From: Berberis thunbergii
Taxonomy: Eukaryota; Streptophyta; Magnoliopsida; Ranunculales; Berberidaceae
NCBI GenBank assembly: GCA_003290165.1
Contig: QNQO01000197.1
Location: forward strand, 558,001-622,000
Direction: 5' to 3'
Length of the DNA: 64,000 nucleotides
Positions 1 through 64,000 of the stretch are shown piece by piece (within the stretch, counting starts at the first letter, position 1; every line of letters begins with the position of its first letter). The notes below the pieces were generated by a model. The model was not told where the DNA came from, ran no database searches, and saw nothing but the letters and a program-made list of their open reading frames with translations. Position numbers and translations under genes: made by a program.

Positions 1-401
1 CAACTACATCTAAAAACTCTCTTTGTTTAAATAATATAACTATTTGATTAAAAATAAATATATTTATTATAGTACAATCTTACTAAAGCAAAAAAAAAAA
101 AGTAATAAATTTGCAGTACATAATAAGGAGACCTCACCTCTTTTATAGGTATTTCACTCCCTCTCCGTTAAGAACCAACCAATACTTTTCAAAAGCCCAA
201 CCTCTTTTATGAGACGCTTCCTGATTGATTAAACAAACTTGTCTGATTTTGTTTATTTGTATACGCATTATTGAACCATGTAACAAAAAAGTTACAATTA
301 GTACACAAAGAAATAGAGAAGTATAAAAGAAACGTGAAAACAAAATAATCTGAATGATTCACCTGCTGGAAGGGGCAGAAAGCTTCTAACTGTTTATTTA
401 C
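1..401. other. Spacer without recognisable gene
   Basis: AT-rich sequence at the left edge. Both strands were read and no family-like protein, RNA gene or terminal repeat was recognised. It is probably the interior of the CACTA element whose right end lies at 9601, because no left CACTA terminus is visible between here and that end. Confidence 0.4.
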
Positions 402-755
402 TTGTCAAGTGCAGCATCAGATCTTGTAGCAGCAATCAAAAAGAATATTTGGAATGTGGGAAATCGTGTGCTAAAATGCTACCTGAGATGTAGAGCATGT
501 CTTTCAGCAGTAAAGCTGAGTGATATATTTCCAGGTTACTTGCATGCTCGCATCCATTCAATGCTGGAATGTTGTCCGACACAGTTGGAAGATACATCCT
601 TGATCAAATTATAATGAAGTGTATACGATAATAAGCATGTGAAGAGCTAGATGGGATTGCATTTATGTTAAGATATTTTTGGTTATTATTTTTTCATTTT
701 TATTCAGGTGAGACTGCAAGGAAGTTTTATTAGTGGAAAAGGAGGAAGGCTGACA
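402..755 (+). pseudogene. Two coding-like exons of an unrecognised host gene
   Basis: An open frame covers 402-614. Inside it an exon-like block 415-534 is bounded by a CAG acceptor and a CAG/GTTACT donor and reads NIWNVGNRVLKCYLRCRACL, a cysteine- and arginine-rich stretch. A second block at 708-755 has a TTATTCAG acceptor and an ACA/GTGAGT donor. If the two are joined, the frame runs into a TAG at 731-733. The composition looks coding rather than random, but I do not recognise the family. This is the only coding-like fragment in the left CACTA interior that lies on the + strand; the others are on the minus strand. Confidence 0.35.
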
Positions 756-1959
756 GTGAGTCTATGATATGAGCCTTGAGCTGAGATTGTATCTAAACTA
801 TATATGAGATTTCATTCAAGTTCGTTGTTTTCGTTATGACTACCATTGTCTTTCTCCATGTAAGTGGTCAGAACAGAAACAGAGAGTTAAAGCTTCCTCA
901 ATTGATTGATAAACAACTAGAACACATTGATTCACATCACATGGTTTTGCACGACTCCTTTCATGGTTTTGCATGACTCCTTCTAGTAACATTTTATTTA
1001 TTTTATTTTATTTTTTGCATGCTGACAACACAAGCAACTTATCAATGGTGGCTCTCGAGCACAAATCCTCTCAATGAATTTCTCAAATGAACGAGTTCAC
1101 AAAGCACTCAATAACCCTCATTTTCTCGCTCATAAACCCTTCATTCTAACCACCTTTGATATTATAGAGAATTAAAACAGGCGGAAAACTGATTTTGAAA
1201 ACCTGAAATGGCAAAATTGAATTCCTGACTATCATTAGGCTCTGTTTCTGACAGTGCCAGCAAATCTCCCAAATCCCTATTTGGAAGTTTGAACTGCCCA
1301 AATATCCACTCAGATATGGCGAAATCCAATTGCCCAAATTTCCCAATCTGTTCCGAGTTCTGACGCCCAAGTCATATTTATCATTTGAGACTCAGTTGTA
1401 AAAAAACCCGAGTTCCAAACATAACAGTATCTTGGAACAAACTGAAAGGGATTTTCAGGCATTTATCATTCAGAACTTATTGCAGCCTGCCCCCATTAGG
1501 TCGGAAATGGCATATTCTACCACAAGTTTGCTGATAGCAATAGCCCCAGTTACATCAAATGACAACTCAAATTATCCAAAACATAATTTAAGACGTGCCT
1601 TCAATGACTTGGTGGTTTATTGATTAAAGAGTACTCATAACTAATTGGTCAATATAAACATATTTTTCACTGCCCTTCTAAAGTAATATATGTTGTATTG
1701 AAAGTGATTAACCAAGCCAACAAGCAACTAAAACTAGTTAACCACAAATACGTATTTTCGAATAAACGATAAGTAATTAACAGCAGTCTCTAAGAGTGTA
1801 TAAAGAAACATTATTAAATGTAAGAGCATGAACATGGTGGTCTCTAGAACCATATAAGGAGTTCATACATCTAATAACCAAGTTTCCAAAACAAAGAAAA
1901 AACTAAATATAACTGCAAAAAAAAAGTAAACAATAACAAATTTTGGGACTTACTGCAAG
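756..1959. other. Spacer with a short tandem duplication
   Basis: No gene is supported. A 22-bp unit beginning CATGGTTTTGCA occurs twice in direct tandem at 940-983. The open frames here (1146-1370 minus, 1432-1623 plus) show no family resemblance and are probably chance frames in transposon interior. Confidence 0.4.
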
Positions 1960-2145
1960 GGACGATCTGCTGATGACGCGAGGTACGCACTGCTGCTGCT
2001 GCTGCTGCGAGGGAATCACTGATGCTGCTGCGAGGGACGAACTGCTGCTCTGCGAGGGACGCACTGATGCGAGCATGCTGTTGGTCGTAAACCAGAGTGC
2101 GCTCTGTTTCACTGCAGAGTACCCACTGTCCTGGCAGTTATGATC
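1960..2145. repeat. GC-rich patch, copy 1 of a dispersed motif family
   Basis: Strongly GC-rich against an AT-rich background, with CTG/TGC runs and the segment CTCTGTTTCACTGCAGAGT. A closely similar segment, CTCTGTTTTACAGCAGAGT, lies in the patch at 4046-4350, and a third patch at 20461-20645 shares the TTTCAGCGTG motif with the second. Frames in both directions here are low-complexity and I do not treat them as genes. It is probably a conserved internal or subterminal piece of the CACTA family. Confidence 0.45.
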
Positions 2146-2384
2146 TACAGATTTTTTAAAATCAGTTACAGTAAAATCAGCAATTCATATTGGTTTGGTA
2201 ACATTAGAAAAATTCAAGAACCATGTTATTCTAATCAATGTTGGTGTAGACATTAGTTTGGTTAGTCAAATTTGTAATCTGATTGTGAAATGAAATTGCA
2301 TATTATGTACAGTTGAATCAACTAACAAATGAATGAATGATGAAAGATCTTGAACAAAAGGGTAACCCCAAACAGGCCTAGCTA

Positions 2385-2445
2385 CCCATCAAAGAATTTT
2401 CTTGATTCTCTTCAATCAAACAACAACCCATCAAAGAATTTTCTT
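2385..2445. repeat. 19-bp direct repeat flanking the CAP-D3 fragment end
   Basis: The sequence CCCATCAAAGAATTTTCTT occurs at 2385-2403 and again at 2427-2445. The second copy overlaps the stop-codon end of the CAP-D3-like frame. This may be a scar of the capture junction or a small local duplication. Confidence 0.6.
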
Positions 2446-2892
2446 AAGAGCTCTATGATAGTTTGATTTTGGAGGCTTTTTTTTTACAAGATCACAACTT
2501 TTACCTATTCTCTTCTCATCTTTACCGGATGCACGACCCAGGGGTGACATATTGCTATTGGATTTTTGCATGGTGGCGACAGTCTCAGCAACTGTAGCTT
2601 TTGCTTTGAGTGCTTCATACTTTTCCATGTCGTAAATGATCTCCTTCTGAAGCTGCTTGTCAGCTACTAATATGTCATCAATCTCATTCTTGTAATCCTT
2701 AAGAAGCACTCGCAGGCATTCCATGAGACAACCCATCAAGGAGCTGTTTTTGCTCTCCATTAGCCTCTTCAGCTCTATAAAGATACGAATAGCATTTTGG
2801 ATCAAACTCTTCTTTGCCACCTGAGCCATCACTCTCCGTTTTGCAGCTGCAGCAGCATCAGTGCTTCCACTTTCTCCACCTTCGTCATCCAT
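2431..2892 (-). pseudogene. Condensin-II subunit CAP-D3 C-terminal fragment
   Basis: A 153-codon open frame with passages such as LRVLLKDYKNEIDDILVADK and KQLQKEIIYDMEKYEALKAK, which I associate with the C-terminal region of plant condensin-II subunit D3 (a HEAT-repeat subunit of the chromosome-compacting complex). The full protein is over 1,000 residues, so this is only a tail fragment. It starts at a Met but has a stop codon just upstream in the same frame, and none of the preceding HEAT-repeat exons is present nearby. The C-terminus is basic (VKKKPPKSNYHRALKKIL). It lies in the same orientation as the other captured fragments of the left CACTA element. The family name rests on recalled similarity, not on a search. 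Confidence 0.65.
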
Positions 2893-3394
2893 TAGGCAAT
2901 ATTAAGAACATCAGGTCTGCAGAGTTCGACCAAATATGCATGAATATGTAATAAAGAAATATAGAATGTCATATCAAAATTACTATATGATAACTGAAAG
3001 CTAAATAGCCAATTGAGACTGACAGAGAAAAAGAAACATGCCAAACACAAACACACATGCACTAGACCATATAACCCAACAAAATGGAAAGAAAATCACA
3101 TATCCCATCTGATCAATGATTACCTAAAATTTGGAGAAGACAGAGATGATCTACATGGAAGTTATGACTGGTGAGCAATATATAAGTGGATTTGAAAAGA
3201 AGTATCAAACTCAATCTATTTTTTTCTTTTCCTATAACAGGGAATGCAAAAATTTTAAATGAACAAAGAAACCAAAATTTTCATGGCACTGAACTAGTGA
3301 ACTATAGAGGCAAACCAAACCCAATGAAAAATCTCATTCTCGTGTCACCATTTCAACTAGGTTTAGTTCTCCTAAGCTGCAAGTATCTTCCAAC

Positions 3395-3450
3395 CGAATT
3401 TTAAAATCCCGATCAGCACTAACTATGAATCACCCATCAGGAGAAAATTC
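3395..3450 (-). pseudogene. TRM82/WDR4 WD40 exon fragment
   Basis: A 56-nt exon-like block with a TTTACAG acceptor at its upstream edge and a CG/GTTGG donor downstream. It reads EFSPDG-stop-FIVSADRDFKIR. The string FIVSADRDFKIR is typical of the non-catalytic WD40 subunit (Trm82/WDR4) of tRNA (guanine-N7) methyltransferase, which partners Trm8 to make m7G46. The position after DG, normally arginine in related sequences, is a TGA stop, consistent with a single C-to-T or A-to-T change. No neighbouring exons of the same gene were found, so it is a single captured exon. Confidence 0.55.
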
Positions 3451-3698
3451 CTGTAAACCGAGTACCACATGAATAACTTGATAATGAAGGAAAAATGAAG
3501 AATATGTTGTGAAGAAGAAGAAAGTAAGCAAAAATGAAGGATATGTTGTGATCTACAATCTAGCAACGAGAAAAATGACAACAAAAATACATCATATTTG
3601 AGCTAAAAGCAAACATGATGCAGGATGCAACTAATGAGTAAATTTTTATATCATGAATATAAACGAAAAGAGAACGACGTACCAGGCTCGTAAATTTT

Positions 3699-3775
3699 AG
3701 TGACAAGATAGATACCTTCTCTACACCTTCTAGAATGTGAGGGAAGTGACAAGATAGATACTTTCTCTACACCTT
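3699..3775. repeat. 31-bp local duplication at the aminopeptidase exon edge
   Basis: A 31-bp segment beginning AGTGACAAGATAGATAC occurs at 3699-3729 and 3745-3775 with one mismatch. The second copy covers the last codons and the donor site of the leucine-aminopeptidase-like exon, so the duplicate carries an extra copy of the exon/intron boundary. Confidence 0.7.
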
Positions 3776-3839
3776 GGTTGCAAGCATATACCAGAGCATC
3801 AGCAAGCGTCAGTCTGCCTTCTGCATCAATATTATTGAC
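3773..3839 (-). pseudogene. Leucine aminopeptidase (M17) active-site exon fragment
   Basis: A 67-nt exon with a TTTTTTTGCAG acceptor and a CAAG/GTGTAG donor. It reads VNNIDAEGRLTLADALVY followed by ACNQ. This is the signature region of peptidase family M17 (leucyl aminopeptidase), where NTDAEGRL holds metal ligands and the catalytic arginine. Here the Thr of the signature is Ile, while the Asp, Glu and Arg remain. The usual protein is about 500 residues and nothing else of it is visible nearby, so this is one captured exon. Recognition of the motif is firm; the change at Thr suggests loss of constraint. Confidence 0.75.
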
Positions 3840-4045
3840 CTGCAAAAAAAATGATTCCAACAAATCAAACTTACATGGAGTTGATGAGATATTTATCAAT
3901 TGAGTTTGAAAGCCACCTTAACGAAGATTTCATGAAGCTTCTACACATATTTTCAATACCAAACAATGCTACATACAAGCTATCATTTAGAACATTGGCA
4001 AAGACAAAGCATTCTATCCTGAATAAACAAAATGCAAAAATTCAA

Positions 4046-4350
4046 TACCCAGATTTAGCGCAGCACGCTGAAACGTAGCAGAGTGTCGCAACAGCGTGTT
4101 CGCATGAAGGCCATTGCATCGCAGCAGCTCAGAACACAGCACAGCAACAGGACGTTCTGTGACGCGATAGCGTTCATCATTCTAACGCGTATCCACCATC
4201 TCGCCACGGCCTTACCACCAGTCCAGGCCGCAGCACAGTCTGCAGCAACCAGTGTCCAGTCCTTCCAGCCCGCAGCCTCTCCCTGCTCCGAAAAACAGGG
4301 GACACTCTGTTTTACAGCAGAGTGCCCTGCCAACACTCGGTTCCAGGACC
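4046..4350. repeat. GC-rich patch, copy 2 of a dispersed motif family
   Basis: A GC-rich island containing GCACGCTGAAAC and CTCTGTTTTACAGCAGAGT. Its reverse complement carries TTTCAGCGTGCT, which also occurs in the + strand of the patch at 20461-20645. The inverted relation matches the opposite orientations of the two CACTA elements. Open frames exist on both strands (4055-4363 minus, 4083-4370 plus) but are alanine- and glutamine-rich mirror images and not convincing proteins. Confidence 0.45.
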
Positions 4351-4887
4351 TACCATTGCTCAAACACTAACGTTTGTAAACTACTTGTCTGACAGAGAAG
4401 TAGAGTTGGTACGTGCTGAACACCCTCCCCAAACACTAATCAACTCCTCAGGCACTAATCGGTGTTCTCTCCCCACTGTCACCAACAAAGCAATGTGACC
4501 ACCCACAATTATAACATCCCCATTAGACATTACCACTCCCTAATCACTTTTTGGTTTTGCTTTGTGACTTGTGCATCCTAACTTCAACCCTTTAGCAGGA
4601 ACACATGTTCAAAGTTCATACTTTCAAGAAAAAGAAGAAGAAATCTGTGTATGTCAGGAAGAAAAGTAAATAACTAACATTCAAACTCAAATCATTAACA
4701 TTCTATTTGTTATGATTCATTTCACACTTGAGTGGAAAAAAATATGCAATTTATTTAACAGCGTCCATCAGCCTAACGCGGATCCTTACTCTTACTCCAG
4801 CTCATACTAATGCTGCTAATTTATTTAACAAAGTCTTTACATAGAGCTAGCCAGATATAATTTTCAGTGTTAAAAAAACAAAATTAC
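4351..4887. other. Spacer without recognisable gene
   Basis: Mixed-composition sequence between the GC-rich patch and the SWIB-like exon. Nothing recognisable was found on either strand. Confidence 0.35.
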
Positions 4888-4935
4888 CTGCAATTTGTGT
4901 TCTTTTATATAATCCCACAATGAATACCAGAGATA
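4888..4935 (-). pseudogene. Possible SWIB-domain exon fragment
   Basis: A short block ending in a CAG/GTAATT donor reads LWDYIKEHKLQ. This resembles the helix of the SWIB/MDM2 domain of plant SWI/SNF-associated (BAF60-like) proteins, where W-x-YIK-x-x-x-LQ is conserved. Only about 14 codons are visible and the upstream edge is unclear. It fits the pattern of minus-strand single-exon fragments here, but the family call is tentative. Confidence 0.28.
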
Positions 4936-5263
4936 ACATTAGATAGAAGGGTTAATCAGGAATACCAGAGATGCTATTCAGAATGAGAAAATGCTATCTG
5001 AACTTGTGGGTCAGAATGAGAAGATCTATAACATGAAATCCACAACACTTTCGGCACAAATATAAAAACATTGGTTATTATTTTACATGGTAATCATGAT
5101 GTACAACTTAACTAGTTTATTGTTCATTCAGAACATATAAATTTTTTTAGTCAATTCATTAGGTAAGGAACATATACGACTTAAATAGATGCCATGCACA
5201 CATGCATCACTAGTAAGTAATGATAGGAAGCATTCGACAAGTTTCTGGCATAAAAGGAAATAC

Positions 5264-5440
5264 CTTAGAAAGAACCAAAGGAGGAGGAAGTAAAACAGAT
5301 CTTATCTTCAGAAATCATCTTTCTGCCATATCCCTTTCCCTTTTATCAATGCTAAGAAGTCTTTTATATATCGCAGGAGCCCACATATTTGACGTCTCTC
5401 TCATCTTTTGACTTAGTTGAGCAACCAACTTTATCACAAC
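5264..5440 (-). pseudogene. Single exon, possibly Rif1-like HEAT region
   Basis: A 177-nt exon (59 codons, phase 0 at both ends) bounded by TTTGTAG at its upstream edge and AAG/GTATTT at its downstream edge. It reads RETSNMWAPAIYKRLLSIDK, then RERDMAER, a TGA stop, then FLKIRSVLLPPPLVLSK. The frame remains coding-like on both sides of the stop, so a single nonsense change has broken an otherwise preserved exon. I tentatively link it to the plant telomere-associated Rif1 HEAT-repeat family. Preservation as an exon is much surer than the name. Confidence 0.4.
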
Positions 5441-6340
5441 CTACAAAGACAACCAAAAAATTAGAAGACATCAATAAAAACATGTCAACTGGTATGTTGT
5501 TATTTCAATTGATGGACAAAACTTATTAAGTGAACTTTAAGTCACAAAAAAGAGGTCTTAACATTTAAGGTTCGATTAAGAAAAGATTAAAAAACTAAAA
5601 CTAAACATTAAAAAAAAGAGGTTCGATTTCCATAAGGTTCAATTTAAGGTTTATCTATAACTACCTAACATTTAGGACAATCAACAACTAAACAACATTC
5701 TACTGCAAGAGTGGATATTTCGAAGTTGTAATACAATGGAGAATGATTTTATTTAATTAATTAATACAAAACACAATAGATAAAAGTTGTAATCAAACAT
5801 TAAGTGAATGGTTAGAGATTTTACCAAGATAAATTGTATAGTGTGATTTGATTTGAATGGCATCCAGAACAAGGGAAGAACATGACAAACAATAATTAGT
5901 GAGTACTAGTCAGAAACTTACAAGACAGAGAAAGAAAAAAATACCACATTGAAAATGATAAAAAAAAAACTCCAAAGAGTTGCTCCAAGTTTCTTTCTAA
6001 TTTCATGAACAACCAACCTTGCCTCCCTTTTCCTGGTTTGACCTTCCTTCTTGCAGCTGTTATCCCAAAGATGTGCCTCATATCTACTAGTCCATCAATG
6101 TTTGATTGTGATGAAGAAAAAATGGATCAAAACAAAGAAAAATTCAAACCAAAAATTTTAACCCAACAAGGAGACATGAAAATGGTAAGGTAAGGTAAAA
6201 TCATACAACAAAACAAAACAAAAAAAAAACATCATGGAAGAATGAATGAATGAATGAATGAATGAAATGATGATAGGAACCCCAAAAATACAAAAAACAA
6301 AAGGTAAGATAAATTAAAGACACCAGGTTTGAACACAGAC
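5441..6340. other. Spacer with an AATG microsatellite
   Basis: No gene is supported. About six AATG units run from 6241 to 6266. An open frame on the minus strand at 5896-6081 begins [20 protein letters not shown] and is basic, but I recognise no family and no clear splice context. Confidence 0.4.
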
Positions 6341-6880
6341 CTTGTAACACCTATACACTATGATGTCCTCTGACCAAATGTGTCTATGGACTTCCTGTGA
6401 ACTGGTTGTTTCTGTCCCACCACCTTCCTTCTTGACCCTCTCTTCTTTGTTGTCTCCATAGCCACCACACATTTATTTCCTCCTCCTCCAGTTGGGGAAA
6501 TTTGCTGGGGTGGGGGTGCTGTAATACAACATGATTGAGATCCAAGACTCATTGACAAGCTAAGTGAGTGCAAATCTCCATACCCCATTGCACAGACTGA
6601 CCCAGAACCTCCTCCTTCATCACCACCCACCATGAACCCCCCATCCAACTTTTGCTCCATTTCTTGACAATAATTCCTTGAAACCCAGTTCCTAAAACCT
6701 CCTACCCCATCTTCAGACACTTGAGGGAGTGAGGGATTGCAAGCAACAAGATGGTTTTCCTTGGTGGTGTTGTGGTTATCTAGTTGTGCTTGGTACATTT
6801 CATGGTTGGTGAGAGTTGAGAAATAAGGGTGGTGGTGGTGGTAGTGTTGTTGGACCTTAATCTGATAATGTGCAATACAA
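6341..6880 (-). pseudogene. AINTEGUMENTA-like/PLETHORA (AP2) exon fragment
   Basis: Part of a 196-codon frame at 6358-6948. It contains the hallmarks of the region just before the first AP2 domain of AIL/PLT/BABY BOOM transcription factors: LHSLSLSMSLGSQSCCI and then GQKQPVHRKSIDTFGQRTS. These factors control meristem and embryo identity. The next codons should enter the AP2 R1 repeat (QYRGVTR). Instead there is a TAG at 6358-6360 followed by CIGVTR, and then a donor ACAAG/GTCTG at the normal intron position. So the exon boundary is preserved while the reading frame is closed by one change, with two missense changes beside it. No AP2 domain follows. Upstream, the frame fuses with the CHY-type exon region, so the N-terminal part is not native. 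The upstream edge near 6880 is an estimate. Confidence 0.8.
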
Positions 6881-6982
6881 TTTTTTGTGTGAATGGAAAC
6901 AATTCTCACCAATTCAAAAAAGCAAATAACTAAGTGGAACTGAACCATATTTATTTATTTATTTAAGGATAGAGGATTCAAC

Positions 6983-7026
6983 CTGCAAACTCCACATCCA
7001 TCACAGTGAAATTGCTTCTTTGAAAC
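6983..7026 (-). pseudogene. CHY zinc-finger (RZPF34/CHYR1-like) exon fragment
   Basis: A 44-nt exon between a TTTCAG acceptor and a TTTGCAG/GTTGAA donor. It reads VSKKQFHCDGCGVCR, which matches the CHY/CTCHY zinc-finger segment of plant RING/CHY E3 ubiquitin ligases of the CHYR1/RZPF34 group, where a FDDD-SKxQFHC-x-x-CGICR string is typical. All four zinc-type Cys/His positions in the block are kept. The parent protein is about 260-300 residues, so only one exon is present. It sits about 100 bp upstream (in transcript sense) of the AIL/PLT fragment, an abutment not expected in a normal genome. Confidence 0.55.
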
Positions 7027-7694
7027 CTGAAACCGAAACCAGATTGTCAGCTATGTAAATTGTTAATTCCTGAAAAACTAATACTGCTTCTAAGTGAATG
7101 TCTTAAAACCAAATGTTGCCCAAAGAGTTGCAAGGTGAGTAGAAAGGCAGATTCTACACTTTTCATAGGAGGAGCAAATCTAGATTACAGAAACATAAGA
7201 GCAATTATGAGAGAAACTACACACACATTATAGAGACTTGTATAATCAATTATTGACATCTACTAAAAGAGAGGACTTTTGCTTGCTATAAAATTATATG
7301 CACTGTCCAAATTTTCATAGTTAAAATGAATTTTAAATCTTAAGAGTAGTCCACTTTTCATATTAAAATCGAAGTCTAAAGCTTAAATTTTCCCAACCCA
7401 TGGATACAACATATTGCTATTGAGGCCAATTGAGTATATGTTTCTTTGTTTCATTACCTCTTTTGCAATTAAGCTAAAAAACATTTAAACCAATTAAGCT
7501 AGAATACCCAAATGATCATGCTCATAACAATACAAACACACAGACATGGCTAAAGAAGACTATTGAGTAAATCATGTTGATGGTCTATACATAGTAGCAG
7601 ACTCAAATCCCTCCAATTGAAATGTTCCCTTGTACATAATAAACATTATTGCTTAACAAAAGTCTCAAAAAATTAAAGAAGACTCTTTACTCAC

Positions 7695-8005
7695 CAAGTA
7701 GTTCTTCTACCGCTTCTTCAATAGCAAAGGACCAACATTATCTCCAGTGTCTTTGTTGTGCTTCACATGAGTTCTATCACATAGAGGAAATGTACCTGAC
7801 CTCCAACAGCTGCCAAACACCCCAACACTCCAATTAGAATCTCACCCATATGTTTCACAATCCAATGAGGCAATGAACAAAGATAGGAAATGAGAGAATG
7901 TTGAATAGCTTACCTGTTGTTTTGAGTGTTATCTTAGTCTTCTTCTTCTCCTCTTCAGAAATCGAGCTCGAGAAAAGAAGAAAGTGAGTTCTAGGGTTTG
8001 CTTTG
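7695..8005 (-). pseudogene. Two exon-like blocks resembling a captured 5' leader
   Basis: Block A, 7912-8005, begins after a TTTCAG and contains the leader-like string AAACCCTAGAACTCAC, followed by purine-rich sequence and a CAACAG/GTAAGC donor. Block B, 7695-7809, lies between a TTTGGCAG acceptor and a TACTTG/GTGAGT donor. Neither has a long open frame, so they look like untranslated leader exons. They could belong to the same parent gene as the CHY-type exon just downstream, but nothing in the sequence proves it. Confidence 0.35.
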
Positions 8006-8029
8006 CTGAAAGAAGAAAAAAAAAATCAA

Positions 8030-8705
8030 ACTGTTTTGTTTTGCTTTGCAGTGGAATTTCAACACTATCCTCAAAAAGTATATTTACTAAATTACATTTT
8101 TTAATAAAACTAATAACTAGTCATGAACATCATCCTCATTGTACTCATCTTCCTTTATATATTTCACATAAATCTTACCTGAACATCATCCTCATAGTTT
8201 CATTTTTACGTGGGTATTCCAACTTTTGTATCGTAAATTTTCTTTCTCCTTGCTCATAACATATTTGAATTATATATTCTGAACATGAACAAATCTCAAT
8301 ATTTTGACATTACTGAAGAGTCTCTAAGGACAAAAATTAAAGCTTTCCAGCATATACATTCTAATCTTAGAATAGCTTAAACCATCCAAGTAGCTAAACC
8401 CAGTAAATGAAGTTGTAAATTCCCAAACTATTACTCTAAATATATTCACTTTCCAAGAAAGGAAACACCTCATATACAATATTTTAATACTGAGACTAAC
8501 TAGAACCCTAAACGGATGACAACCTAATTCAATTCAAGCAAAAGTAAGGATCCTCAAATAAAAATAACTTTCCAAGACATCAAAATTTCCCAAGTTGAAA
8601 ACCCACTCACAAGAATCATGATTGAAGTTGAACAACAGAAGAAAAAACTCAACTTGTTTGTAATGAAATAACCGAAGATAAAGCCAAGAATGAAAAAGAA
8701 GCTAC
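8030..8705. other. Intron-like spacer
   Basis: AT-rich sequence downstream of the HIRA donor at 8705. No further WD40 exons of HIRA are present; I looked specifically for GSDDQ-like and IWN-like segments on the minus strand. Confidence 0.4.
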
Positions 8706-9175
8706 CTTGTGATCTCCTCCACCAGTTGCAAACCTGATGCCACCAGGTTGAATATCAATGGAGAAAATCTGCATTCCTTTATGCCTAACCCAACCTGGCT
8801 TCTCTGCAATCATTTTTGCTTCTGGGTTTCCAAAATCCCACTTATTTTTCACTCTCCCTGCACTCAAAGAACAAAAGGGTACTCAAATCCCATGGTTTGG
8901 GATCAAAATAGGAAAGCGGGTCATCAGAGAAAAACTTATAAATGACAAATTTTGTGTGGGTTCTTGAAGGATTTTGTTCTCTTGAAACAGATCTGAAGAA
9001 GAAGAAGAGATCTAAAGAAGAAGAAGGATCTTACCTGGAAGGAGATTTGAACCAATTTGATGTTCTTCTTCAGCTCGATTCTCTCAAGATCTAAAGAAGA
9101 AGAAGGAGAAGAAAAGTTTGAGAATCTGCTTCGGTTCTTCATCTTCTTCTTCAGTTCGTCCTTTTTATCCTCTGC
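8706..9175 (-). pseudogene. HIRA: HIRA histone chaperone 5' end: leader exon and first coding exon
   Basis: The leader exon runs from about 9175 to 9035 and ends CAG/GTAAGA. The second exon, 8857-8706, has a GAGTGCAG acceptor and an AAG/GTAGC donor. The start codon is at 8813-8811 and the 36 codons read [20 protein letters not shown], then [16 protein letters not shown]. This is the highly conserved N-terminus of HIRA, a WD40 chaperone that deposits histone H3.3 outside replication. The frame is open, starts at the native Met and ends in phase 0 as in the parent gene. All following WD40 exons are missing. The leader lies within about 450 bp of a CACTA terminus, so the transposon has taken up the 5' end, and possibly some promoter, of the gene. 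This is the best-preserved of the captured fragments. Confidence 0.8.
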
Positions 9176-9409
9176 GCCAAACCTCTCTCTGATTTAGGTC
9201 AAAAAAAATTTCGCAATGACCGCGCAAACTGATCTAGGTCGAAATAGCAAAAAAAAATTTGCCAATTTTTCGCAATGACAGCGCCAAATTTTTTCCCCAA
9301 TTTTTTTCACCAAAGCGCGACAGAGCGCAAAATCCACTCTCCCCCCATTTTTGCCAGAGCGCGAAATCACTCTCCAAATCATTCACTCGCAGGAGCGCGG
9401 CACGTGCAA

Positions 9410-9601
9410 AACGGTTTAGTTTAGCAACGATTTTTGGCCGTGGGTAATGCACCCACGGTTTAGAGCTGTGGCTAACTATTTTTGTAGCCACGGTTTTAGG
9501 CTGTTGGCCACGCTATCCACGGTTTATAGCCGTGGTAAATAAACCAACGGCTTAGAGCCGTGGCCACCTCCCCGTAGCTAAATAAGCATTTTGGTGTAGT
9601 G
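9410..9601. repeat. CACTA subterminal palindromic repeats and TIR
   Basis: About five copies of a motif such as CCACGGTTTATAGCCGTGG, each an imperfect palindrome, are packed between 9420 and 9572 and end at the TIR, 9586-9601. In CACTA elements such clustered subterminal motifs are binding sites for the element's own DNA-binding protein. The bases after 9601 start with TAA, one side of a possible 3-bp target duplication. Confidence 0.75.
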
Positions 9602-9611
9602 TAAAAAAAAC

Positions 9612-9860
9612 ATGGCCACGGCTTAAAACCGTTGGTATATTTGGCACGGCTAAAAACTGTGGCTATTAGTGGCAACGGCTCAAAACCGTGGGTATTATTT
9701 GCAATGGCTCAAAACCGTTGCAAAAAAAAATTTAGCAACGGTTCTAAACCGTGGCTAGGTCTAGCAACGGCTCAAAACCGTTGCAAAAAAAATTTTAGCA
9801 ACGGTTCTAAACCGTGGCTAGCTCTAGCAATGGCTCAAAACTGTGGCTACATGAAAAGCT
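9612..9860. repeat. Subterminal palindromic repeat array of the second CACTA element
   Basis: About eight units of the form AACGGCTCAAAACCGTTGC or AACGGTTCTAAACCGTGGC in 250 bp, the same motif family as on the other side of the TIR at 9601. A larger unit of about 70 bp is duplicated (near 9705-9775 and 9765-9842). No CACTAC start is seen at the left edge, so the terminal repeat of this second element is lost or was disrupted by the neighbouring insertion. From 9860 to 10100 follows C- and T-rich sequence with repeated CTCGACTTCC motifs. Confidence 0.7.
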
Positions 9861-10327
9861 GGAAAAAAAATTGGGCGAGCTATTTTGGCGCTCGACCTTC
9901 CCTCCACTCGACTTCCATCGACAAAAACCTTCCCTCCCCTCCGCAAACCTGTTCCTTCCACTCGACATCGACATCGTCTCCTTCCCTGCTCCCTCCCTCG
10001 ACTCTACTCCACTCGACTTCCCTGCTCCTTCTCCTTCCCTGCTCCCTCGACTTCCTTGCTCCTCCATCGACTTCCCTCCTCCCCTCCTTCCCTGGTCTTC
10101 CCTCCTTAGTACTCGGCGTCTTCAAAATCGATCAGGCACTGCAACTCTCGTACATGTACTCTCTCTGTCACTTTTATTTTTGATGAAATTAGGGTTCGTA
10201 GAGTTTTTTGGTAGTAAATATTTGTTCATCCAAATAAGAAAGAAATCAAAAAAGAAGGAAAAAAAACTTTCTGATTTGTTTACTGAATGTGGATTGTGTT
10301 GTAGTGCTTGATTGCGTGTTTTATTAC

Positions 10328-10385
10328 CAACCAGACTTGCAATGGTACCAACTACAAAGATTGCATTCATGTTCTCTCCATAGAC
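10328..10385 (-). pseudogene. Exon-like fragment of an unrecognised gene
   Basis: A 58-nt block between a TTTTCAG acceptor and a TTG/GTAATA donor, reading VYGENMNAIFVVGTIASLVG. It is partly hydrophobic, as in a membrane segment. The clean splice edges and open frame resemble the other captured exons, but I cannot name the parent gene. Confidence 0.3.
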
Positions 10386-10399
10386 CTGAAAATTCAATA

Positions 10400-12825
10400 T
10401 TTGCTCTTGGATTGATTCTTAAAACTGGTAGTTTATCAGTTACAAACTTAGTTTTCCTATCCACTTGAGCATTAGTGGTGTTTCTCTCTTTGTGTTTACA
10501 CAATCATTAGTTTTCCTATCCCATTTCTTTTTATGGCAATGTATACTAACTAGTTCAATTTTAGGTGCTTTTTGAGAAAGTAAGTTATCTTCAGTAAGGA
10601 AGTAAATTAAGTAGATTAACTAGTCATGTGTATAGGTCATGGTTCATGGTGGTCATCTTCCATGCTAATATCCAACTAATTGAATATCAATAAATGGCTG
10701 ATGACATGAACACAATCCTTTCTATATCTTTAACCAATATTTGTTTAATTAAGATGTATAATAAATTAATTGTGTGTTACAGAGAGAGAGAGAAGACTTA
10801 TTGATTGGGTTGTGAGTAGGTCCAAGTGATGAGATGCAGGGTGAACTAGTCTTATGGGAGATAAGGTGATGGCATTGGCATGCCACCCTTTGTTTTGACG
10901 TAAAATAGAAGTCTTCCATTCTTTTTTTGTTCTCTACCTTTATATGAGTCTTTCAAGGGTTGCACAAGCAAAAATTTTGGGCTTTCCTTCCACAGAAGAA
11001 GACCTAAGATATCAACTATATCTGGCTACAAAATCTTTTGGCAAAACTGACAGCAGATTGTTCAAAATAAGTATAAAATAAATAAGGATGAGGAAAGAAA
11101 GAGAGACTCTTGGATAGGGAGATTATTGGACCTGGTCTAAGGAAACAGAGTGCTGGGCAAATTTCCTAGAGCATAAAATGCTGCAGATTTCTGATCTTGG
11201 GTTATTATTCATTGGATCATATTTCTGGTCAAAATAAAAGTTAATTAAAATGAAAAGTTTTATGCCCTTCAGTTTTTTCTATTTACTATTATTGGTAATT
11301 TATAATATGTGTATATATTGAAATCTAGAAAACACAAGTACACAGGCGCTCACCGGTTGATGGTAGATAAGACTCGAGTTTTTTTACTCCTACCATTAGA
11401 CATTACATACTTCTCAAGTAGAAAAGATGGCATTATAGGTATGCCATATTGCAAAAGTTCTTTAAGTGTTTTGCTCCTGCTAGATTGAAGTTGAGGAAGA
11501 TGCGCTACCTTAATTTGTATAGTACTTGCAGTTACTATCCATACTTGGTTCACTGGTGATAGCGATAGTGAAGAACTTGAAACTGATTCTCCAATTTGTG
11601 ATTTTCTTCTATCTAGTTTCATCCATTTCTCAAAGCAGCTTGTAATTGAAAATGCGACCTGTAATTTAAGCATAGTTCCTTCATAACCTCTGTATATATG
11701 TGCACCTATCGCAGTGACTCTTTGCTATTTCATATGACACAGAAAGTTAGAGAAATTGAAATATAGACCAATGGACTAATCATGCACTCTGAATTAAGAA
11801 AATCAATCACACAAGATTTAATGCAAACCCCAAATCTAGAAAGCAAAATCAAACTATATATTAGTGTTTAAAAGGATATCATCATAGAACCCACCAAACA
11901 GAAATCTCATTTACAAACAACTTAACATGATATATACTTACTGAAACACAACTACGAACAACTAGGAAATTGAACATATTTGTTGATGAATTAAAGAAGA
12001 GTAACACCAACCTGGAAGCTCCATTGATGTATTTGCAGAAGAAAAACACAAAGCTTGTATAGGAGAGTTGAAAACAAAGACTCTATATAAATGTAAACTC
12101 TAGCTCTCACTCTCACAGCATATAAAGATCAACAACAACCACGACAAAATGTAGGTGCAGAAAATCCTTCTCAAAATGGTGTAGCAGGGAAGTTACGGCA
12201 AGCACGAGTGCATACCCTTCATATGTAGAAACAAAAAAAAGTGTCTAAAAAAGATGAATGCAAATGCAAGGGATTTGAACATTCATGCATTCATCTGATG
12301 TAGCCATAAAAAAAAACAAGTCGCCTACTAATACACACACACTAGTCAGCTTTTCAGACTATATATTGGGAAAATATGAGTCCTTAATATGCATTTGTTA
12401 TGTGGGTTCAACGTATATGTTTCTCCTTTAGAACAAAGGAGAGAAAATAAATCCATCCAAGGGGGTAGAGCATTGTTTGAATGAATTATATATATGCCAC
12501 AAACACGTCATCTGTGCTGATGAAAGTGGGTCCAATTTCTCTTCTTTACCTGCTTGATTACCTCCCCTTGATCTATAATTTGTACTTCGACCTTTAGTTT
12601 AGGTTCATGGTGTAATTCAAGATAATTTTTTTTAAATGCTAAAGTTAGAAGTTTATTTGATTTATGTTTTAAATATCAAATCTGCTCGGAAGAGTTAACT
12701 GTACATTCAAGTTGGTGCTAGACTAGTGATTCTTCTTTTTGGAAGAACATCGTGGTTTCTTGAATATCTCATTATCTTGACATGGGATTCCCAATGATAA
12801 TGTTGCTTTATTGTCTATCTTCCAG
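10400..12825. other. Interior spacer with one unrecognised open frame
   Basis: Mostly AT-rich. A minus-strand frame at 11350-11673 (107 codons) begins MLKLQVAFSITSCFEKWMKL and is serine-rich. It is long for chance in this composition, but I do not recognise it and mark it only as a possible captured fragment. Nothing else is supported. Confidence 0.3.
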
Positions 12826-12909
12826 CTACAGCAAAAACAAACAAGGCTGCCTCCAGTGGCACTACTTTGAACACAAGGAAGCTTGATAAAGAAACATAAG
12901 TTCTTGCTC
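12826..12909 (+). pseudogene. MBF1 (multiprotein bridging factor 1) exon fragment
   Basis: An 84-nt exon between a CTTCCAG acceptor and a CTC/GTGAGT donor, reading TNKAASSGTTLNTRKLDKET then a TAA stop, then VLA. The string matches the N-terminal MBF1 domain of plant MBF1 coactivators (TNKAASSGTSLNT-type), which bridge TBP and transcription factors. The stop sits where related proteins carry Glu, so one G-to-T change could account for it. The helix-turn-helix exons are absent. It lies on the + strand, the same sense as the transposase downstream. Confidence 0.6.
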
Positions 12910-14494
12910 GTGAGTACTCAACTCTTTGGAATTTGTGGTTTCTTACAAATTAATTGTATCATCATTAGATTGCCTATAGCTTCGACCAAGCTATAAGGAA
13001 ATTCAAGATGCCATTAAAGAGGGATACGCATTAAAATGGGCTGGTTTTATCAAAATGTAAAGAAACCAGTAAACAAACCTAAACATAAAACCAAATATGC
13101 GAAATTAGTAAATCCAACTTCGTTTTGGTTCGGGGATCCTAAATAACCCCTACTCAATTTTCTAAAAAAAAAAAAAACTTTGCTTTGGTTGCTTGGTTCT
13201 TGCATGAATCTAAGTTAGGTGAATACAAGAAAACTCACTCCTTTATCATCAGAAGGACTGAGTTTTCCTTAAATTAGTGAATCCCGCGATTTCACTTCTT
13301 ACCCAAAAAAATGTTATTTGATGCCTTTCTTTCTTCACTTTGGGTCTCAAGGTGTTCATGGCCTTATTGTGGTTTGAACTAGAGAAGTGTTTGATAAATG
13401 TAGCTTCCACCCTCTCAATGAGTCTGGTAATCTTTGGAGTTCACAAGCAAAACCAGAAAGTTACGTTAATGAAGACAACTATACTTGTAAAACTAGTACA
13501 AATCAGATTATGATACCCTGATGAATTCCAGTTACATCATTTTATCTTTTGTTGGTTCATTATGTGTTCAATTATTTCAGCCATATCTCAAAGATCCATG
13601 AAATAAAAATCCTAGGAGAATAGGTGAAGGAGCTCCCCTTGCATGCACAACATAAATAACAATTCACTCGTCATGAATAACAAATTTTTGTTTTCTTTTC
13701 GATTCGGTCCCTTCAAAGTTTTGAAGGAGCTTGTAGACTTGCTAAAATTACAAAAACCAATGATTTTAACTTGTACACTTGCATCTTTTGCCAACAAAAA
13801 CAGGTTATAAATTTGATTTGTCAAATTTTAATTCATCCAGAAAGATGATTTCTTATATTCCTTGGGTTTAAATGGAGTGGTACCTGTATGATTTATCCCA
13901 GCCAGTGTGCTTCATGACCAGTCTACAACAAAATTAGCTATACTCACACCATATTTGTTTGGCCTTGAGAAAAAAAAAACAGGAAAAATAAACTCCATAT
14001 TTGTGCACAAAAACTATTGGGTTAACTGCCATTTCTTATTTCTTATTTGCGTCCCTGCCATTTCAAGCATCCTGTAATTGATGTTAAACTGCCTTTCTTT
14101 CTTGGTTTTTGATATCTAGTTCTTTGTTTTATATGCTAAAATCCTATAACGATCTTCCTTTTATTTGCACTCTTATGGGTTGTTGATGAATTCTTATTTT
14201 AATGTCTATTTATTTTTATTTTGTTTTTTCTAAGATCAGCAATAAGCATGATTGTGGTATTTTAGAAACAATTAGTTTGGATAGGAGATCCAATGTAACT
14301 CAAGTAATTGAGTTGGATTGGGAATGTAAAAAGAAGGTCAATGAAACATTGTATAGGGTACCATAACAAATGCAACAGCACAACTGGATGAATTGAAGTT
14401 CATTAGATTAGTCAATGATTTTCAAGCAATTTAGCAATTTAAATTCCTTTGGTCAATGACTAAAGTTAATCTTTTAATTTTTTTGTGTGTAGAA
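12910..14494. other. Interior spacer upstream of TNP2
   Basis: No recognisable gene. A stretch near 12977-13060 reads LRPSYKEIQDAIKEGYALKW in one frame and could be another exon remnant, without a family call. The minus frame at 13612-13824 has no convincing family match. Confidence 0.3.
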
Positions 14495-17454
14495 ATGTCA
14501 ACGATTCCTTTAGATAAGTCATGGATGAACAAATGGGGAAGTGCAATGTATATAAACGGCGTTAGACAATTCCAACAGTTTGTTGAGGATAATGCAAATG
14601 GAGAGAGTCTTTTTCCTTGCCCATGTGTTCGATGTAGGAACTCGAGGGGAAACATTAGTGTTGACGACATAGGTGTTCATTTGTTAAGCCATGGCATTGA
14701 TACCAATTATGTCACGTGGATACATCATGGAGAGAATATAAACAAACATGTGATTGGTGTACCTATGACAGAAGTGGTTGAACCTGATGATGCCTGTGAA
14801 TATCCTAGGATGAGGGAGCTAGTTGATGATGTATTCCTCAACATGCAAACTGTGGAGGCTGATGATGGGATAAATGACTTGAATGACACCGTCGAAGAAT
14901 GTTTTGGCGGTAATCCAGAAGGTGGTCCGAAACTTTCTCGTGAACCTGAGACAGTTATGAACAACAAGTATCAAAAGTATAAAGAAAAAGCGACTGGGCC
15001 TTTGTACAATGGGTGTCCTAAGGATAAGACCATGTTGTCCACCATTATTGAATTGCAGAATCTCAAGACTCGTTTTAGTTGGAGTGGTAATAGTGTGACG
15101 ATGTTGTTAAAATGGCTAAAACCTTATTGCCGGATGATTGTAATTTGCCAGATAACTACCCAAACATGAAAAACACAATTAAAGATATGGGGATGGAATG
15201 TAAGACAATACATGCATGTGCCAATGGATGCATACTTTATTGGAAAGAATATGAGGGTCTGGGTGCTTGTTCAAAATGTGGTTCTGGTAGGTATAAGGTT
15301 TATGTGGATGTCGATGACAACGACTCCGGCAAGGTATACAGGAAAGAAGCTAAAAAGGTTGTAAAGTATTTTCCATTGATTCCAAGGTTGAAAAGATTTT
15401 TTAGCATACCGTGGATTGGTGAAGCAATGACTTGGCACAAGGATGCTTGTTCAGACGGGAATTTGATAAGACATCCATGTGATTCAGCACAATGGACTTT
15501 AACAAATATGAGATGGCCAGAGTTTGCCTCTGATAGTAGAAATTTGAGACTTGCAATATCGACTGATGGTTTTAACCCACGTGGAAATCTAAGTAATGCT
15601 TATAGTTGTTGGCCAGTAATATTAGCACCTTTGAATCTTCCACCTTCTTTATGCATGAAAAATGAGTTTTGTTTGTTAACCTTGTTAATATCAGGGCCAA
15701 AAGCACCCGGAAAGAATATTGATGTTTACCTGGAGCCATTAGTAGAAGAGTTGAAGGAATTGTGGGCAGATGGTGTTTCAACTTGGGATGTGTGTACTAA
15801 AAGTAATTTTCGGTTGAAAGCAATGTTGTTTTGGGGTATCCATGACTTTCCTGCTTATGAGACTCTAGCTGGTTGTAATGTTCATGGTTATAATGCATGC
15901 CCTATTTGTGTTGATGATGTAGAATCTGAACTACTTTCAAACAGTCGGAAGATATGCTATAGAGGTCATCGACGTTTTTTACCTACAAAACACAAGTTTA
16001 GAAATGACAAGGGATTCAACAAAGATGTTGAACATTGTCGTGCTCCACGACGGTTATCTAGCGAAGAAGTTGAATGAAGGATAGTGGAAATTTTGGAAGG
16101 TAGTTCTACACAAGGTAGGGTTAGTGGGCAAAAGCGGCAAAAATATGGTTGATAATGATAACGTCAATGATGACACAACCAATAACATTGCGCCACCGTG
16201 GTCTAGAAGGTCCATTTTATTTGATTTGCCGTACTGGAAGTTTGTTGAGCTACGACATAATATTGATGTGATGCATACTGAAAAGAATGTCATTGAACAC
16301 TTATTGAACATATTGTTGAATGTCTCTAAGAAAACAAAGGATGGTGAGAATGCTCGAAAAGATATGGAAGACATGGGAACTCATAAGAGATATTGGTTGA
16401 GCCATGACAATGAAACGGGAAAAACTTCAATGCCAAAAGCATCATTTGCCTTGACAAAGAAAGAAAAAAAAGTATTTATGAATACACTAAAAGAGTTGAA
16501 ATTGTCGAGTGGATTTTCTTCCAAGTTGAGTAATTGCGTTCTTTGCAATCCCCTGGAGCTAAGAGGACTGAAGTCACATGATTACCATGTCATTATGCAA
16601 CATTTACTTACAGTTTTGCTTAGACATGTTTTTCGTGACAAGAAGGATAAAGATTTAAGAATTGATATTCAAAGAATTAGCTTATTCTTTAATATCTTAT
16701 GTGCTAAAGTGATCAACAAAACAGATCTTCAGTTGGCACATAAAGGTGTGATTGAGGCAATGTGTGTCCTTGAAAAGGAGTTTTCGCCTTCATTCTTTGT
16801 TATAAGTGTGCATTGCATGGCTCATCTAACCGAGGAAGCGATGCTTGGTGGTCCAGTTCGATATCGATGGATGTATCCCTTTGAGCGGTAAATAATTTTT
16901 CTAATTTTAGTGCACGTTATCTTATTATATTATATACTAATTTATCATTTTATTTATGATTGATAAGTTAATGAAATGATACAAAGACTATGGTAAAAAT
17001 TTCAGATACATAGAAGGATCAATAGCAGAATCATACCTTGTAGATAAATCTGTTACATACTGCATGGAGTATATGGCAAAGCCACGGTTCGGAACTCACA
17101 AACACAGTCAAGAGGAGTGGCTTGATGTAGATGGTGAGTATGCTGATGAAAATCCATTGGATAAAGGAAAAAACTATATGCTAAATAATGTACAATTTAA
17201 ACAAGCTCGAAGATGAGTTTTCAATGCACTTGCTGATTCGAGTGATTGGGAAGAGTAAGATATATAATATTTTAGTCTTTTTTTATAACTAGAAATATAG
17301 AATTATGATAATATGGTAACTTGTGCAGAAAATACAATGAATATTGCATGGAGTTGGCTACACAAAGTAAAAAAAAGGGTCAAGGAAAAATGTTGAGAAA
17401 GCTACAGATTTTATTCCTTGGTTGTGTAATGAGGTATTTTATAATGTGTATTTA

Positions 17455-17502
<48 letters not shown>

Positions 17503-18144
17503 TAAATTTTTTTATTTTTAGATTTCAGTTCAAAGATGATTTGTTTTACAATGTAGTTGGAGAAGGCTGGGGAAACAAATACCACACTTTGGAGGTTAGC
17601 CAATGGTCCACAATTTTTGGCAACCCGGTATCCAAAATATTGTGTAAATGGTTTCACATTTGCGACAAGTTCTTTGGATGAATGTTTGGTGACACAAGAT
17701 AGTGGTGTCTCCATGGATGCCATTGCTCATTTTGTTGCTAGTAAGAAAGATAAGAGGCCAAATGACCAACTAGTCAAATGGTATGAAGTTGTTAGAGACA
17801 TACTGGTGCTAGACTACATAGATTTCTAAGAAACTGTCTTCTATTGTGATTGGGTCAAAGTGGAAGATAAGAAAAATGCATATCAGGTGGACCCAATTTG
17901 GAACCATGAGATGGTAAACTTGTCGAAGCTAAAAGACAAAAGAAAGGTGGAAGAGGATCCATTCATTTTAGCTCAAGAAGCAAGTTGGGTATTTTATTCG
18001 AAAGATCAATCAAATGACGGGTGGCATGTAGTTCTACATACTCAAAGAGGCTTGAACACTAATGTCGATAAAAAGGAAATTCACACTGTGTATCAAAGCA
18101 TCTTGAAAAACAACCTCAACCTGAAGAGCTTACTGGAATTTTAA
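14495..18144 (+). pseudogene. TNP2-type CACTA transposase, inactivated
   Basis: The transposase that binds and cuts CACTA ends. The start at 14495 follows a TGTGTAG acceptor-like site. First comes the Transpos_assoc domain (SWMNKWGSAMYINGVRQFQQ; then CPCVRC). The Transposase_21/TNP2 domain follows, with GACSKCG, STDGFNPRG (first catalytic Asp), IHDFPAYETLAG (second Asp), NACPIC, and HNIDVMHTEKNV. A DUF4218-like segment (HCMAHLTEEAMLGGPVRYRW) follows. Later exons, 17006-17254, 17329-about 17443 and 17522-18144, cover the C-terminal DUF4216-like region. Introns have GT-AG ends (16888-17005; 17255-17328). Lesions: frameshift near 15110, TGA at 16075, frameshift near 16150, TGA for Trp at 17214, a frame change near 17385, TAA at 17827. 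So it cannot make active protein, but it is only moderately decayed. Confidence 0.9.
17459..17497. repeat. TA dinucleotide microsatellite
   Basis: An uninterrupted run of about 19 TA units inside a transposase intron. It is probably length-variable between individuals. Confidence 0.95.
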
Positions 18145-18424
18145 TTGACTATGCTACAATATTTTTTGATGCATTTCTAATGCTATTTTAGTCATCCTCT
18201 TTGGTTGAGACCAAATATTTTGTCTTTGTTTCTTATTTTGACTTTTTAGTTTGGAAAGGGAAGCTTTGTAGCTATGTATTCAGATTGGCTTTTCAAATGC
18301 TTTATAAAAATCTATTTGTGGTGATATGTTGTGGAAGGAAATTATCTATAAATGTGGTGTATATAGTTGATTCTTACTTCTTTTTGTTTGATAATTGTTA
18401 ATAACTATACTATCATTTATAGAA

Positions 18425-20108
18425 ATGGATAGTACTCGCGGTAATCTCTCCACCATTGATGTCACTAGATCTACAGATGATGACATTGAAGTTAAACAGA
18501 CCATACAGTTCAACATCCATGGTTTAGCAGTTGGACCTGGTGCTAGAAATTTCAATAAAAACATTGGAAAGCTTGTTGAAACCCTTGTGCCCATCAAATT
18601 CAAGGGTTGGCACCATGTTACTGACAACTACAAAGAGGATGTGTGGAATGGCCTCAAGGTGAGATTTTACATCATTGATTTTCATAATGTCTTATTTTAT
18701 TTTCAACTTATATCTCAATGGCTTATTTACAGCGTGAATACGACATCCCAAATTATGTGAAAAAGAGTGTGCATTTGAAAATGCCTGAATATTATAGAAG
18801 GTTCAAGACATATCTTAGGAAGAATTATTTGGATAAGTATCCTACCATTGAGGAACAAGAGAAGCATGTTCCAAATGGTGTAAGAGAGGAAGATTGGAAG
18901 GAGTTTGTTCGCTATGAGAGCACCCCTGAAGCGAAGGCAATTAGAGCCCAAAATGCAAAAAACAAAAAGGCTTCAAAGTATGTATGGGGGGTGGCCAAAA
19001 GAGTGCTGCAGAAGTAGAGTATGAAATGGTAATTGAGTTTCTAGCTACTAGTACAATATTATATACCATTTAACTATATAGGCTGAGACTAACCTTTCAA
19101 GTATATAGGTTGAGAAGAACCCTGATGGGGAACCAGTCAAACGCACTGACATATGGATTGCATGTCACACTGGAATGGATGGAAAACCTACGTATGGTTC
19201 TAAACAATATATGGTATGTGCCCAATGATGTCTTTTATACACAATTCTTAATTTACTTTGTAGTTGTTTGAATATTATTTGTGTCCTGATTTATTTTATT
19301 TTTTCATTCTTTTGAAGGAACAAGTTAAAGCAAAAAAAATTGCCTTGCTAAAATCTTCAACCCAGGGTACCACTGACCTCACTATTGATGATGATCCTCT
19401 AAGCCAAGTGTTTGGCCAAGAAGCGAGGGGACGTACTCGTTGTGTTGGAACCACCGTCTCTAAAAGGAAGTATGACGCTGCACTTCCCGCTCGTTCATTG
19501 CTTTTGGAAAAAAACATTGGAAGTAAATGTTAGATGGATACGAGAGAGACTTGAAAGTGGAACTTATGTGAGACCATCAACAAGTGAGGGAATACAAAGA
19601 GGGACACAAAGAAATGAAGATACACCGTCATCCCGTGCACAATCGACAAGGCAACCAGAAAATCCATTACCTCCATCTCCATTACCACCATCTCCATTAC
19701 CATCATCTTCTCAAGGTGTTGCGAGGTTTCCTTCTCCAAGCAATCTTGTTCCTTCAGTGTCAAGGACTTACAAAGTTTGTGATTGGGAAAGGAATGTCAT
19801 TGCGCTAGCAATAGAGGTTGTAGATCCTATCCATCAATTCTCTTGCACTTGTCATGGATCATTGAACCCTGCAACAGCGATCAGACTTTCCTTATGCTTC
19901 AAATTTAGGACTGGGGTGAAATTTTATAAAAGTGATCCAAAAGGAGACATGATGGGGGATTTGGACGTTGGTGATTTTTTCGTATGGTGTAAAAATCATG
20001 TGGAACTTGATGATTGATAGTTACAACTATGTTGGAAGCAATGTAATGGTGGCAGCAAAAGAGGAGCTGAGTAAAATACACTACGGGCACGTGATTGTTC
20101 ATTTTAAG
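18425..20108 (+). pseudogene. Transposase_24-like second gene of the CACTA element
   Basis: Lies 280 bp downstream of TNP2 on the same strand, the usual place for the second gene of plant CACTA elements. Exons are 18425-18658, 18733-19028, 19109-19213 and 19318-20108, all with GT-AG introns. Diagnostic passages of the Ptta/En-Spm Transposase_24 family are FKGWHHVTDNYKEDVWNGLK, DIWIACHTGMDGKPTYGSKQ and DDDPLSQVFGQEARGR. A proline/serine-rich linker (PPSPLPPSPLPSSS) follows, then a C-terminal block ending NVMVAAKEELSKIHYGHVIV. Frame changes occur near 18985, 19525 and 20013, so it is also inactive. Its likely role is binding the subterminal repeats. The CACTACGGG string at 20081 is coding sequence, not a terminus. 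Confidence 0.8.
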
Positions 20109-20460
20109 GTAACTAGCTGAAGCTTAAGTGCAAGTATTCTCATTCGCAACAATTGGTATGACCTTAGTTCATCTTTGATTGCTATGGTGCATATACTACA
20201 GTTTGCTTTGTTCTCATATTTATGTCTGTTGCTTTTGATATTGATTATGATGTCTTTCTTTATACAAGAGTTCTATTTTCTACACAAAAACACCCAAAAA
20301 TTAAGAGTCTAATGGTGAATTTTCTGACTATATTTACTTTTTAATGTTTATTTATGATCAATATACATATTTTAGACTCTCATTGCTTGACTAGTTTTTG
20401 TGAAGTCTGCATTTGCAGTTTTAATTATTTATGTATTTATTTCATCTAACTGTCAGGTAT
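20109..20460. other. Spacer 3' of the second transposase gene
   Basis: AT-rich and probably the 3' untranslated region of the transposase transcription unit. A donor-like AAG/GTAACT at 20108 suggests a further exon that I could not identify. Confidence 0.35.
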
Positions 20461-20668
20461 GGCAGTCAATTGTCTCCAAGGAAACACTGCAACACAGAGC
20501 GCGTCCCAGGCAGGGTGCACTGCAGTTTCAGCGTGCTCTACATTGTAGACAGAGTGCAATGTTGATCTATACAAAGTGCGATTCAGCGTGTCTGCTGTAC
20601 GTGTTGTTTCTAGCCGCAGCGGGTTTCAGCGTGCGCGATTAGCACACTGGTTTTGAGCTGTGGTTGAA
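20461..20668. repeat. GC-rich patch, copy 3, with one subterminal-like motif
   Basis: A GC-rich island with two copies of TTTCAGCGTG and several CAGAGTGC-like words, related in inverted orientation to the patch at 4046-4350. At 20645-20668 lies GGTTTTGAGCTGTGGTTG, close to the palindromic subterminal motif at 9612-9860. This suggests remains of the 3' subterminal region. Confidence 0.45.
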
Positions 20669-20801
20669 GTATTCTCCTTACATGTGATGGCCATCTAACC
20701 TAGTTCAAGTATTGTTCTTTAAGTATCATCTCAAACTCTTTATCTTTGTTGTTCATTTCTCTTTTGTTACATGTCTCTGATGATGAAACTGTGATCCTAC
20801 A

Positions 20802-20919
20802 GAGCACTTCATGAAGAAGAGGTGAGGCCAATTATGTGATGACATCCGAGCAGGCCAGCTAGGCCCCATGATTACAGACTCTGAGTGCAGATCAGCTATG
20901 TTGGACATACTTAAATCAG
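20802..20919 (+). pseudogene. GH3 auxin-amido synthetase exon fragment
   Basis: After a TCCTACAG acceptor one frame reads EHFMKKR, a TGA, then GQLCDDIRAGQLGPMITDSE and CRSAMLDILK. The W-x-x-L-CDDIR-x-G-x-L-x-x-x-ITD pattern is typical of plant GH3 acyl-acid amido synthetases (auxin and jasmonate conjugation). The TGA falls at the position of the conserved Trp, a one-base change. No ATP-binding motifs or other exons are visible. The FAAH-like exon begins just downstream in another frame. Confidence 0.5.
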
Positions 20920-21122
20920 TGATGAAGCTCTTAAATATGGTGAATTTGATTACATAAACGGAGGTATGCATGCAACTTGTAGGGTGATGGTTTCTGTTCT
21001 TTTAATTGTGAATGAAAATTCGAAAAAACTGATTGTGTGAATTCTGTTATGCTGTTTCAGCTGCACTTGTACGGTGCCAGACAGCAGGAAATTTTCTGGG
21101 ATTGCCAGCAATATCAGTTCAA
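20920..21122 (+). pseudogene. Fatty acid amide hydrolase (amidase signature) two-exon fragment
   Basis: Exon 20920-20963 begins after AAATCAG, ends at a GAG/GTATGC donor and reads DEALKYGEFDYING. Exon 21061-21122 begins after TGTTTCAG and ends at CAA/GTAGGA. Joining the two restores an unbroken frame: NGAALVRCQTAGNFLGLPAI then SVQ. This is the C-terminal part of amidase-signature enzymes of the plant FAAH type (AGNFLGLPA followed by V-x-VG), which hydrolyse N-acylethanolamines. The catalytic Ser-Ser-Lys region is not present. Because intron and phase are kept, this piece came from genomic DNA, not a spliced transcript. Confidence 0.6.
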
Positions 21123-21743
21123 GTAGGATCTCAATTACCCTTTTGAGCCTCTGACCTTGCTTAGTCGTAGTGACATGTTCTTATCTGTTACAATTCTGTG
21201 TGCTTTTTGTAGGTTGGATATGACATCTAGTATTCAAATTCATCTCTAGTCTGTACTTTGGTGATTTGCTGAGTAGGCGTCAAATAAATATGTTGTTTGC
21301 TTATTACTCTCTATCTAGATAATACTTGATAGATTTTAATAAATTTGACTAAAGCTTTTAACCTAAGCGTGGGTAAAACTTTTAATGAGTTTGTGATCAA
21401 AATAATTTAGAATGAAAATATGTTAGATATGTGGAATTGGTGAAGAAGAGGAAAGGGGAAAGAAGTCAAAGAATAAAAGTAAAGGATTAGATGTGTGCCA
21501 GTTGTTCCAGTACTTCAATTAATTATGCAAACGTTTAGATACTTGGATCAATTAGGAAAACACCCGCCTAATCATCAAAAGAAGATTTTTAATGAACTAG
21601 ATGTGACCATCCTATAGTGTATTAAAATTGGAAGTTCTAGAATATTTCTTGAATGATTGTTGGGGGGAATTTTACTGTCTGAAATGTAATTTAAAAGTTC
21701 AGAACTTCATATGCTTATATTCAACTTCTTTACTTTGGATTAG
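21123..21743. other. Spacer between captured fragments
   Basis: AT-rich sequence with no recognisable gene between the amidase and beta-glucosidase fragments. Confidence 0.35.
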
Positions 21744-21834
21744 GGACCCTCAACTTCTGAAGAAGATTGGAGCTGCAACTGCTCTTGAAGTTAGAGCTAC
21801 TAGGATTCCTTATGTTTTTGCTCCGTGCATTGCT
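21744..21834 (+). pseudogene. GH3-family beta-glucosidase/exohydrolase exon fragment
   Basis: A 91-nt block after GGATTAG and before a GCT/GTAAAT donor, reading [20 protein letters not shown] then [11 protein letters not shown]. It matches the glycoside hydrolase family 3 barrel of plant beta-glucosidase/beta-D-glucan exohydrolases ([22 protein letters not shown]). The Gly normally before Ile is Arg. The next exon of such genes carries the R-DPRWGRCYES motif, which is absent. Near 21976 a GTTTGCAGGGAC segment after a TTACAG could be the start of a later exon (GLQG), but it fuses directly into gypsy gag sequence. Confidence 0.65.
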
Positions 21835-21984
21835 GTAAATACACTTAACTCAATAGCTACATTTTTGTTACTGGAATTTCTAAACAGATGTTATGTATAT
21901 ATCTCAGAAGTACTGTTGTCTTACTTTTACATGGTCATTTACATTATTACTATGGTTCTTACAGGTTTGCAGGGACAGAACCCC

Positions 21985-23010
21985 CTATGCAGAAAGGCGC
22001 ACGACCCAGACGCGTTGTACCATCTCTCTGTTCTGCTGTTCGTGGACCATATCATGAACAAGGCTCTTCCAAATAAGTTTACGCCTCCAAAGCTCAACTT
22101 CTATGATGGGACCACTGAGTCGTTCGACCACCTATGCCATTACCAACATTAATGGCACTCAAGGAAGGATTTAAGTTGTTGATGTGCAAAATTTTCCCTA
22201 CCAACCTAAAGAAGTCGGCACTAACATGGTTCCACATCTTCCCGCCAAAGTACATCGACTCATTCAAACGCTATCAAAGGAGTCCTGACACTTTTTATAG
22301 GAAGTCAACGCCTCCAAGAAAGGCCCACATTACATACTCTCTCTCAAGCAAATATCCAATGAGACACTCAAAGAGTATGTCACGTGCTTCAATGGTGAGT
22401 TGACACTCATCGATGGCTGCAGCGATGACACTGCCGTGACAACTTTTACTGTGGGCCTGAAGGAGGGAAAGCTTTATGAATGTCTCACCTTGGAACCTCT
22501 TTTGGATATGATGGAGCTTCTCAAAAGTGCCCAGAAGTACATCACCTTAGAAAAGTTAAGAACCATGAAGAGGGAAACAAAAGGTGAGAAGAAGCCCTGT
22601 GCTCCTAAAGATAGGAAGGAGGGAAAGATGTGTGAGGATGAAGAAAGGAACAAGCGAAAGCGCAATGACAACAGGTCAGACCCTGGTCGGGCAAAGCCAC
22701 AGAAAGCAACCAACTACATTGGATCCAGAGCCGTGACCGCCCTCAATTTCAGCCTATTGGATGTCTTGAATTCCTTGAAAAATTGGAAAGATCTGAAGTA
22801 GCCCCCAAAATAGTGTGAAGACCCCTCCAAGCATGACAACAACAAGTACTGGTCATACCACAAGGAAGGTGGTCATGATACCAACGACTGCAAGAGTCTA
22901 AGGTACGAGATTGAGTACTAGATCTGCATAAGCAAGCTAAAGGAATTTCCGAGCTCTGAGAAGTGACAAGAAGGATCCAAGGACCGGGGGGAGTCATTCA
23001 AGGAAATAAT
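21985..23010 (+). pseudogene. Gypsy gag remnant
   Basis: The frame opens with [20 protein letters not shown], then [14 protein letters not shown], the start of a Retrotrans_gag domain. It continues in other frames with ETLKEYVTCFNGELTLIDGC, DDTAVTTFTVGLKEGKLYEC and a lysine/arginine-rich tail (about 22560-22700). At least two frame changes occur between 22130 and 22400. Gag forms the particle in which the element's RNA is packaged. The N-terminus is missing and fused to sequence 3' of the beta-glucosidase fragment. Confidence 0.7.
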
Positions 23011-23159
23011 GAAAGAGACACCGGGCATATGTCCTTCATAGAGCTGGATCGTATGAAGACCAGTAAAACAGGTCTCGCAAGCGAACTCTACTGGAGATGC
23101 AGACACAACCAGCAGATGAGGACAAATGCATGTGCTACTCAAGGGTGCAAAACCCCATT

Positions 23160-23640
23160 CTCACCTTAACCTTTACAGACACAAACCTCGAAGGAGTTCG
23201 AGCGTCGCACATTAACGCTCTAGTTATCTCGATCCCCATTGCGAGGTGGGAGGTAACGAGAATCCTGGTTGATACAGGGAGATCGCTCAACGTCCTAATC
23301 TGTAACGCATTTTGTGGTATGGACCTCTAGGAGGAGAACCTTTCATTCTCAGATTACCCGCTGATCGGATTCAATGGTGAAAAATGTTTCCCGATCGGGA
23401 AGATAAGGTTAGCAATAGTGGCAGGAGAGCCACAACTCAGAAAGGTCCTATTTATGGACTTCATGGTAGTAAACGCGTTGTCTACCTACAACCTTATCTT
23501 GGGAAGACCACGGCTCCCCCATATGGAAGTAGTTATCTCCACCCTTCACCAGTACGTTAAGTACATTGCTAATCACTCTGCAGGAACGATACATAGGACC
23601 AACCTACGGCACGTGGCTGCCATTATATTGCACTGAAGCA
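23160..23640 (+). pseudogene. Retrotransposon aspartic protease remnant
   Basis: Contains ILVDTGRSLNVL with the catalytic Asp-Thr-Gly at about 23270, followed by LIGFNGEKCFPIGKIRL and TYNLILGRPRLPHMEVVIST, the flap and ILGR segments of the gypsy retropepsin. The residue after DTG is Arg where Ser/Ala is usual. A TAG interrupts the frame near 23328. Downstream of 23640 the expected reverse transcriptase is not recognisable. Confidence 0.7.
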
Positions 23641-24262
23641 AATAGAATGTTCCCAGATCCAACAGGATCCCATGGTGCAACCTGAACTAGAACCGTACCT
23701 AGTGACTCCAAGTGCATCACTCCACTTGCGTGAGAACCCAACAGCGGTGGCTCGTTTCGGAGAAAGGGGACAATCAGATGGTACATGAGCAATCTGTTTT
23801 TCAACCCAACAGAACGGAGAGGTCAATGCAGACGAGACTATAACCCCGGCATTCTACCCACACAAGGTTTACTCTTCAGTAGCCTCAGTGACATCAGCGA
23901 AGCTTGGTAGTTCACTTAACGTATCAACTATCCAACAAGGGCCATTCGAGCATTTTAGGGTCGGGTCAACTTCTCTCCACCAACAGTTAGTCTATTTTAG
24001 TTGTTCATTTTTCTTTCCATAGTCAATGTAGAGTTTTACTTCTTAAAAACTTATGTGATTTACAATCATTTGAGAAATAAAGAAAGAATTACGGAAACAC
24101 ACTCTATTGATTACTGGAAAGATGTAATAACGGGCGTCATGAGGCGGATACAAAATGCTACATACTACGAGCATCTGAATCTAATGTGACATAAAGTAAA
24201 GACTCGTTTAAACAATCTGATTCCAAAAAAGATCAAAGGTACCCTAACTAAACTTTGCTAAA
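23641..24262. other. Degenerate element interior
   Basis: Broken frames only; no RT motifs were seen on either strand before the TRIM insertion. Confidence 0.4.
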
Positions 24263-24267
24263 TGACT

Positions 24268-24509
24268 TGTGATACCCTTGTGTGGGCGAAATTGAGGGAA
24301 AGTGTGAGGGAGAAGCCCAAGAGCCCATGGATCCCAAGAGGGTTGGCAAGCTACAAAGGGGAGATCATAGTCTCACATCGCCTGGGTAAGGGAGGGTGAT
24401 GTACTATATATGTACGAGGTTTGATCTACAAAGTACTACACGTTTTAAAGCGGTGCGGTCCTTGGGCCCAAAACGAACAATATAGTACTCTGTGGATCGG
24501 GTCGTGACA
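24268..24509 (+). repeat. TRIM 5' LTR
   Basis: 242 bp, TGTGATACCC...GTGACA. It includes AAGAGCCCATGGATCCCAAG and TACTATATATGTACGAGG, the latter a possible TATA-type promoter core, and matches 24580-24821 over its full length. Confidence 0.92.
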
Positions 24510-24512
24510 GAA

Positions 24513-24524
24513 TGGTATCAGAGC
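24513..24524 (+). other. TRIM primer-binding site for initiator Met-tRNA
   Basis: TGGTATCAGAGC, three bases after the 5' LTR, is complementary to the 3' end of plant initiator methionine tRNA and primes minus-strand DNA synthesis. Confidence 0.92.
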
Positions 24525-24566
24525 TTGACCTAGCCAAAAGTGTGTTAACATGGACGTTGAGCTCCC

Positions 24567-24579
24567 AAAGGGGGTGGAC
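24567..24579 (+). other. TRIM polypurine tract
   Basis: AAAGGGGGTGGAC ends exactly at the first base of the 3' LTR, the expected place for the plus-strand primer. Confidence 0.85.
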
Positions 24580-24821
24580 TGTGATACCCTTATGAGGGCG
24601 GACATGAGGGGGTGGGTAAGGGAGAAGCTCAAGAGCCCATGGATCCCAAGAGGGTTGGAAAGCTACAAAAGGTATATCATAGTTCCACATCATCTGGGTA
24701 AGGGAGGGTGATGTATTATATATGTACGAGGTTGGATCTACAAAGTACTATGCATTTTAAAGTTGTGCGAGCCTTGGGCCCAAAGTGGACAATATAGTAT
24801 TCTGTGGATCGGATCGTTACA
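24580..24821 (+). repeat. TRIM 3' LTR
   Basis: 242 bp, TGTGATACCC...GTTACA, the same length as the 5' copy with scattered substitutions. Confidence 0.92.
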
Positions 24822-24826
24822 TGACT

Positions 24827-26019
24827 CCTCCAATAAACATGTCCAAATATCAAGGACAAATGTGCAAAAAGGGGCTGAGATACAGCGCAGCCAATTGCTC
24901 CGCCAAATCTTTCCTAGAAAGTGATCTGACAACGACAACACAGACCTTGCAACGAGTTGCAGACTTCCTCAAACAATTTTCAATCCCCCCGAATGAGGTA
25001 GAAGGGGGCAGATGAATATCGCCGCAAGCAACGTAGCAGTCAAGGTTTCACAGTGATGTCAAGCGAGGACATTTTTCCCATACAGAGATACCATCCCAAA
25101 AGCATCGACACATCTGCTAACACTTCGATCAATCGTAAGCTAGCTGCAGGAACCGCACACATGCGGGTGTAGCGACACAAGGTAACACCGAAGCACAAGC
25201 GCATAAACGACATGCTCATCCATTGGGAGGGAGTCTGTACTTTTTCTCCGCAACCGCAACATGAGATCTCAACGAAACAATTATGTGCTAACCTAGAACA
25301 TGTGACCACACATAACAACGATTCTCATATTGCCTGATCGGTGCAAATGTCAAAACATTCAAAGACTTCAACTATTGAGAACTCCTTTCAGCCTTTGGAA
25401 AACCCAATGCATTTTCTTTAAGTAATAAGATTATAGGAGATACGCTCTGCAGAAAATAGTGCCTACAACGACGAAGAAACATCATTATATAGACATAATG
25501 GCTTACCAAATGGGCGCTTCAGCATTGACTATCAGCATTGAATACCGTATGGGAAATTAGGAGACGACGAATCCCAAGGATACTGCGCAGGTCCACGTTC
25601 ATTCCAATCAATCGGGCTGCATCCAACCCAATTAATTAAGAGGGAGTAATCGATACTCAACCGCTTCTCAATCCACACCATACATGTGATACCATGCGAT
25701 CTACATCGTACACGTAGCATATTGCGTACGAGAAATCCTAGCTCTGACTCTACAGGACCATGGGCTTGACCTACTATTCAAACAATATTCTACCATGTGC
25801 CTAACACAAGCATTAGACACCTCAGTCATTCCTGACACATGGGTCACACCTGCATATCACTAGGTGATTCAAGGTACTCTTATATCTTCATAACTTATCT
25901 GCACAACGCACCCCACTCATTGATATAAGCTCGCATGCTCGCAGATGGCGGAGCCCCTACCTGATCATGCAAGCTTAGGCAGCTTTGGCTGACGACGACT
26001 TCTGGTTCACCCTAACACC
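24827..26019. other. Degenerate gypsy interior without recognisable pol
   Basis: Six frames were read; no reverse transcriptase, RNase H or integrase motif appears where pol should be. Base composition is more balanced than in the AT-rich spacers, as expected for old retroelement coding or untranslated sequence. Confidence 0.45.
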
Positions 26020-26800
26020 AAGTCCGCCTAGTATGGACGTTGATGGTTTAGGAAGTGGGAGTCAAATAAGCTTTATCACACCTGATGACAATGATTCCCT
26101 AGGGACTGTTGACTCCTTTGCGGACAATGGTTGCCAAACCCGATCAGGTAAGCCTAGCTAGTAACGACCGAGAACTTCTGATCAAAGCCAAGATTTGTAG
26201 CCTCCACTACGTGGGTGTAGATGGTCTGTAAGGTGGGAGCCTAGTTAGTCCCGATTCTATTTCGACGGGCTCATCACGGGACCACTACTCTTTTACAGAC
26301 TATGGTCGTCGAATTACAACCCTTGGACTTGTAGCCCCCACTGTGCGGGTGTAGATGGCTTGCAAGGTGGGGGCCTAGTCAGTCCTGAACTGATTCCGAC
26401 GTCTCGCCACTGGACTACTGCTCTTCTACAGACCATGGTCGCTAAATTACCAACCCTGAACTTGTAGCCCCCACTGCATGGGCGTAGATTGTTTAGAAGG
26501 TGGAAGCTTAGTCAGTCTCGAACTAATTTTGATGGCTTGCCATGAGACCACTACTCTTCATCATGGTTGTCGAACCCCTTCATCTCAAACTTGTAGCCCG
26601 CTACATACGGGTGTAAATGGTTTGAAAGGTGGGAGACTAGTCAATCCCGAAACTGATGACAACACCTAGCCACGAGATCATCACTCTTCAACTAACCATG
26701 ATCACCAAATCCTTGTGCCCCAAACTTTTAGTCCACTTTGCTCGGGCATAGATGGTTCATAAGGTGGGAGATTTAGACGGCTCGCCATTCGATTGTTGCT
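26020..26800. repeat. Tandem array, about 132-bp unit, about six copies
   Basis: Units can be phased on CTTGTAGCCCCCACT and the following AGATGG...AAGGTGGGAGCCTAGT. Successive starts are near 26195, 26329, 26461, 26590 and 26726, with a more diverged copy before the first. Spacing is 129-136 bp. Tandem arrays in the 3' non-coding region are typical of Tat/Ogre-type gypsy elements. Confidence 0.85.
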
Positions 26801-27532
26801 CTCATTCGAAAAAACAAAATCACAACTCAAGCAGTGTCTCCATGCTCACACAAGCTGACATTCCATCACTAGCAAAATCGCTCACGTTGACCCATAAATC
26901 GTCCAGCTGACACGCGACGAGTGCTACATGGAATGCTAGTTCGAGATTATGAAACCTAACTTTGGATAGGCGTTCTAGGTTAGAACCAATGCATGTGCTC
27001 GACTATTACTGTTCGCTCATGCCAGCAAACGCATCCGACATTCAAATTGAAAAATCAAATCCCCCATCGGCTTACCTTAAGAATGTGCCAAAGCTGGGTA
27101 GCATAGCCCGCTTCTGAACAATTCACGAAACGCCCATTACCGGATGTGACTAAGCAACAATGGCTCCGAGGCACTTGCAATGCAAAACGGTCAAATTTTC
27201 AATAGTAGACAAACCACTTGACTTCCTATTGATCCAACCAGCCTATGCCAAAGTAAAACGTTGAGGCGAAACGAAAAACACACAATAGGGATAACGAGCA
27301 CAAAACGGATACATATCGTACTCAAGATAAACATGTTTTCATTAAACCGTTAAAACAAAAAGGTTCAAGTGTACAAAGTTCACTCCTTATCAAGAAAAGG
27401 TACAAAAATAGAAAAGCTAAGCTTAACGGATGAGGGAGCAAGAGTTGCATCCGTACGCGTTACAGCTTGAGCATCAGGATCCGAACCTCCCATTCCATTG
27501 ACAAGTCTATATACAACATCTTCTTATAACGC
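26801..27532. other. Gypsy interior spacer
   Basis: No gene is supported between the tandem array and the 3' end of the antisense ORF. Confidence 0.4.
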
Positions 27533-29955
27533 TCAAGGTCCCATTCCAGGTGTTTTTCCTTTATTAGCGCCAACAACTCCAATTAACCATGTACAACCCA
27601 GCGGAATTCGCACTTGTCTTGCTCCTGGAAAAACTCTTCCTCGCGCGTCAGCAAGTTCACTCTCCAACAGCTCCAACTTTCCTGTCAGTGCATCAACCTG
27701 AGATTGCTCCGTGGTCAAACTGCTCTTTACAGCACTGACATGTTTTTCCAATTCAAGCTGGTATTCGGCCTTCCTCGCCTCCCGAGCATTGAACTCCACA
27801 TTGGACTCCAATTGCTGCTTCTGAATAGCCCAATCAGCCTCCTTCAAGTCATTCTTCTCAGCAAGGGACCGCAAAATGCACCTCAGTCGCAGCTTCCTGC
27901 GCAACCTCCAGATCATGGCAGGTCAGATCCAACTCCTGTTGGAATTTGTCTCTCGCGGACACCGCTTCTGCTAAATAAGACTCAAGGGCTCCCAGACAAA
28001 CCCTCTGAGCCTCAGCAGCAATGGCTAATTGTTACAGCCTCTTCTCCTCAGCCTATTTCCTCAGCATCTCAATTTTGAAAAATGCGTCAGAATACAGCCT
28101 ATGCATGTTCGAGAAGACACATTCCATATTATACACCCTCTCACGAGCTGCCTTGACTTCCATCCCAGTAACGGCCACCTGGATCAAGTGAGACACTCTC
28201 AGCACAAGGTATTTTAAACCCTTCTCCATACGACATTCCTCTTAAGGTTTTGGAGCGTGATCCATCAGCCAGCTATGACACCTGTTTATATGCTTATTTG
28301 AAGCAAAATTTACATCAACCTCCTGGTGCCAGACCTACGTGCTCATCTTTACTAAGTCCAGAGCAAACAGACTTATCCGCGCATCCGGATAAAGCTATCA
28401 GGGATGGGGGATTACGCCAGCACCACCCTTTGTAGTCACCACTGCTCCCAAGCCTTCCTCCGCAACATTTCCTTTGTCACCAACAGCCGACCCCCTAGTG
28501 CGAGATGGCTTAGGAGGATCCGGACGAAGAGAAGGAAGTGAGTTGTCCAACAAACCCTCCAACACCTTGAGATATGGCCTGGAGCGAGATAGGGAACAAT
28601 GCGGACTATGAGAAACTTGGCCCGTGTCACCATAACCACTATTGGACAGCCTACCAATCTGACGATCAAATTTCAAAACCTCAAGCGAATCCTCACATAA
28701 ACCTTCTATCGGAATGATCTTGTGCGGATCGGCACCAGCAAAAGCCTCCATTGCAGCTAGCATAAACTTCTCACTCAAAGCTTCCGCCTGCGCAGCACTC
28801 TGATTCAATATATCTTCAACCCCTGCTAATTGCAGATGGTCCTTCTCCCAGCTAGATACATCGGCCTCTGCCCTACTGGGCTGATCAAACTCACACTCTT
28901 CACTTACTGGAGTGGATGGTTTTGAAGACAACCCAGTTCTAACGCGAGATTTTTTTGAATTCACAAAGGAGGCGGGTGTCTCAGGCGACCCTTCCGTGTT
29001 AGAAAAAACATGAGTCTTAGCTCCAGTGAATTTCCTCTTTTTAGAAGGGGCCCTATCTTCAGACTTAACTCGCAATGATCGGTAAAGAGTAAGGAACTCA
29101 TGCCAATTGTCCCACAGCCTACTGCGAATAAATTTGGTGACACATATGACGTTCACCACATTCTTCATTGGCAAGTCGCGGAATGTATATATAGTGCTTT
29201 GCTCCTCTAGGGTAAGAGGAGTAGTGGAAAATCGTTTTGCAAGGAAACATGAGCAACGATTAGCATACAACCAAGCGCAACAAAATTGGAAAAAAAAACT
29301 ATACTTACGAAGTGGCTTGAACTCTTGTTCGACCAGACGAATGAGCCAAGAAGCAATACTTCTGCTAGGACTTGAAGTCAGCAGACAAATTCTCAAAGCA
29401 AGTCGACAACATCATTTTAAAGACAGTGTGATCGTTCAACCAAGGAGAAATCAACAACTGAATCACCCATAGAGTCACGCGGACGCCAGCCTCCTTCGCC
29501 CTAATCAAAATGAGAAGAACGGTCATGTACCCATTAGGCACCAACTGGGTTGAAGGAATTCCAAGGAAGTCCAAGTAGTCCCAAATCACATCCAGAATAG
29601 GAAAACAGACTCCAGTTTGGAGCATCCCATGGTGCAAGTAGATGGACCCCGCTGGCGGCAACCTTGGCGTCTGATCATCCTTTAGAGCATATCATGGCAA
29701 GTCCTCAAGGACCCCAAACTTCGTGTTGATTTCAGCAAGGCCAGATTCAGAAAGCAACCTATCTTCGAAAAACTCAAGGCCTTTGGCCAAAATTGCGTCA
29801 TCAAGAAGGTTTTGTTGAGCCATGAAGAAGATGAACATTTTTTCAATTAGAAAATAAACATAGCAAGAAAATAGAAGAGTTAGAGTGCGCACAAAGGATA
29901 ACCTAAATAGGAATGGGATTCTCATTTTTTCTCCACCGAACCAATGCGCATTCAA
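27533..29955 (-). pseudogene. Antisense ORF of the Tat-type element (Transposase_28-like)
   Basis: A minus-strand coding region in three main blocks: 29955-29365, 29396-28398 and 27916-27533. The first includes SGLAEINTKFGVLEDLP, a TGA at about 29692 (same frame on both sides), then PPAGSIYLHHGMLQTGVCFP and FLGIPSTQLVPNGYMTVLLI. This is the pattern of the 'putative gypsy type transposon' family (PF04195), often found antisense in Tat elements. The middle block is serine/proline-rich with MLAAMEAFAGADPHKIIP. The last is a predicted coiled coil (KQQLESNVEFNAREARKAEY). There is a frame change near 29370. The protein's function is unknown in the family; it is not a proven transposase. Confidence 0.65.
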
Positions 29956-29999
29956 TTAATAAAGCGCGTGGCTCAAGCAACGATTCAGACTGAATCATC

Positions 30000-30722
30000 A
30001 TGAGCAGCGTATTTTTTCAAGAGGTGACTTAGCGAACTAATGTGATGGCCCACTAACTCGAGGGGAGTAGCTGATGATACATCAAAATGATCCTAATTTG
30101 GCACCGTACATGTGTCATGATGATCTCGAGGAATGATAGGCCCTAGCGTCAGTCCAACACTGATCTAGCCCAAGCGGTTCTAAGCCTGCCCAATGTAGTC
30201 TACAAGATGGACTCAAACATTTACAGCCTACTAAGCCCACGTGTCTCACAACTATCCTCAATACCCATAAGCCCTACTAAAGGCAAGTATCTCAATGATC
30301 AACTACTGACAGGAAATTACAACAACTCTTTGCTTCACATTAGGAAGTAGATTTCAGAGTATATTTCACATATGAAGACTTCTACCTATAGACCACTCTT
30401 GGAACGGGAACTATATCTCGCGTATCTAGGATCACAAGGTTAACAGGGAAACTTCCCTTCACAGCACGACTCCTAATTAGAGAAGGATCCCTAAACTACG
30501 TCATCAATGGCCTGGTCGAATTAGGACTCCAACACTATAAAAATGACATGAGGTTGGTAAGCCAAGGTACGCTACAAATTCTCTATTTATAGCATTCCAC
30601 CTTCTTCAGATCCTTGTCTGACTTTAGCATCAGAGTGCCATTGGCCACCACAACGGTGGTCCGTGGCTCACATGCATTCCTTGTGCAGGTTAAGGTCAAA
30701 GCAGGGAGCAGAAAATGACTAC
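30000..30722 (+). repeat. Probable 3' LTR of the Tat-like gypsy element
   Basis: The plus-strand reading has promoter-like CACTATAAAAATGACATGAGG (TATA at 30536), then a transcript-start-like region and GCATCAGAGTGCCATTGGCC, a U5 segment typical of Tat-type LTRs. It ends near GACTACA at 30722. The matching 5' LTR was not found, so the limits are estimates. Confidence 0.5.
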
Positions 30723-30959
30723 ATCAGCGTATATATTGTTTATTTGGAAATTATCGTAGGCGTAGCCTGACTAATGTATGGAATAACTTTGTTGTCCAGT
30801 CATAGATAATAAATGTAGCCTAACTTCATCATTCATATTTTGTATATATCTTTGTCTAACTTAGTAGTTTAGACTTGGTTGAATTTCTGCTTTTGAGCTT
30901 GCTTCTGAAACTTTTGATGGAATTCTAACTTGTTAGATGTACTCCGTCATCGTATTTGA

Positions 30960-31665
30960 GGATTTACGACTAATTCTGACTTAAACGTCCTGACTTCTTT
31001 AGGTACACTTCGTGCTCCAACCTGTTGGTCGGGCCATCAGATTGTTTGAGTAAGTCTGACGTATATGTCTAGACTGAACACTCTTCATGGTCCGATATGC
31101 TAGTCGGGCCAGGAGATTTTTATTAAGTTCGCCTTATTCATCCAGACATTTTAATATACTTCATGGTCTGACATGTTAGTCGGGTCAAAATACTTTCGAG
31201 TAAGTATGACTTATTCGTCCAAACTTTTAAATACACTTCGTGATCCATCTTGTTGGTCTTGCCAAAAGATGTTTTGAGTAATTCTGACTTATATGTCCAG
31301 ACTAAACACTCTTTGTGGTCTGACATGCTAGTCGGGCCAGGAGATGTTTCTATTAAGTTTGACTTATACGTCTAGACTTTTTAATGTACTTTATGGTTTG
31401 ACGTGTTAGTTGGGTCAAAAGACTTTCGAGTAAGTCTAACTTATTCGTATAGACTGTTAAATACACTTCATGATTCGACATGTTAGTCGGGCCAGAAGAT
31501 TTTATGTTGAGTCTTACTTATACATCCAAACTCATTAAGTTCACTTCATGGTTTATCGGACCAAAAATTAAAGGGCACGCCTGACTTATTTTTTCCTGAC
31601 TCATTTTTAAGCATGTCTTATGGCCCGACATTTTGGTCGGGCCAAGAGTTTTACGAATAAATTCC
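30960..31665. repeat. Tandem array, about 76-bp unit, nine copies
   Basis: Phased on TTGGTCGGGCCA-like words, units start near 31025, 31100, 31176, 31253, 31328, 31406, 31483, 31552 and 31633, giving steps of 75, 76, 77, 75, 78, 77, 69 and 81. Alternate copies are more alike (CTAGTCGGGCCAGGAGAT at 31100 and 31328), pointing to duplication of a multi-unit block. The array lies just 3' of integrase in the minus-oriented gypsy element. Confidence 0.88.
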
Positions 31666-31669
31666 TAAT

Positions 31670-32127
31670 CTAGCTTTGATGTCCTGACTGGATTAGATTG
31701 TATGAACATGAGATGAAGGGTTCCTGGAATTTGGAAGTTTATTGATAGTACTTCTTCAAGTGTTCGACATTCCTGGCCTGTTGATTTTCACCACTTTGTA
31801 TGGCCCTTCCCAGTTTGGATTCAGTTTACCCGCGCTTGATTATTTTGTATTGAGTTGCCTTTTCTGAGCACCTAGTCGACGATGTTGAACGTATAGGGCT
31901 TTACTTTTTATTTTATTGTAGTAACTTGTCATTCTTTGTTTGTAGGATGTTTTTTTGATCGAAGCTTTTTCTTGTTTCACATCAAGATTTCGTTGTTACC
32001 CTCTATAAAAAAAATCTTCGATTCTGAATGTTGCCATGCCAATTTCTACTGGTACCATTGCTTTAGATCCGTATGCCAGGGCAAACAGTTTTTTTCCCAG
32101 TCGGAGTTTTTTCGTTGTTATGCAGGC
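31670..32127 (-). pseudogene. Gypsy pol C-terminal tail
   Basis: Minus-strand frames carry LGRAIQSGENQQARNVEHLKKYY and related strings. They correspond to the end of plant gypsy polyproteins (WEGPYKV...NAEHLKKYY), with frame changes. Confidence 0.5.
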
Positions 32128-32451
32128 CTAGAGGATGCCTAGAAATTCAAACACTCGCAATCCTTTTGATGCTTCGAGTTTTTTTTTTATTACTTCTAGG
32201 ATTGTTCTATTGGTCACTTCTTCTTGTTCGTTTGATTGGGGGTGGGCAGGTGCTGAGAAGTGTTGTTTGATAGTTAAGTTTTCGCACAACCTTTTGACTT
32301 TCTTGCCTTCAAATTGCTTTCCATTGTCAGTGACAATTACTCTTGGGATTCCAAATCTGCATATTATGTCCTTCCAAAGATAGTTTTCAATCTGAGCTTT
32401 TCCAATATTTGCCAACGGTTCTAGTTCTACCCATTTGATGAAGTAATCCAT
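32128..32451 (-). pseudogene. Gypsy integrase core
   Basis: Reads MDYFIKWVELEPLANIGKAQ, then FGIPRVIVTDNGKQF and PAHPQSNEQEEVTNRTI. The three catalytic acidic positions of the DDE integrase fold are visible: Asp in MDYF, Asp in TDNG, and the Glu in the QEE segment. The Gly normally after SN is Glu. The enzyme inserts retrotransposon cDNA into the genome. It is truncated relative to a full integrase and separated by a frame break from the zinc-finger part upstream. Confidence 0.85.
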
Positions 32452-32616
32452 TGCTAGAGGAGGAGTTTCTTTCTGTCAGACATTGGAAGTTGTCCTATGA
32501 TTTCCATTCCCCCATTGTACAAATGGCCATAGACTGCTCATTAGGATTAGGTTTTGGCCTGACATGTGAGTGTATGGAGCGAGTTGTTGACATTTTTCAT
32601 AGTTCTGAACTATTTC

Positions 32617-32952
32617 TTATGTGTCTTTTTGCATTGTTGGCCAGTAGTATTTCAATTTTAATGCTTTGTGAGCTAATGTCCTACCTCCTGGATAGTTCCC
32701 ACATATGCCGAAATGAATTTCTTGTAGAACATAGTCGGCATCACTGGATGAGAGGCATCTTATTAGTGGGTCCATGGTAGACCTCCTGTAGAGTCTGTCG
32801 TTAAGCAAGGCGTACCATGTTGTTTTGTTTCGGAGTTTACGAGCCTCCATCTTATCCGTTGGAAGTGTTTCTCTCTGTTTGTACGTCAGGATTGGAGTCA
32901 TCCAATTGTTCTCTTGATCTGTTGTACATGTTTCTTGCGCTTGATTTTCCAA
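32617..32952 (-). pseudogene. Gypsy integrase N-terminal (H2C2) region
   Basis: Contains RKLRNKTTWYALLNDRLYRR, VLQEIHFGICGNYPGGRTLA and KYYWPTMQKD. This is the linker and H-x-G-x-C-G-x-H zinc-binding segment of gypsy integrase. The second His is replaced by Tyr (GNYPGGR), so zinc binding should be weakened. It ends in frame shortly before the core domain starts. Confidence 0.75.
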
Positions 32953-33134
32953 TATTGAGCTCTCCTACAATGTGATGAGTGGATTATCGGTTTCTTCAAC
33001 TAGTGATGCCTCTTTGGCCAGTCTGTTAGCTCTGTCATTTTATGTTCATGCGCATCGTTGAATGTTATTGCTTTGAAACTATCAATCAGCTTGTTTGCCT
33101 TTTGATGATAGGCTTTCATCCGAGCATCTTTGAG

Positions 33135-33371
33135 TTAGAATTCATCATTCAACTGGTTGACCACTAACTTGGAGTCAGTGAAAATTTTGACTTCTTTTAC
33201 TTTGAGGTGTTTGGCTAATTGTAATTCGGCTATCACTATTTTATACTCGGCTTTGTTGTTAGAGGCTTTGAAACTAAATTTTGTTGCATTTTGCAACATA
33301 ACATCTTTCGAGTTGTACAAAATTATTCCAACTCCATTCCCCTTCTCATTGGATGCTCTGTCGCAGTGCAA
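33135..33371 (-). pseudogene. Gypsy RNase H domain
   Basis: Reads GNGVGIILYNSKD, then FKASNNKAEYKIVIAELQLA and KIFTDSKLVVNQLN. Catalytic Asp (start), Glu (NNKAEY) and Asp (TDSKLVV) are present. The DG at the start is DR. This domain removes the RNA strand during reverse transcription. Confidence 0.8.
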
Positions 33372-33425
33372 TATCCACTCATGGGAAGTTGATTTGGTGT
33401 TTCCTTCATCTTGACTATTGTTCGA

Positions 33426-34580
33426 TCAATGCTCGTTGACACCTGTGAACTCGATAATGAAATCTGCCAATGCTTGAGCTTTTATTGCAGTCTTAGAAGC
33501 ATAACTGATGTCGAACTGATCGAGCTCCATTTCCCTTTTTACCAGATTTTGGATAGCTCTTTTTTGTGCAATACTGACAGAAGTGACTATTTGGTCATGA
33601 CAGTGATGGGTGGGCTTGAAATTATGGCCGTAGCTTTCTTGAAGACACGACCAGAGCGAGTGACACTTTTTCCAAATACGGGTAATTAACTTTTGCGTTC
33701 GCAAATGTCTTACTGACGTAGTCGACTTGCATGCCATTTTCTTCTTGTATCAATGCAAAACTGATCACATAGTTCAAATACTGATAGATATAAGTACAAT
33801 GTTTCCCTTATGTTCGGATTTGATAGCAGTTCAGTACTTCCCATGTACGCCTTCAGTCTTTGAAAAGCCTTTTCACATTCTTCACTCCACTTGAGCGTTT
33901 TGTTCCCTTTCAAGATTTTGAAGAAGGGAAGACATTTGTCTGATGATCTGAAAATGAATCTGCTCAAGGCCACTATCTTGCCGTTGAGGCTTTATAAGCC
34001 TTTGATGTTGGTATGTGACTACATGTTGAAAAGCATCTGAATCTGTTTCGAATCAGCTTCGATTCCTTTTTATTGACATTGTACCCGAAGAATTTTCCTG
34101 ATTCTACTCATAACGTACATTTTTTTTGCTTCAGCTTCATTTTGTACTTTTGAAGCTGGAAGAAAGCTTGCTCAAGGTATTTGTTGTGGTTGTTTCTGTG
34201 TAGGCTCTTGGCTGGCATGACACTTCCATGGTCTTTCCAATTTGATCTTTGAACATTTTGTTCACATGACGTTGATACATGGATCCCGTATTCTTTAATT
34301 TGAATGACATTACTCAGCAACCGTACGTCCCGCTTTCTATTATGAAATATGTTTCTCTTGTTGGATGGATGCATTTGTATCTGGTTGTAAACAGAATATG
34401 CGTCAATGAAGCTTAGAAGCTCGTGTTCGGAGGTGGCGTCTTCTATTTGATCTATACGTGGGAGTGATAAACTATCTTTTGGGCAGGCCTTTTTTAGATC
34501 CGTCTAGTCTACACACAATCTCTATTTACCATTCTTTTTCTTAAAATTGTGTTGGCCTACCAGTCCGGGTATCAGATCCT
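33426..34580 (-). pseudogene. Gypsy reverse transcriptase remnant
   Basis: Pieces in different frames: LTYKMHPSNKRN...ITERG-type sequence near 34370, LEQAFFQLQKYKMKLKQKKC near 34130, FFKILKGNKTLKWSEECEKA near 33900 (RT connection), and MELDQFDISYASKTAIKAQA near 33500. Order and strand match the flanking RNase H. Several frameshifts and apparent small deletions remove the catalytic YVDD context as an intact motif. Confidence 0.65.
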
Positions 34581-34975
34581 CATCCATAAATCTCGGATTG
34601 ATCGCTTTCACGATCGGTTAGATCATTCATTCTCTTCAGGTACACAGTGTAAAACATATATCAGTTATCTTGACTGTTCATTTGATCCCCGTGGTGGCAT
34701 CCGTTTCTCTTCCCTTTGGACCACTTGCTTTCAATCCGATGAATTCATCGAGTCGCCCTCTCTAAATCAAGTACTCGATTTCGTCCTTCAAGTTTTGGCA
34801 ATCTTTTGTGTTATGCCCGTGGTCTTTGCGAAAGGTACAATACTTGTTCTTATCTCGTCAGATCGAATCTCCCCTCAACTTGAGTGGCCATTTGATGTAT
34901 TCCCAGCTCGCCATGGACTTCAGGACATTTCCCGACTCGTTTTCATAGCTGTGTACGGTTTGTATTTTGTGATAA

Positions 34976-35945
34976 CTACATTCGTCGACTGTTCGTGTTT
35001 GGATCTTTTGGATTGCAGCTTTCCGGGTTCTTGATTGTTGTATTTGTACCTGCCATTGGTCTGATGTCTTTTTGACTAGCCACCTTCCTTCCGTGGCTTG
35101 TCATATTTCTTTCCCTCATCTTTTCATTCTCGATTTGTTGGGAAGAATCTTTTCTCAGACTTCTTCTTTTTGGAGGCCAACATCTTCTCAAGGGTGATGT
35201 ATTTTTGAGTAGTTTTCAATAAGGTCATCATGTTCCTTGGAGGGTCCAGATTCAAAAAGTTGTAAAATGACCATTTTTTATTCTGGGGGTGAAAGTAGTT
35301 ATGGTCGTGACGTCACTACATCCGTCAATAATTGTTAACTCGTCTGTAAAACGAGTAACATACTCCTTGATATTTTCTTCGGGCTTTTGTTTGATATGAA
35401 GCAAATAGTGTGGATAATTTCTGATCCGTTGGCTGCCAATGAACCTTGTGATGAAGGTCGTGGCTAGTGACTGGAATTAGTCTATAAACCTGGGTGGAAA
35501 ACTGTTGAACCAACTCATCGTTGTAGATGTGAGGCTAGTCAGAAAGGTTCAGCACAAAATTGACTCCATGCATTCTTTCAGTGCCATCATATGGTGGAAA
35601 TGTTGTAGATGGTCTGACAGATCGGTGGTATCGTCATAAGTTTCAAACTTTGGGGAGTGAACTTTTTCGGTCGAGGGGTCTTCATGAGTGCGCCAGAGAA
35701 CGGTTGCTTAGCCAACTCGTACAACACATTGAGATCTGTGACTCTGATCCTGAATGGAACCTGTGGCAGAATTCCATCACTCTGGGAACTATCTCCTTGT
35801 GGTTCATTGCCTTCAAAGTTTGTTCGTTGAAGCTTGACAGGAGCTTCACGGTTATTTCGAATGTGGTTGGCAGAATTTTTTTGTAGTGGCGTTTGGATGT
35901 ATTCGACAGGTGGAGCACGTTCCTAGGTGAACTTTTCAACCACAT
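34976..35945 (-). pseudogene. Gypsy gag remnant of the minus element
   Basis: Short frames such as FHSGSESQISMCCTSWLSNR (upper end) and a basic RRCWPPKRRSLRKDSSQQ-type tail (lower end) lie where gag should be, between the primer-binding site and RT. Individual similarity is weak; the call rests mainly on position. Confidence 0.45.
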
Positions 35946-36195
35946 TGACCAGGCAATCCATTTGTACTGCTAGATGTCTGGGATGGTTGAGTCACCAATC
36001 CATATGGTATTGCATTACCTAACATGATGGGTTCTCAAAGTGTTGGATTTGAGATATGTCTGATTGGTAATTCAGTTTCACTAACGGAAGGGTTGTCTTG
36101 ATTGTTGCCAAGCTGAGAGTTTGCCTTGATTCGTGTAAGGAAATTACTAACAAGAGACTCCTTTTAGAAAAAGGAAACTGTTGTTTCCCACGGAC

Positions 36196-36202
36196 GGCGC
36201 CA
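36196..36202 (-). other. Gypsy primer-binding site
   Basis: The minus strand reads TTTGGCGCCGTCCGTGGGAA just inside the LTR end (CATCA at 36206). The TGGCGCC core is the usual primer-binding site of Tat/Athila-type gypsy elements. Confidence 0.75.
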
Positions 36203-36205
36203 AAC

Positions 36206-36650
36206 TGATGCGTCCAAATCCGTTCTCCTAGAGATCTAACCTGCAAAAAAAGGTTAGATTACCAAAGACTGTCTTGTTTTATGGCCGAAGACACTTCGAT
36301 GCTTATGTCAATTAATATGTGGGAAAAGACAAAATTTGGATAGAATATAGTCTCTTATATTTGCATACCTTTGTCAACCTTTTACCTTATATAATGTTCG
36401 TCATTAATTCTTTGCATGACTTAAGCATGTACGGTGTGATGAAAGGATGCATTATTTGTAACAATCTCCTCATTCATTGAGATATGTCATTAGGGAGTGT
36501 TTCTTGCCATGACTTGTCTCCTTTAGATGTAGCCTCCTCTAGCTTTCCATCATTTAGAGGTTTTCGATAGGAAAGATCCCAGGAATCTTCATTAATCCAA
36601 AAATTGTCAACTCTCTAATTTTTCTGGTTGTTAATGAAAAACAGATACTT
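36206..36650 (-). repeat. 5' LTR segment of the minus gypsy element
   Basis: Non-coding sequence upstream of the primer-binding site in the element's sense, ending CATCA. The outer limit near 36650 is set only by the start of LINE reverse-transcriptase sequence on the other side. Confidence 0.5.
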
Positions 36651-36663
36651 CAAAGGTTGGTTG

Positions 36664-37800
36664 CTACAACAAAATCATGCCAAAAGGAGATGAGACTATG
36701 GTTATCACATCAAAGCGAGGTGTCGGGTTAGAAAATACTTGCACACCGAGAGATGGACTTCCATATAGAACACCCAAAGGGAGTGTACATGGTTCTGGTA
36801 TCCCAATCTCATCTGCGTCCATATTTATCAATGATACTCTCCATAAATTGTCATCTTCTTCTGCAAACCGCCACAACCACTTGAAAAGTAAGGCATAATT
36901 AAAAGTGCTCACTTAGCGAATGGCTAATCCACCTTCAATTTTTTGGACAACAAATTTTCTCCCAACCCACCAAATGAATCTTTCTAGAATTTGGTGTGGA
37001 ACCTCAAAGGAAGTCGCGCATGATCCATTCCATTTTGGCTGCTATTGAAGATGATACCTTGAAATAGACAAAGGGAACAAAAGCTAAAGTGGATTGAATA
37101 AGTGCTAACCTGCCTGCTTTCGAGAGGAATTTGCGTTTTTAACAAACTAGTCTTGATTTCATCATTTCGATTGTCTGATCCCACATAGTTCTACTTTTAA
37201 ATTTAGCACCCAAACGCATGCCTAAGTACTAAGCTAGAAGTAGACATGTTCCACAACCAAATAAACCTGCCAATTGTTGCAGATGAGACTTCTCCAATGA
37301 GCAACACCACCGATTTGTGAAAGTTGATTTTCAGACCTGAAATAATTTCGAACCAATGCATAATTATTTTGAGAGCAAAAACTTGAGTAGCAAAGGCATC
37401 ACAAAGAGGATAGTATCATCCGCATGCTGAATAATGAAAATAAGAAGATTACCCTCTGTGAATGAAACCCTCTCACTAGAGAAGCATTAATCGCTTTAAT
37501 AATCATTTGGGTTAGACCTTCTGCTGCAAAAATAAAGAGGACAAGAGACGAAGGATCACCTTGATGCGGGCCTTTACAACTCTTGAAAAACCTTGCAGCT
37601 GACCATTAATCTTCAGGAAGAAATTAGCCATACACTTGCAAGCGGAAAGCCAATGGATCCATTTGGAGTCAAACCCCATGCAAGCCATTACCAAATGCAA
37701 GTATCTCCAAAAAACATTGTCAAATGCTTTTGAGAAATCTAATTTGATGACGGCCCGGGAACACCTTCCTTCTTTTTGAAATCAATAATTTCATTGGCTA
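36664..37800 (-). pseudogene. LINE reverse transcriptase, C-terminal half
   Basis: YALLFKWLWRFAEEDDNLWR near 36890 is the conserved segment after the RT domain of plant LINEs. Near 37690-37500 MGFDSKWIHWLSACKCMANF and INGQLQGFSR occur. After a frame change, FFKSCKGPHQGDPSSLVLFI follows, the motif before the catalytic box (GLRQGDPLSP in active copies). Stops and shifts are frequent. Confidence 0.75.
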
Positions 37801-38799
37801 TCAAAGGATTATCAACCACCTGCTGCACTTTGAAATGGAGAAATGACTAAATTAAGAACGTTTTTCAATCTATCCGCCAATACTTTGGTGATGATCTTAT
37901 ACGTCCTGTTCAAAATACTGATAGGTCTGAAATCTTTGCATGTCCGCACTTCCGCACATTTAAGAATAAACAAGATGATAGTAGTATTAAACCACCAATC
38001 TAGAAAATTCCTACTATTAAAATCTTCAATAACTTCTAGAAAATCAATTTTGATTACCTCTCACATTTTTAAATAAAACTTCATTGAGAAATCATTAAGA
38101 CTTGGAAAATTTTCTGATTTGAGCTCTTGCATTGTCCCTCTAATTTTCATCTCTGAAAAGTTCTCCACTAAGGAGGTAGCCACAGGCTGGGAGATGATTG
38201 AAAACTAATCCCTATGAAGAAAGGTTGCCATTCTTTTTTTTCTAAGCAACTCTTTGAAGTGAGAAACCATAATTTCTCTGATGTTGGCTTCATCCACTAC
38301 CAACTACTGACCCATGTTAAGAGCTTCAATAAAGTTAAACAGTCTACGTCTGTTGATTAGTTTATGAAAGAATTTGGACCTCTGATCCATATCACAAGTC
38401 CAATTGACCTCGGACCTAATACTCCAAAACTCAATATTTCTTTTGGTTATCTTTGCTCATTTCTGATGTAGTTGCACTCTACGAGACATCTCCTCGGCAG
38501 TCAAGTCGATCTCTTTATCAGCATCAATGTTAGCGATCAAAACAAAAATATTTTGAATACATAAATTGTTCTTACCCCAAAAATTAGTCCTTCAATTCAT
38601 ATTGCATCTGATAGCCTTAAGTTTGTTCCACCAAGATGTCATCCCATCTGCCAAAGTCTAGTGATCAACCCAACCATTATCAAAGGAAAAGAGGCGAGCA
38701 CTGCAACCAATAGATAAGTTCACCAGCATAATCGTGTGATAATCAGACATTGCCGCTCCCTTGAGCCATTCGATTTTATCACCGAATTTAGCAATCCAA

Positions 38800-39420
38800 T
38801 CCATTGAAGCAAGAAAATGATTAGGTCGACAAAGATTAGAGTGTTATCTTCGATTGGACCACGTGAACTTTCCCCTATTTAGACTAAAAGCAACGAGTTC
38901 TTCCTCATTAATGAGCTCATTGAATTTTCGCATGCTCATGGACCTCTTTTCGCATCCTTTCTTTTCGTTCATGTGACAGATAACAATGAATTCTTCTGCT
39001 AACACTCACGGCAATTTCACCCAACCATCAATGTCATAAAGTTCTTCCCGAAATTGATATTTCAGCGAATTATCACAAGGGCCATAGATGTTAGACCCTG
39101 ACAAAAAAGAGTTGTATGAAATCATTTGAAACTGAATAAAAAGAAAAAAAACACCTTTTAACACCGCCCTCATCTGCAAAATATCAGCATCCTAGATAGC
39201 TAATAAACCTCTCTAACTGCCAATGGATTCCACTGTAGCCCAATCAAAATAGCTATCCCCCACTACCTTTTGATAAATTCTCGAGAGCATCTCTCCAATT
39301 TGGCTTCCTAAATGAAAACTAAATCCGGATGATTATTTGAAACTAATCTTCGGCAACCTCTTTGTCTCTCAGAACTTTCGAGCCCCCTACAGTTCCATGA
39401 AAAGTTTTGTGATTCATGAA
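38800..39420 (-). pseudogene. LINE endonuclease (APE-type) remnant
   Basis: Minus frames read NFSWNCRGLESSERQRGCRR near 39410, then GKFTWSN near 38870 and LKGAAMSDYHTIMLVNLS near 38740. They correspond to WNCRG at the start and SDHxPI near the end of the exonuclease-endonuclease-phosphatase fold. Several stops are present. Confidence 0.65.
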
Positions 39421-40493
39421 AGACTTTCTACCCCGAGGTTGGTAGACCCGTACATTGCTCTGTCAGATACTAAACCCCGCACCACGGTTTGAACCATGCA
39501 CAAAGCCCTTTCTTCATCCTGACTGAGGTCCACTCCCACTGCCAAGCCTATTTCTTTGAAAGTCGAAAGACCAGATGTTTATCCTGATTGAGGTCCACTC
39601 TCACTGCCAAGCCAATTTCTTTGAAAGTCGAAAGACCAAATGTCTTTTTTGAGCCAAACGACGGGTAGAAACACAAAGCTCTACTGTATCACTGATCTTA
39701 GAAACACCCCTTGAAAATTGCCCAGAGCATGTTTGCTAGAAAGAACAGAACCTAGATAGTTATTCCAAGTTATCTAGAATCATGGGGAGCGTCTACGTGG
39801 TCTACTGTGGACTAGAAACTCTCCAAATGTGTGACACATTGTTCTGCTAGCCAACCATGGACTCCAACATACTGTTCTACTCGTAGCTCAAAACCAGGCG
39901 AGTAAGTAAGAGACACCGAACATTCGTGGGTCGGATTGGAATATTATCTTCTTACCAGCCCAACCGGAGTGCTACAACCCTTAATTTCCACCCGCCCCAT
40001 TTTGTTAATTGCCATGATTTAGTGGAATTTTGTTTAAGCGTGAACTTGGATCTAGTTAGAAACACTGAAAAATTAACCCATTCAGTGGCTCTATCATGCT
40101 GGGTTTTTAGTCATCTTACGGGCCTATTGGCATGCATGCACATCTTGGTCAGTAAAGGGTCCAAGTTGAAAACATCTTCCTTTACAACTTCTAAGACCTT
40201 CCAATAATTGTTAGAAGCCTGTTGACCAATAGACTGGGTAGATTATGCTTCAAAATGGATATGGACTCCTGGCAAGGCGAAAGCCTAACAATGTCCTTAC
40301 CTTTGTCCTGCTGAGTTGGGCGAAGTGACTCAGAGATCCGGTTACCCACTAAGCCAAAAAGAGAAGCAGAGGAATGGGGAGGTACCGGATCTTGCCGGGA
40401 GACTGACCACTCAAAATAAAAAATCTAGTTGAATGCTCCTTTTGTTTCTCACAAGAGGTTACTTGAGGAGAGTTGGCAAAAACCAAAAAAGCT

Positions 40494-40886
40494 TTATGGC
40501 CATCGAAAAAGGAAAACAAACATCCATTGAATCACCGAATCAGGTAACTGTATCACCAATCTTGTACTGTTCTCTCCATCAACTGGATATGCATAAAGAG
40601 GAGGATTGTCCCAAACTCGTGATAGCAAAAAATTAGAGTAGTCAAAGTGGGTAGAGTTAGTTGCAACACTGCCCTTACTGACATTAGAAGTAGATCTAAC
40701 ACCTGAAAAATTGGTGGTCACCACCTCTACAAACGTTCTATTGCTCCAGGGGAGAACAACATTGGGCACTTGCACATAGAAACCCTCGTATCTGCTTACT
40801 TGCTGCTTGGGATCTAGATGAGGCACATGCTTCATAACCACCTCCTTCAGAGCCTGAACGAGCTGCTTCGCCCTTCCCTTCCACAT
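40494..40886 (-). pseudogene. Possible LINE ORF1 fragment
   Basis: A 130-codon frame beginning MWKGRAKQLVQALKEVVMKH. It lies upstream of the endonuclease in the LINE's sense. I recognise no specific domain, so the assignment is positional. Confidence 0.35.
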
Positions 40887-41279
40887 CTGCTAGCACCTCA
40901 GAGTTTTAGACCCTGACCCCCAACCCACCACAATAGAAAGGAAGATTTTCACCTATTAACCTTTTTCACCACCATAAACCATCCGTTGTTGATCTTCCAA
41001 CTGGCTAAGTAGGTGTTGGAACCTAATTTCACAGTTTTCTTAAGCTTAATCCCTATCCATTCTCCCATCTACAGCTCTACAAAAACTTTGATTCTAACCC
41101 TCGTGCTGGATTCTAATAACAACAATTCTCTTATTGACTTTCAAACCCCAACTTCTTTCCCATTAATCTTCAACAAACGTAGATTTTCACCTTCAAACCC
41201 TATCTCTCACAAGATTAAGCACGATTGAACATTCATACAAGCATCAAATTAAAAAGTAAGAAAACAATGGACAGTCACC

Positions 41280-41770
41280 AGGTGCAATGAATCCGACTAG
41301 ACACCGGGGGACCAAGATGTCAGTCCTCACCACCATATTAGACAACTGCCACCAGATCTAGATCCGGACACTCACCACCAGATCCAGAAGTTCGCCTTTG
41401 TCTTGTTAAAAGAACTCTTTAACCCACCATATCTAGACGCTCACCACCATATCACCGGAGACGTTCAACACCAAAAGCAGATCCAGACCAAATATGCTCC
41501 CCACCAGTGGACTCGCCACCAGACGCTCACCACCCAAGACACTCACCACCACCTTTAGTCGCTCACCTACAGTCTCTCACCAGAGACACTCTACCACATA
41601 TCCAAAGGCAGAGCACATAAGCAAATCCAGTCCATACCAGAATCGCTCCACCACAGTCGTTCCCCCAAATACCAGAGTCGTTCTCACCTTTAGTCACTTC
41701 CCCAAAGATTGGAGTCACTCTCACCTTCGCTTGCTCCACCACAGCCACTTGTTAGATCTCCACCTTTAGT
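41280..41770. repeat. Degenerate CTCACCACC-rich repeats
   Basis: More than a dozen spaced copies of CTCACCACC or CTCACCAGA-like words, mixed with AGATCCAGA and TTTAGTC, give an irregular 20-30-bp periodicity. The frames across it are low-complexity and not treated as genes. Confidence 0.6.
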
Positions 41771-41850
41771 TGCTTGTTAGATCCACCATACTAGAGTCAT
41801 TATCCACCTTCATCACACCAACACAAAGTAAAAATAGGACCAATTCTAGC

Positions 41851-42006
41851 CAGCCCGCTCCCATGGCCTGTTTTCACAGCCTTGGGGGGCGAAAATATGA
41901 TTTTGCCCTTTTTTTAACTACCAACTCAAAAAAATGTTTAAATAGAGGGGGACAACATTGTATTTTTGCCCCCAAGGCTGTGAAAACAGGCCATGGGAGC
42001 GGGCTG
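41851..42006. mobile_element. Hairpin MITE with 38-bp terminal inverted repeats
   Basis: Left arm 41851-41888 begins CAGCCCGCTCCCATGGCC; the right arm ends GGCCATGGGAGCGGGCTG at 42006. The outer 38 bases pair with no mismatch and the inner part is also largely palindromic. The CAG...CTG ends resemble hAT-type MITEs. I could not find a convincing 8-bp target duplication. Confidence 0.8.
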
Positions 42007-42206
42007 TGTAGCAAAACTCTAAAAATAGATTAAAACAAGCAAAGATTTGGTTAAAACTTAAGCCCTGCGTACAAGTAACTCTGAGAGAGTTTTTACATTC
42101 GATATGCCAGATAAATCGAAATAAATCCTTGACATGATTGACGCAACCATTGCAATGACAATGTTGATCGACTTTCAACAACATAATGATCGACGATCTG
42201 ACTACC

Positions 42207-44299
42207 CAGGCATGTATCTACATGGGGTACTTGCCCCCACTAAATTTTGAATTTTTTTGGGTTATTTGCGATTTGCCCACCTTGCGAACCAATGCTGCCA
42301 CCCTGCCCACCCCTTCCCCTCTCCCAGTATTCTCTACAACCCCAACGAATTCCCTTCGGCCCGCCCCTTTCCTATGTTCTGTTCATCGCAAAATTGACAA
42401 CTGCCATGTTTCCTCCTCTCTTTCTCTCCCTACCTTTCTGCTTGATTTATTTACCTTTCCTATCATCGCTACCAGTCACCAGCAACCTTAAACTCTCTTA
42501 TCTACTTTGAGGAAGAAGTTTTTTTTTAAGTATTTTCTCAAGATGAATTCGTATCTCGAGGTCTAGTTTTGTATTTTATTCATAGAATTTTTCTGGAGAT
42601 ACATTCAAATATTTGATCCATTAATTTTTTCCTCAAAATACATGTTTGTATCAATACATGTTTGTATCTCGAGGTTCATCTGTGCGTTATAGTTTGAAAG
42701 GCATTTTGGTAAATGAATGTGAGTATTTTGACAGTCAATGCATGTTCACTGCTAGTCCTGGGGGAGACTGCAATAGTGATTAATGATGGAGATAATCTCT
42801 AATTAGTTATTTTTTATAAAGGGCAAATCGCAAATAACTCAATTAGATTGATCAATTTTCTTCCCCCATAGGCTAGATGGAGTTTTGTTTAGCAATTGGT
42901 GTTTTATATAGTTATTTATGTATTGTTCAAAAAAAAAAGTGTAAAAGTAATTTATTATTTTAATTAACTATGATTCATCACTCCGCCCCCTCAACAATAA
43001 TCCTGGCTCAATCACTGTATCTACCTCATCCATAATAGCTACTAGCTAGCTTCTACCAAAGGTGGCTCAACTTGCATGGTACTTGCAAAGTTTAGGCTAC
43101 ATTAGATAGGCATTAATACAAGTATATATGCTTATAATAATGTTATTAACTTGTGAGTCAACACACCTATTATGTGAGAATCCCATTCCAAAATGTACAA
43201 CAGTAATAAGTAGAAACTAACAATTACCACTCATAACACAAAATGTGTGATGTCTACACACTTAATTTTTGGTTGAAGGTGGGTTGTCATGGAATTCTAT
43301 CAAAAGTAACTAAGGAGTTTAGTTAAAAAAAAATTTAATTAATTAATTAAATAAAAAACAGCGAAGAAATAATAGAACTACAGGTATCACTTATGCAGTG
43401 AAGTGATGGAGTCAGAATCGTTGTTGACGAGTAAAGTGATGAGCCATAGATAATATAACAATTAATTACTTTAACAAAAAAATTGAATTCCAACAATACA
43501 TAAACAACTATACAAAACACCAATTGCGAAACAAACTCCATCTAATCTATGGGAAAGAAATTAAGTCCAACAAGCAACTTTGTAGGAGCACAAAAGATCA
43601 ATATAGGGGGATAAATCAAATTAGTATATATACTTAAGGGGCATAAATTAATTTTAAATGTAAAATTAGAGTGGATCAAAAATTGGATTATTTGCAATTT
43701 GCCACCTATCGTAAATAGCTAATTAGGGGTTACCAAGTCATTAATCACCATTGTTGTCTCCCACAAGGACTAGCAATCAATGTGCATTGATTGTAAAAAA
43801 AATTTACATTGATTACCAAAACTCACTTCAAATAATAACCCACAGATGAACTTCGAGATACAAACAAGTATCTTGAAAAAAATTAATGCATCAAAATTTT
43901 CATGTATCTCTAGAAAAATCATGTGAATAAAATTCAAAACTAGACTTCAAGATACGAATTCATCTTGAGAAAAAACATTTTTTTTCTCAAAGCAGGCAAG
44001 AAAGATTGAGGTTGTTGGTGGCTGATGGTGAATTAACAATGGTGGGAAAAAGAACTTAATCAAACAAATAGAGAGAGGGAGGAAGAGAGTAAGAAGCGGG
44101 GCGATTGCCGATATTGTAATTAACAGATAAAGGGAGCAGAAGAGAGGAAAAGACGAAGCATAATCGTCAGAGTTGCAGAAAATAGAGAAAGAGGAAGGAG
44201 TGGGACAAGATGGAGTCAGCATATTAAAAATAATTTCAAAAATTTCAAAAATCAAGTGAGGACAAGTGCCCCCGCTTGCCCCTTGTAGCTCCGTCCCTG
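42207..44299. mobile_element. Large inverted-repeat element with hAT-like ends
   Basis: The ends are CAGGCATGTATCTACATGGG (left) and, on the minus strand, CAGGGACGGAGCTACAAGGG (right). The interior is a long inverted duplication: 42228-43020 against 43372-44280, with a 350-bp loop. Matching landmarks are TGAATTCGTATCTCGAGG near 42543 and its inverted counterpart near 43950, and AGATGGAGTTTTGTTTAGCA near 42873 and its counterpart near 43530. The right arm has an extra segment of about 120 bp. There is no transposase, and flanking duplications are not clear (TGACTACC against CACTTACA). Confidence 0.65.
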
Positions 44300-44514
44300 C
44301 ACTTACAAGCGTTTATTAGAACTAAAACATGTTTGTGCATGCTACACAGCTATACTCTTAAAACGTTGTAAAATTTTAGAAATTCTAATCCAGTAAAATC
44401 CATCCAAGAAATCAGCCATATGGTTGATATATTAAAATTTATGCAGACCCGACCCAAGCCTTAGGCAACTATGGGTTGCCAAATTTTTAGGAAAAACCTT
44501 GATGACATATTTTA

Positions 44515-46349
44515 GGCAACGCCTATTTCACACCACCAAATATACTATCTCACACCATCATTCATATTTTTTTTTAACCTACTACCCCACACCACCCAAA
44601 AACTGTTTTTAAAAAAAAGGATGAAATTGCAAGACGAGAACCATCCTCCTCCATTATTTTCTTTGTCTTTTCTCTTCAATTCTCTGTAGATCAACAAATG
44701 GAGCAGCACCACCCAGTCACCGCCTACCTCCCTTCTTCTCCTCTCTTCGCAAAATAGCCTAGCTATCACTCATTCAAAATATAAAAATAGGGTAACTTTC
44801 AGCTAATTGATACACTCAATTGAGACCGATTCTAAAGCTTATCAAAATAAAAATTGTAGTACTCTGAGTGACCTTATAAACACAATTTGAATCAGCTGAA
44901 AAATGTTTTGAAATGGGCAAATTATGGTCATTTTACTAAAGTCATACAAATCTATCACGAAAAAAAATGGGGCAGTGTCCCTGACTTTCGGCCAACTTAT
45001 ACACTTGATTGAGACCGATTCCCAAGCTCGCTAAATCATGAAAAATGTATTACTCTGAGTTATCTAATAAATACAATTTTATTCACTTGAAAATGATTTG
45101 AAATGAGCAAGTTATGATCATTTTACTAAAGTCAAGCAAATCTGTCTTGCAATAAAAACGGGATAGTGTCCCAAACTTTCGGCCAACTTATATTCTCTAT
45201 TGAGGCTGATTATCAAGCTCATTAAAACAAAAACATTGTAGTACTCCGAATTATCTAATGAACATAATTTGAATCACTTGAAAATGTTTTGAAATGAGAA
45301 AGTTATTGTCATTTTCTAACAAACACTCAAACTGTCTAGAAAAAACAGTTTGCTTTCACCCATTCGCATTAAACAATGCGAGTGGGAGTCTCACATTCAA
45401 AAAGTTCCATGCAAATGGAAGTCTCACATTTGTATAGATCTTGGCGAATTGGAGGCTTTAATTCTCATAGGTTTGGGTGAATTTGAGATTCATCCTCGCA
45501 TTGCCCAATACGAATGGGTGAAAACATATTTTTTTTTCTGAATAGTTTGAGTGTTTGTCACAAAATGGCCATAACTTTCTCATTTCAAAACATTTTCAAG
45601 CGATTCAATTTTTTTTTAGATAACTCAGAGTACTACAATTTTGTATTTTGATGAGATTGATAATTGGTCTCAATCGAGCGTATAAGTTGGCCGAAAGTTA
45701 GAGACACTACCACATTTTCTTTGCGAGACAGATTTGCATGACTTTAGTAAAATGACCATAACTTGCTCATTTCCTAACATTTTCAAGTGATTCAAATTGT
45801 GTTTATTAGATAACTAAGAGTAATACATTTTCCATGTTTTGATGAGTTTGATAATTGATCTCAATTGAGCGCATCAATTGGCCGAAATCAATGACAATAC
45901 CTTTTTTTGACAGTTTTGAGTGAGTTTAGTAAAATGACCATAAGTTGCTCAATCCACAACGTTTTTAATTCATTCAAATTGTGTTGATTAGATGACTAAG
46001 AGTAGTACAAATTTTTATGTTTTGATGAGCTTGAGAATCTTTCACAATTGAGTGTTTAAATTGAACCAAAGGCAGGGATAGTACTATGTTTTGAAAAACA
46101 AAGAGGGTGAGAGATGTGGCGGGGTGGTGGTGATGATGGCATGGTAATGGTGGTGTCTGATGAAGAAGAGATGGATGAAGGAGAAGAAAATGAAGAGAGG
46201 GAAGACAGGGAAACTTTAAAATTTTAATTTTTATTGGTGGTGTGAGAAAAAAGTGGTGGTGTGGGAAATAAAGTAAGTGGTATGGGAAAGAAAAAGTTGA
46301 TATGGTGATGTGGGACAATACTTGAGGTGGTGTGAAATAGTTGTTGCAT
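44515..46349. mobile_element. Fold-back element of three 190-bp tandem units facing three inverted units
   Basis: Terminal inverted repeats carry CTATTTCACACCACC at both ends. The left arm has three tandem units starting near 44796, 44987 and 45177 (TTTCGGCCAACTTATACACT-like). The right arm has three units in reverse, with the mirror landmark ending near 45697, 45888 and 46068. The centre, 45310-45550, is itself flanked by inverted AAACACTCAAACTG words and holds a GC-richer core (CACCCATTCGCATT and its inverse). Possible 8-bp duplications ATATTTTA are at 44507-44514 and 46350-46357. There is no coding capacity. Confidence 0.8.
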
Positions 46350-46799
46350 ATATTTTATTTGTACTTCTATTAAGGGAGAAATTCTCACAGGGGCGGATCT
46401 ACAGATTGGGTAAGGGGGTCAATTGACCCCCTTAGGTTTTAAAAAAAATTTATCAAAGTATATAAAATTTCAATCTTGCCCCCCTTGGAAATTTTATGTT
46501 GTCTTTCTTATAAAAACAACAATCACAATGACAGATCACATATCACAATTGAAGAAAACAATTTAGTCGCCGTCTCTAATCTCCGCCTCCACGCCTTCAA
46601 CAATATCTTCTTCTCCATCCCTGCGAAACAATGTGAGTTTGTTTGATTATGGGTTTTAAATGAAATCAACAAGACAAGTGGACAACAACAAAATCACCTT
46701 AAGCTTAACATCTCTTCTTACCTTGGGGTATCTGTCTCCTTTTTTGGCTATCCAAAATCGAAACGAGTCAACTTTGAGCCCTAGAGAAGAGAGAAAAGA

Positions 46800-47190
46800 G
46801 AGATAGATGAAACCGAGCTCGATCAGAGATATCTCATAGAGAAATCAGAGAGATCAAAATCGAAAGAGATCATAGAGAGATCAGAAACTCGAGAGAGATT
46901 AGATGAAACATATCTCTCTATGATGAAACCGAGCTCAATCTCTCCTGGTCCTAGATCCGCCTCAGAGTCTGATGAAACTGATCTCTCCTGGATCACTCTT
47001 TGATGAAATTGAGCTCGATCTCTCTCTGATAAAACCGATCTCGATCTCTCCTGGATCCGCCTCAAAGTTTGATCTCTCTCTGATGAAACCGAGCTCGATC
47101 TCTCCTGGATCTGCCTCGAGAGATATCAGATGAAACCGATCTCTCTCTGATGAAACTCGATCTCTCTCGATTTCACAGAGAAACTTTCTC
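46800..47190. repeat. Degenerate GATCTCTC/GATGAAACCGAGCTC repeats
   Basis: Irregular tandem copies of GATGAAACCGAGCTCGATCT and TCTCTCCTGGATCCGCCTC, interrupted and partly inverted, form a purine/pyrimidine-rich block inside the hAT-like element. Confidence 0.7.
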
Positions 47191-48009
47191 TCCTCTTGTC
47201 TTTTAGGAACTCAATGAAAAAAAATTAAGATATCAAAGATATAAAAATAAAAATAAAATAAAAAAAGATATCAAAGATAAAAAGATAAGAGAAATATGAA
47301 AAGACTTCATTTTATTAAATTTGTTCAAAGTTTCATTCTAATCAATCATAGAGAGAGAAAAAACAATTCAAGGGTGTAAATTCGTTTCTTTTGTTCAAGG
47401 AGGTGAAGGTTATTTTATTGCAATTGCTGATAAATCAAAGGCTTTTTTTTTCTAATCAAAGAGAGAGATAAAAAAATTCATATTTTGTTAATCACCTTCA
47501 TTTTTAGGTTGGGGGTATTTGTTTAATCACCTGATGTTTAGATTGGAGGGTATTTGTTTAGTTGTTTAAGTTTTGGGTGGGTTTCATATTTGTTTAAGTT
47601 TTGGTGGGGTATTTCATGTTTGTTTAAGCATCTAATTTATCATCTTTCTTGTCCAGGAGAGCTTCATATTTGATTTTTAATTTAATTTAATTTGTTTAGG
47701 CTTTGACAAAGTGGATATTTGATCCTTGAAGCTTAAGTGGGTATTTAATTTCATCTGCTAAAATGGCCATTATCTCAAGTTCTTGGTATTTGGTGAGGTT
47801 CCTTCTCTTTCATGTGTTATTTATTGATTTACATTACAAATTTGATAATTTGAGAATTTGAGAGTCTGGGATAGCATTTTTTTTAATATGAATATTGGGA
47901 TTGTCTGTTGTATTTGTGTAGTTAAATAGTTGTGCACTTGTGCTGACGAGTGATGGATAGATACTTTATAAGAATAAATGATGTTAGTTCTAGTTCTACT
48001 GCTTAGGCT

Positions 48010-48832
48010 TAGGGATGGCAACGGAGCGGATTTGAACAAATCCATCCCCGCCCCGTCAGGAATAACGGATCCCTAAATCCGCCCCCGCCAATCCGTTTAT
48101 CAATTTATTTAAAAACCACCTCCGCCCCATATAGATTGTCGGATATCCGCCCTACCCAAATATCCGTTAAAAAAAATTATCTCAATGTTATCCATCTTAC
48201 TGTAAAAGATATGTCATTCATTGATCTCAGATCTCATACAAAAAAAAAAAAAAAAAATTATAACACCAGTAAGAAATAAGAATCCATACAAAAATTATAA
48301 CAAAAAATTACAAAAAACCATGCAAAAAAAAATCGATCTAAAGAATCTCAGATCAAAGATCTGGGAAGGGAGGGGAGAAGAAGGCGGGGAAGGGAGGGGA
48401 GAGGGAGGCAGCCGGGATGTGTGTGGTTCTTTCGAAGTAGAGAGATGGAGAGGAGACAAAGATGGAGAGGAGAGCTTCGCTGTGTGAGAGCTTCGAGAGG
48501 CGGTTGTGTGAGAGCTTTGAGAGGCGGCTCCCTTTCCCCTCCCTTCCCCGTAGTGTGAGCGTTGTGAGAGGCGGTTGTGAATGAGATTATGAGATGTGAG
48601 AATTGAGACGAGGGTTTATTTCCATTTATAGGTCAAGGGCATTTTAATAAATTTATCGGTTAAGCAGATATTTGTGGGGCGGCTATGGCCAAATTTGTAT
48701 CCGCCCCGAATAGTAAACGGATACAGTTTGGATATCTGTATCCTCCCCAACCTCCATACACCCTTAACCAAATTCGCCCAACGAGGCGAGTGGGGCGGAT
48801 ATCCGTGAAAATCTGCCCCACTGCCATCCCTA
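48010..48832. mobile_element. Nested 823-bp hAT-like element
   Basis: Ends TAGGGATGGCAACGGAGCGG and, inward from the right, TAGGGATGGCAGTGGGGCAG. The flanking 8-mers CTTAGGCT (48002-48009) and CTCAGGTT (48833-48840) match at six positions, an aged target duplication. The interior is rich in GGATATCCG-like words. It inserted after the element around it. Confidence 0.75.
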
Positions 48833-49047
48833 CTCAGGTTGTCACTGATAGATCTAAATATGAGAACTCGCAGAGAGCTTTTACCTAAATCTACTGTGCA
48901 TCTATATTGACTCATTATGTATGTTTCTCTTGTAATACTTTTAAAACTCTATTTTAATTATATTTATCTATTTATTTTAAGAATTAAATTATTCATGATT
49001 TTGTTGCCCCCCTTTGTCTGCAATCCTGAATCCGCCCGTGATTCTCA

Positions 49048-50167
49048 TGTCTATTAATATACTGGTCAAATTTGCTTGCATCCGTTTTTTCAAATATTTT
49101 TGGTATTGGGTTGTATGTAATTTTTAATATCTACCACATTTGTTATTTGCAGTCCTAGCATTCCTCTTATGAAAGAAAATAGAAATCGAAAACTAACCTT
49201 ACCCATTCTACCACACGGACACTTTAGCTAGAAATTGCTTTTAAAGATAAGAAACGAAGTTTCTTCACTCTAGATATAAATAGAGACATCAAATGTTACC
49301 TCATGATAACCGTGATTCAATGAGACTATAAATAAAGAGACTACATTCTTTATATAAAGTATCGAAGTCAAGTCGGCTTAGATGTGTAACACGTTAGTTA
49401 TAGAAATGATGAATTATATAAACACGCAATCTGTTATGTTTAATCATTTGCAAATTGTGCCATTGTGCCTAAAGATTTGTAAACTCTTGTATTCTAGACT
49501 TTGATCTTAGGTTTGTAGTTAACTGGTTACGCATTTAGAATCAATTAGTTCACCTCACCTGAGTTCGTGTTATGTACAATGTCATTTTCATCCCCAGATT
49601 ACAGAAACAATTGTTTACACTAATTAATATAATATTAAGTAATTTGATTAGTAAAACTTCACTTTGAACAAAATAAAATTTTCTTAGACCGCACAATTTG
49701 TGTGCATGAGTTAAATTCTCCATAATGTCTTTGATTTAGTTCATCTTGTTATGTTAGAAACTTATCAAATAGGAAGTATAACTTGATTAGTAATCTATTC
49801 AATTAGAAATTAGAAATGATTGTTTTAGTAGGTATCTCTATGAAAGATTTTATGATTGACTAAGCAATGAATATAAAATTGAGTTTGTTAATAGTAGCTG
49901 ATCCCCAAAGGATGGGGGTGGTTGATCTCCCAAGATCCCTATCTAGGTTAGGTTCATAACACGTCAAGTCACTATATATATTTTAGGGTGTTTTGTTCAT
50001 GTTTTACTAGAATTATCCAAAAATAAAAAAGGCATTTCCATATAGGTTTTTTTTTTTTTTTTTTTTGAGTACCACAAACTAACTCCTTTTAACTGAAAAA
50101 AATCCCTAACAAACCCAACACTCAAATAATTCAAAATTACTAAGTCTAGGCAGTCAGGGCAATCGAT
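49048..50167. other. AT-rich spacer
   Basis: No gene or element was recognised apart from a poly-T run at 50047-50066. Confidence 0.4.
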
Positions 50168-50286
50168 CATTTTTTGTCAGGGTTGGGCTCTTTTACATTT
50201 TTACTCATTATCTTTAAAACACAACCACAAACATCAATTATATAAGGGGTAGAAGTGTAAAGAGCCACAGCCCTAGCCAAAAAATG
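50168..50286. mobile_element. 119-bp hairpin MITE
   Basis: CATTTTTTGTCAGGGTTGGG at the left pairs with the inverse of CCTAGCCAAAAAATG at the right; the arms of about 38 bases are imperfect. Inner arms pair GGGCTCTTTTACAT with GTGTAAAGAGCC. No clear target duplication. Confidence 0.65.
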
Positions 50287-50531
50287 GCCTCTTCAGAAAT
50301 GGAGATTCAAAATACTGAACATGGGCAACCTCTCGACTATACTTCAACTTGTGTTGTGTTTTAACTAATATTCCTCGTACCCTTCTATGTGGCTCTTTTG
50401 TGTTGCTTGTGATTTTTTATTTATTTAGTTTTTGATTGATATCTTTGTACTATATGCTATGTTTCTATGGAAAAAATCATTGTCTAATAGAAATAACTAA
50501 CTTGTCAATTGGTTATTATCGAAATGATTAG

Positions 50532-50943
50532 CCTTGGTCTTTTTTTTAACGCAAATGGAATTTTAAGGACTCCCGAACCTTAATCTTAAAAACCAATCGA
50601 CGAAAGAGAGTTACAATAGTTCATACAAGTTTCCGTTTGCACTATCATTTGCAAATTTGTTAAATTCTCTATGGATATACTCCATGTCGAAATACTCTAA
50701 CTAGACTAAACTTCTGATTCTTTTGACCATGTACAAGGTGTCGGTTGGGGGACTCATTCTTGATGTATCCTAGTAGGTGTTTTGAGTAAAAACTGATGGT
50801 GGTATACTTGAAACCTTTGCTAATTGCCATTTTTAATCCATTCTCCATTCCTTGCAGCTCATAATGCATTATCGACGATGGGTGAGTAGATCCGGCACAA
50901 GCTGCATACACTTTTTCATGGTTATCACTCCTTGGTCTTTTTT
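50532..50943 (-). mobile_element. 5'-truncated LINE insertion with RNase H-like coding remnant
   Basis: Flanked by a perfect 14-bp duplication, CCTTGGTCTTTTTT, at 50532-50545 and 50930-50943; the inserted sequence is 50546-50929. Its minus strand codes YELQGMENGLKMAISKGFKY then SKHLLGYIKNES, the RNase H-like domain often found at the C-terminus of plant LINE proteins. The duplication length and the T-rich side fit target-primed reverse transcription. Confidence 0.8.
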
Positions 50944-51859
50944 GATGAAATTACTAAATTGTATCAATTTTGGAGGGTCGAAAGGAGTAACCCTACTAAT
51001 TTTTCGATGCCGGAAATGGCTAACTTAGGTTGTTGGAGAATGAGAAGGGAGACGAAGCAAAGATTGTTGGAGATGTAAGAGTCCAAGAGGTTGTATAACC
51101 ACAAATTTTCGGAGATGGAGGAGGGAGTTGAGGGGAGGGATTCATGAGAAGTTTTTAGGTTTTCAGTCATAAGTTGCCAAATTGACCGTTTGGTTTTAGT
51201 TGAGGATATGGTTGAGGTCAGTAAAAGGGAAATATCTTTAATTTAGCTTGGAATGTGGTTGGGTGATTTTAGAAAACACTTACGGGTTTTTTGTTAGTAA
51301 CCGAGTGATTTTAGTAAAACATGAGGTGAAAAAAAGAACACCCTAATTTTAAATAATCATTTATAAGTGAGTACCCATTCAAGTGGTTCCATTTGCAATA
51401 ATAAACTTGCGAATATCTTGTAAAAGTTTTCCAACTGCACTACCGTTCCTGTACTTATATTATATCTTAAACTTACGATGAAATTAATTTGAAGGGATAG
51501 GTTCATATACATAATCAATTCGGAATAATATATGCAGTTGAAGTTGACTGTTAATGTTTATTTCACCATCAGTATCCTTAAATTTAATGTATTGCTCATG
51601 AATGTATACATCCATCTTCATATCATGATAACATCATCGCATGAGGTAATTAGAGAAGCTTAACACGTTAAGTAGGTCTCTCTTTTCTGTTGGGCGGTCT
51701 TTAACTTCCTGGAAAATGATGGAAAATAATATAATTTCATGATTGATCTATGATATTCTGCAATAAGTAGTTTCTCATCAAATCATTTACCCAAACAAAG
51801 TATTGGGTTGATTTCATCCGCTCTCATTTCATGCATTTCTCAAGTATTATCTAGCAACG
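50944..51859. other. Upstream region of the HMA-domain gene
   Basis: AT-rich and without recognised coding sequence; presumably holds the promoter and leader of the gene starting at 51860. I could not single out a convincing TATA box. Confidence 0.4.
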
Positions 51860-54563
51860 ATGAGTGAGGTAGGTTTTCCATTTCAGTTTCCCTAGCTACA
51901 CTTGCAAATAGCCAGCAATAAAACAGTAACATGTCCCTCCAATTTGTCCTAGAATTTGATATATGGGTGATGAATTATTTTGATTGTTTCACTTTTGGTG
52001 CAGATGTACAACCATGAGACGAGAAGTAGCAGATTGATCACAGTGGTTTTGAAAGTTGATCTACCTTGTAACTGTATCGGGTGCACCAGAGAAGTTCTTA
52101 AATGTATCAGGAGTATAGAAGGTATGACTCAAACAAGAAACCGATAGTAGCTTATACATCCCCATATTCATGTTAGTGCTTGACTAATTTAATATTGTGT
52201 TCCTCATTTTCGATGTTGCTTTTGTCAATTTTGTTAAAGGTGTGGTGAATGCAAAGGGAGATTTTGCAAACAACAAGATTACAGTTATAGGCAAAGTTGA
52301 TCCGGATAACCTTTGCAAAGAATTGGAGTTGAAGTCCAAGAAAGTTAGACACATATTTTCTCAGCCAAACATGAATGAAGAATATGACAGAACTATTACA
52401 TGGGAAATGAAAAATCAAAAGGTATGATGATGCGTGAGCTTAATGTCCGTTATATATATATATATATATATATTTTCTGTTTTCATAATAAAGCATAGCA
52501 ACTAAATTGATATTTACAAAAACCATGTCGATTAACGTTGCTGCTGATTGTAGTTGTATGTGGACCGTCTGTGTTTAGACTTGTGATGTAGTAGTAGCTA
52601 TCTCTGTTCCCCTTGTTAGGTGTTGGTTGTCTGCACAATTTTTTCTCAATCAATAAAGGGAGGGGCTCTAATCCCAGCTTACCTTCCAAAAAAAATAATA
52701 AGCTTCTAGAAAAACAGAAGCAGAAAGCTTGTTGAATTGTCTCGCAGCTCTGCTTCAAAGCTTGAGTGATACCTTCATTCCATCCCACACTTGTTTAGAT
52801 CCTACATATTATAGCACTGATGCACTGACGGTGATGAACCCATAGCATGCTTGTGAAATAATCATGTTGAGAAAAACATTTCATTAGTGGAGTTTGGTTG
52901 ATTAACGGTGTCGAGCATGATGGTTTGTGACAAGGTTTCTGGCCTGCATATGCCAAATGTAGTAGTAAAGTATGAAAGTTTTATTTTTGTTTCCACGAGT
53001 ATTCTATCACATCTCTACATAATATAGAGGTATAGGCTTGAAAGACTTTTTTTTTTTTTTTTTTTTTTTTCAAACACGAAGAGGTTTATTAATGAAAGAA
53101 AGGGAAACAAATTACAAAGAGAGACATTCTTATATCAAGGAATGCCAAGACCCTATGAAAGTGTCAAAACCCAACTCCCTAAACAAAAAGACTGATAAGG
53201 GGTATATGCAAAAAGATCCGCCACTTCAAGGGTGGTGTTTATTAATGATTCCTCGAACTGGAAGTATCCCATAATAAATTTTCCAAGAAGATTTGTGTTT
53301 TATGAGGGAGTTGAGATGAGAAAGGAGCAAAGTTTTGCGAGTAATCTAGGGGGGTTAGGTATGATGGCCCGCCTGATGGGTGGGTTATTGGGTTCACATA
53401 TAAGCTGTAGAGAGGCTGGCCCTTTTTATTAGGTTTTACATATAGGAGCATCCTTTAATAATCACATAAAAATAAAAATAAAAAGTGTCATTTAATTTCA
53501 CTCGTTCATTCTACTTATTTTATATCAAGAGTATTACTTTTTTATTACAACAAACTCAAGTTCTTTGATTTAAATACAAATTTTGCTAGATAATAATTCA
53601 TGAATTACAATCTATATTCAATGGTATGAGCCCTACTTTATTCCTCTTTTGATGTGGGCTCACAATCACTGATTTTTTTAAGTCAAAATAAATATAATTA
53701 AGCTAATGAAAGCACACTATGTCACCAAAATATCAACAGACTTTTTCATGTGATATATAGTACATAAACTAGGGATGCAACTAGTGGTTCTGATGGTCTA
53801 AATTTTAAGGATTTTGGTTTTAGGTTATGTAGTCCAGATTTAATTTAGAAAAAACAGGGATATTGAGAGCCAGATGACATGACCCTAATTGGTGCCTAAC
53901 AGACATTTATATATATAGTTTCACGTGGCAACTACAGCTGAATTTTTTTATTTTGTGACTCGCAACTGGTAGATTGATTGCTTATCGAATGTGGTTAAAT
54001 TTAAAGACACTGTTCCTGAAGACGCGTCCTCGAAATTTCAACTTAAATGGAGCTTCAAAAAGCATAATTCTTGTTCAAGTTGTCATAGAAGTGCAAAAAA
54101 AACCCAAATATCTCCCATTTTTGTATGGAATAATGGGTTTGAACCCTTGAAACTCATTGCCCCTTTATTAAACCACAATATATATTTTTAATAAAAAATC
54201 ACCTTAATTATATTAAATCAATAAAAATACAAAACCAATTAATATTCTCATGAAATGCACACATGGAACTGGTTGGTTATAAATAAATAAGTGGTGCGCT
54301 AAATACATATCTTATGTAGATAAAAATGGTTGAATTTGAAAATTCTTGGTTTCAATAATTATGGTTGATTAACTTTGTTTCAGGTCAATCCACAGCCAGA
54401 AAATAAGGAGAAAAAGAAGAGAGTGTCCATCTCCATAGAAAAGATAAATTGGAACACTAAGTTCATGGTCGAGGCAACTGTAGATGACCTGTGCGAAATT
54501 TTCAAAAAATTCCGAGTTCCTATTATTCTTTTTATTGTGTATTTTTTTTTTTTGAGGAAATGA
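51860..54563 (+). CDS. HMA-domain (heavy-metal-associated) small protein, four exons
   Basis: Exons are 51860-51868, 52004-52121, 52240-52421 and 54384-54563, with GT-AG introns in matching phase, giving about 162 residues with no internal stop. Residues about 12-75 form an HMA-like fold: SRLITVVLKVDLPCNCIGCT, then IRSIEGVVNAKGDF, NNKITVIGKVDPDNLCKELE. The metal-binding Cys-x-x-Cys is CIGC, preceded by an extra Cys pair member (CNC). Plant HMA proteins of this size act as metal chaperones or in metal/stress signalling, often membrane-attached. A lysine-rich linker (NKEKKKRVS) follows. The C-terminus ends IILFIVYFFFLRK, a hydrophobic tail, and no isoprenylation CaaX box is seen. The first coding exon holds only three codons; a start at 52004 is an alternative. 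The third intron (1.96 kb) contains retroposon debris. The splice model is inferred. Confidence 0.7.
52500..52700 (+). repeat. LINE 3'-tail fragment in the third intron
   Basis: TTGTAGTTGTATGTGGACCG, then GGTGTTGGTTG and TCTCAATCAATAAAGGGAGG ending in an A-rich tail at about 52688 resemble the non-coding 3' end of plant LINEs. Confidence 0.45.
53045..53450 (-). repeat. Possible poly-A retroposon in reverse, third intron
   Basis: A run of about 22 T at 53047-53069, then AAACACGAAGAGGTTTATTAATG. On the minus strand this is a body ending in poly-A. Clear target duplications were not found. Confidence 0.4.
53451..54383. other. Remaining part of the third HMA intron
   Basis: AT-rich, no feature recognised. 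It ends at a TTTGTTTCAG acceptor. Confidence 0.5.
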
Positions 54564-55204
54564 AAATCATTTACATTAGGTAACATTGGCAAAAATATCT
54601 GCACTTCCTTAAAGAAACACTTTCCTTTGTTTGGGATTTGTATTATAAATTGTGGATTGGGTTGTACTCATATTTTCACTGTTTGTTTGCTTAAATAAAA
54701 GTCATTTCTCTTTTGCTATCAAAACCACTGATATCACTTTGTCTTAAATATCTATGCAAATTGGTTAAAAAAATACTAATATCACACACAAAAATAGTAA
54801 CATGGAGGTTTTCCCTACTATGTTGTTCTCTATTTCTTGTATTGTATGAGCTATAAGTGTTTACAACACACTATTTGCAGGCGTGAATAGAATCTTCTTT
54901 GAGGTTATTCATAGAAAAACAAAACCCCAAGTTTTACCAAAATAAAAAATAAAATACAAAAATGCCACTAAGTTTTTCTCGGGAACAATATACTTTAGAG
55001 ATTTATTTTAGCTGGTTTTTGCATAGTTTGCGTTTTGAGAAACAACTGTTTGTGTCTTGAAGAAAAGAAGATACGTTTTGAGGTAAATAATTTTTTGTAA
55101 AAAAGCTTCCCGTAGGGGTATATTAAGGAAGAGAGAGAACTTTGTAGAAAAAGGACATTTTAGAGGGTTTAAAAATGTTAAGATTTTCATATTGGCTTTT
55201 TTTT
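54564..55204. other. 3' flank of the HMA-domain gene
   Basis: AT-rich; contains AATAAA-like words near 54694 (TTAAATAAAAGTC), a plausible polyadenylation region. No further gene was seen. Confidence 0.4.
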
Positions 55205-55775
55205 TTTAGAGTTGTTATGTGCATCTGACTATTTGGCTTGGTTGTACCAACTCTTTGTTGCATCAATATTTTTGGACGTTCTAACTTTATTGCACCAACC
55301 TAATATATAAAATACAGACTATTCAATTTTTATTAATAATAATCATTTGATAGTGAAATTTTCTGGTTTAGGAACATTAAGTAACACTTGAATGAAAGAA
55401 TAAAAGTAATCATTATTCAAAACTAAAATTTAGTCTAACATTTATTAAATTTCACTGTATTCATCAACCATAGAGGGGTAGACAAAACTAATACGTATTA
55501 AAATAATAAATTAAAAAATACACAATTTTATAATTATTGCATCTATTATATCGTAATTTGAAAAAATTGCATTTAAAACCTAAAAAAACCCTTATATCCA
55601 AAAATTTAAATTAATAAAACTTCACCATTAAATGATTTTTATTGATAAAAAAAAGTAAGTCGGTGTTACATATTTTAGGTTGATGCAACAAACTCGAAAG
55701 ATCCTAAAATGTCGATGCAACAAAGAGTTTGTGCAACCGAGCCAAATGGTCGGGTACACGTAGCAACTCATTTTA
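55205..55775. mobile_element. Inverted-repeat element, about 570 bp
   Basis: Left arm 55208-about 55318 (AGTTGTTATGTGCATCTGAC; then TTTGGCTTGGTTG and CTCTTTGTTGCATCAATATT) pairs with the inverse of 55660-55771 (GATGCAACAAAGAGTTTGTG; CACGTAGCAACTCA). Arms of about 110 bp, roughly 80 percent paired, around an AT-rich centre. No coding capacity; a MULE-like or fold-back derivative is possible. Confidence 0.65.
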
Positions 55776-55827
55776 TTTTGGTAAACTTAAGCTTTTTGTT
55801 TTTATAAATTCTCTTTTACACCCCCAT

Positions 55828-56603
55828 TAGGGGTGGGCATGTGACGGGATGGGAAGGGATGCACTTCATCCTCTATCCTATCTCGTTCATACGGGATCAT
55901 GACGGGATAAACTCATTCCGACCTCAACCCATCCCAAACGGGCTCGGGACAGGATCAACAAACAATAAAAAAAATTTGTAAATGTGCCAAACATGTAATC
56001 ATTTGTACAAGTAGTGGATACATAATTGTTGAAATTTTGATAAAAATTTTGTATACTTAACTTGCAGAGACCAATAAAAATAAGAGCCAAATATTGAGAT
56101 TTCTAATAATGTGCCAAAGAAATAAATACTCCAAGATGAAATTTTAATTACAACATGTAAAATATTAGGGAATAGATGTTAGAAAAAGGGAATGAACAAG
56201 TGTGAATGAGGGAGAATATGTTGATGATACAATCAAATGACCAATATGTATCTTAGAATGCTTATATCATAATAGAATGACTTGTGCTTATATCATCATT
56301 GAGTGAATATGTATCTCAAATGATAAATATGTATCTTATAATGCTTATATCAAATTACCAATATGTATCTCATAATATGATCAACATTTAATAATAAATA
56401 TTTAAAAATATATTAAAATTATTAATAATAAATATTTAAAAAATCAATTCGAGATTGGCGGATTGAAAATCGTCATCCTGATCTCATCCCACTCTTCGGG
56501 ATGGGATCGGGATGGGAATTACGAATCCTAATAAAATCCAAAAAATCGAAATGGGGCGTGATCGAAACGAAATTGGAATCGTGGGATAGGATGCCCACCC
56601 CTA
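55828..56603. mobile_element. 776-bp hAT-like element
   Basis: Ends TAGGGGTGGGCATGTGACGG and, inward from the right, TAGGGGTGGGCATCCTATCC. Flanking 8-mers ACCCCCAT and CTTCCCAT match at six of eight positions. Subterminal regions have GGGATGGGAT-rich words. End sequence and layout resemble the nested element at 48010-48832. Confidence 0.75.
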
Positions 56604-56611
56604 CTTCCCAT

Positions 56612-57231
56612 AAAATGCCAAATTACCATTTTCTTCTTTGATTCAAAAGGCGAGGGGCAATAATGATCTAAACGAGAGATTTATGATATTTTTTCATAGT
56701 ATTCACTTCAATATCGTAATCTTATTCTTGATGAAGTTTTTGATTGTTTTGTTTAGGATTGATTCCAAAGCTATCTGGATTATATACAAACAAAAATATT
56801 GCTTTCTAGAAACTTTACTGTAAATTCACATTTCAGCATGTTCTATCGGTTCAAATTAGTTATTCCAAATTCCATTGACTATAAAATTTGAAGGCACTAA
56901 AAAATGCGTTAATTGTGTGTGGAAACAATCTCCTGACAATGTAGCCAGATAAGAGAAGTTCAGACACTGCCTTGTTCCTCCCCCGCCTCAATATCGAAGG
57001 AGAAAGTAAAATAACAGACTTTGTTTGGATTAAGGCAAACTCCAACACTTTTGACTTAGTCATACATTCTTGTAAACTTGTTTATTTTGCATTCACTTCT
57101 GCTAATTGTCAATCAATTACAATTAACTACTCGTGATTGGCCTAACAGTCAATATCAAAATTTTCTGATTTAAGCCAGCTGTGTAAACCGGTAATAAGTG
57201 CCTAAAAAAATTTCATGCATCTACATGGTCA
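56612..57231. other. Spacer without recognisable gene
   Basis: A minus-strand frame at 56860-57063 (MTKSKVLEFALIQTKSVILL) has no recognised family. Nothing else is supported. Confidence 0.4.
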
Positions 57232-57239
57232 GTTCAAAC

Positions 57240-57814
57240 CAAGGAATGCAATTTCGCGAAATCATGCGAAATTTCGACAATAATTTCGTTTTTTTGAAAT
57301 TAAGAAAAAAAGGGTGAAAAAATAAATACATTTTTTTTGGGTTTTTTCGAAAATTTTTGAAGTTTTTTTCATAAATTTCGTTTTCGTTTTTTCATGAAAA
57401 TACAAAAATAACTACTAAAATTACAATTTTTTGAGGGTTTTTTTTCAAAATAATTCGGGGTTTTTTCATAAATTTCGAGGTTTTTTCTAATTATCATTTC
57501 TTTTATTATTTATTTTTTTAAACCACTCCCTAATTTTCTAATTATCATTTCTTCTAAGTATATATTGATTTTAAAACCACTCACTGATTTTCTAATTATA
57601 TATTGATTTCATGTTTGTTTCATTTCTTAGTATCTAGACTTCATTTAATGTGTTTAATAGATTGATTTAATTGTTTTCACATATTTTATATACCTTCGAA
57701 ATTCATTATATATATTTCATATATTCTCAAAATTTTTACGTTATTTTTTACATATCGAAATTTCTTAAATCCATGAGACCGAAATTAACACGAAAAACGA
57801 AATCACAATCCTTG
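57240..57814. mobile_element. 575-bp hAT-like element rich in ATTTCG words
   Basis: Ends CAAGGAATGCAATTTCG and, inward from the right, CAAGGATTGTGATTTCG. Flanking 8-mers GTTCAAAC (57232-57239) and GTTAAACC (57815-57822) match at six positions. The interior is unusually rich in ATTTCG and TTTTTTC words on both strands. Confidence 0.7.
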
Positions 57815-57822
57815 GTTAAACC

Positions 57823-60290
57823 ATGGAGTTCGCTATTTTCACTGTATTGAGAATCGAGGTTTAGGAAGATGATAAACACCCAAAACATTGATTTTTACAT
57901 CCCAAAATATACAATTGTTAAGTTCAATTATCCAATAACTAGGAATTCAAGCACAAATCTCAAATTATGCACAAAGTGACACAATAAGGCTAAATTCAAC
58001 AACTAGAAGGCCCATTGGGAGTTCACATGCTTTCATAAGGAGTAAAAACTTTCAATTTCAATACCTATGAAGTCAAGCCAATAAAGCATCAACAACTACA
58101 GATCTCGAGAAAATCAACTTGAAGATTTGAATGTCCACATGGCCAACTTTATCATAAAAAAAAACTCTACAATGCATGTTTCTTTATTCAACTTCAACGC
58201 CTTTCCTTATTTTACTCAACCATGTTTACTTGTTTCACTCAACCATGTTTCTTTGTTTCACTCAATCATGTTTCCTTATTTCACTCAAACCCTTTTTACC
58301 TATAAAAATTACATACATTGAATTCATAAGGGGAGAGTTTTTCTTAGAGAGTTTTTTTTTTGTAGTTCTTAGCCTTATATTTTTGCTTGATAGAAAAGTA
58401 CATGTACTACATTCCAACATTTTAATTTTTCCATTGAAGTAGAAGTGAGTTAATTTTTTGTTTCTCTTTCTCTTTTAACTTTTAGTTTATTCTCACTATT
58501 CATGAAGAGCTAATTTCCTCTCTCAAGAGGAAGAGATTGAGCTCCATGAAGATATAATGATAGTTAGACTGTGTTTCATTTAGAAAGTAAAATTGAACAA
58601 TGAATTGTAAGAAGTATTTCGAAATAAGGCTTTATTTGTTAAATGGATAATGATTTTGATTCGAATAAATAAATTATTTCCATGTCTTTTAGGATTTTTC
58701 CAATGAAAAAATAATCAAAATTCAATAATGTTTTAGAAATAAAACAATGGATTTTGTCAAAGTTTGAGGGAAATGAAAAGACATTTTACTTCTTTAATCC
58801 CACAACTCAAGTCATGTAGGTTGAAAAACTATGCGATTTGAGTATTTTGTGAGAAATTGAAATTACATTATACAATCATTATGTTAGAATTGGGTGATTC
58901 TCATACCTTGAGATTTCTCTATATTCATTTTTGTTACGAGTTAATTATTTTGTTTAGGAATCATATCATTTCTCAACATCTCAACATTCATTATTTTGCT
59001 ATTCTCTTTATTCTTTAAATTAAAATTCAAATATTGTCTTCTAATCTAAGTGAAGTAGTCGATAATCCATACTTCCACTATGCATTGTTGAAATGTATTG
59101 TAGGTTGAAGGAAAAAAATGAAAAAAAAAATATTTCTTTGATATGATGTCGAAAATCATGCAACGACGTTAATATCAGTTTTTGGCATCAATCAAATGGC
59201 TCCGCTACACATCACTTAGTGAAGGAAGACATTCTTGAAGATACAACTTTGGAGACAATAGAGAAGATTTTAATTTCTTTAATATTACAGAAATATTTGG
59301 GGTAATTTTCAGCAGATAACAGAAACAACACAGCAGCAAACGACTCAAACAGTGTCCATTTAAAGTGAAAATTTTACAGAAAATTTCTTGACAGTCCCAT
59401 GAATTTTTGTAATGTTTTCAGATTTTTTTGAAGTTGATTGCCTGTTGAACAAATTCGTTTTAAAAATGAGTGATAAAACTGCGGAATTGCCTAAGATTTG
59501 CTTGAAGATATTTTTATGTTTATTTTTTATTTGTAGTTTCATCAATTGGACATTGTTTGGTGTTTGTTTATGTTTCTGCATCTTAACGAATTGCGTGGTT
59601 GCCTATGTTAATAAACTATCATAAGCAGATATGGCAGACCTAGCCCTGTTTTTGAAACTGGTGGGATTTCATCACCCACGCCGGATCACTCCAGCTGTGT
59701 TAAACCGAGACACATAATAAAATAAACTAAGGTTAGAGAAAATTAAAACGGTGTTCATAAGACAACTAAGACCAAGGTTAATCTGCTAAATTTTGTGTTG
59801 CCCAAAGTTAAACATGACATTGGGTTTAATCATTCAATGAACTCCGGGAGGTCGCTGCCACATGGGGTAACTCACCTAGTACGCCGAGTCACTAGAGCGG
59901 TGGCACAAGTACACACACCCTAAGTACGTATCTGACATGCATCTTTCTCATATCAATCAGTTTACAGAGCGGTAACACATGTACAATTCTTAATTAGACC
60001 ACGTGATCTCTTATACTTGTGCAATAATCCAGCTTCTTGCAAGCGTAACTCTGACCTCCAGATTTTGGACTTTGTACTGTTGGATACAAGCTTTTAGGAT
60101 CAGCTGTTAGCACCCTATCTAATCAGGCAATAATAGATAACAACGTAATGCCCACTGGTTTCAATCAATCTTGCCCCTCACAGATTAACAAGATAAAATC
60201 TCATTAAAACATTGTTGGCTTAGATTTGGCATTTGTGTGGTTCAAAAATGCTTGTGCATGCTTTCTTAGCAATCATCTAGGGATAATTGA
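57823..60290. other. Spacer with a short tandem repeat
   Basis: AT-rich. At about 58205-58290 a 24-bp unit, TTTCACTCAACCATGTTTCT-like, is repeated about four times. The stretch 59640-60280 is more GC-balanced and may be LTR or leader of the gypsy element that follows, but I could not define its ends. No gene is supported. Confidence 0.45.
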
Positions 60291-60479
60291 TCTTGTGTTT
60301 TGTCACTATCATCTTTCCATCTCATTTTTTTTCTTTTATGAAAATTTGGAAACGACCCAGCAAACGCTTGGTTTGTACCCAAAATTTTTCTGGCCACTCT
60401 AATCCACTATTTGTCTTTTCACCACACTCGTCTCCACATACCTCCCTTCACTCTCAAATTAAAGATCCTAATATGCACA

Positions 60480-61750
60480 TATGCATTAAGCTATCCCCTA
60501 TCAGGACAACTCAATTTAAGATCCGACCAACTATTATTAAGATGTTGCCGAATTTTTATGAGCATGATTGAGAAAGCCCATATGTCCATCTTGGAAAGTT
60601 TCTTAAAGTTTGTAGTACTTTTAAGAACCAAAATATAGTTGAGCAAAATGTTAGACTTCGCTTGTTTTCTTTCTCTTTTGAGGATTGGGCCACCTCATGG
60701 TTAAATTCCCTCCATGCCAATTCCATCAAATAATGTAAGGATTTAGTAAGAAAGTTTCTAGCGACGTACTTCCCGTGAGAAAGACCCTAGAAATTAGAAA
60801 ATAAATTGAAGATTTTACTCAAACACATGATGAACTCTTTTAAGAAGCATGGGATCGTTTCAAGATTTACTCATCAAGTGACCCCATCATGGCTTTGAAA
60901 AATGAATGCTAGTGCAAAGTTTCTATAATGGATTGATTGTCGAATCTAGAAATATGATCTAATCCATGCACCAAGGGAAATTCATGCATAAAACTGGTAC
61001 TGATGCTTATACCTTTTTAAGTGAACTTGCAGACGATTCTCGACAATGGACTGCCCATAGAGACTTGAAATCTAGTTCTTCTAGAAAATCACGTCTATTT
61101 GTACCAAATGAAGATTCCAAACCAGATATCAAAACCTTCCTCAAGGACTTTGCTAAGGAAATTAAATCTATTGTGACGAAGTCTGCATCTGAAGCCAAAT
61201 AGCAGACTTCTAAGCCATGAACCTTTTGCCTCAAAGGAGATCATATAGATTATGATTGTCTTTTAACTTCAGGTGGCAATGAACCTCAAGAGGAGGTGTG
61301 TGTATTTAACAGTGAACGTAAATAAAAATCATTCGATCAAACATACACATCTGCAACTCAACATCACTCTAACATTTCCTATGGTGGTGACTTTTATGAA
61401 CAACCACCTAGAAGTTTAGGGAATCCTTCTGGGTTTCAACACCTTAGGCAACCTAGTAGACAAGCCCACAACTCACGCACCTATCCCAAACAGGTTCAAT
61501 ATGGACTTCAATCTAACCAATGGCAAAAAAAATAATATCCACCACAAGGAAAACCTCTTTCATACCAGCAAAACAGCTTGTGAACCTTTCTATGACACAT
61601 GTCCCTCATAATTTCTACGGTCAACCTCAACTTAGCAACTCCCGGAACTTGGTACATCAAACTCAATATGTTTCTCATTTACCACCTCCAAAACCATCAT
61701 TGGAGGATATGATGCACCAATGAATGACAACCAATGTTGTTAATTCTCAA
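60480..61750 (+). pseudogene. Athila-like gag remnant
   Basis: FKIRPTIIKMLPNFYEHD, a TGA, then ESPYVHLGKFLKVCSTFKNQ and RLRLFSFSFEDWATSWLNSL form the Retrotrans_gag core in one frame. Later, RQWTAHRDLKSSSSRKSRLF and the lower-complexity linker follow. Several stops break the frame. Confidence 0.75.
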
Positions 61751-62289
61751 GTCATCCACCAACTTTAACAACATTTGCAACATTTGACCGTGGGAAGGAA
61801 AAAATGAACATTCCCCAATCAACCCATCCCTCATCCAAAAGGTGCTTCCCAAGCCCATGTCAATGAAATTGGTAGTAGTGTTGATTCACATGGAGAAGTT
61901 AAAGTTGTCACCACCCTTCGCTCTGGCCGAACATTTAATAATTACATAATACAACCAAGACAATTGTATGTGATTTCAAAAGAGAGCATTCATAAACCAA
62001 TAGAGAACGCTAAAGGTTTTTCTCAAACTAGTTTGGACTCACCCTTACAGCTTTTCGTAGAGCCAAAAAAATATATACCTAAGACACCTTTCCCAAAGCC
62101 CTTTTAGGTAACAAAAAAAAGAAGTAATTTCAAGAAACATCAACATCCCTCTTTTGTCTGCTATTCAGCAAGTACGAATCTATGCAAAAAAATTCAAGGA
62201 CATCCTGTATTAAAAAGAGAAAAATGGAAGAACTTGAAATTGCATGCCTTACGAGCGATGCCACGTCGCTTATTTAATAAATTAGAGTA

Positions 62290-62769
62290 GTTAAGTATAG
62301 GGATCCAGGAACCCCTACTGTACCATGTTTCATTAGGAAATACTTTGAAAGTTGTGCCTTGATCGACTTAGGATCGAGTGTGAATCTCTTACCTTATCAT
62401 ATATATTTAGAACTTGGGCGGAATGAGATGCAACCAACAAAGATAGTTCTTAAGCTAGCAGATGAGTCAAAACAATACCCTAGAGGAATAGTTCTGGATG
62501 TAATTGTCCAAGTTGAAGATTTTTATTATCCAGTTGATTTCATCATCTTAGACACTAGCCCGAGTCCAAATAATCAAATTCATGTCATCTTAGGGCGACT
62601 CTTCTTAGCAACCATGGAGGCCAACATCAGCTATAGAAGCGGTAGCATGTTTGTTTCCTTTGGGAACCTTAAAGCTGAATTGAATATTTTTAAGGCCTTG
62701 CAAAGGAGATATGATCTCGATATGATTGAAGGAGGAAGAAGAAGAAGTCTGTATGATTCAATCTTTTGA
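62290..62769 (+). pseudogene. Athila-like aspartic protease
   Basis: An open frame of 136 codons from the Met at 62359, with coding sequence extending upstream. It begins MIDLGSSVNLLPYHIYLELG, where DLG replaces the usual DTG/DSG, as in many Athila-type elements. Then come IVQVEDFYYPVDFIILDT, HVILGRLFLATMEANI and SGSMFVSFGNLKAELNIF. This is the longest undamaged coding piece of the element. Confidence 0.8.
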
Positions 62770-63199
62770 GCCTATGACTCAATCGTCACTAGATGACGTA
62801 TTGCTTCGTTGTCTTTCACACTTTGGTATGAAATTAGATATGGACGAGGCTATTAAAGAGGTCAACAGTGTGTTGGATAATCTGCCCATAATGCATATAC
62901 TTGAATCTAAGTCATTATCACTTATCAATATGTGGAAGAGTTGTATTCATCATCTTCCTTCATATAACAGTCACAAGAGAGTGACTCATCCTCAAGCTCT
63001 CAGAAATCACTAGAACATAAGTCTTTACTAAATGAACTGAGATATGCATTTCTCGGTCTTGAGGATAATTATCCAATGATTATTGTCTCAGATCTCACTG
63101 AGGAACATAGTGACAAGTTGTTGGGAGTCCTTAAAGCTCACAAGTCATCCATTGCTTGGAATATTCATGACATTAAGGGTGTTGACCTTACTGTCTATT

Positions 63200-64000
63200 A
63201 GCATCATATTTATTTGGAAAATGAAACCAAAACCTCTAGAGAGCCCCAGCGACGTCTAAATCCCATTTTGAAAGATTTCGTAAAAGAAAAAGTGTTGAAA
63301 CTCTTGAATGCAAACATCATCTATGTTATCTCTGATAGCCAATGGGTTAGCCCAATCCATGTAGTTTCTAAGAAGTCAGGAATTATAGTCATCGAAAATT
63401 AGAACAATGAACTTGTGCCACAAAGAGTGAAAAAAATGATGGAGAGTATGCATTGATTATCATAAGTTGAACTCTAATACTCGAAAAGATCACTTTTCCC
63501 TTCCCTTTATTGATCAGATGCTTGAGAGGCTAGTGGATCATCCTTACTATTGTTTTTTTGGATGGATATTATGGATACAATCAAATCCCTATTGCACAGG
63601 AGGATCAAGAGAATACCACATTTACTTGTCCTTTTGGTACCTATGCTTATCGTCGCATGCCTTTTGGGTTATGCAACGCACCCACGACATTTCAAAGATG
63701 CATGTTTAGTGATATGGTGGAAAATTTTCTTGAGATCTTTATGGATGATTTTTCAATATTCGGTTCATCTTTTGACAAATGTCTACATCACCTCTCACTT
63801 GTCTTAGAGCATTGCGAAGAAAAATGTCTTGTTCTAAATTGGGAAAAAGTGTCACTTCATGGTGAAGCAAGGCATTGTTCTTAGGCACGTTCTCTCCAAA
63901 AGGAAATGAAGTGGACAAAACTAAGATTGATTTTATTTCATTTCTTCCGTTCCAAAATCTGTTAAAGATGTGCAATCTTTCTTAGGTCATGCTAGATTTT
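63200..64000 (+). pseudogene. Athila-like reverse transcriptase (partial)
   Basis: QRRLNPILKDFVKEKVLKLL, VYRLSYKLNSNTRKDHFSLP-type sequence and FIDQMLERLVDHPYYCFF. After a frame change near 63555: GYYGYNQIPIAQEDQENTTF, FGTYAYRRMPFGLCNAPTTF and FMDDFSIFGSSFDKC. The catalytic Asp pair is present in FMDD. Another frame change near 63850 and a TAG after CLVLNWEKVS follow. The last bases read FLGHARF, the connection to RNase H, and run off the window. Confidence 0.85.

Follow-up and report, generated by a model that had tools for sequence, protein, structure and literature searches.

The first 9601 bp of the Berberis thunbergii DNA that we analysed (64,000 nucleotides, hereafter the window) form, on the minus strand, the right part of a CACTA element (A) of 13.47 kb, C197:554129-567601 on the contig containing the window. 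On the minus strand of A lie pieces of HIRA, NEET, a CHY zinc finger gene, an ANT-type AP2 factor, Rif1, LAP and CAP-D3, as exons flanked by intron sequence. The first-pass annotation had described a CACTA element whose fragments of host genes were captured from genomic DNA and share one orientation, and our analysis supported this description. The explanation that we favor for the whole is that A is probably a non-autonomous Pack-type CACTA element inserted into a transposase-bearing relative (B), and that members of the family probably gained, lost or exchanged whole modules as they moved. The gene pieces that could be identified in A and in its sampled relatives are all oriented alike, which bears on how elements of this kind acquire or retain genes.

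The TIR end of A at 9601 is real. Its 13-bp TIR (9589..9601, minus strand, CACTACACCAAAA) is of the 5' type, and GGTGTAGTG terminates at 9601. When the genome was searched with 9300-9700 and the best 40 of 5130 candidate places were scored, the match stopped at query base 302-312 in 38 of the 40, no more than 11 bases from 9601; the remaining two were the window itself and a 99% copy of the junction on C6655. Subterminal repeats of CCGTGG/AAACCG motifs, with CpG kept, occupied 9420..9601 (minus strand), and these motifs were grouped at both end types. All 17 of the 5'-type ends that we read started with CACTA, as did five of six 3'-type ends, the sixth being the damaged left tip of A, and exact 3-bp duplications (ACT, CTT, TAT, TAA and TAA) flanked five of the six elements with both ends read. 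A CACTA element with its TIR at 9601 was thus borne out by the shared stopping point, the two end types and the duplications of its relatives. The second terminus, of the 3' type, was found at C197:554129, 3.87 kb beyond the window, so that the array runs on to the left of 2431, where the span in the first-pass annotation began; for A's own target duplication we infer TAA, because its left tip appears to have lost two TIR bases.

To the left of A lie the TIR and first 116 bp of B (C197:554013-554128), and B continues from 9602, which places A 116 bp into the 5' subterminal repeats of B and rules out the idea that B's left TIR was deleted at 9602. B (9602..21970, plus strand, right limit provisional) has a left end of the same 5' type as the right end of A. 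Its transposase (14435..16888, plus strand) contains Transpos_assoc, tnp2 (Transposase_21, E 7.7e-84) and DUF4218 domains and is decayed, as its frame, as read, is broken and contains one stop. A second ORF region (18395..20014, plus strand) had no Pfam match, and an ORF at 11353-11724 lies on the minus strand, against B's sense; no host gene was identified in this ORF, and a PDB search with it gave no result.

Nine genes were recognised in the part of A within the window, all on the minus strand, so that this element contains coding sequence taken from several host loci. Inward from 9601, the first is an exon at 8706-8857 (E 1e-17), for which HIRA is our interpretation of unnamed matches and of the gene that carries the next exon. 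It is followed by the last exon of a CDGSH/NEET gene with its stop codon (7707-7809; At5g51720, E 1.3e-16), an addition to the genes listed earlier, and by a CHY zinc-finger exon with acceptor and donor (6983-7026; RCHY1, E 2.2e-4). The ANT-type AP2 module (5733..6951; match 6361-6954, E 2e-37) has one exon ending at 6341 and a second at 6018-6100 which, as read, has a one-base frameshift and has lost its acceptor. An exon resembling Rif1 (Rif1_N, 5264-5440, within the module 4918-5725) has an acceptor, a donor and one in-frame stop, with E values of 0.004 and 0.0033 that fell under Pfam's curated cut-off. An 11-residue exon with a donor (4888-4920), whose edge coincides with the module boundary near 4918-4921, may be SWIB-like. 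The leucine aminopeptidase exon (LAP, 3762-3839, within the module 3511-4921) was matched in PDB (E 2.6e-10) and Pfam (1.1e-6). A WD40-repeat exon with one in-frame stop (3395-3450, E 0.0033), in a module ending at 3487, may belong to TRM82/WDR4, and a direct PDB search with it returned no TRM82 match. The leftmost of the nine is an exon with acceptor of the condensin-II gene CAP-D3 (2471..2923; match 2434-2901 to human NCAPD3, PDB E 3.1e-12). Thus HIRA, CHY, AP2, LAP and CAP-D3 of the first gene list were matched, while Rif1 stayed under the cut-off, TRM82 was weak and SWIB is tentative.

In a plus-strand control, 45 segments of 1-9601 contained no credible domain (best E 0.014, a 10-residue insect cuticle motif). 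Separate TE boundaries between the fragments, which would have pointed to unrelated insertions, were not recognised in the searches described here. Scans of Rfam and for tRNAs gave nothing useful on captured RNA genes, nor was a bacterial promoter scan useful. We rejected the GC-rich patches at 1950-2130, 4058-4340 and 20450-20660 as copies of one repeat, their resemblance being weak at best (1 to 3 of 200 shuffles reached the scores between patches); the sole match that beat all 200 shuffles was one of 26 bp between 4158-4201 and 4740-4850.

A whole-genome search for parent loci, proposed in the first-pass annotation, found the HIRA donor gene at C649. Across 957 bp, introns as well as exon, it is 96.6% identical, and in the same sense, to the captured piece (8031..8987, minus strand, containing the exon 8706-8857 and its intron flanks). 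One end of this piece, its start, lies 174 bp upstream of the ATG, and the other falls between two donor exons. We rejected 9034-9190 as a HIRA 5' exon; it is absent from the donor piece read, and donor homology ends at 8987. Capture from genomic DNA therefore stands for HIRA, the one donor examined among at least 20 genes. This one exon has also been amplified: the first coding HIRA exon occurred in about 136 of the 150 places scored with no later exon nearby in the list, and the later exon was present in eight. Annotated genes and copy numbers for this genome may therefore be overestimates.

A genome search for other copies found A's modules in further insertions. Relatives in the 2.24-Gb genome end at the base corresponding to 9601, with different combinations of these modules, whose edges recur near 3487/3511, 4918, 5725/5733, 6951/6965, 8013-8031 and 9051-9085. 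The 100-bp right flanks differ among 17 insertions, and six duplicate loci with matching flanks (L012, L016, L021, L022, L023 and L031) were excluded from strand counts. The six elements whose two ends were both read have lengths of 5-13 kb; for 9 of the 17 no own 3'-type left end was read, so part of their cargo may lie outside the element. Interior ORFs of the 17 (the 150 longest of 234 segments on one strand and of 192 on the other) had no tnp2 match on either strand. The recurrence of the modules in differing subsets within this genome does not fit a single orthologous locus with the parent exons in this same order.

Assembly of the array by a Helitron, with the CACTA end merely adjoining, would account for stepwise capture of many fragments, as described in the part of the maize literature consulted (PMC3288121). 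In five relatives, however, the cargo is enclosed by CACTA ends that are flanked by 3-bp duplications. A strict scan for the Helitron 3' end on both strands of 1-9601 found no candidate; it also found none in shuffled sequence, and its sensitivity may be limited. A Helitron origin was set aside as extremely improbable.

The striking result concerns the polarity of the cargo. A strand-by-strand Pfam scan (E<=0.001) of 20 interior pieces from the 17 insertions identified 16 domain families, or 14 host genes by our own count, in the sense of the 5' end; on the opposite strand of these pieces it detected hAT transposase domains but not a single host gene. The scan covered the 150 longest segments of each strand (of 234 sense and 192 antisense), leaving aside the 84 and 42 shorter ones, and one low-complexity segment was dropped. 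With NEET, CAP-D3, HIRA, the ANT-type AP2, CHY and ORC6, all 20 tool-supported genes were sense. The end from which the cargo reads in sense is the 5' type, the one that adjoins the transposase in B. Could chance, together with shared descent of one array, have produced this single orientation? The AP2, CHY, NEET and HIRA modules are common to many copies and are therefore not independent between them, but different elements carry different genes, also in sense (coatomer gamma, XRN, myosin, XAP5, a mitochondrial-type carrier and others), and the two-sided chance, assuming independent captures, is 1.2e-4 for 14 of 14 and about 2e-6 for 20 of 20. We consider this explanation very improbable.

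Base composition agreed with the sense-only cargo. The antisense strand had positive AT skew in 16 of the 17 elements; L017, which has a hAT protein in its interior, was the exception. Among interior windows of 500 bp the skew was positive in 180 of 207, which are not independent because interiors share modules, and in a control stretch it was positive in 31 of 56. Of the 27 interior windows that were not positive, 16 were below -0.05, five of these in L017. The captured 3' part of B has AT skew of the opposite sign, as predicted from B's orientation, and its 5' region (10200-14430) has no skew; B also carries an exon of a GH3 exohydrolase (21744..21834, plus strand), with its splice sites, which is sense to B's 5' end. 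The same-strand bias noted at first for A was thus strongly supported by the different cargo of other elements and by the skew.

This polarity may come about through selection or during capture itself. The explanation that we prefer, and think probable, is capture followed by selection for sense arrays. The family would collect host gene pieces from genomic DNA, as seen for HIRA, when DNA from inside genes is copied or joined, either in the course of repair or as neighbouring insertions fuse. Sense arrays alone would then persist, because a transcript from the 5' end through antisense housekeeping exons would silence both the genes and the element, and sense exons with intact splice sites would be harmless; selection would thus act as the filter. 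Short direct duplications at fragment edges were rejected as proof of repair, and were not used, because their density in 1-9400 (seven, 0.74 per kb) is matched by 0.83 per kb in 21970-64000 (0.25 in B).

Polarity might instead be set at capture, through insertion into genes in one orientation or through transcription-coupled capture, with open chromatin, R-loops or pre-mRNA as a repair template, an account to which we give about half the weight of our preferred one. In its favor are the sense orientation of all 20 tool-supported genes, some of them present in a single element among those read, and a HIRA piece that begins just upstream of its gene's coding start and ends within the gene. Mature mRNA is excluded as the template because introns are retained, and this account is weakened in that, to our knowledge, no CACTA step reads transcriptional direction. 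A bolder form, in which the capture mechanism does read this direction and the family is a genome-wide exon shuffler whose cargo modules recombine between members and amount to more than 100 copies, we regard as somewhat less likely still. Polarity set at capture is also favored by the published statement, in the part of the source consulted, that neighbouring insertions of the same family are mostly co-oriented (PMC8903248).

The acquisition of host gene pieces by cut-and-paste transposons is a long-standing question, and a sense-only rule, seen across the differing cargo of 17 elements, is a sharp and testable constraint on it, requiring either direction-aware capture or removal of antisense captures. 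Because many members with shared module edges occur in one genome, it is possible to reconstruct the order of capture and the junctions with donors. CACTA elements are already known to capture genes, and a sense-only rule this strict was not found in the literature searched. It is not universal among CACTA elements, since the PPR fragment within Cactavine-5 of grapevine faces the other way (PMC2528002).

In the parts of the published accounts available to us, several systems resemble A. CACTA elements of wheat chromosome 3B (145 genes captured in 140 events; PMC4290129) and of Chenopodium (Neprosin and AP2 fragments; PMC8978399) likewise have gene fragments inside, with AP2 shared in Chenopodium, and we saw no multi-gene same-strand arrays in those parts. 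Maize Helitrons, like A's family, accumulate many gene fragments step by step and occur as related copies that differ in the subset carried, but have other ends and another transposition chemistry (PMC3288121). Pack-CACTA and other Pack-TYPE elements, for which fusion of neighbouring insertions has been proposed, have non-autonomous CACTA ends around multi-locus coding DNA as A does (PMC8903248, PMC13317346); no rule of cargo orientation was seen in the portions consulted, and by comparison the six elements measured here reach 5-13 kb, with nine recognised genes in the window for A. A further likeness in these portions is Tgm-Express1 of soybean, in which several unrelated gene fragments (five, with exons and introns) lie between CACTA ends in one 5.7-kb insertion, and whose exons presumably lie on one strand because they are spliced into wp transcripts (PMC1947982). 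The system described here differs from that one insertion in having many family members, cargo in modules, 20 tool-supported genes and nesting in a host element.

The CACTA terminus that the first-pass annotation had placed at 9601 (9589-9601) proved genuine: with window 9300-9700 as genome query, matching stopped at query base 302-312 (window 9601-9611) in 38 of the 40 best-scored places, and the remaining two were this window and the copy of it on contig C6655. The second terminus of this element (A), expected to the left, was located outside the window at C197:554129. Because it is preceded by the left TIR of a transposase-bearing CACTA element (B) at C197:554013 and by 116 bp of B's subterminal repeats, A is a 13,473-bp element nested in B. 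The left flank of A reads GGGTAA, then CTACACC, and the anticipated 3-bp target duplication would be TAA only if the left TIR lost its first two bases. C6655 copies 9602 to about 19681 at 99.5% and all read sequence of A at 99.3%, and is probably the other haplotype of the locus. Further same-family ends lie within 30 kb leftward, outside the window (C197:537830, 537932 and about 552464), and the locus is thus a nest of CACTA elements. CpG is retained in the subterminal repeats of A and B (9200-9860; observed/expected 1.22 and 1.05) and depleted in A's interior (0.35) and the measured parts of B (0.26-0.47).

On the plus strand from 9602 on, B encodes Transpos_assoc, tnp2 (E 7.7e-84; this piece 56% identical to its best-scoring protein relative) and DUF4218, the frame being broken and holding one stop as read from segments; the window yielded no second B terminus. 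Downstream of the transposase, sense to B's 5' end, lie a GH3 exohydrolase exon (21744-21834, plus strand) and further exon-like sequence (20015-21970). Opposite to the transposase, the 5' region of B contains an ORF of 124 residues (11353-11724, minus strand), for which neither Pfam nor PDB gave a credible match. The window, 37% GC and plant DNA judging from its genes, belongs to a 2.24-Gb assembly, where it occupies C197:558001-622000, and also carries the plant snoRNA snoR71 (60790-60895, minus strand; Rfam, 62 bits).

The minus-strand host genes reported inward of 9601 were statistically supported for HIRA, CHY, the ANT-type AP2 factor, LAP and CAP-D3, to which we add NEET; Rif1_N had weaker support (E 0.003-0.004). 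Of the proposed TRM82 gene, the WD40 exon stood (E 0.0033) and would fit TRM82; an 11-residue exon may be SWIB. Left of the window lies a piece that we assume to be SPL-like, for which Pfam gave no confirmation. Reading of the captured pieces located their exon boundaries and splice sites; the AP2, Rif1 and WD40 exons have decayed, as they contain stops or a frameshift or lack an acceptor. Among 25 minus-strand segments of A, CDGSH, M17 and Rif1_N matched at E <0.005, all within the 10 segments picked as exons, and 45 plus-strand ORF segments (window 1-9601) contained no credible Pfam domain. A short insert (4748-4830), part of which resembles 4158-4201, is bounded by 13-bp direct repeats, AATTTATTTAACA.

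Related elements have termini of two types, a 5' type (TTTAGCTA...GGCCACGG), found at A's right end and B's transposase-side end, and a 3' type (CATTAGCAACGG...GGGGGTAACCC, with small variations). Our sample comprised 20 oriented interior pieces from 17 insertions with mutually different 100-bp right flanks, six further loci with matching flanks being excluded as duplicates. Both ends were read in six elements (A, 13.5 kb; L015, 5.2 kb; L025, 6.7 kb; L028, 8.0 kb; L027+L035, 11.5 kb; L020+L036, 12.75 kb), five of which had exact 3-bp duplications.

The single orientation of captured genes also held across these 17 insertions, whose identified cargo was sense-only, sense being the orientation of the 5'-type end. 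All ORF segments of at least 55 residues in 107,862 bases of element interior numbered 307 sense and 235 antisense (234 and 192 non-redundant, after one low-complexity sense segment was dropped), and the 150 longest non-redundant segments per strand were scanned with Pfam. The sense strand gave 16 families at E<=0.001, by our reading 14 host genes (coatomer gamma, XRN, LSD1 zinc finger, myosin, HD domain, Transcrip_act protein, mevalonate decarboxylase, mitochondrial carrier, XAP5, ABC1 kinase, LAP, UBZ, GBP and Rif1). The 150 longest of the 192 antisense segments gave no host gene; their only matches were to two hAT transposase domains, of which one lies in L017 (G000:C960), whose interior encodes a hAT-type protein (DUF659, E 2.3e-59) that is probably a nested element. 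ORC6 (E 0.0018) and two coatomer gamma segments were placed one by one. Further sense pieces, which we take to resemble KIN-5, XPO1, a PAP16-type phosphatase and a DEAD-box helicase, received no confirmation from Pfam.

Of the 17 elements, 16 had an A-rich antisense strand, as did 180 of the 207 interior 500-bp windows (not independent, as interiors have modules in common), versus 31 of 56 in the control stretch 36001-64000. Sense introns would give such a strand, so that the skew, independent of gene names, agrees with sense-only cargo. Its sign was reversed in B's captured 3' part, as predicted from B's orientation, and B's 5' region showed no skew. Orientation may have been filtered by selection against antisense transcripts; polarity arising at capture, which we hold to be possible rather than probable, is a serious rival to such selection.

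The elements are modular: relatives carry different subsets of A, and module edges recur. Across 15 loci (besides L012, a copy of A's own locus), 5733-9601 was present in seven, representing four distinct insertions. In L015 and L027, 6714 is joined to 9075; L029 carries 5733-6951 and L024 6222-6951, in both cases joined to the end, which starts near 9051; L025 and L030 have in common with A the HIRA module, beginning near 8015, and the end; L026 and its duplicate L031 combine 6965-8024 with 8031-9601; and L027 has its LAP piece (3512-3884) joined directly to 4921-5725. With window 2400-5500 as query, the 40 scored out of 2979 candidates included 38 contigs beyond C197 and C6655, with match ends recurring near 2524, 3487/3511, 4473 and 4918-4921. 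L024 (G000:C1777) also holds coatomer gamma exons over about 5 kb as read, a large multi-exon capture.

Capture from genomic DNA, as had been proposed for every piece, was borne out for HIRA, with one intron-containing donor: the gene locus on contig C649 matched 8031-8987 at 96.6% over 957 bp, intron sequence included and in the same sense, versus 86.8% over 658 bp for a paralogue on C342. A TAG lies inside the later exon of the donor locus (G000:C649:477274-477552), which could mark the donor itself as a pseudogene or reflect an assembly error. The first coding exon has been amplified. Among the 150 scored out of 620 candidates in a search with a plant HIRA protein, a later exon matched at 8 places and the first at the other 142, 6 of which adjoin a later exon; about 136 places, haplotype duplicates included and irrespective of CACTA membership, thus have the first exon without a later one. 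The HIRA piece has its 8031 edge within an A-rich stretch; at the opposite edge, about one base is shared. Capture may have proceeded via repair, or by fusion of neighbouring insertions.

Our literature search, limited to open-licence PMC papers and mostly at listing level, met no orientation rule for CACTA cargo; one opposite-orientation case is on record (PMC2528002). Gene capture by CACTA elements is itself already known, as reports on Tgm-Express1 (PMC1947982), Pack-CACTA (PMC8903248), wheat 3B (PMC4290129), Chenopodium (PMC8978399) and maize (PMC2773423) indicate.
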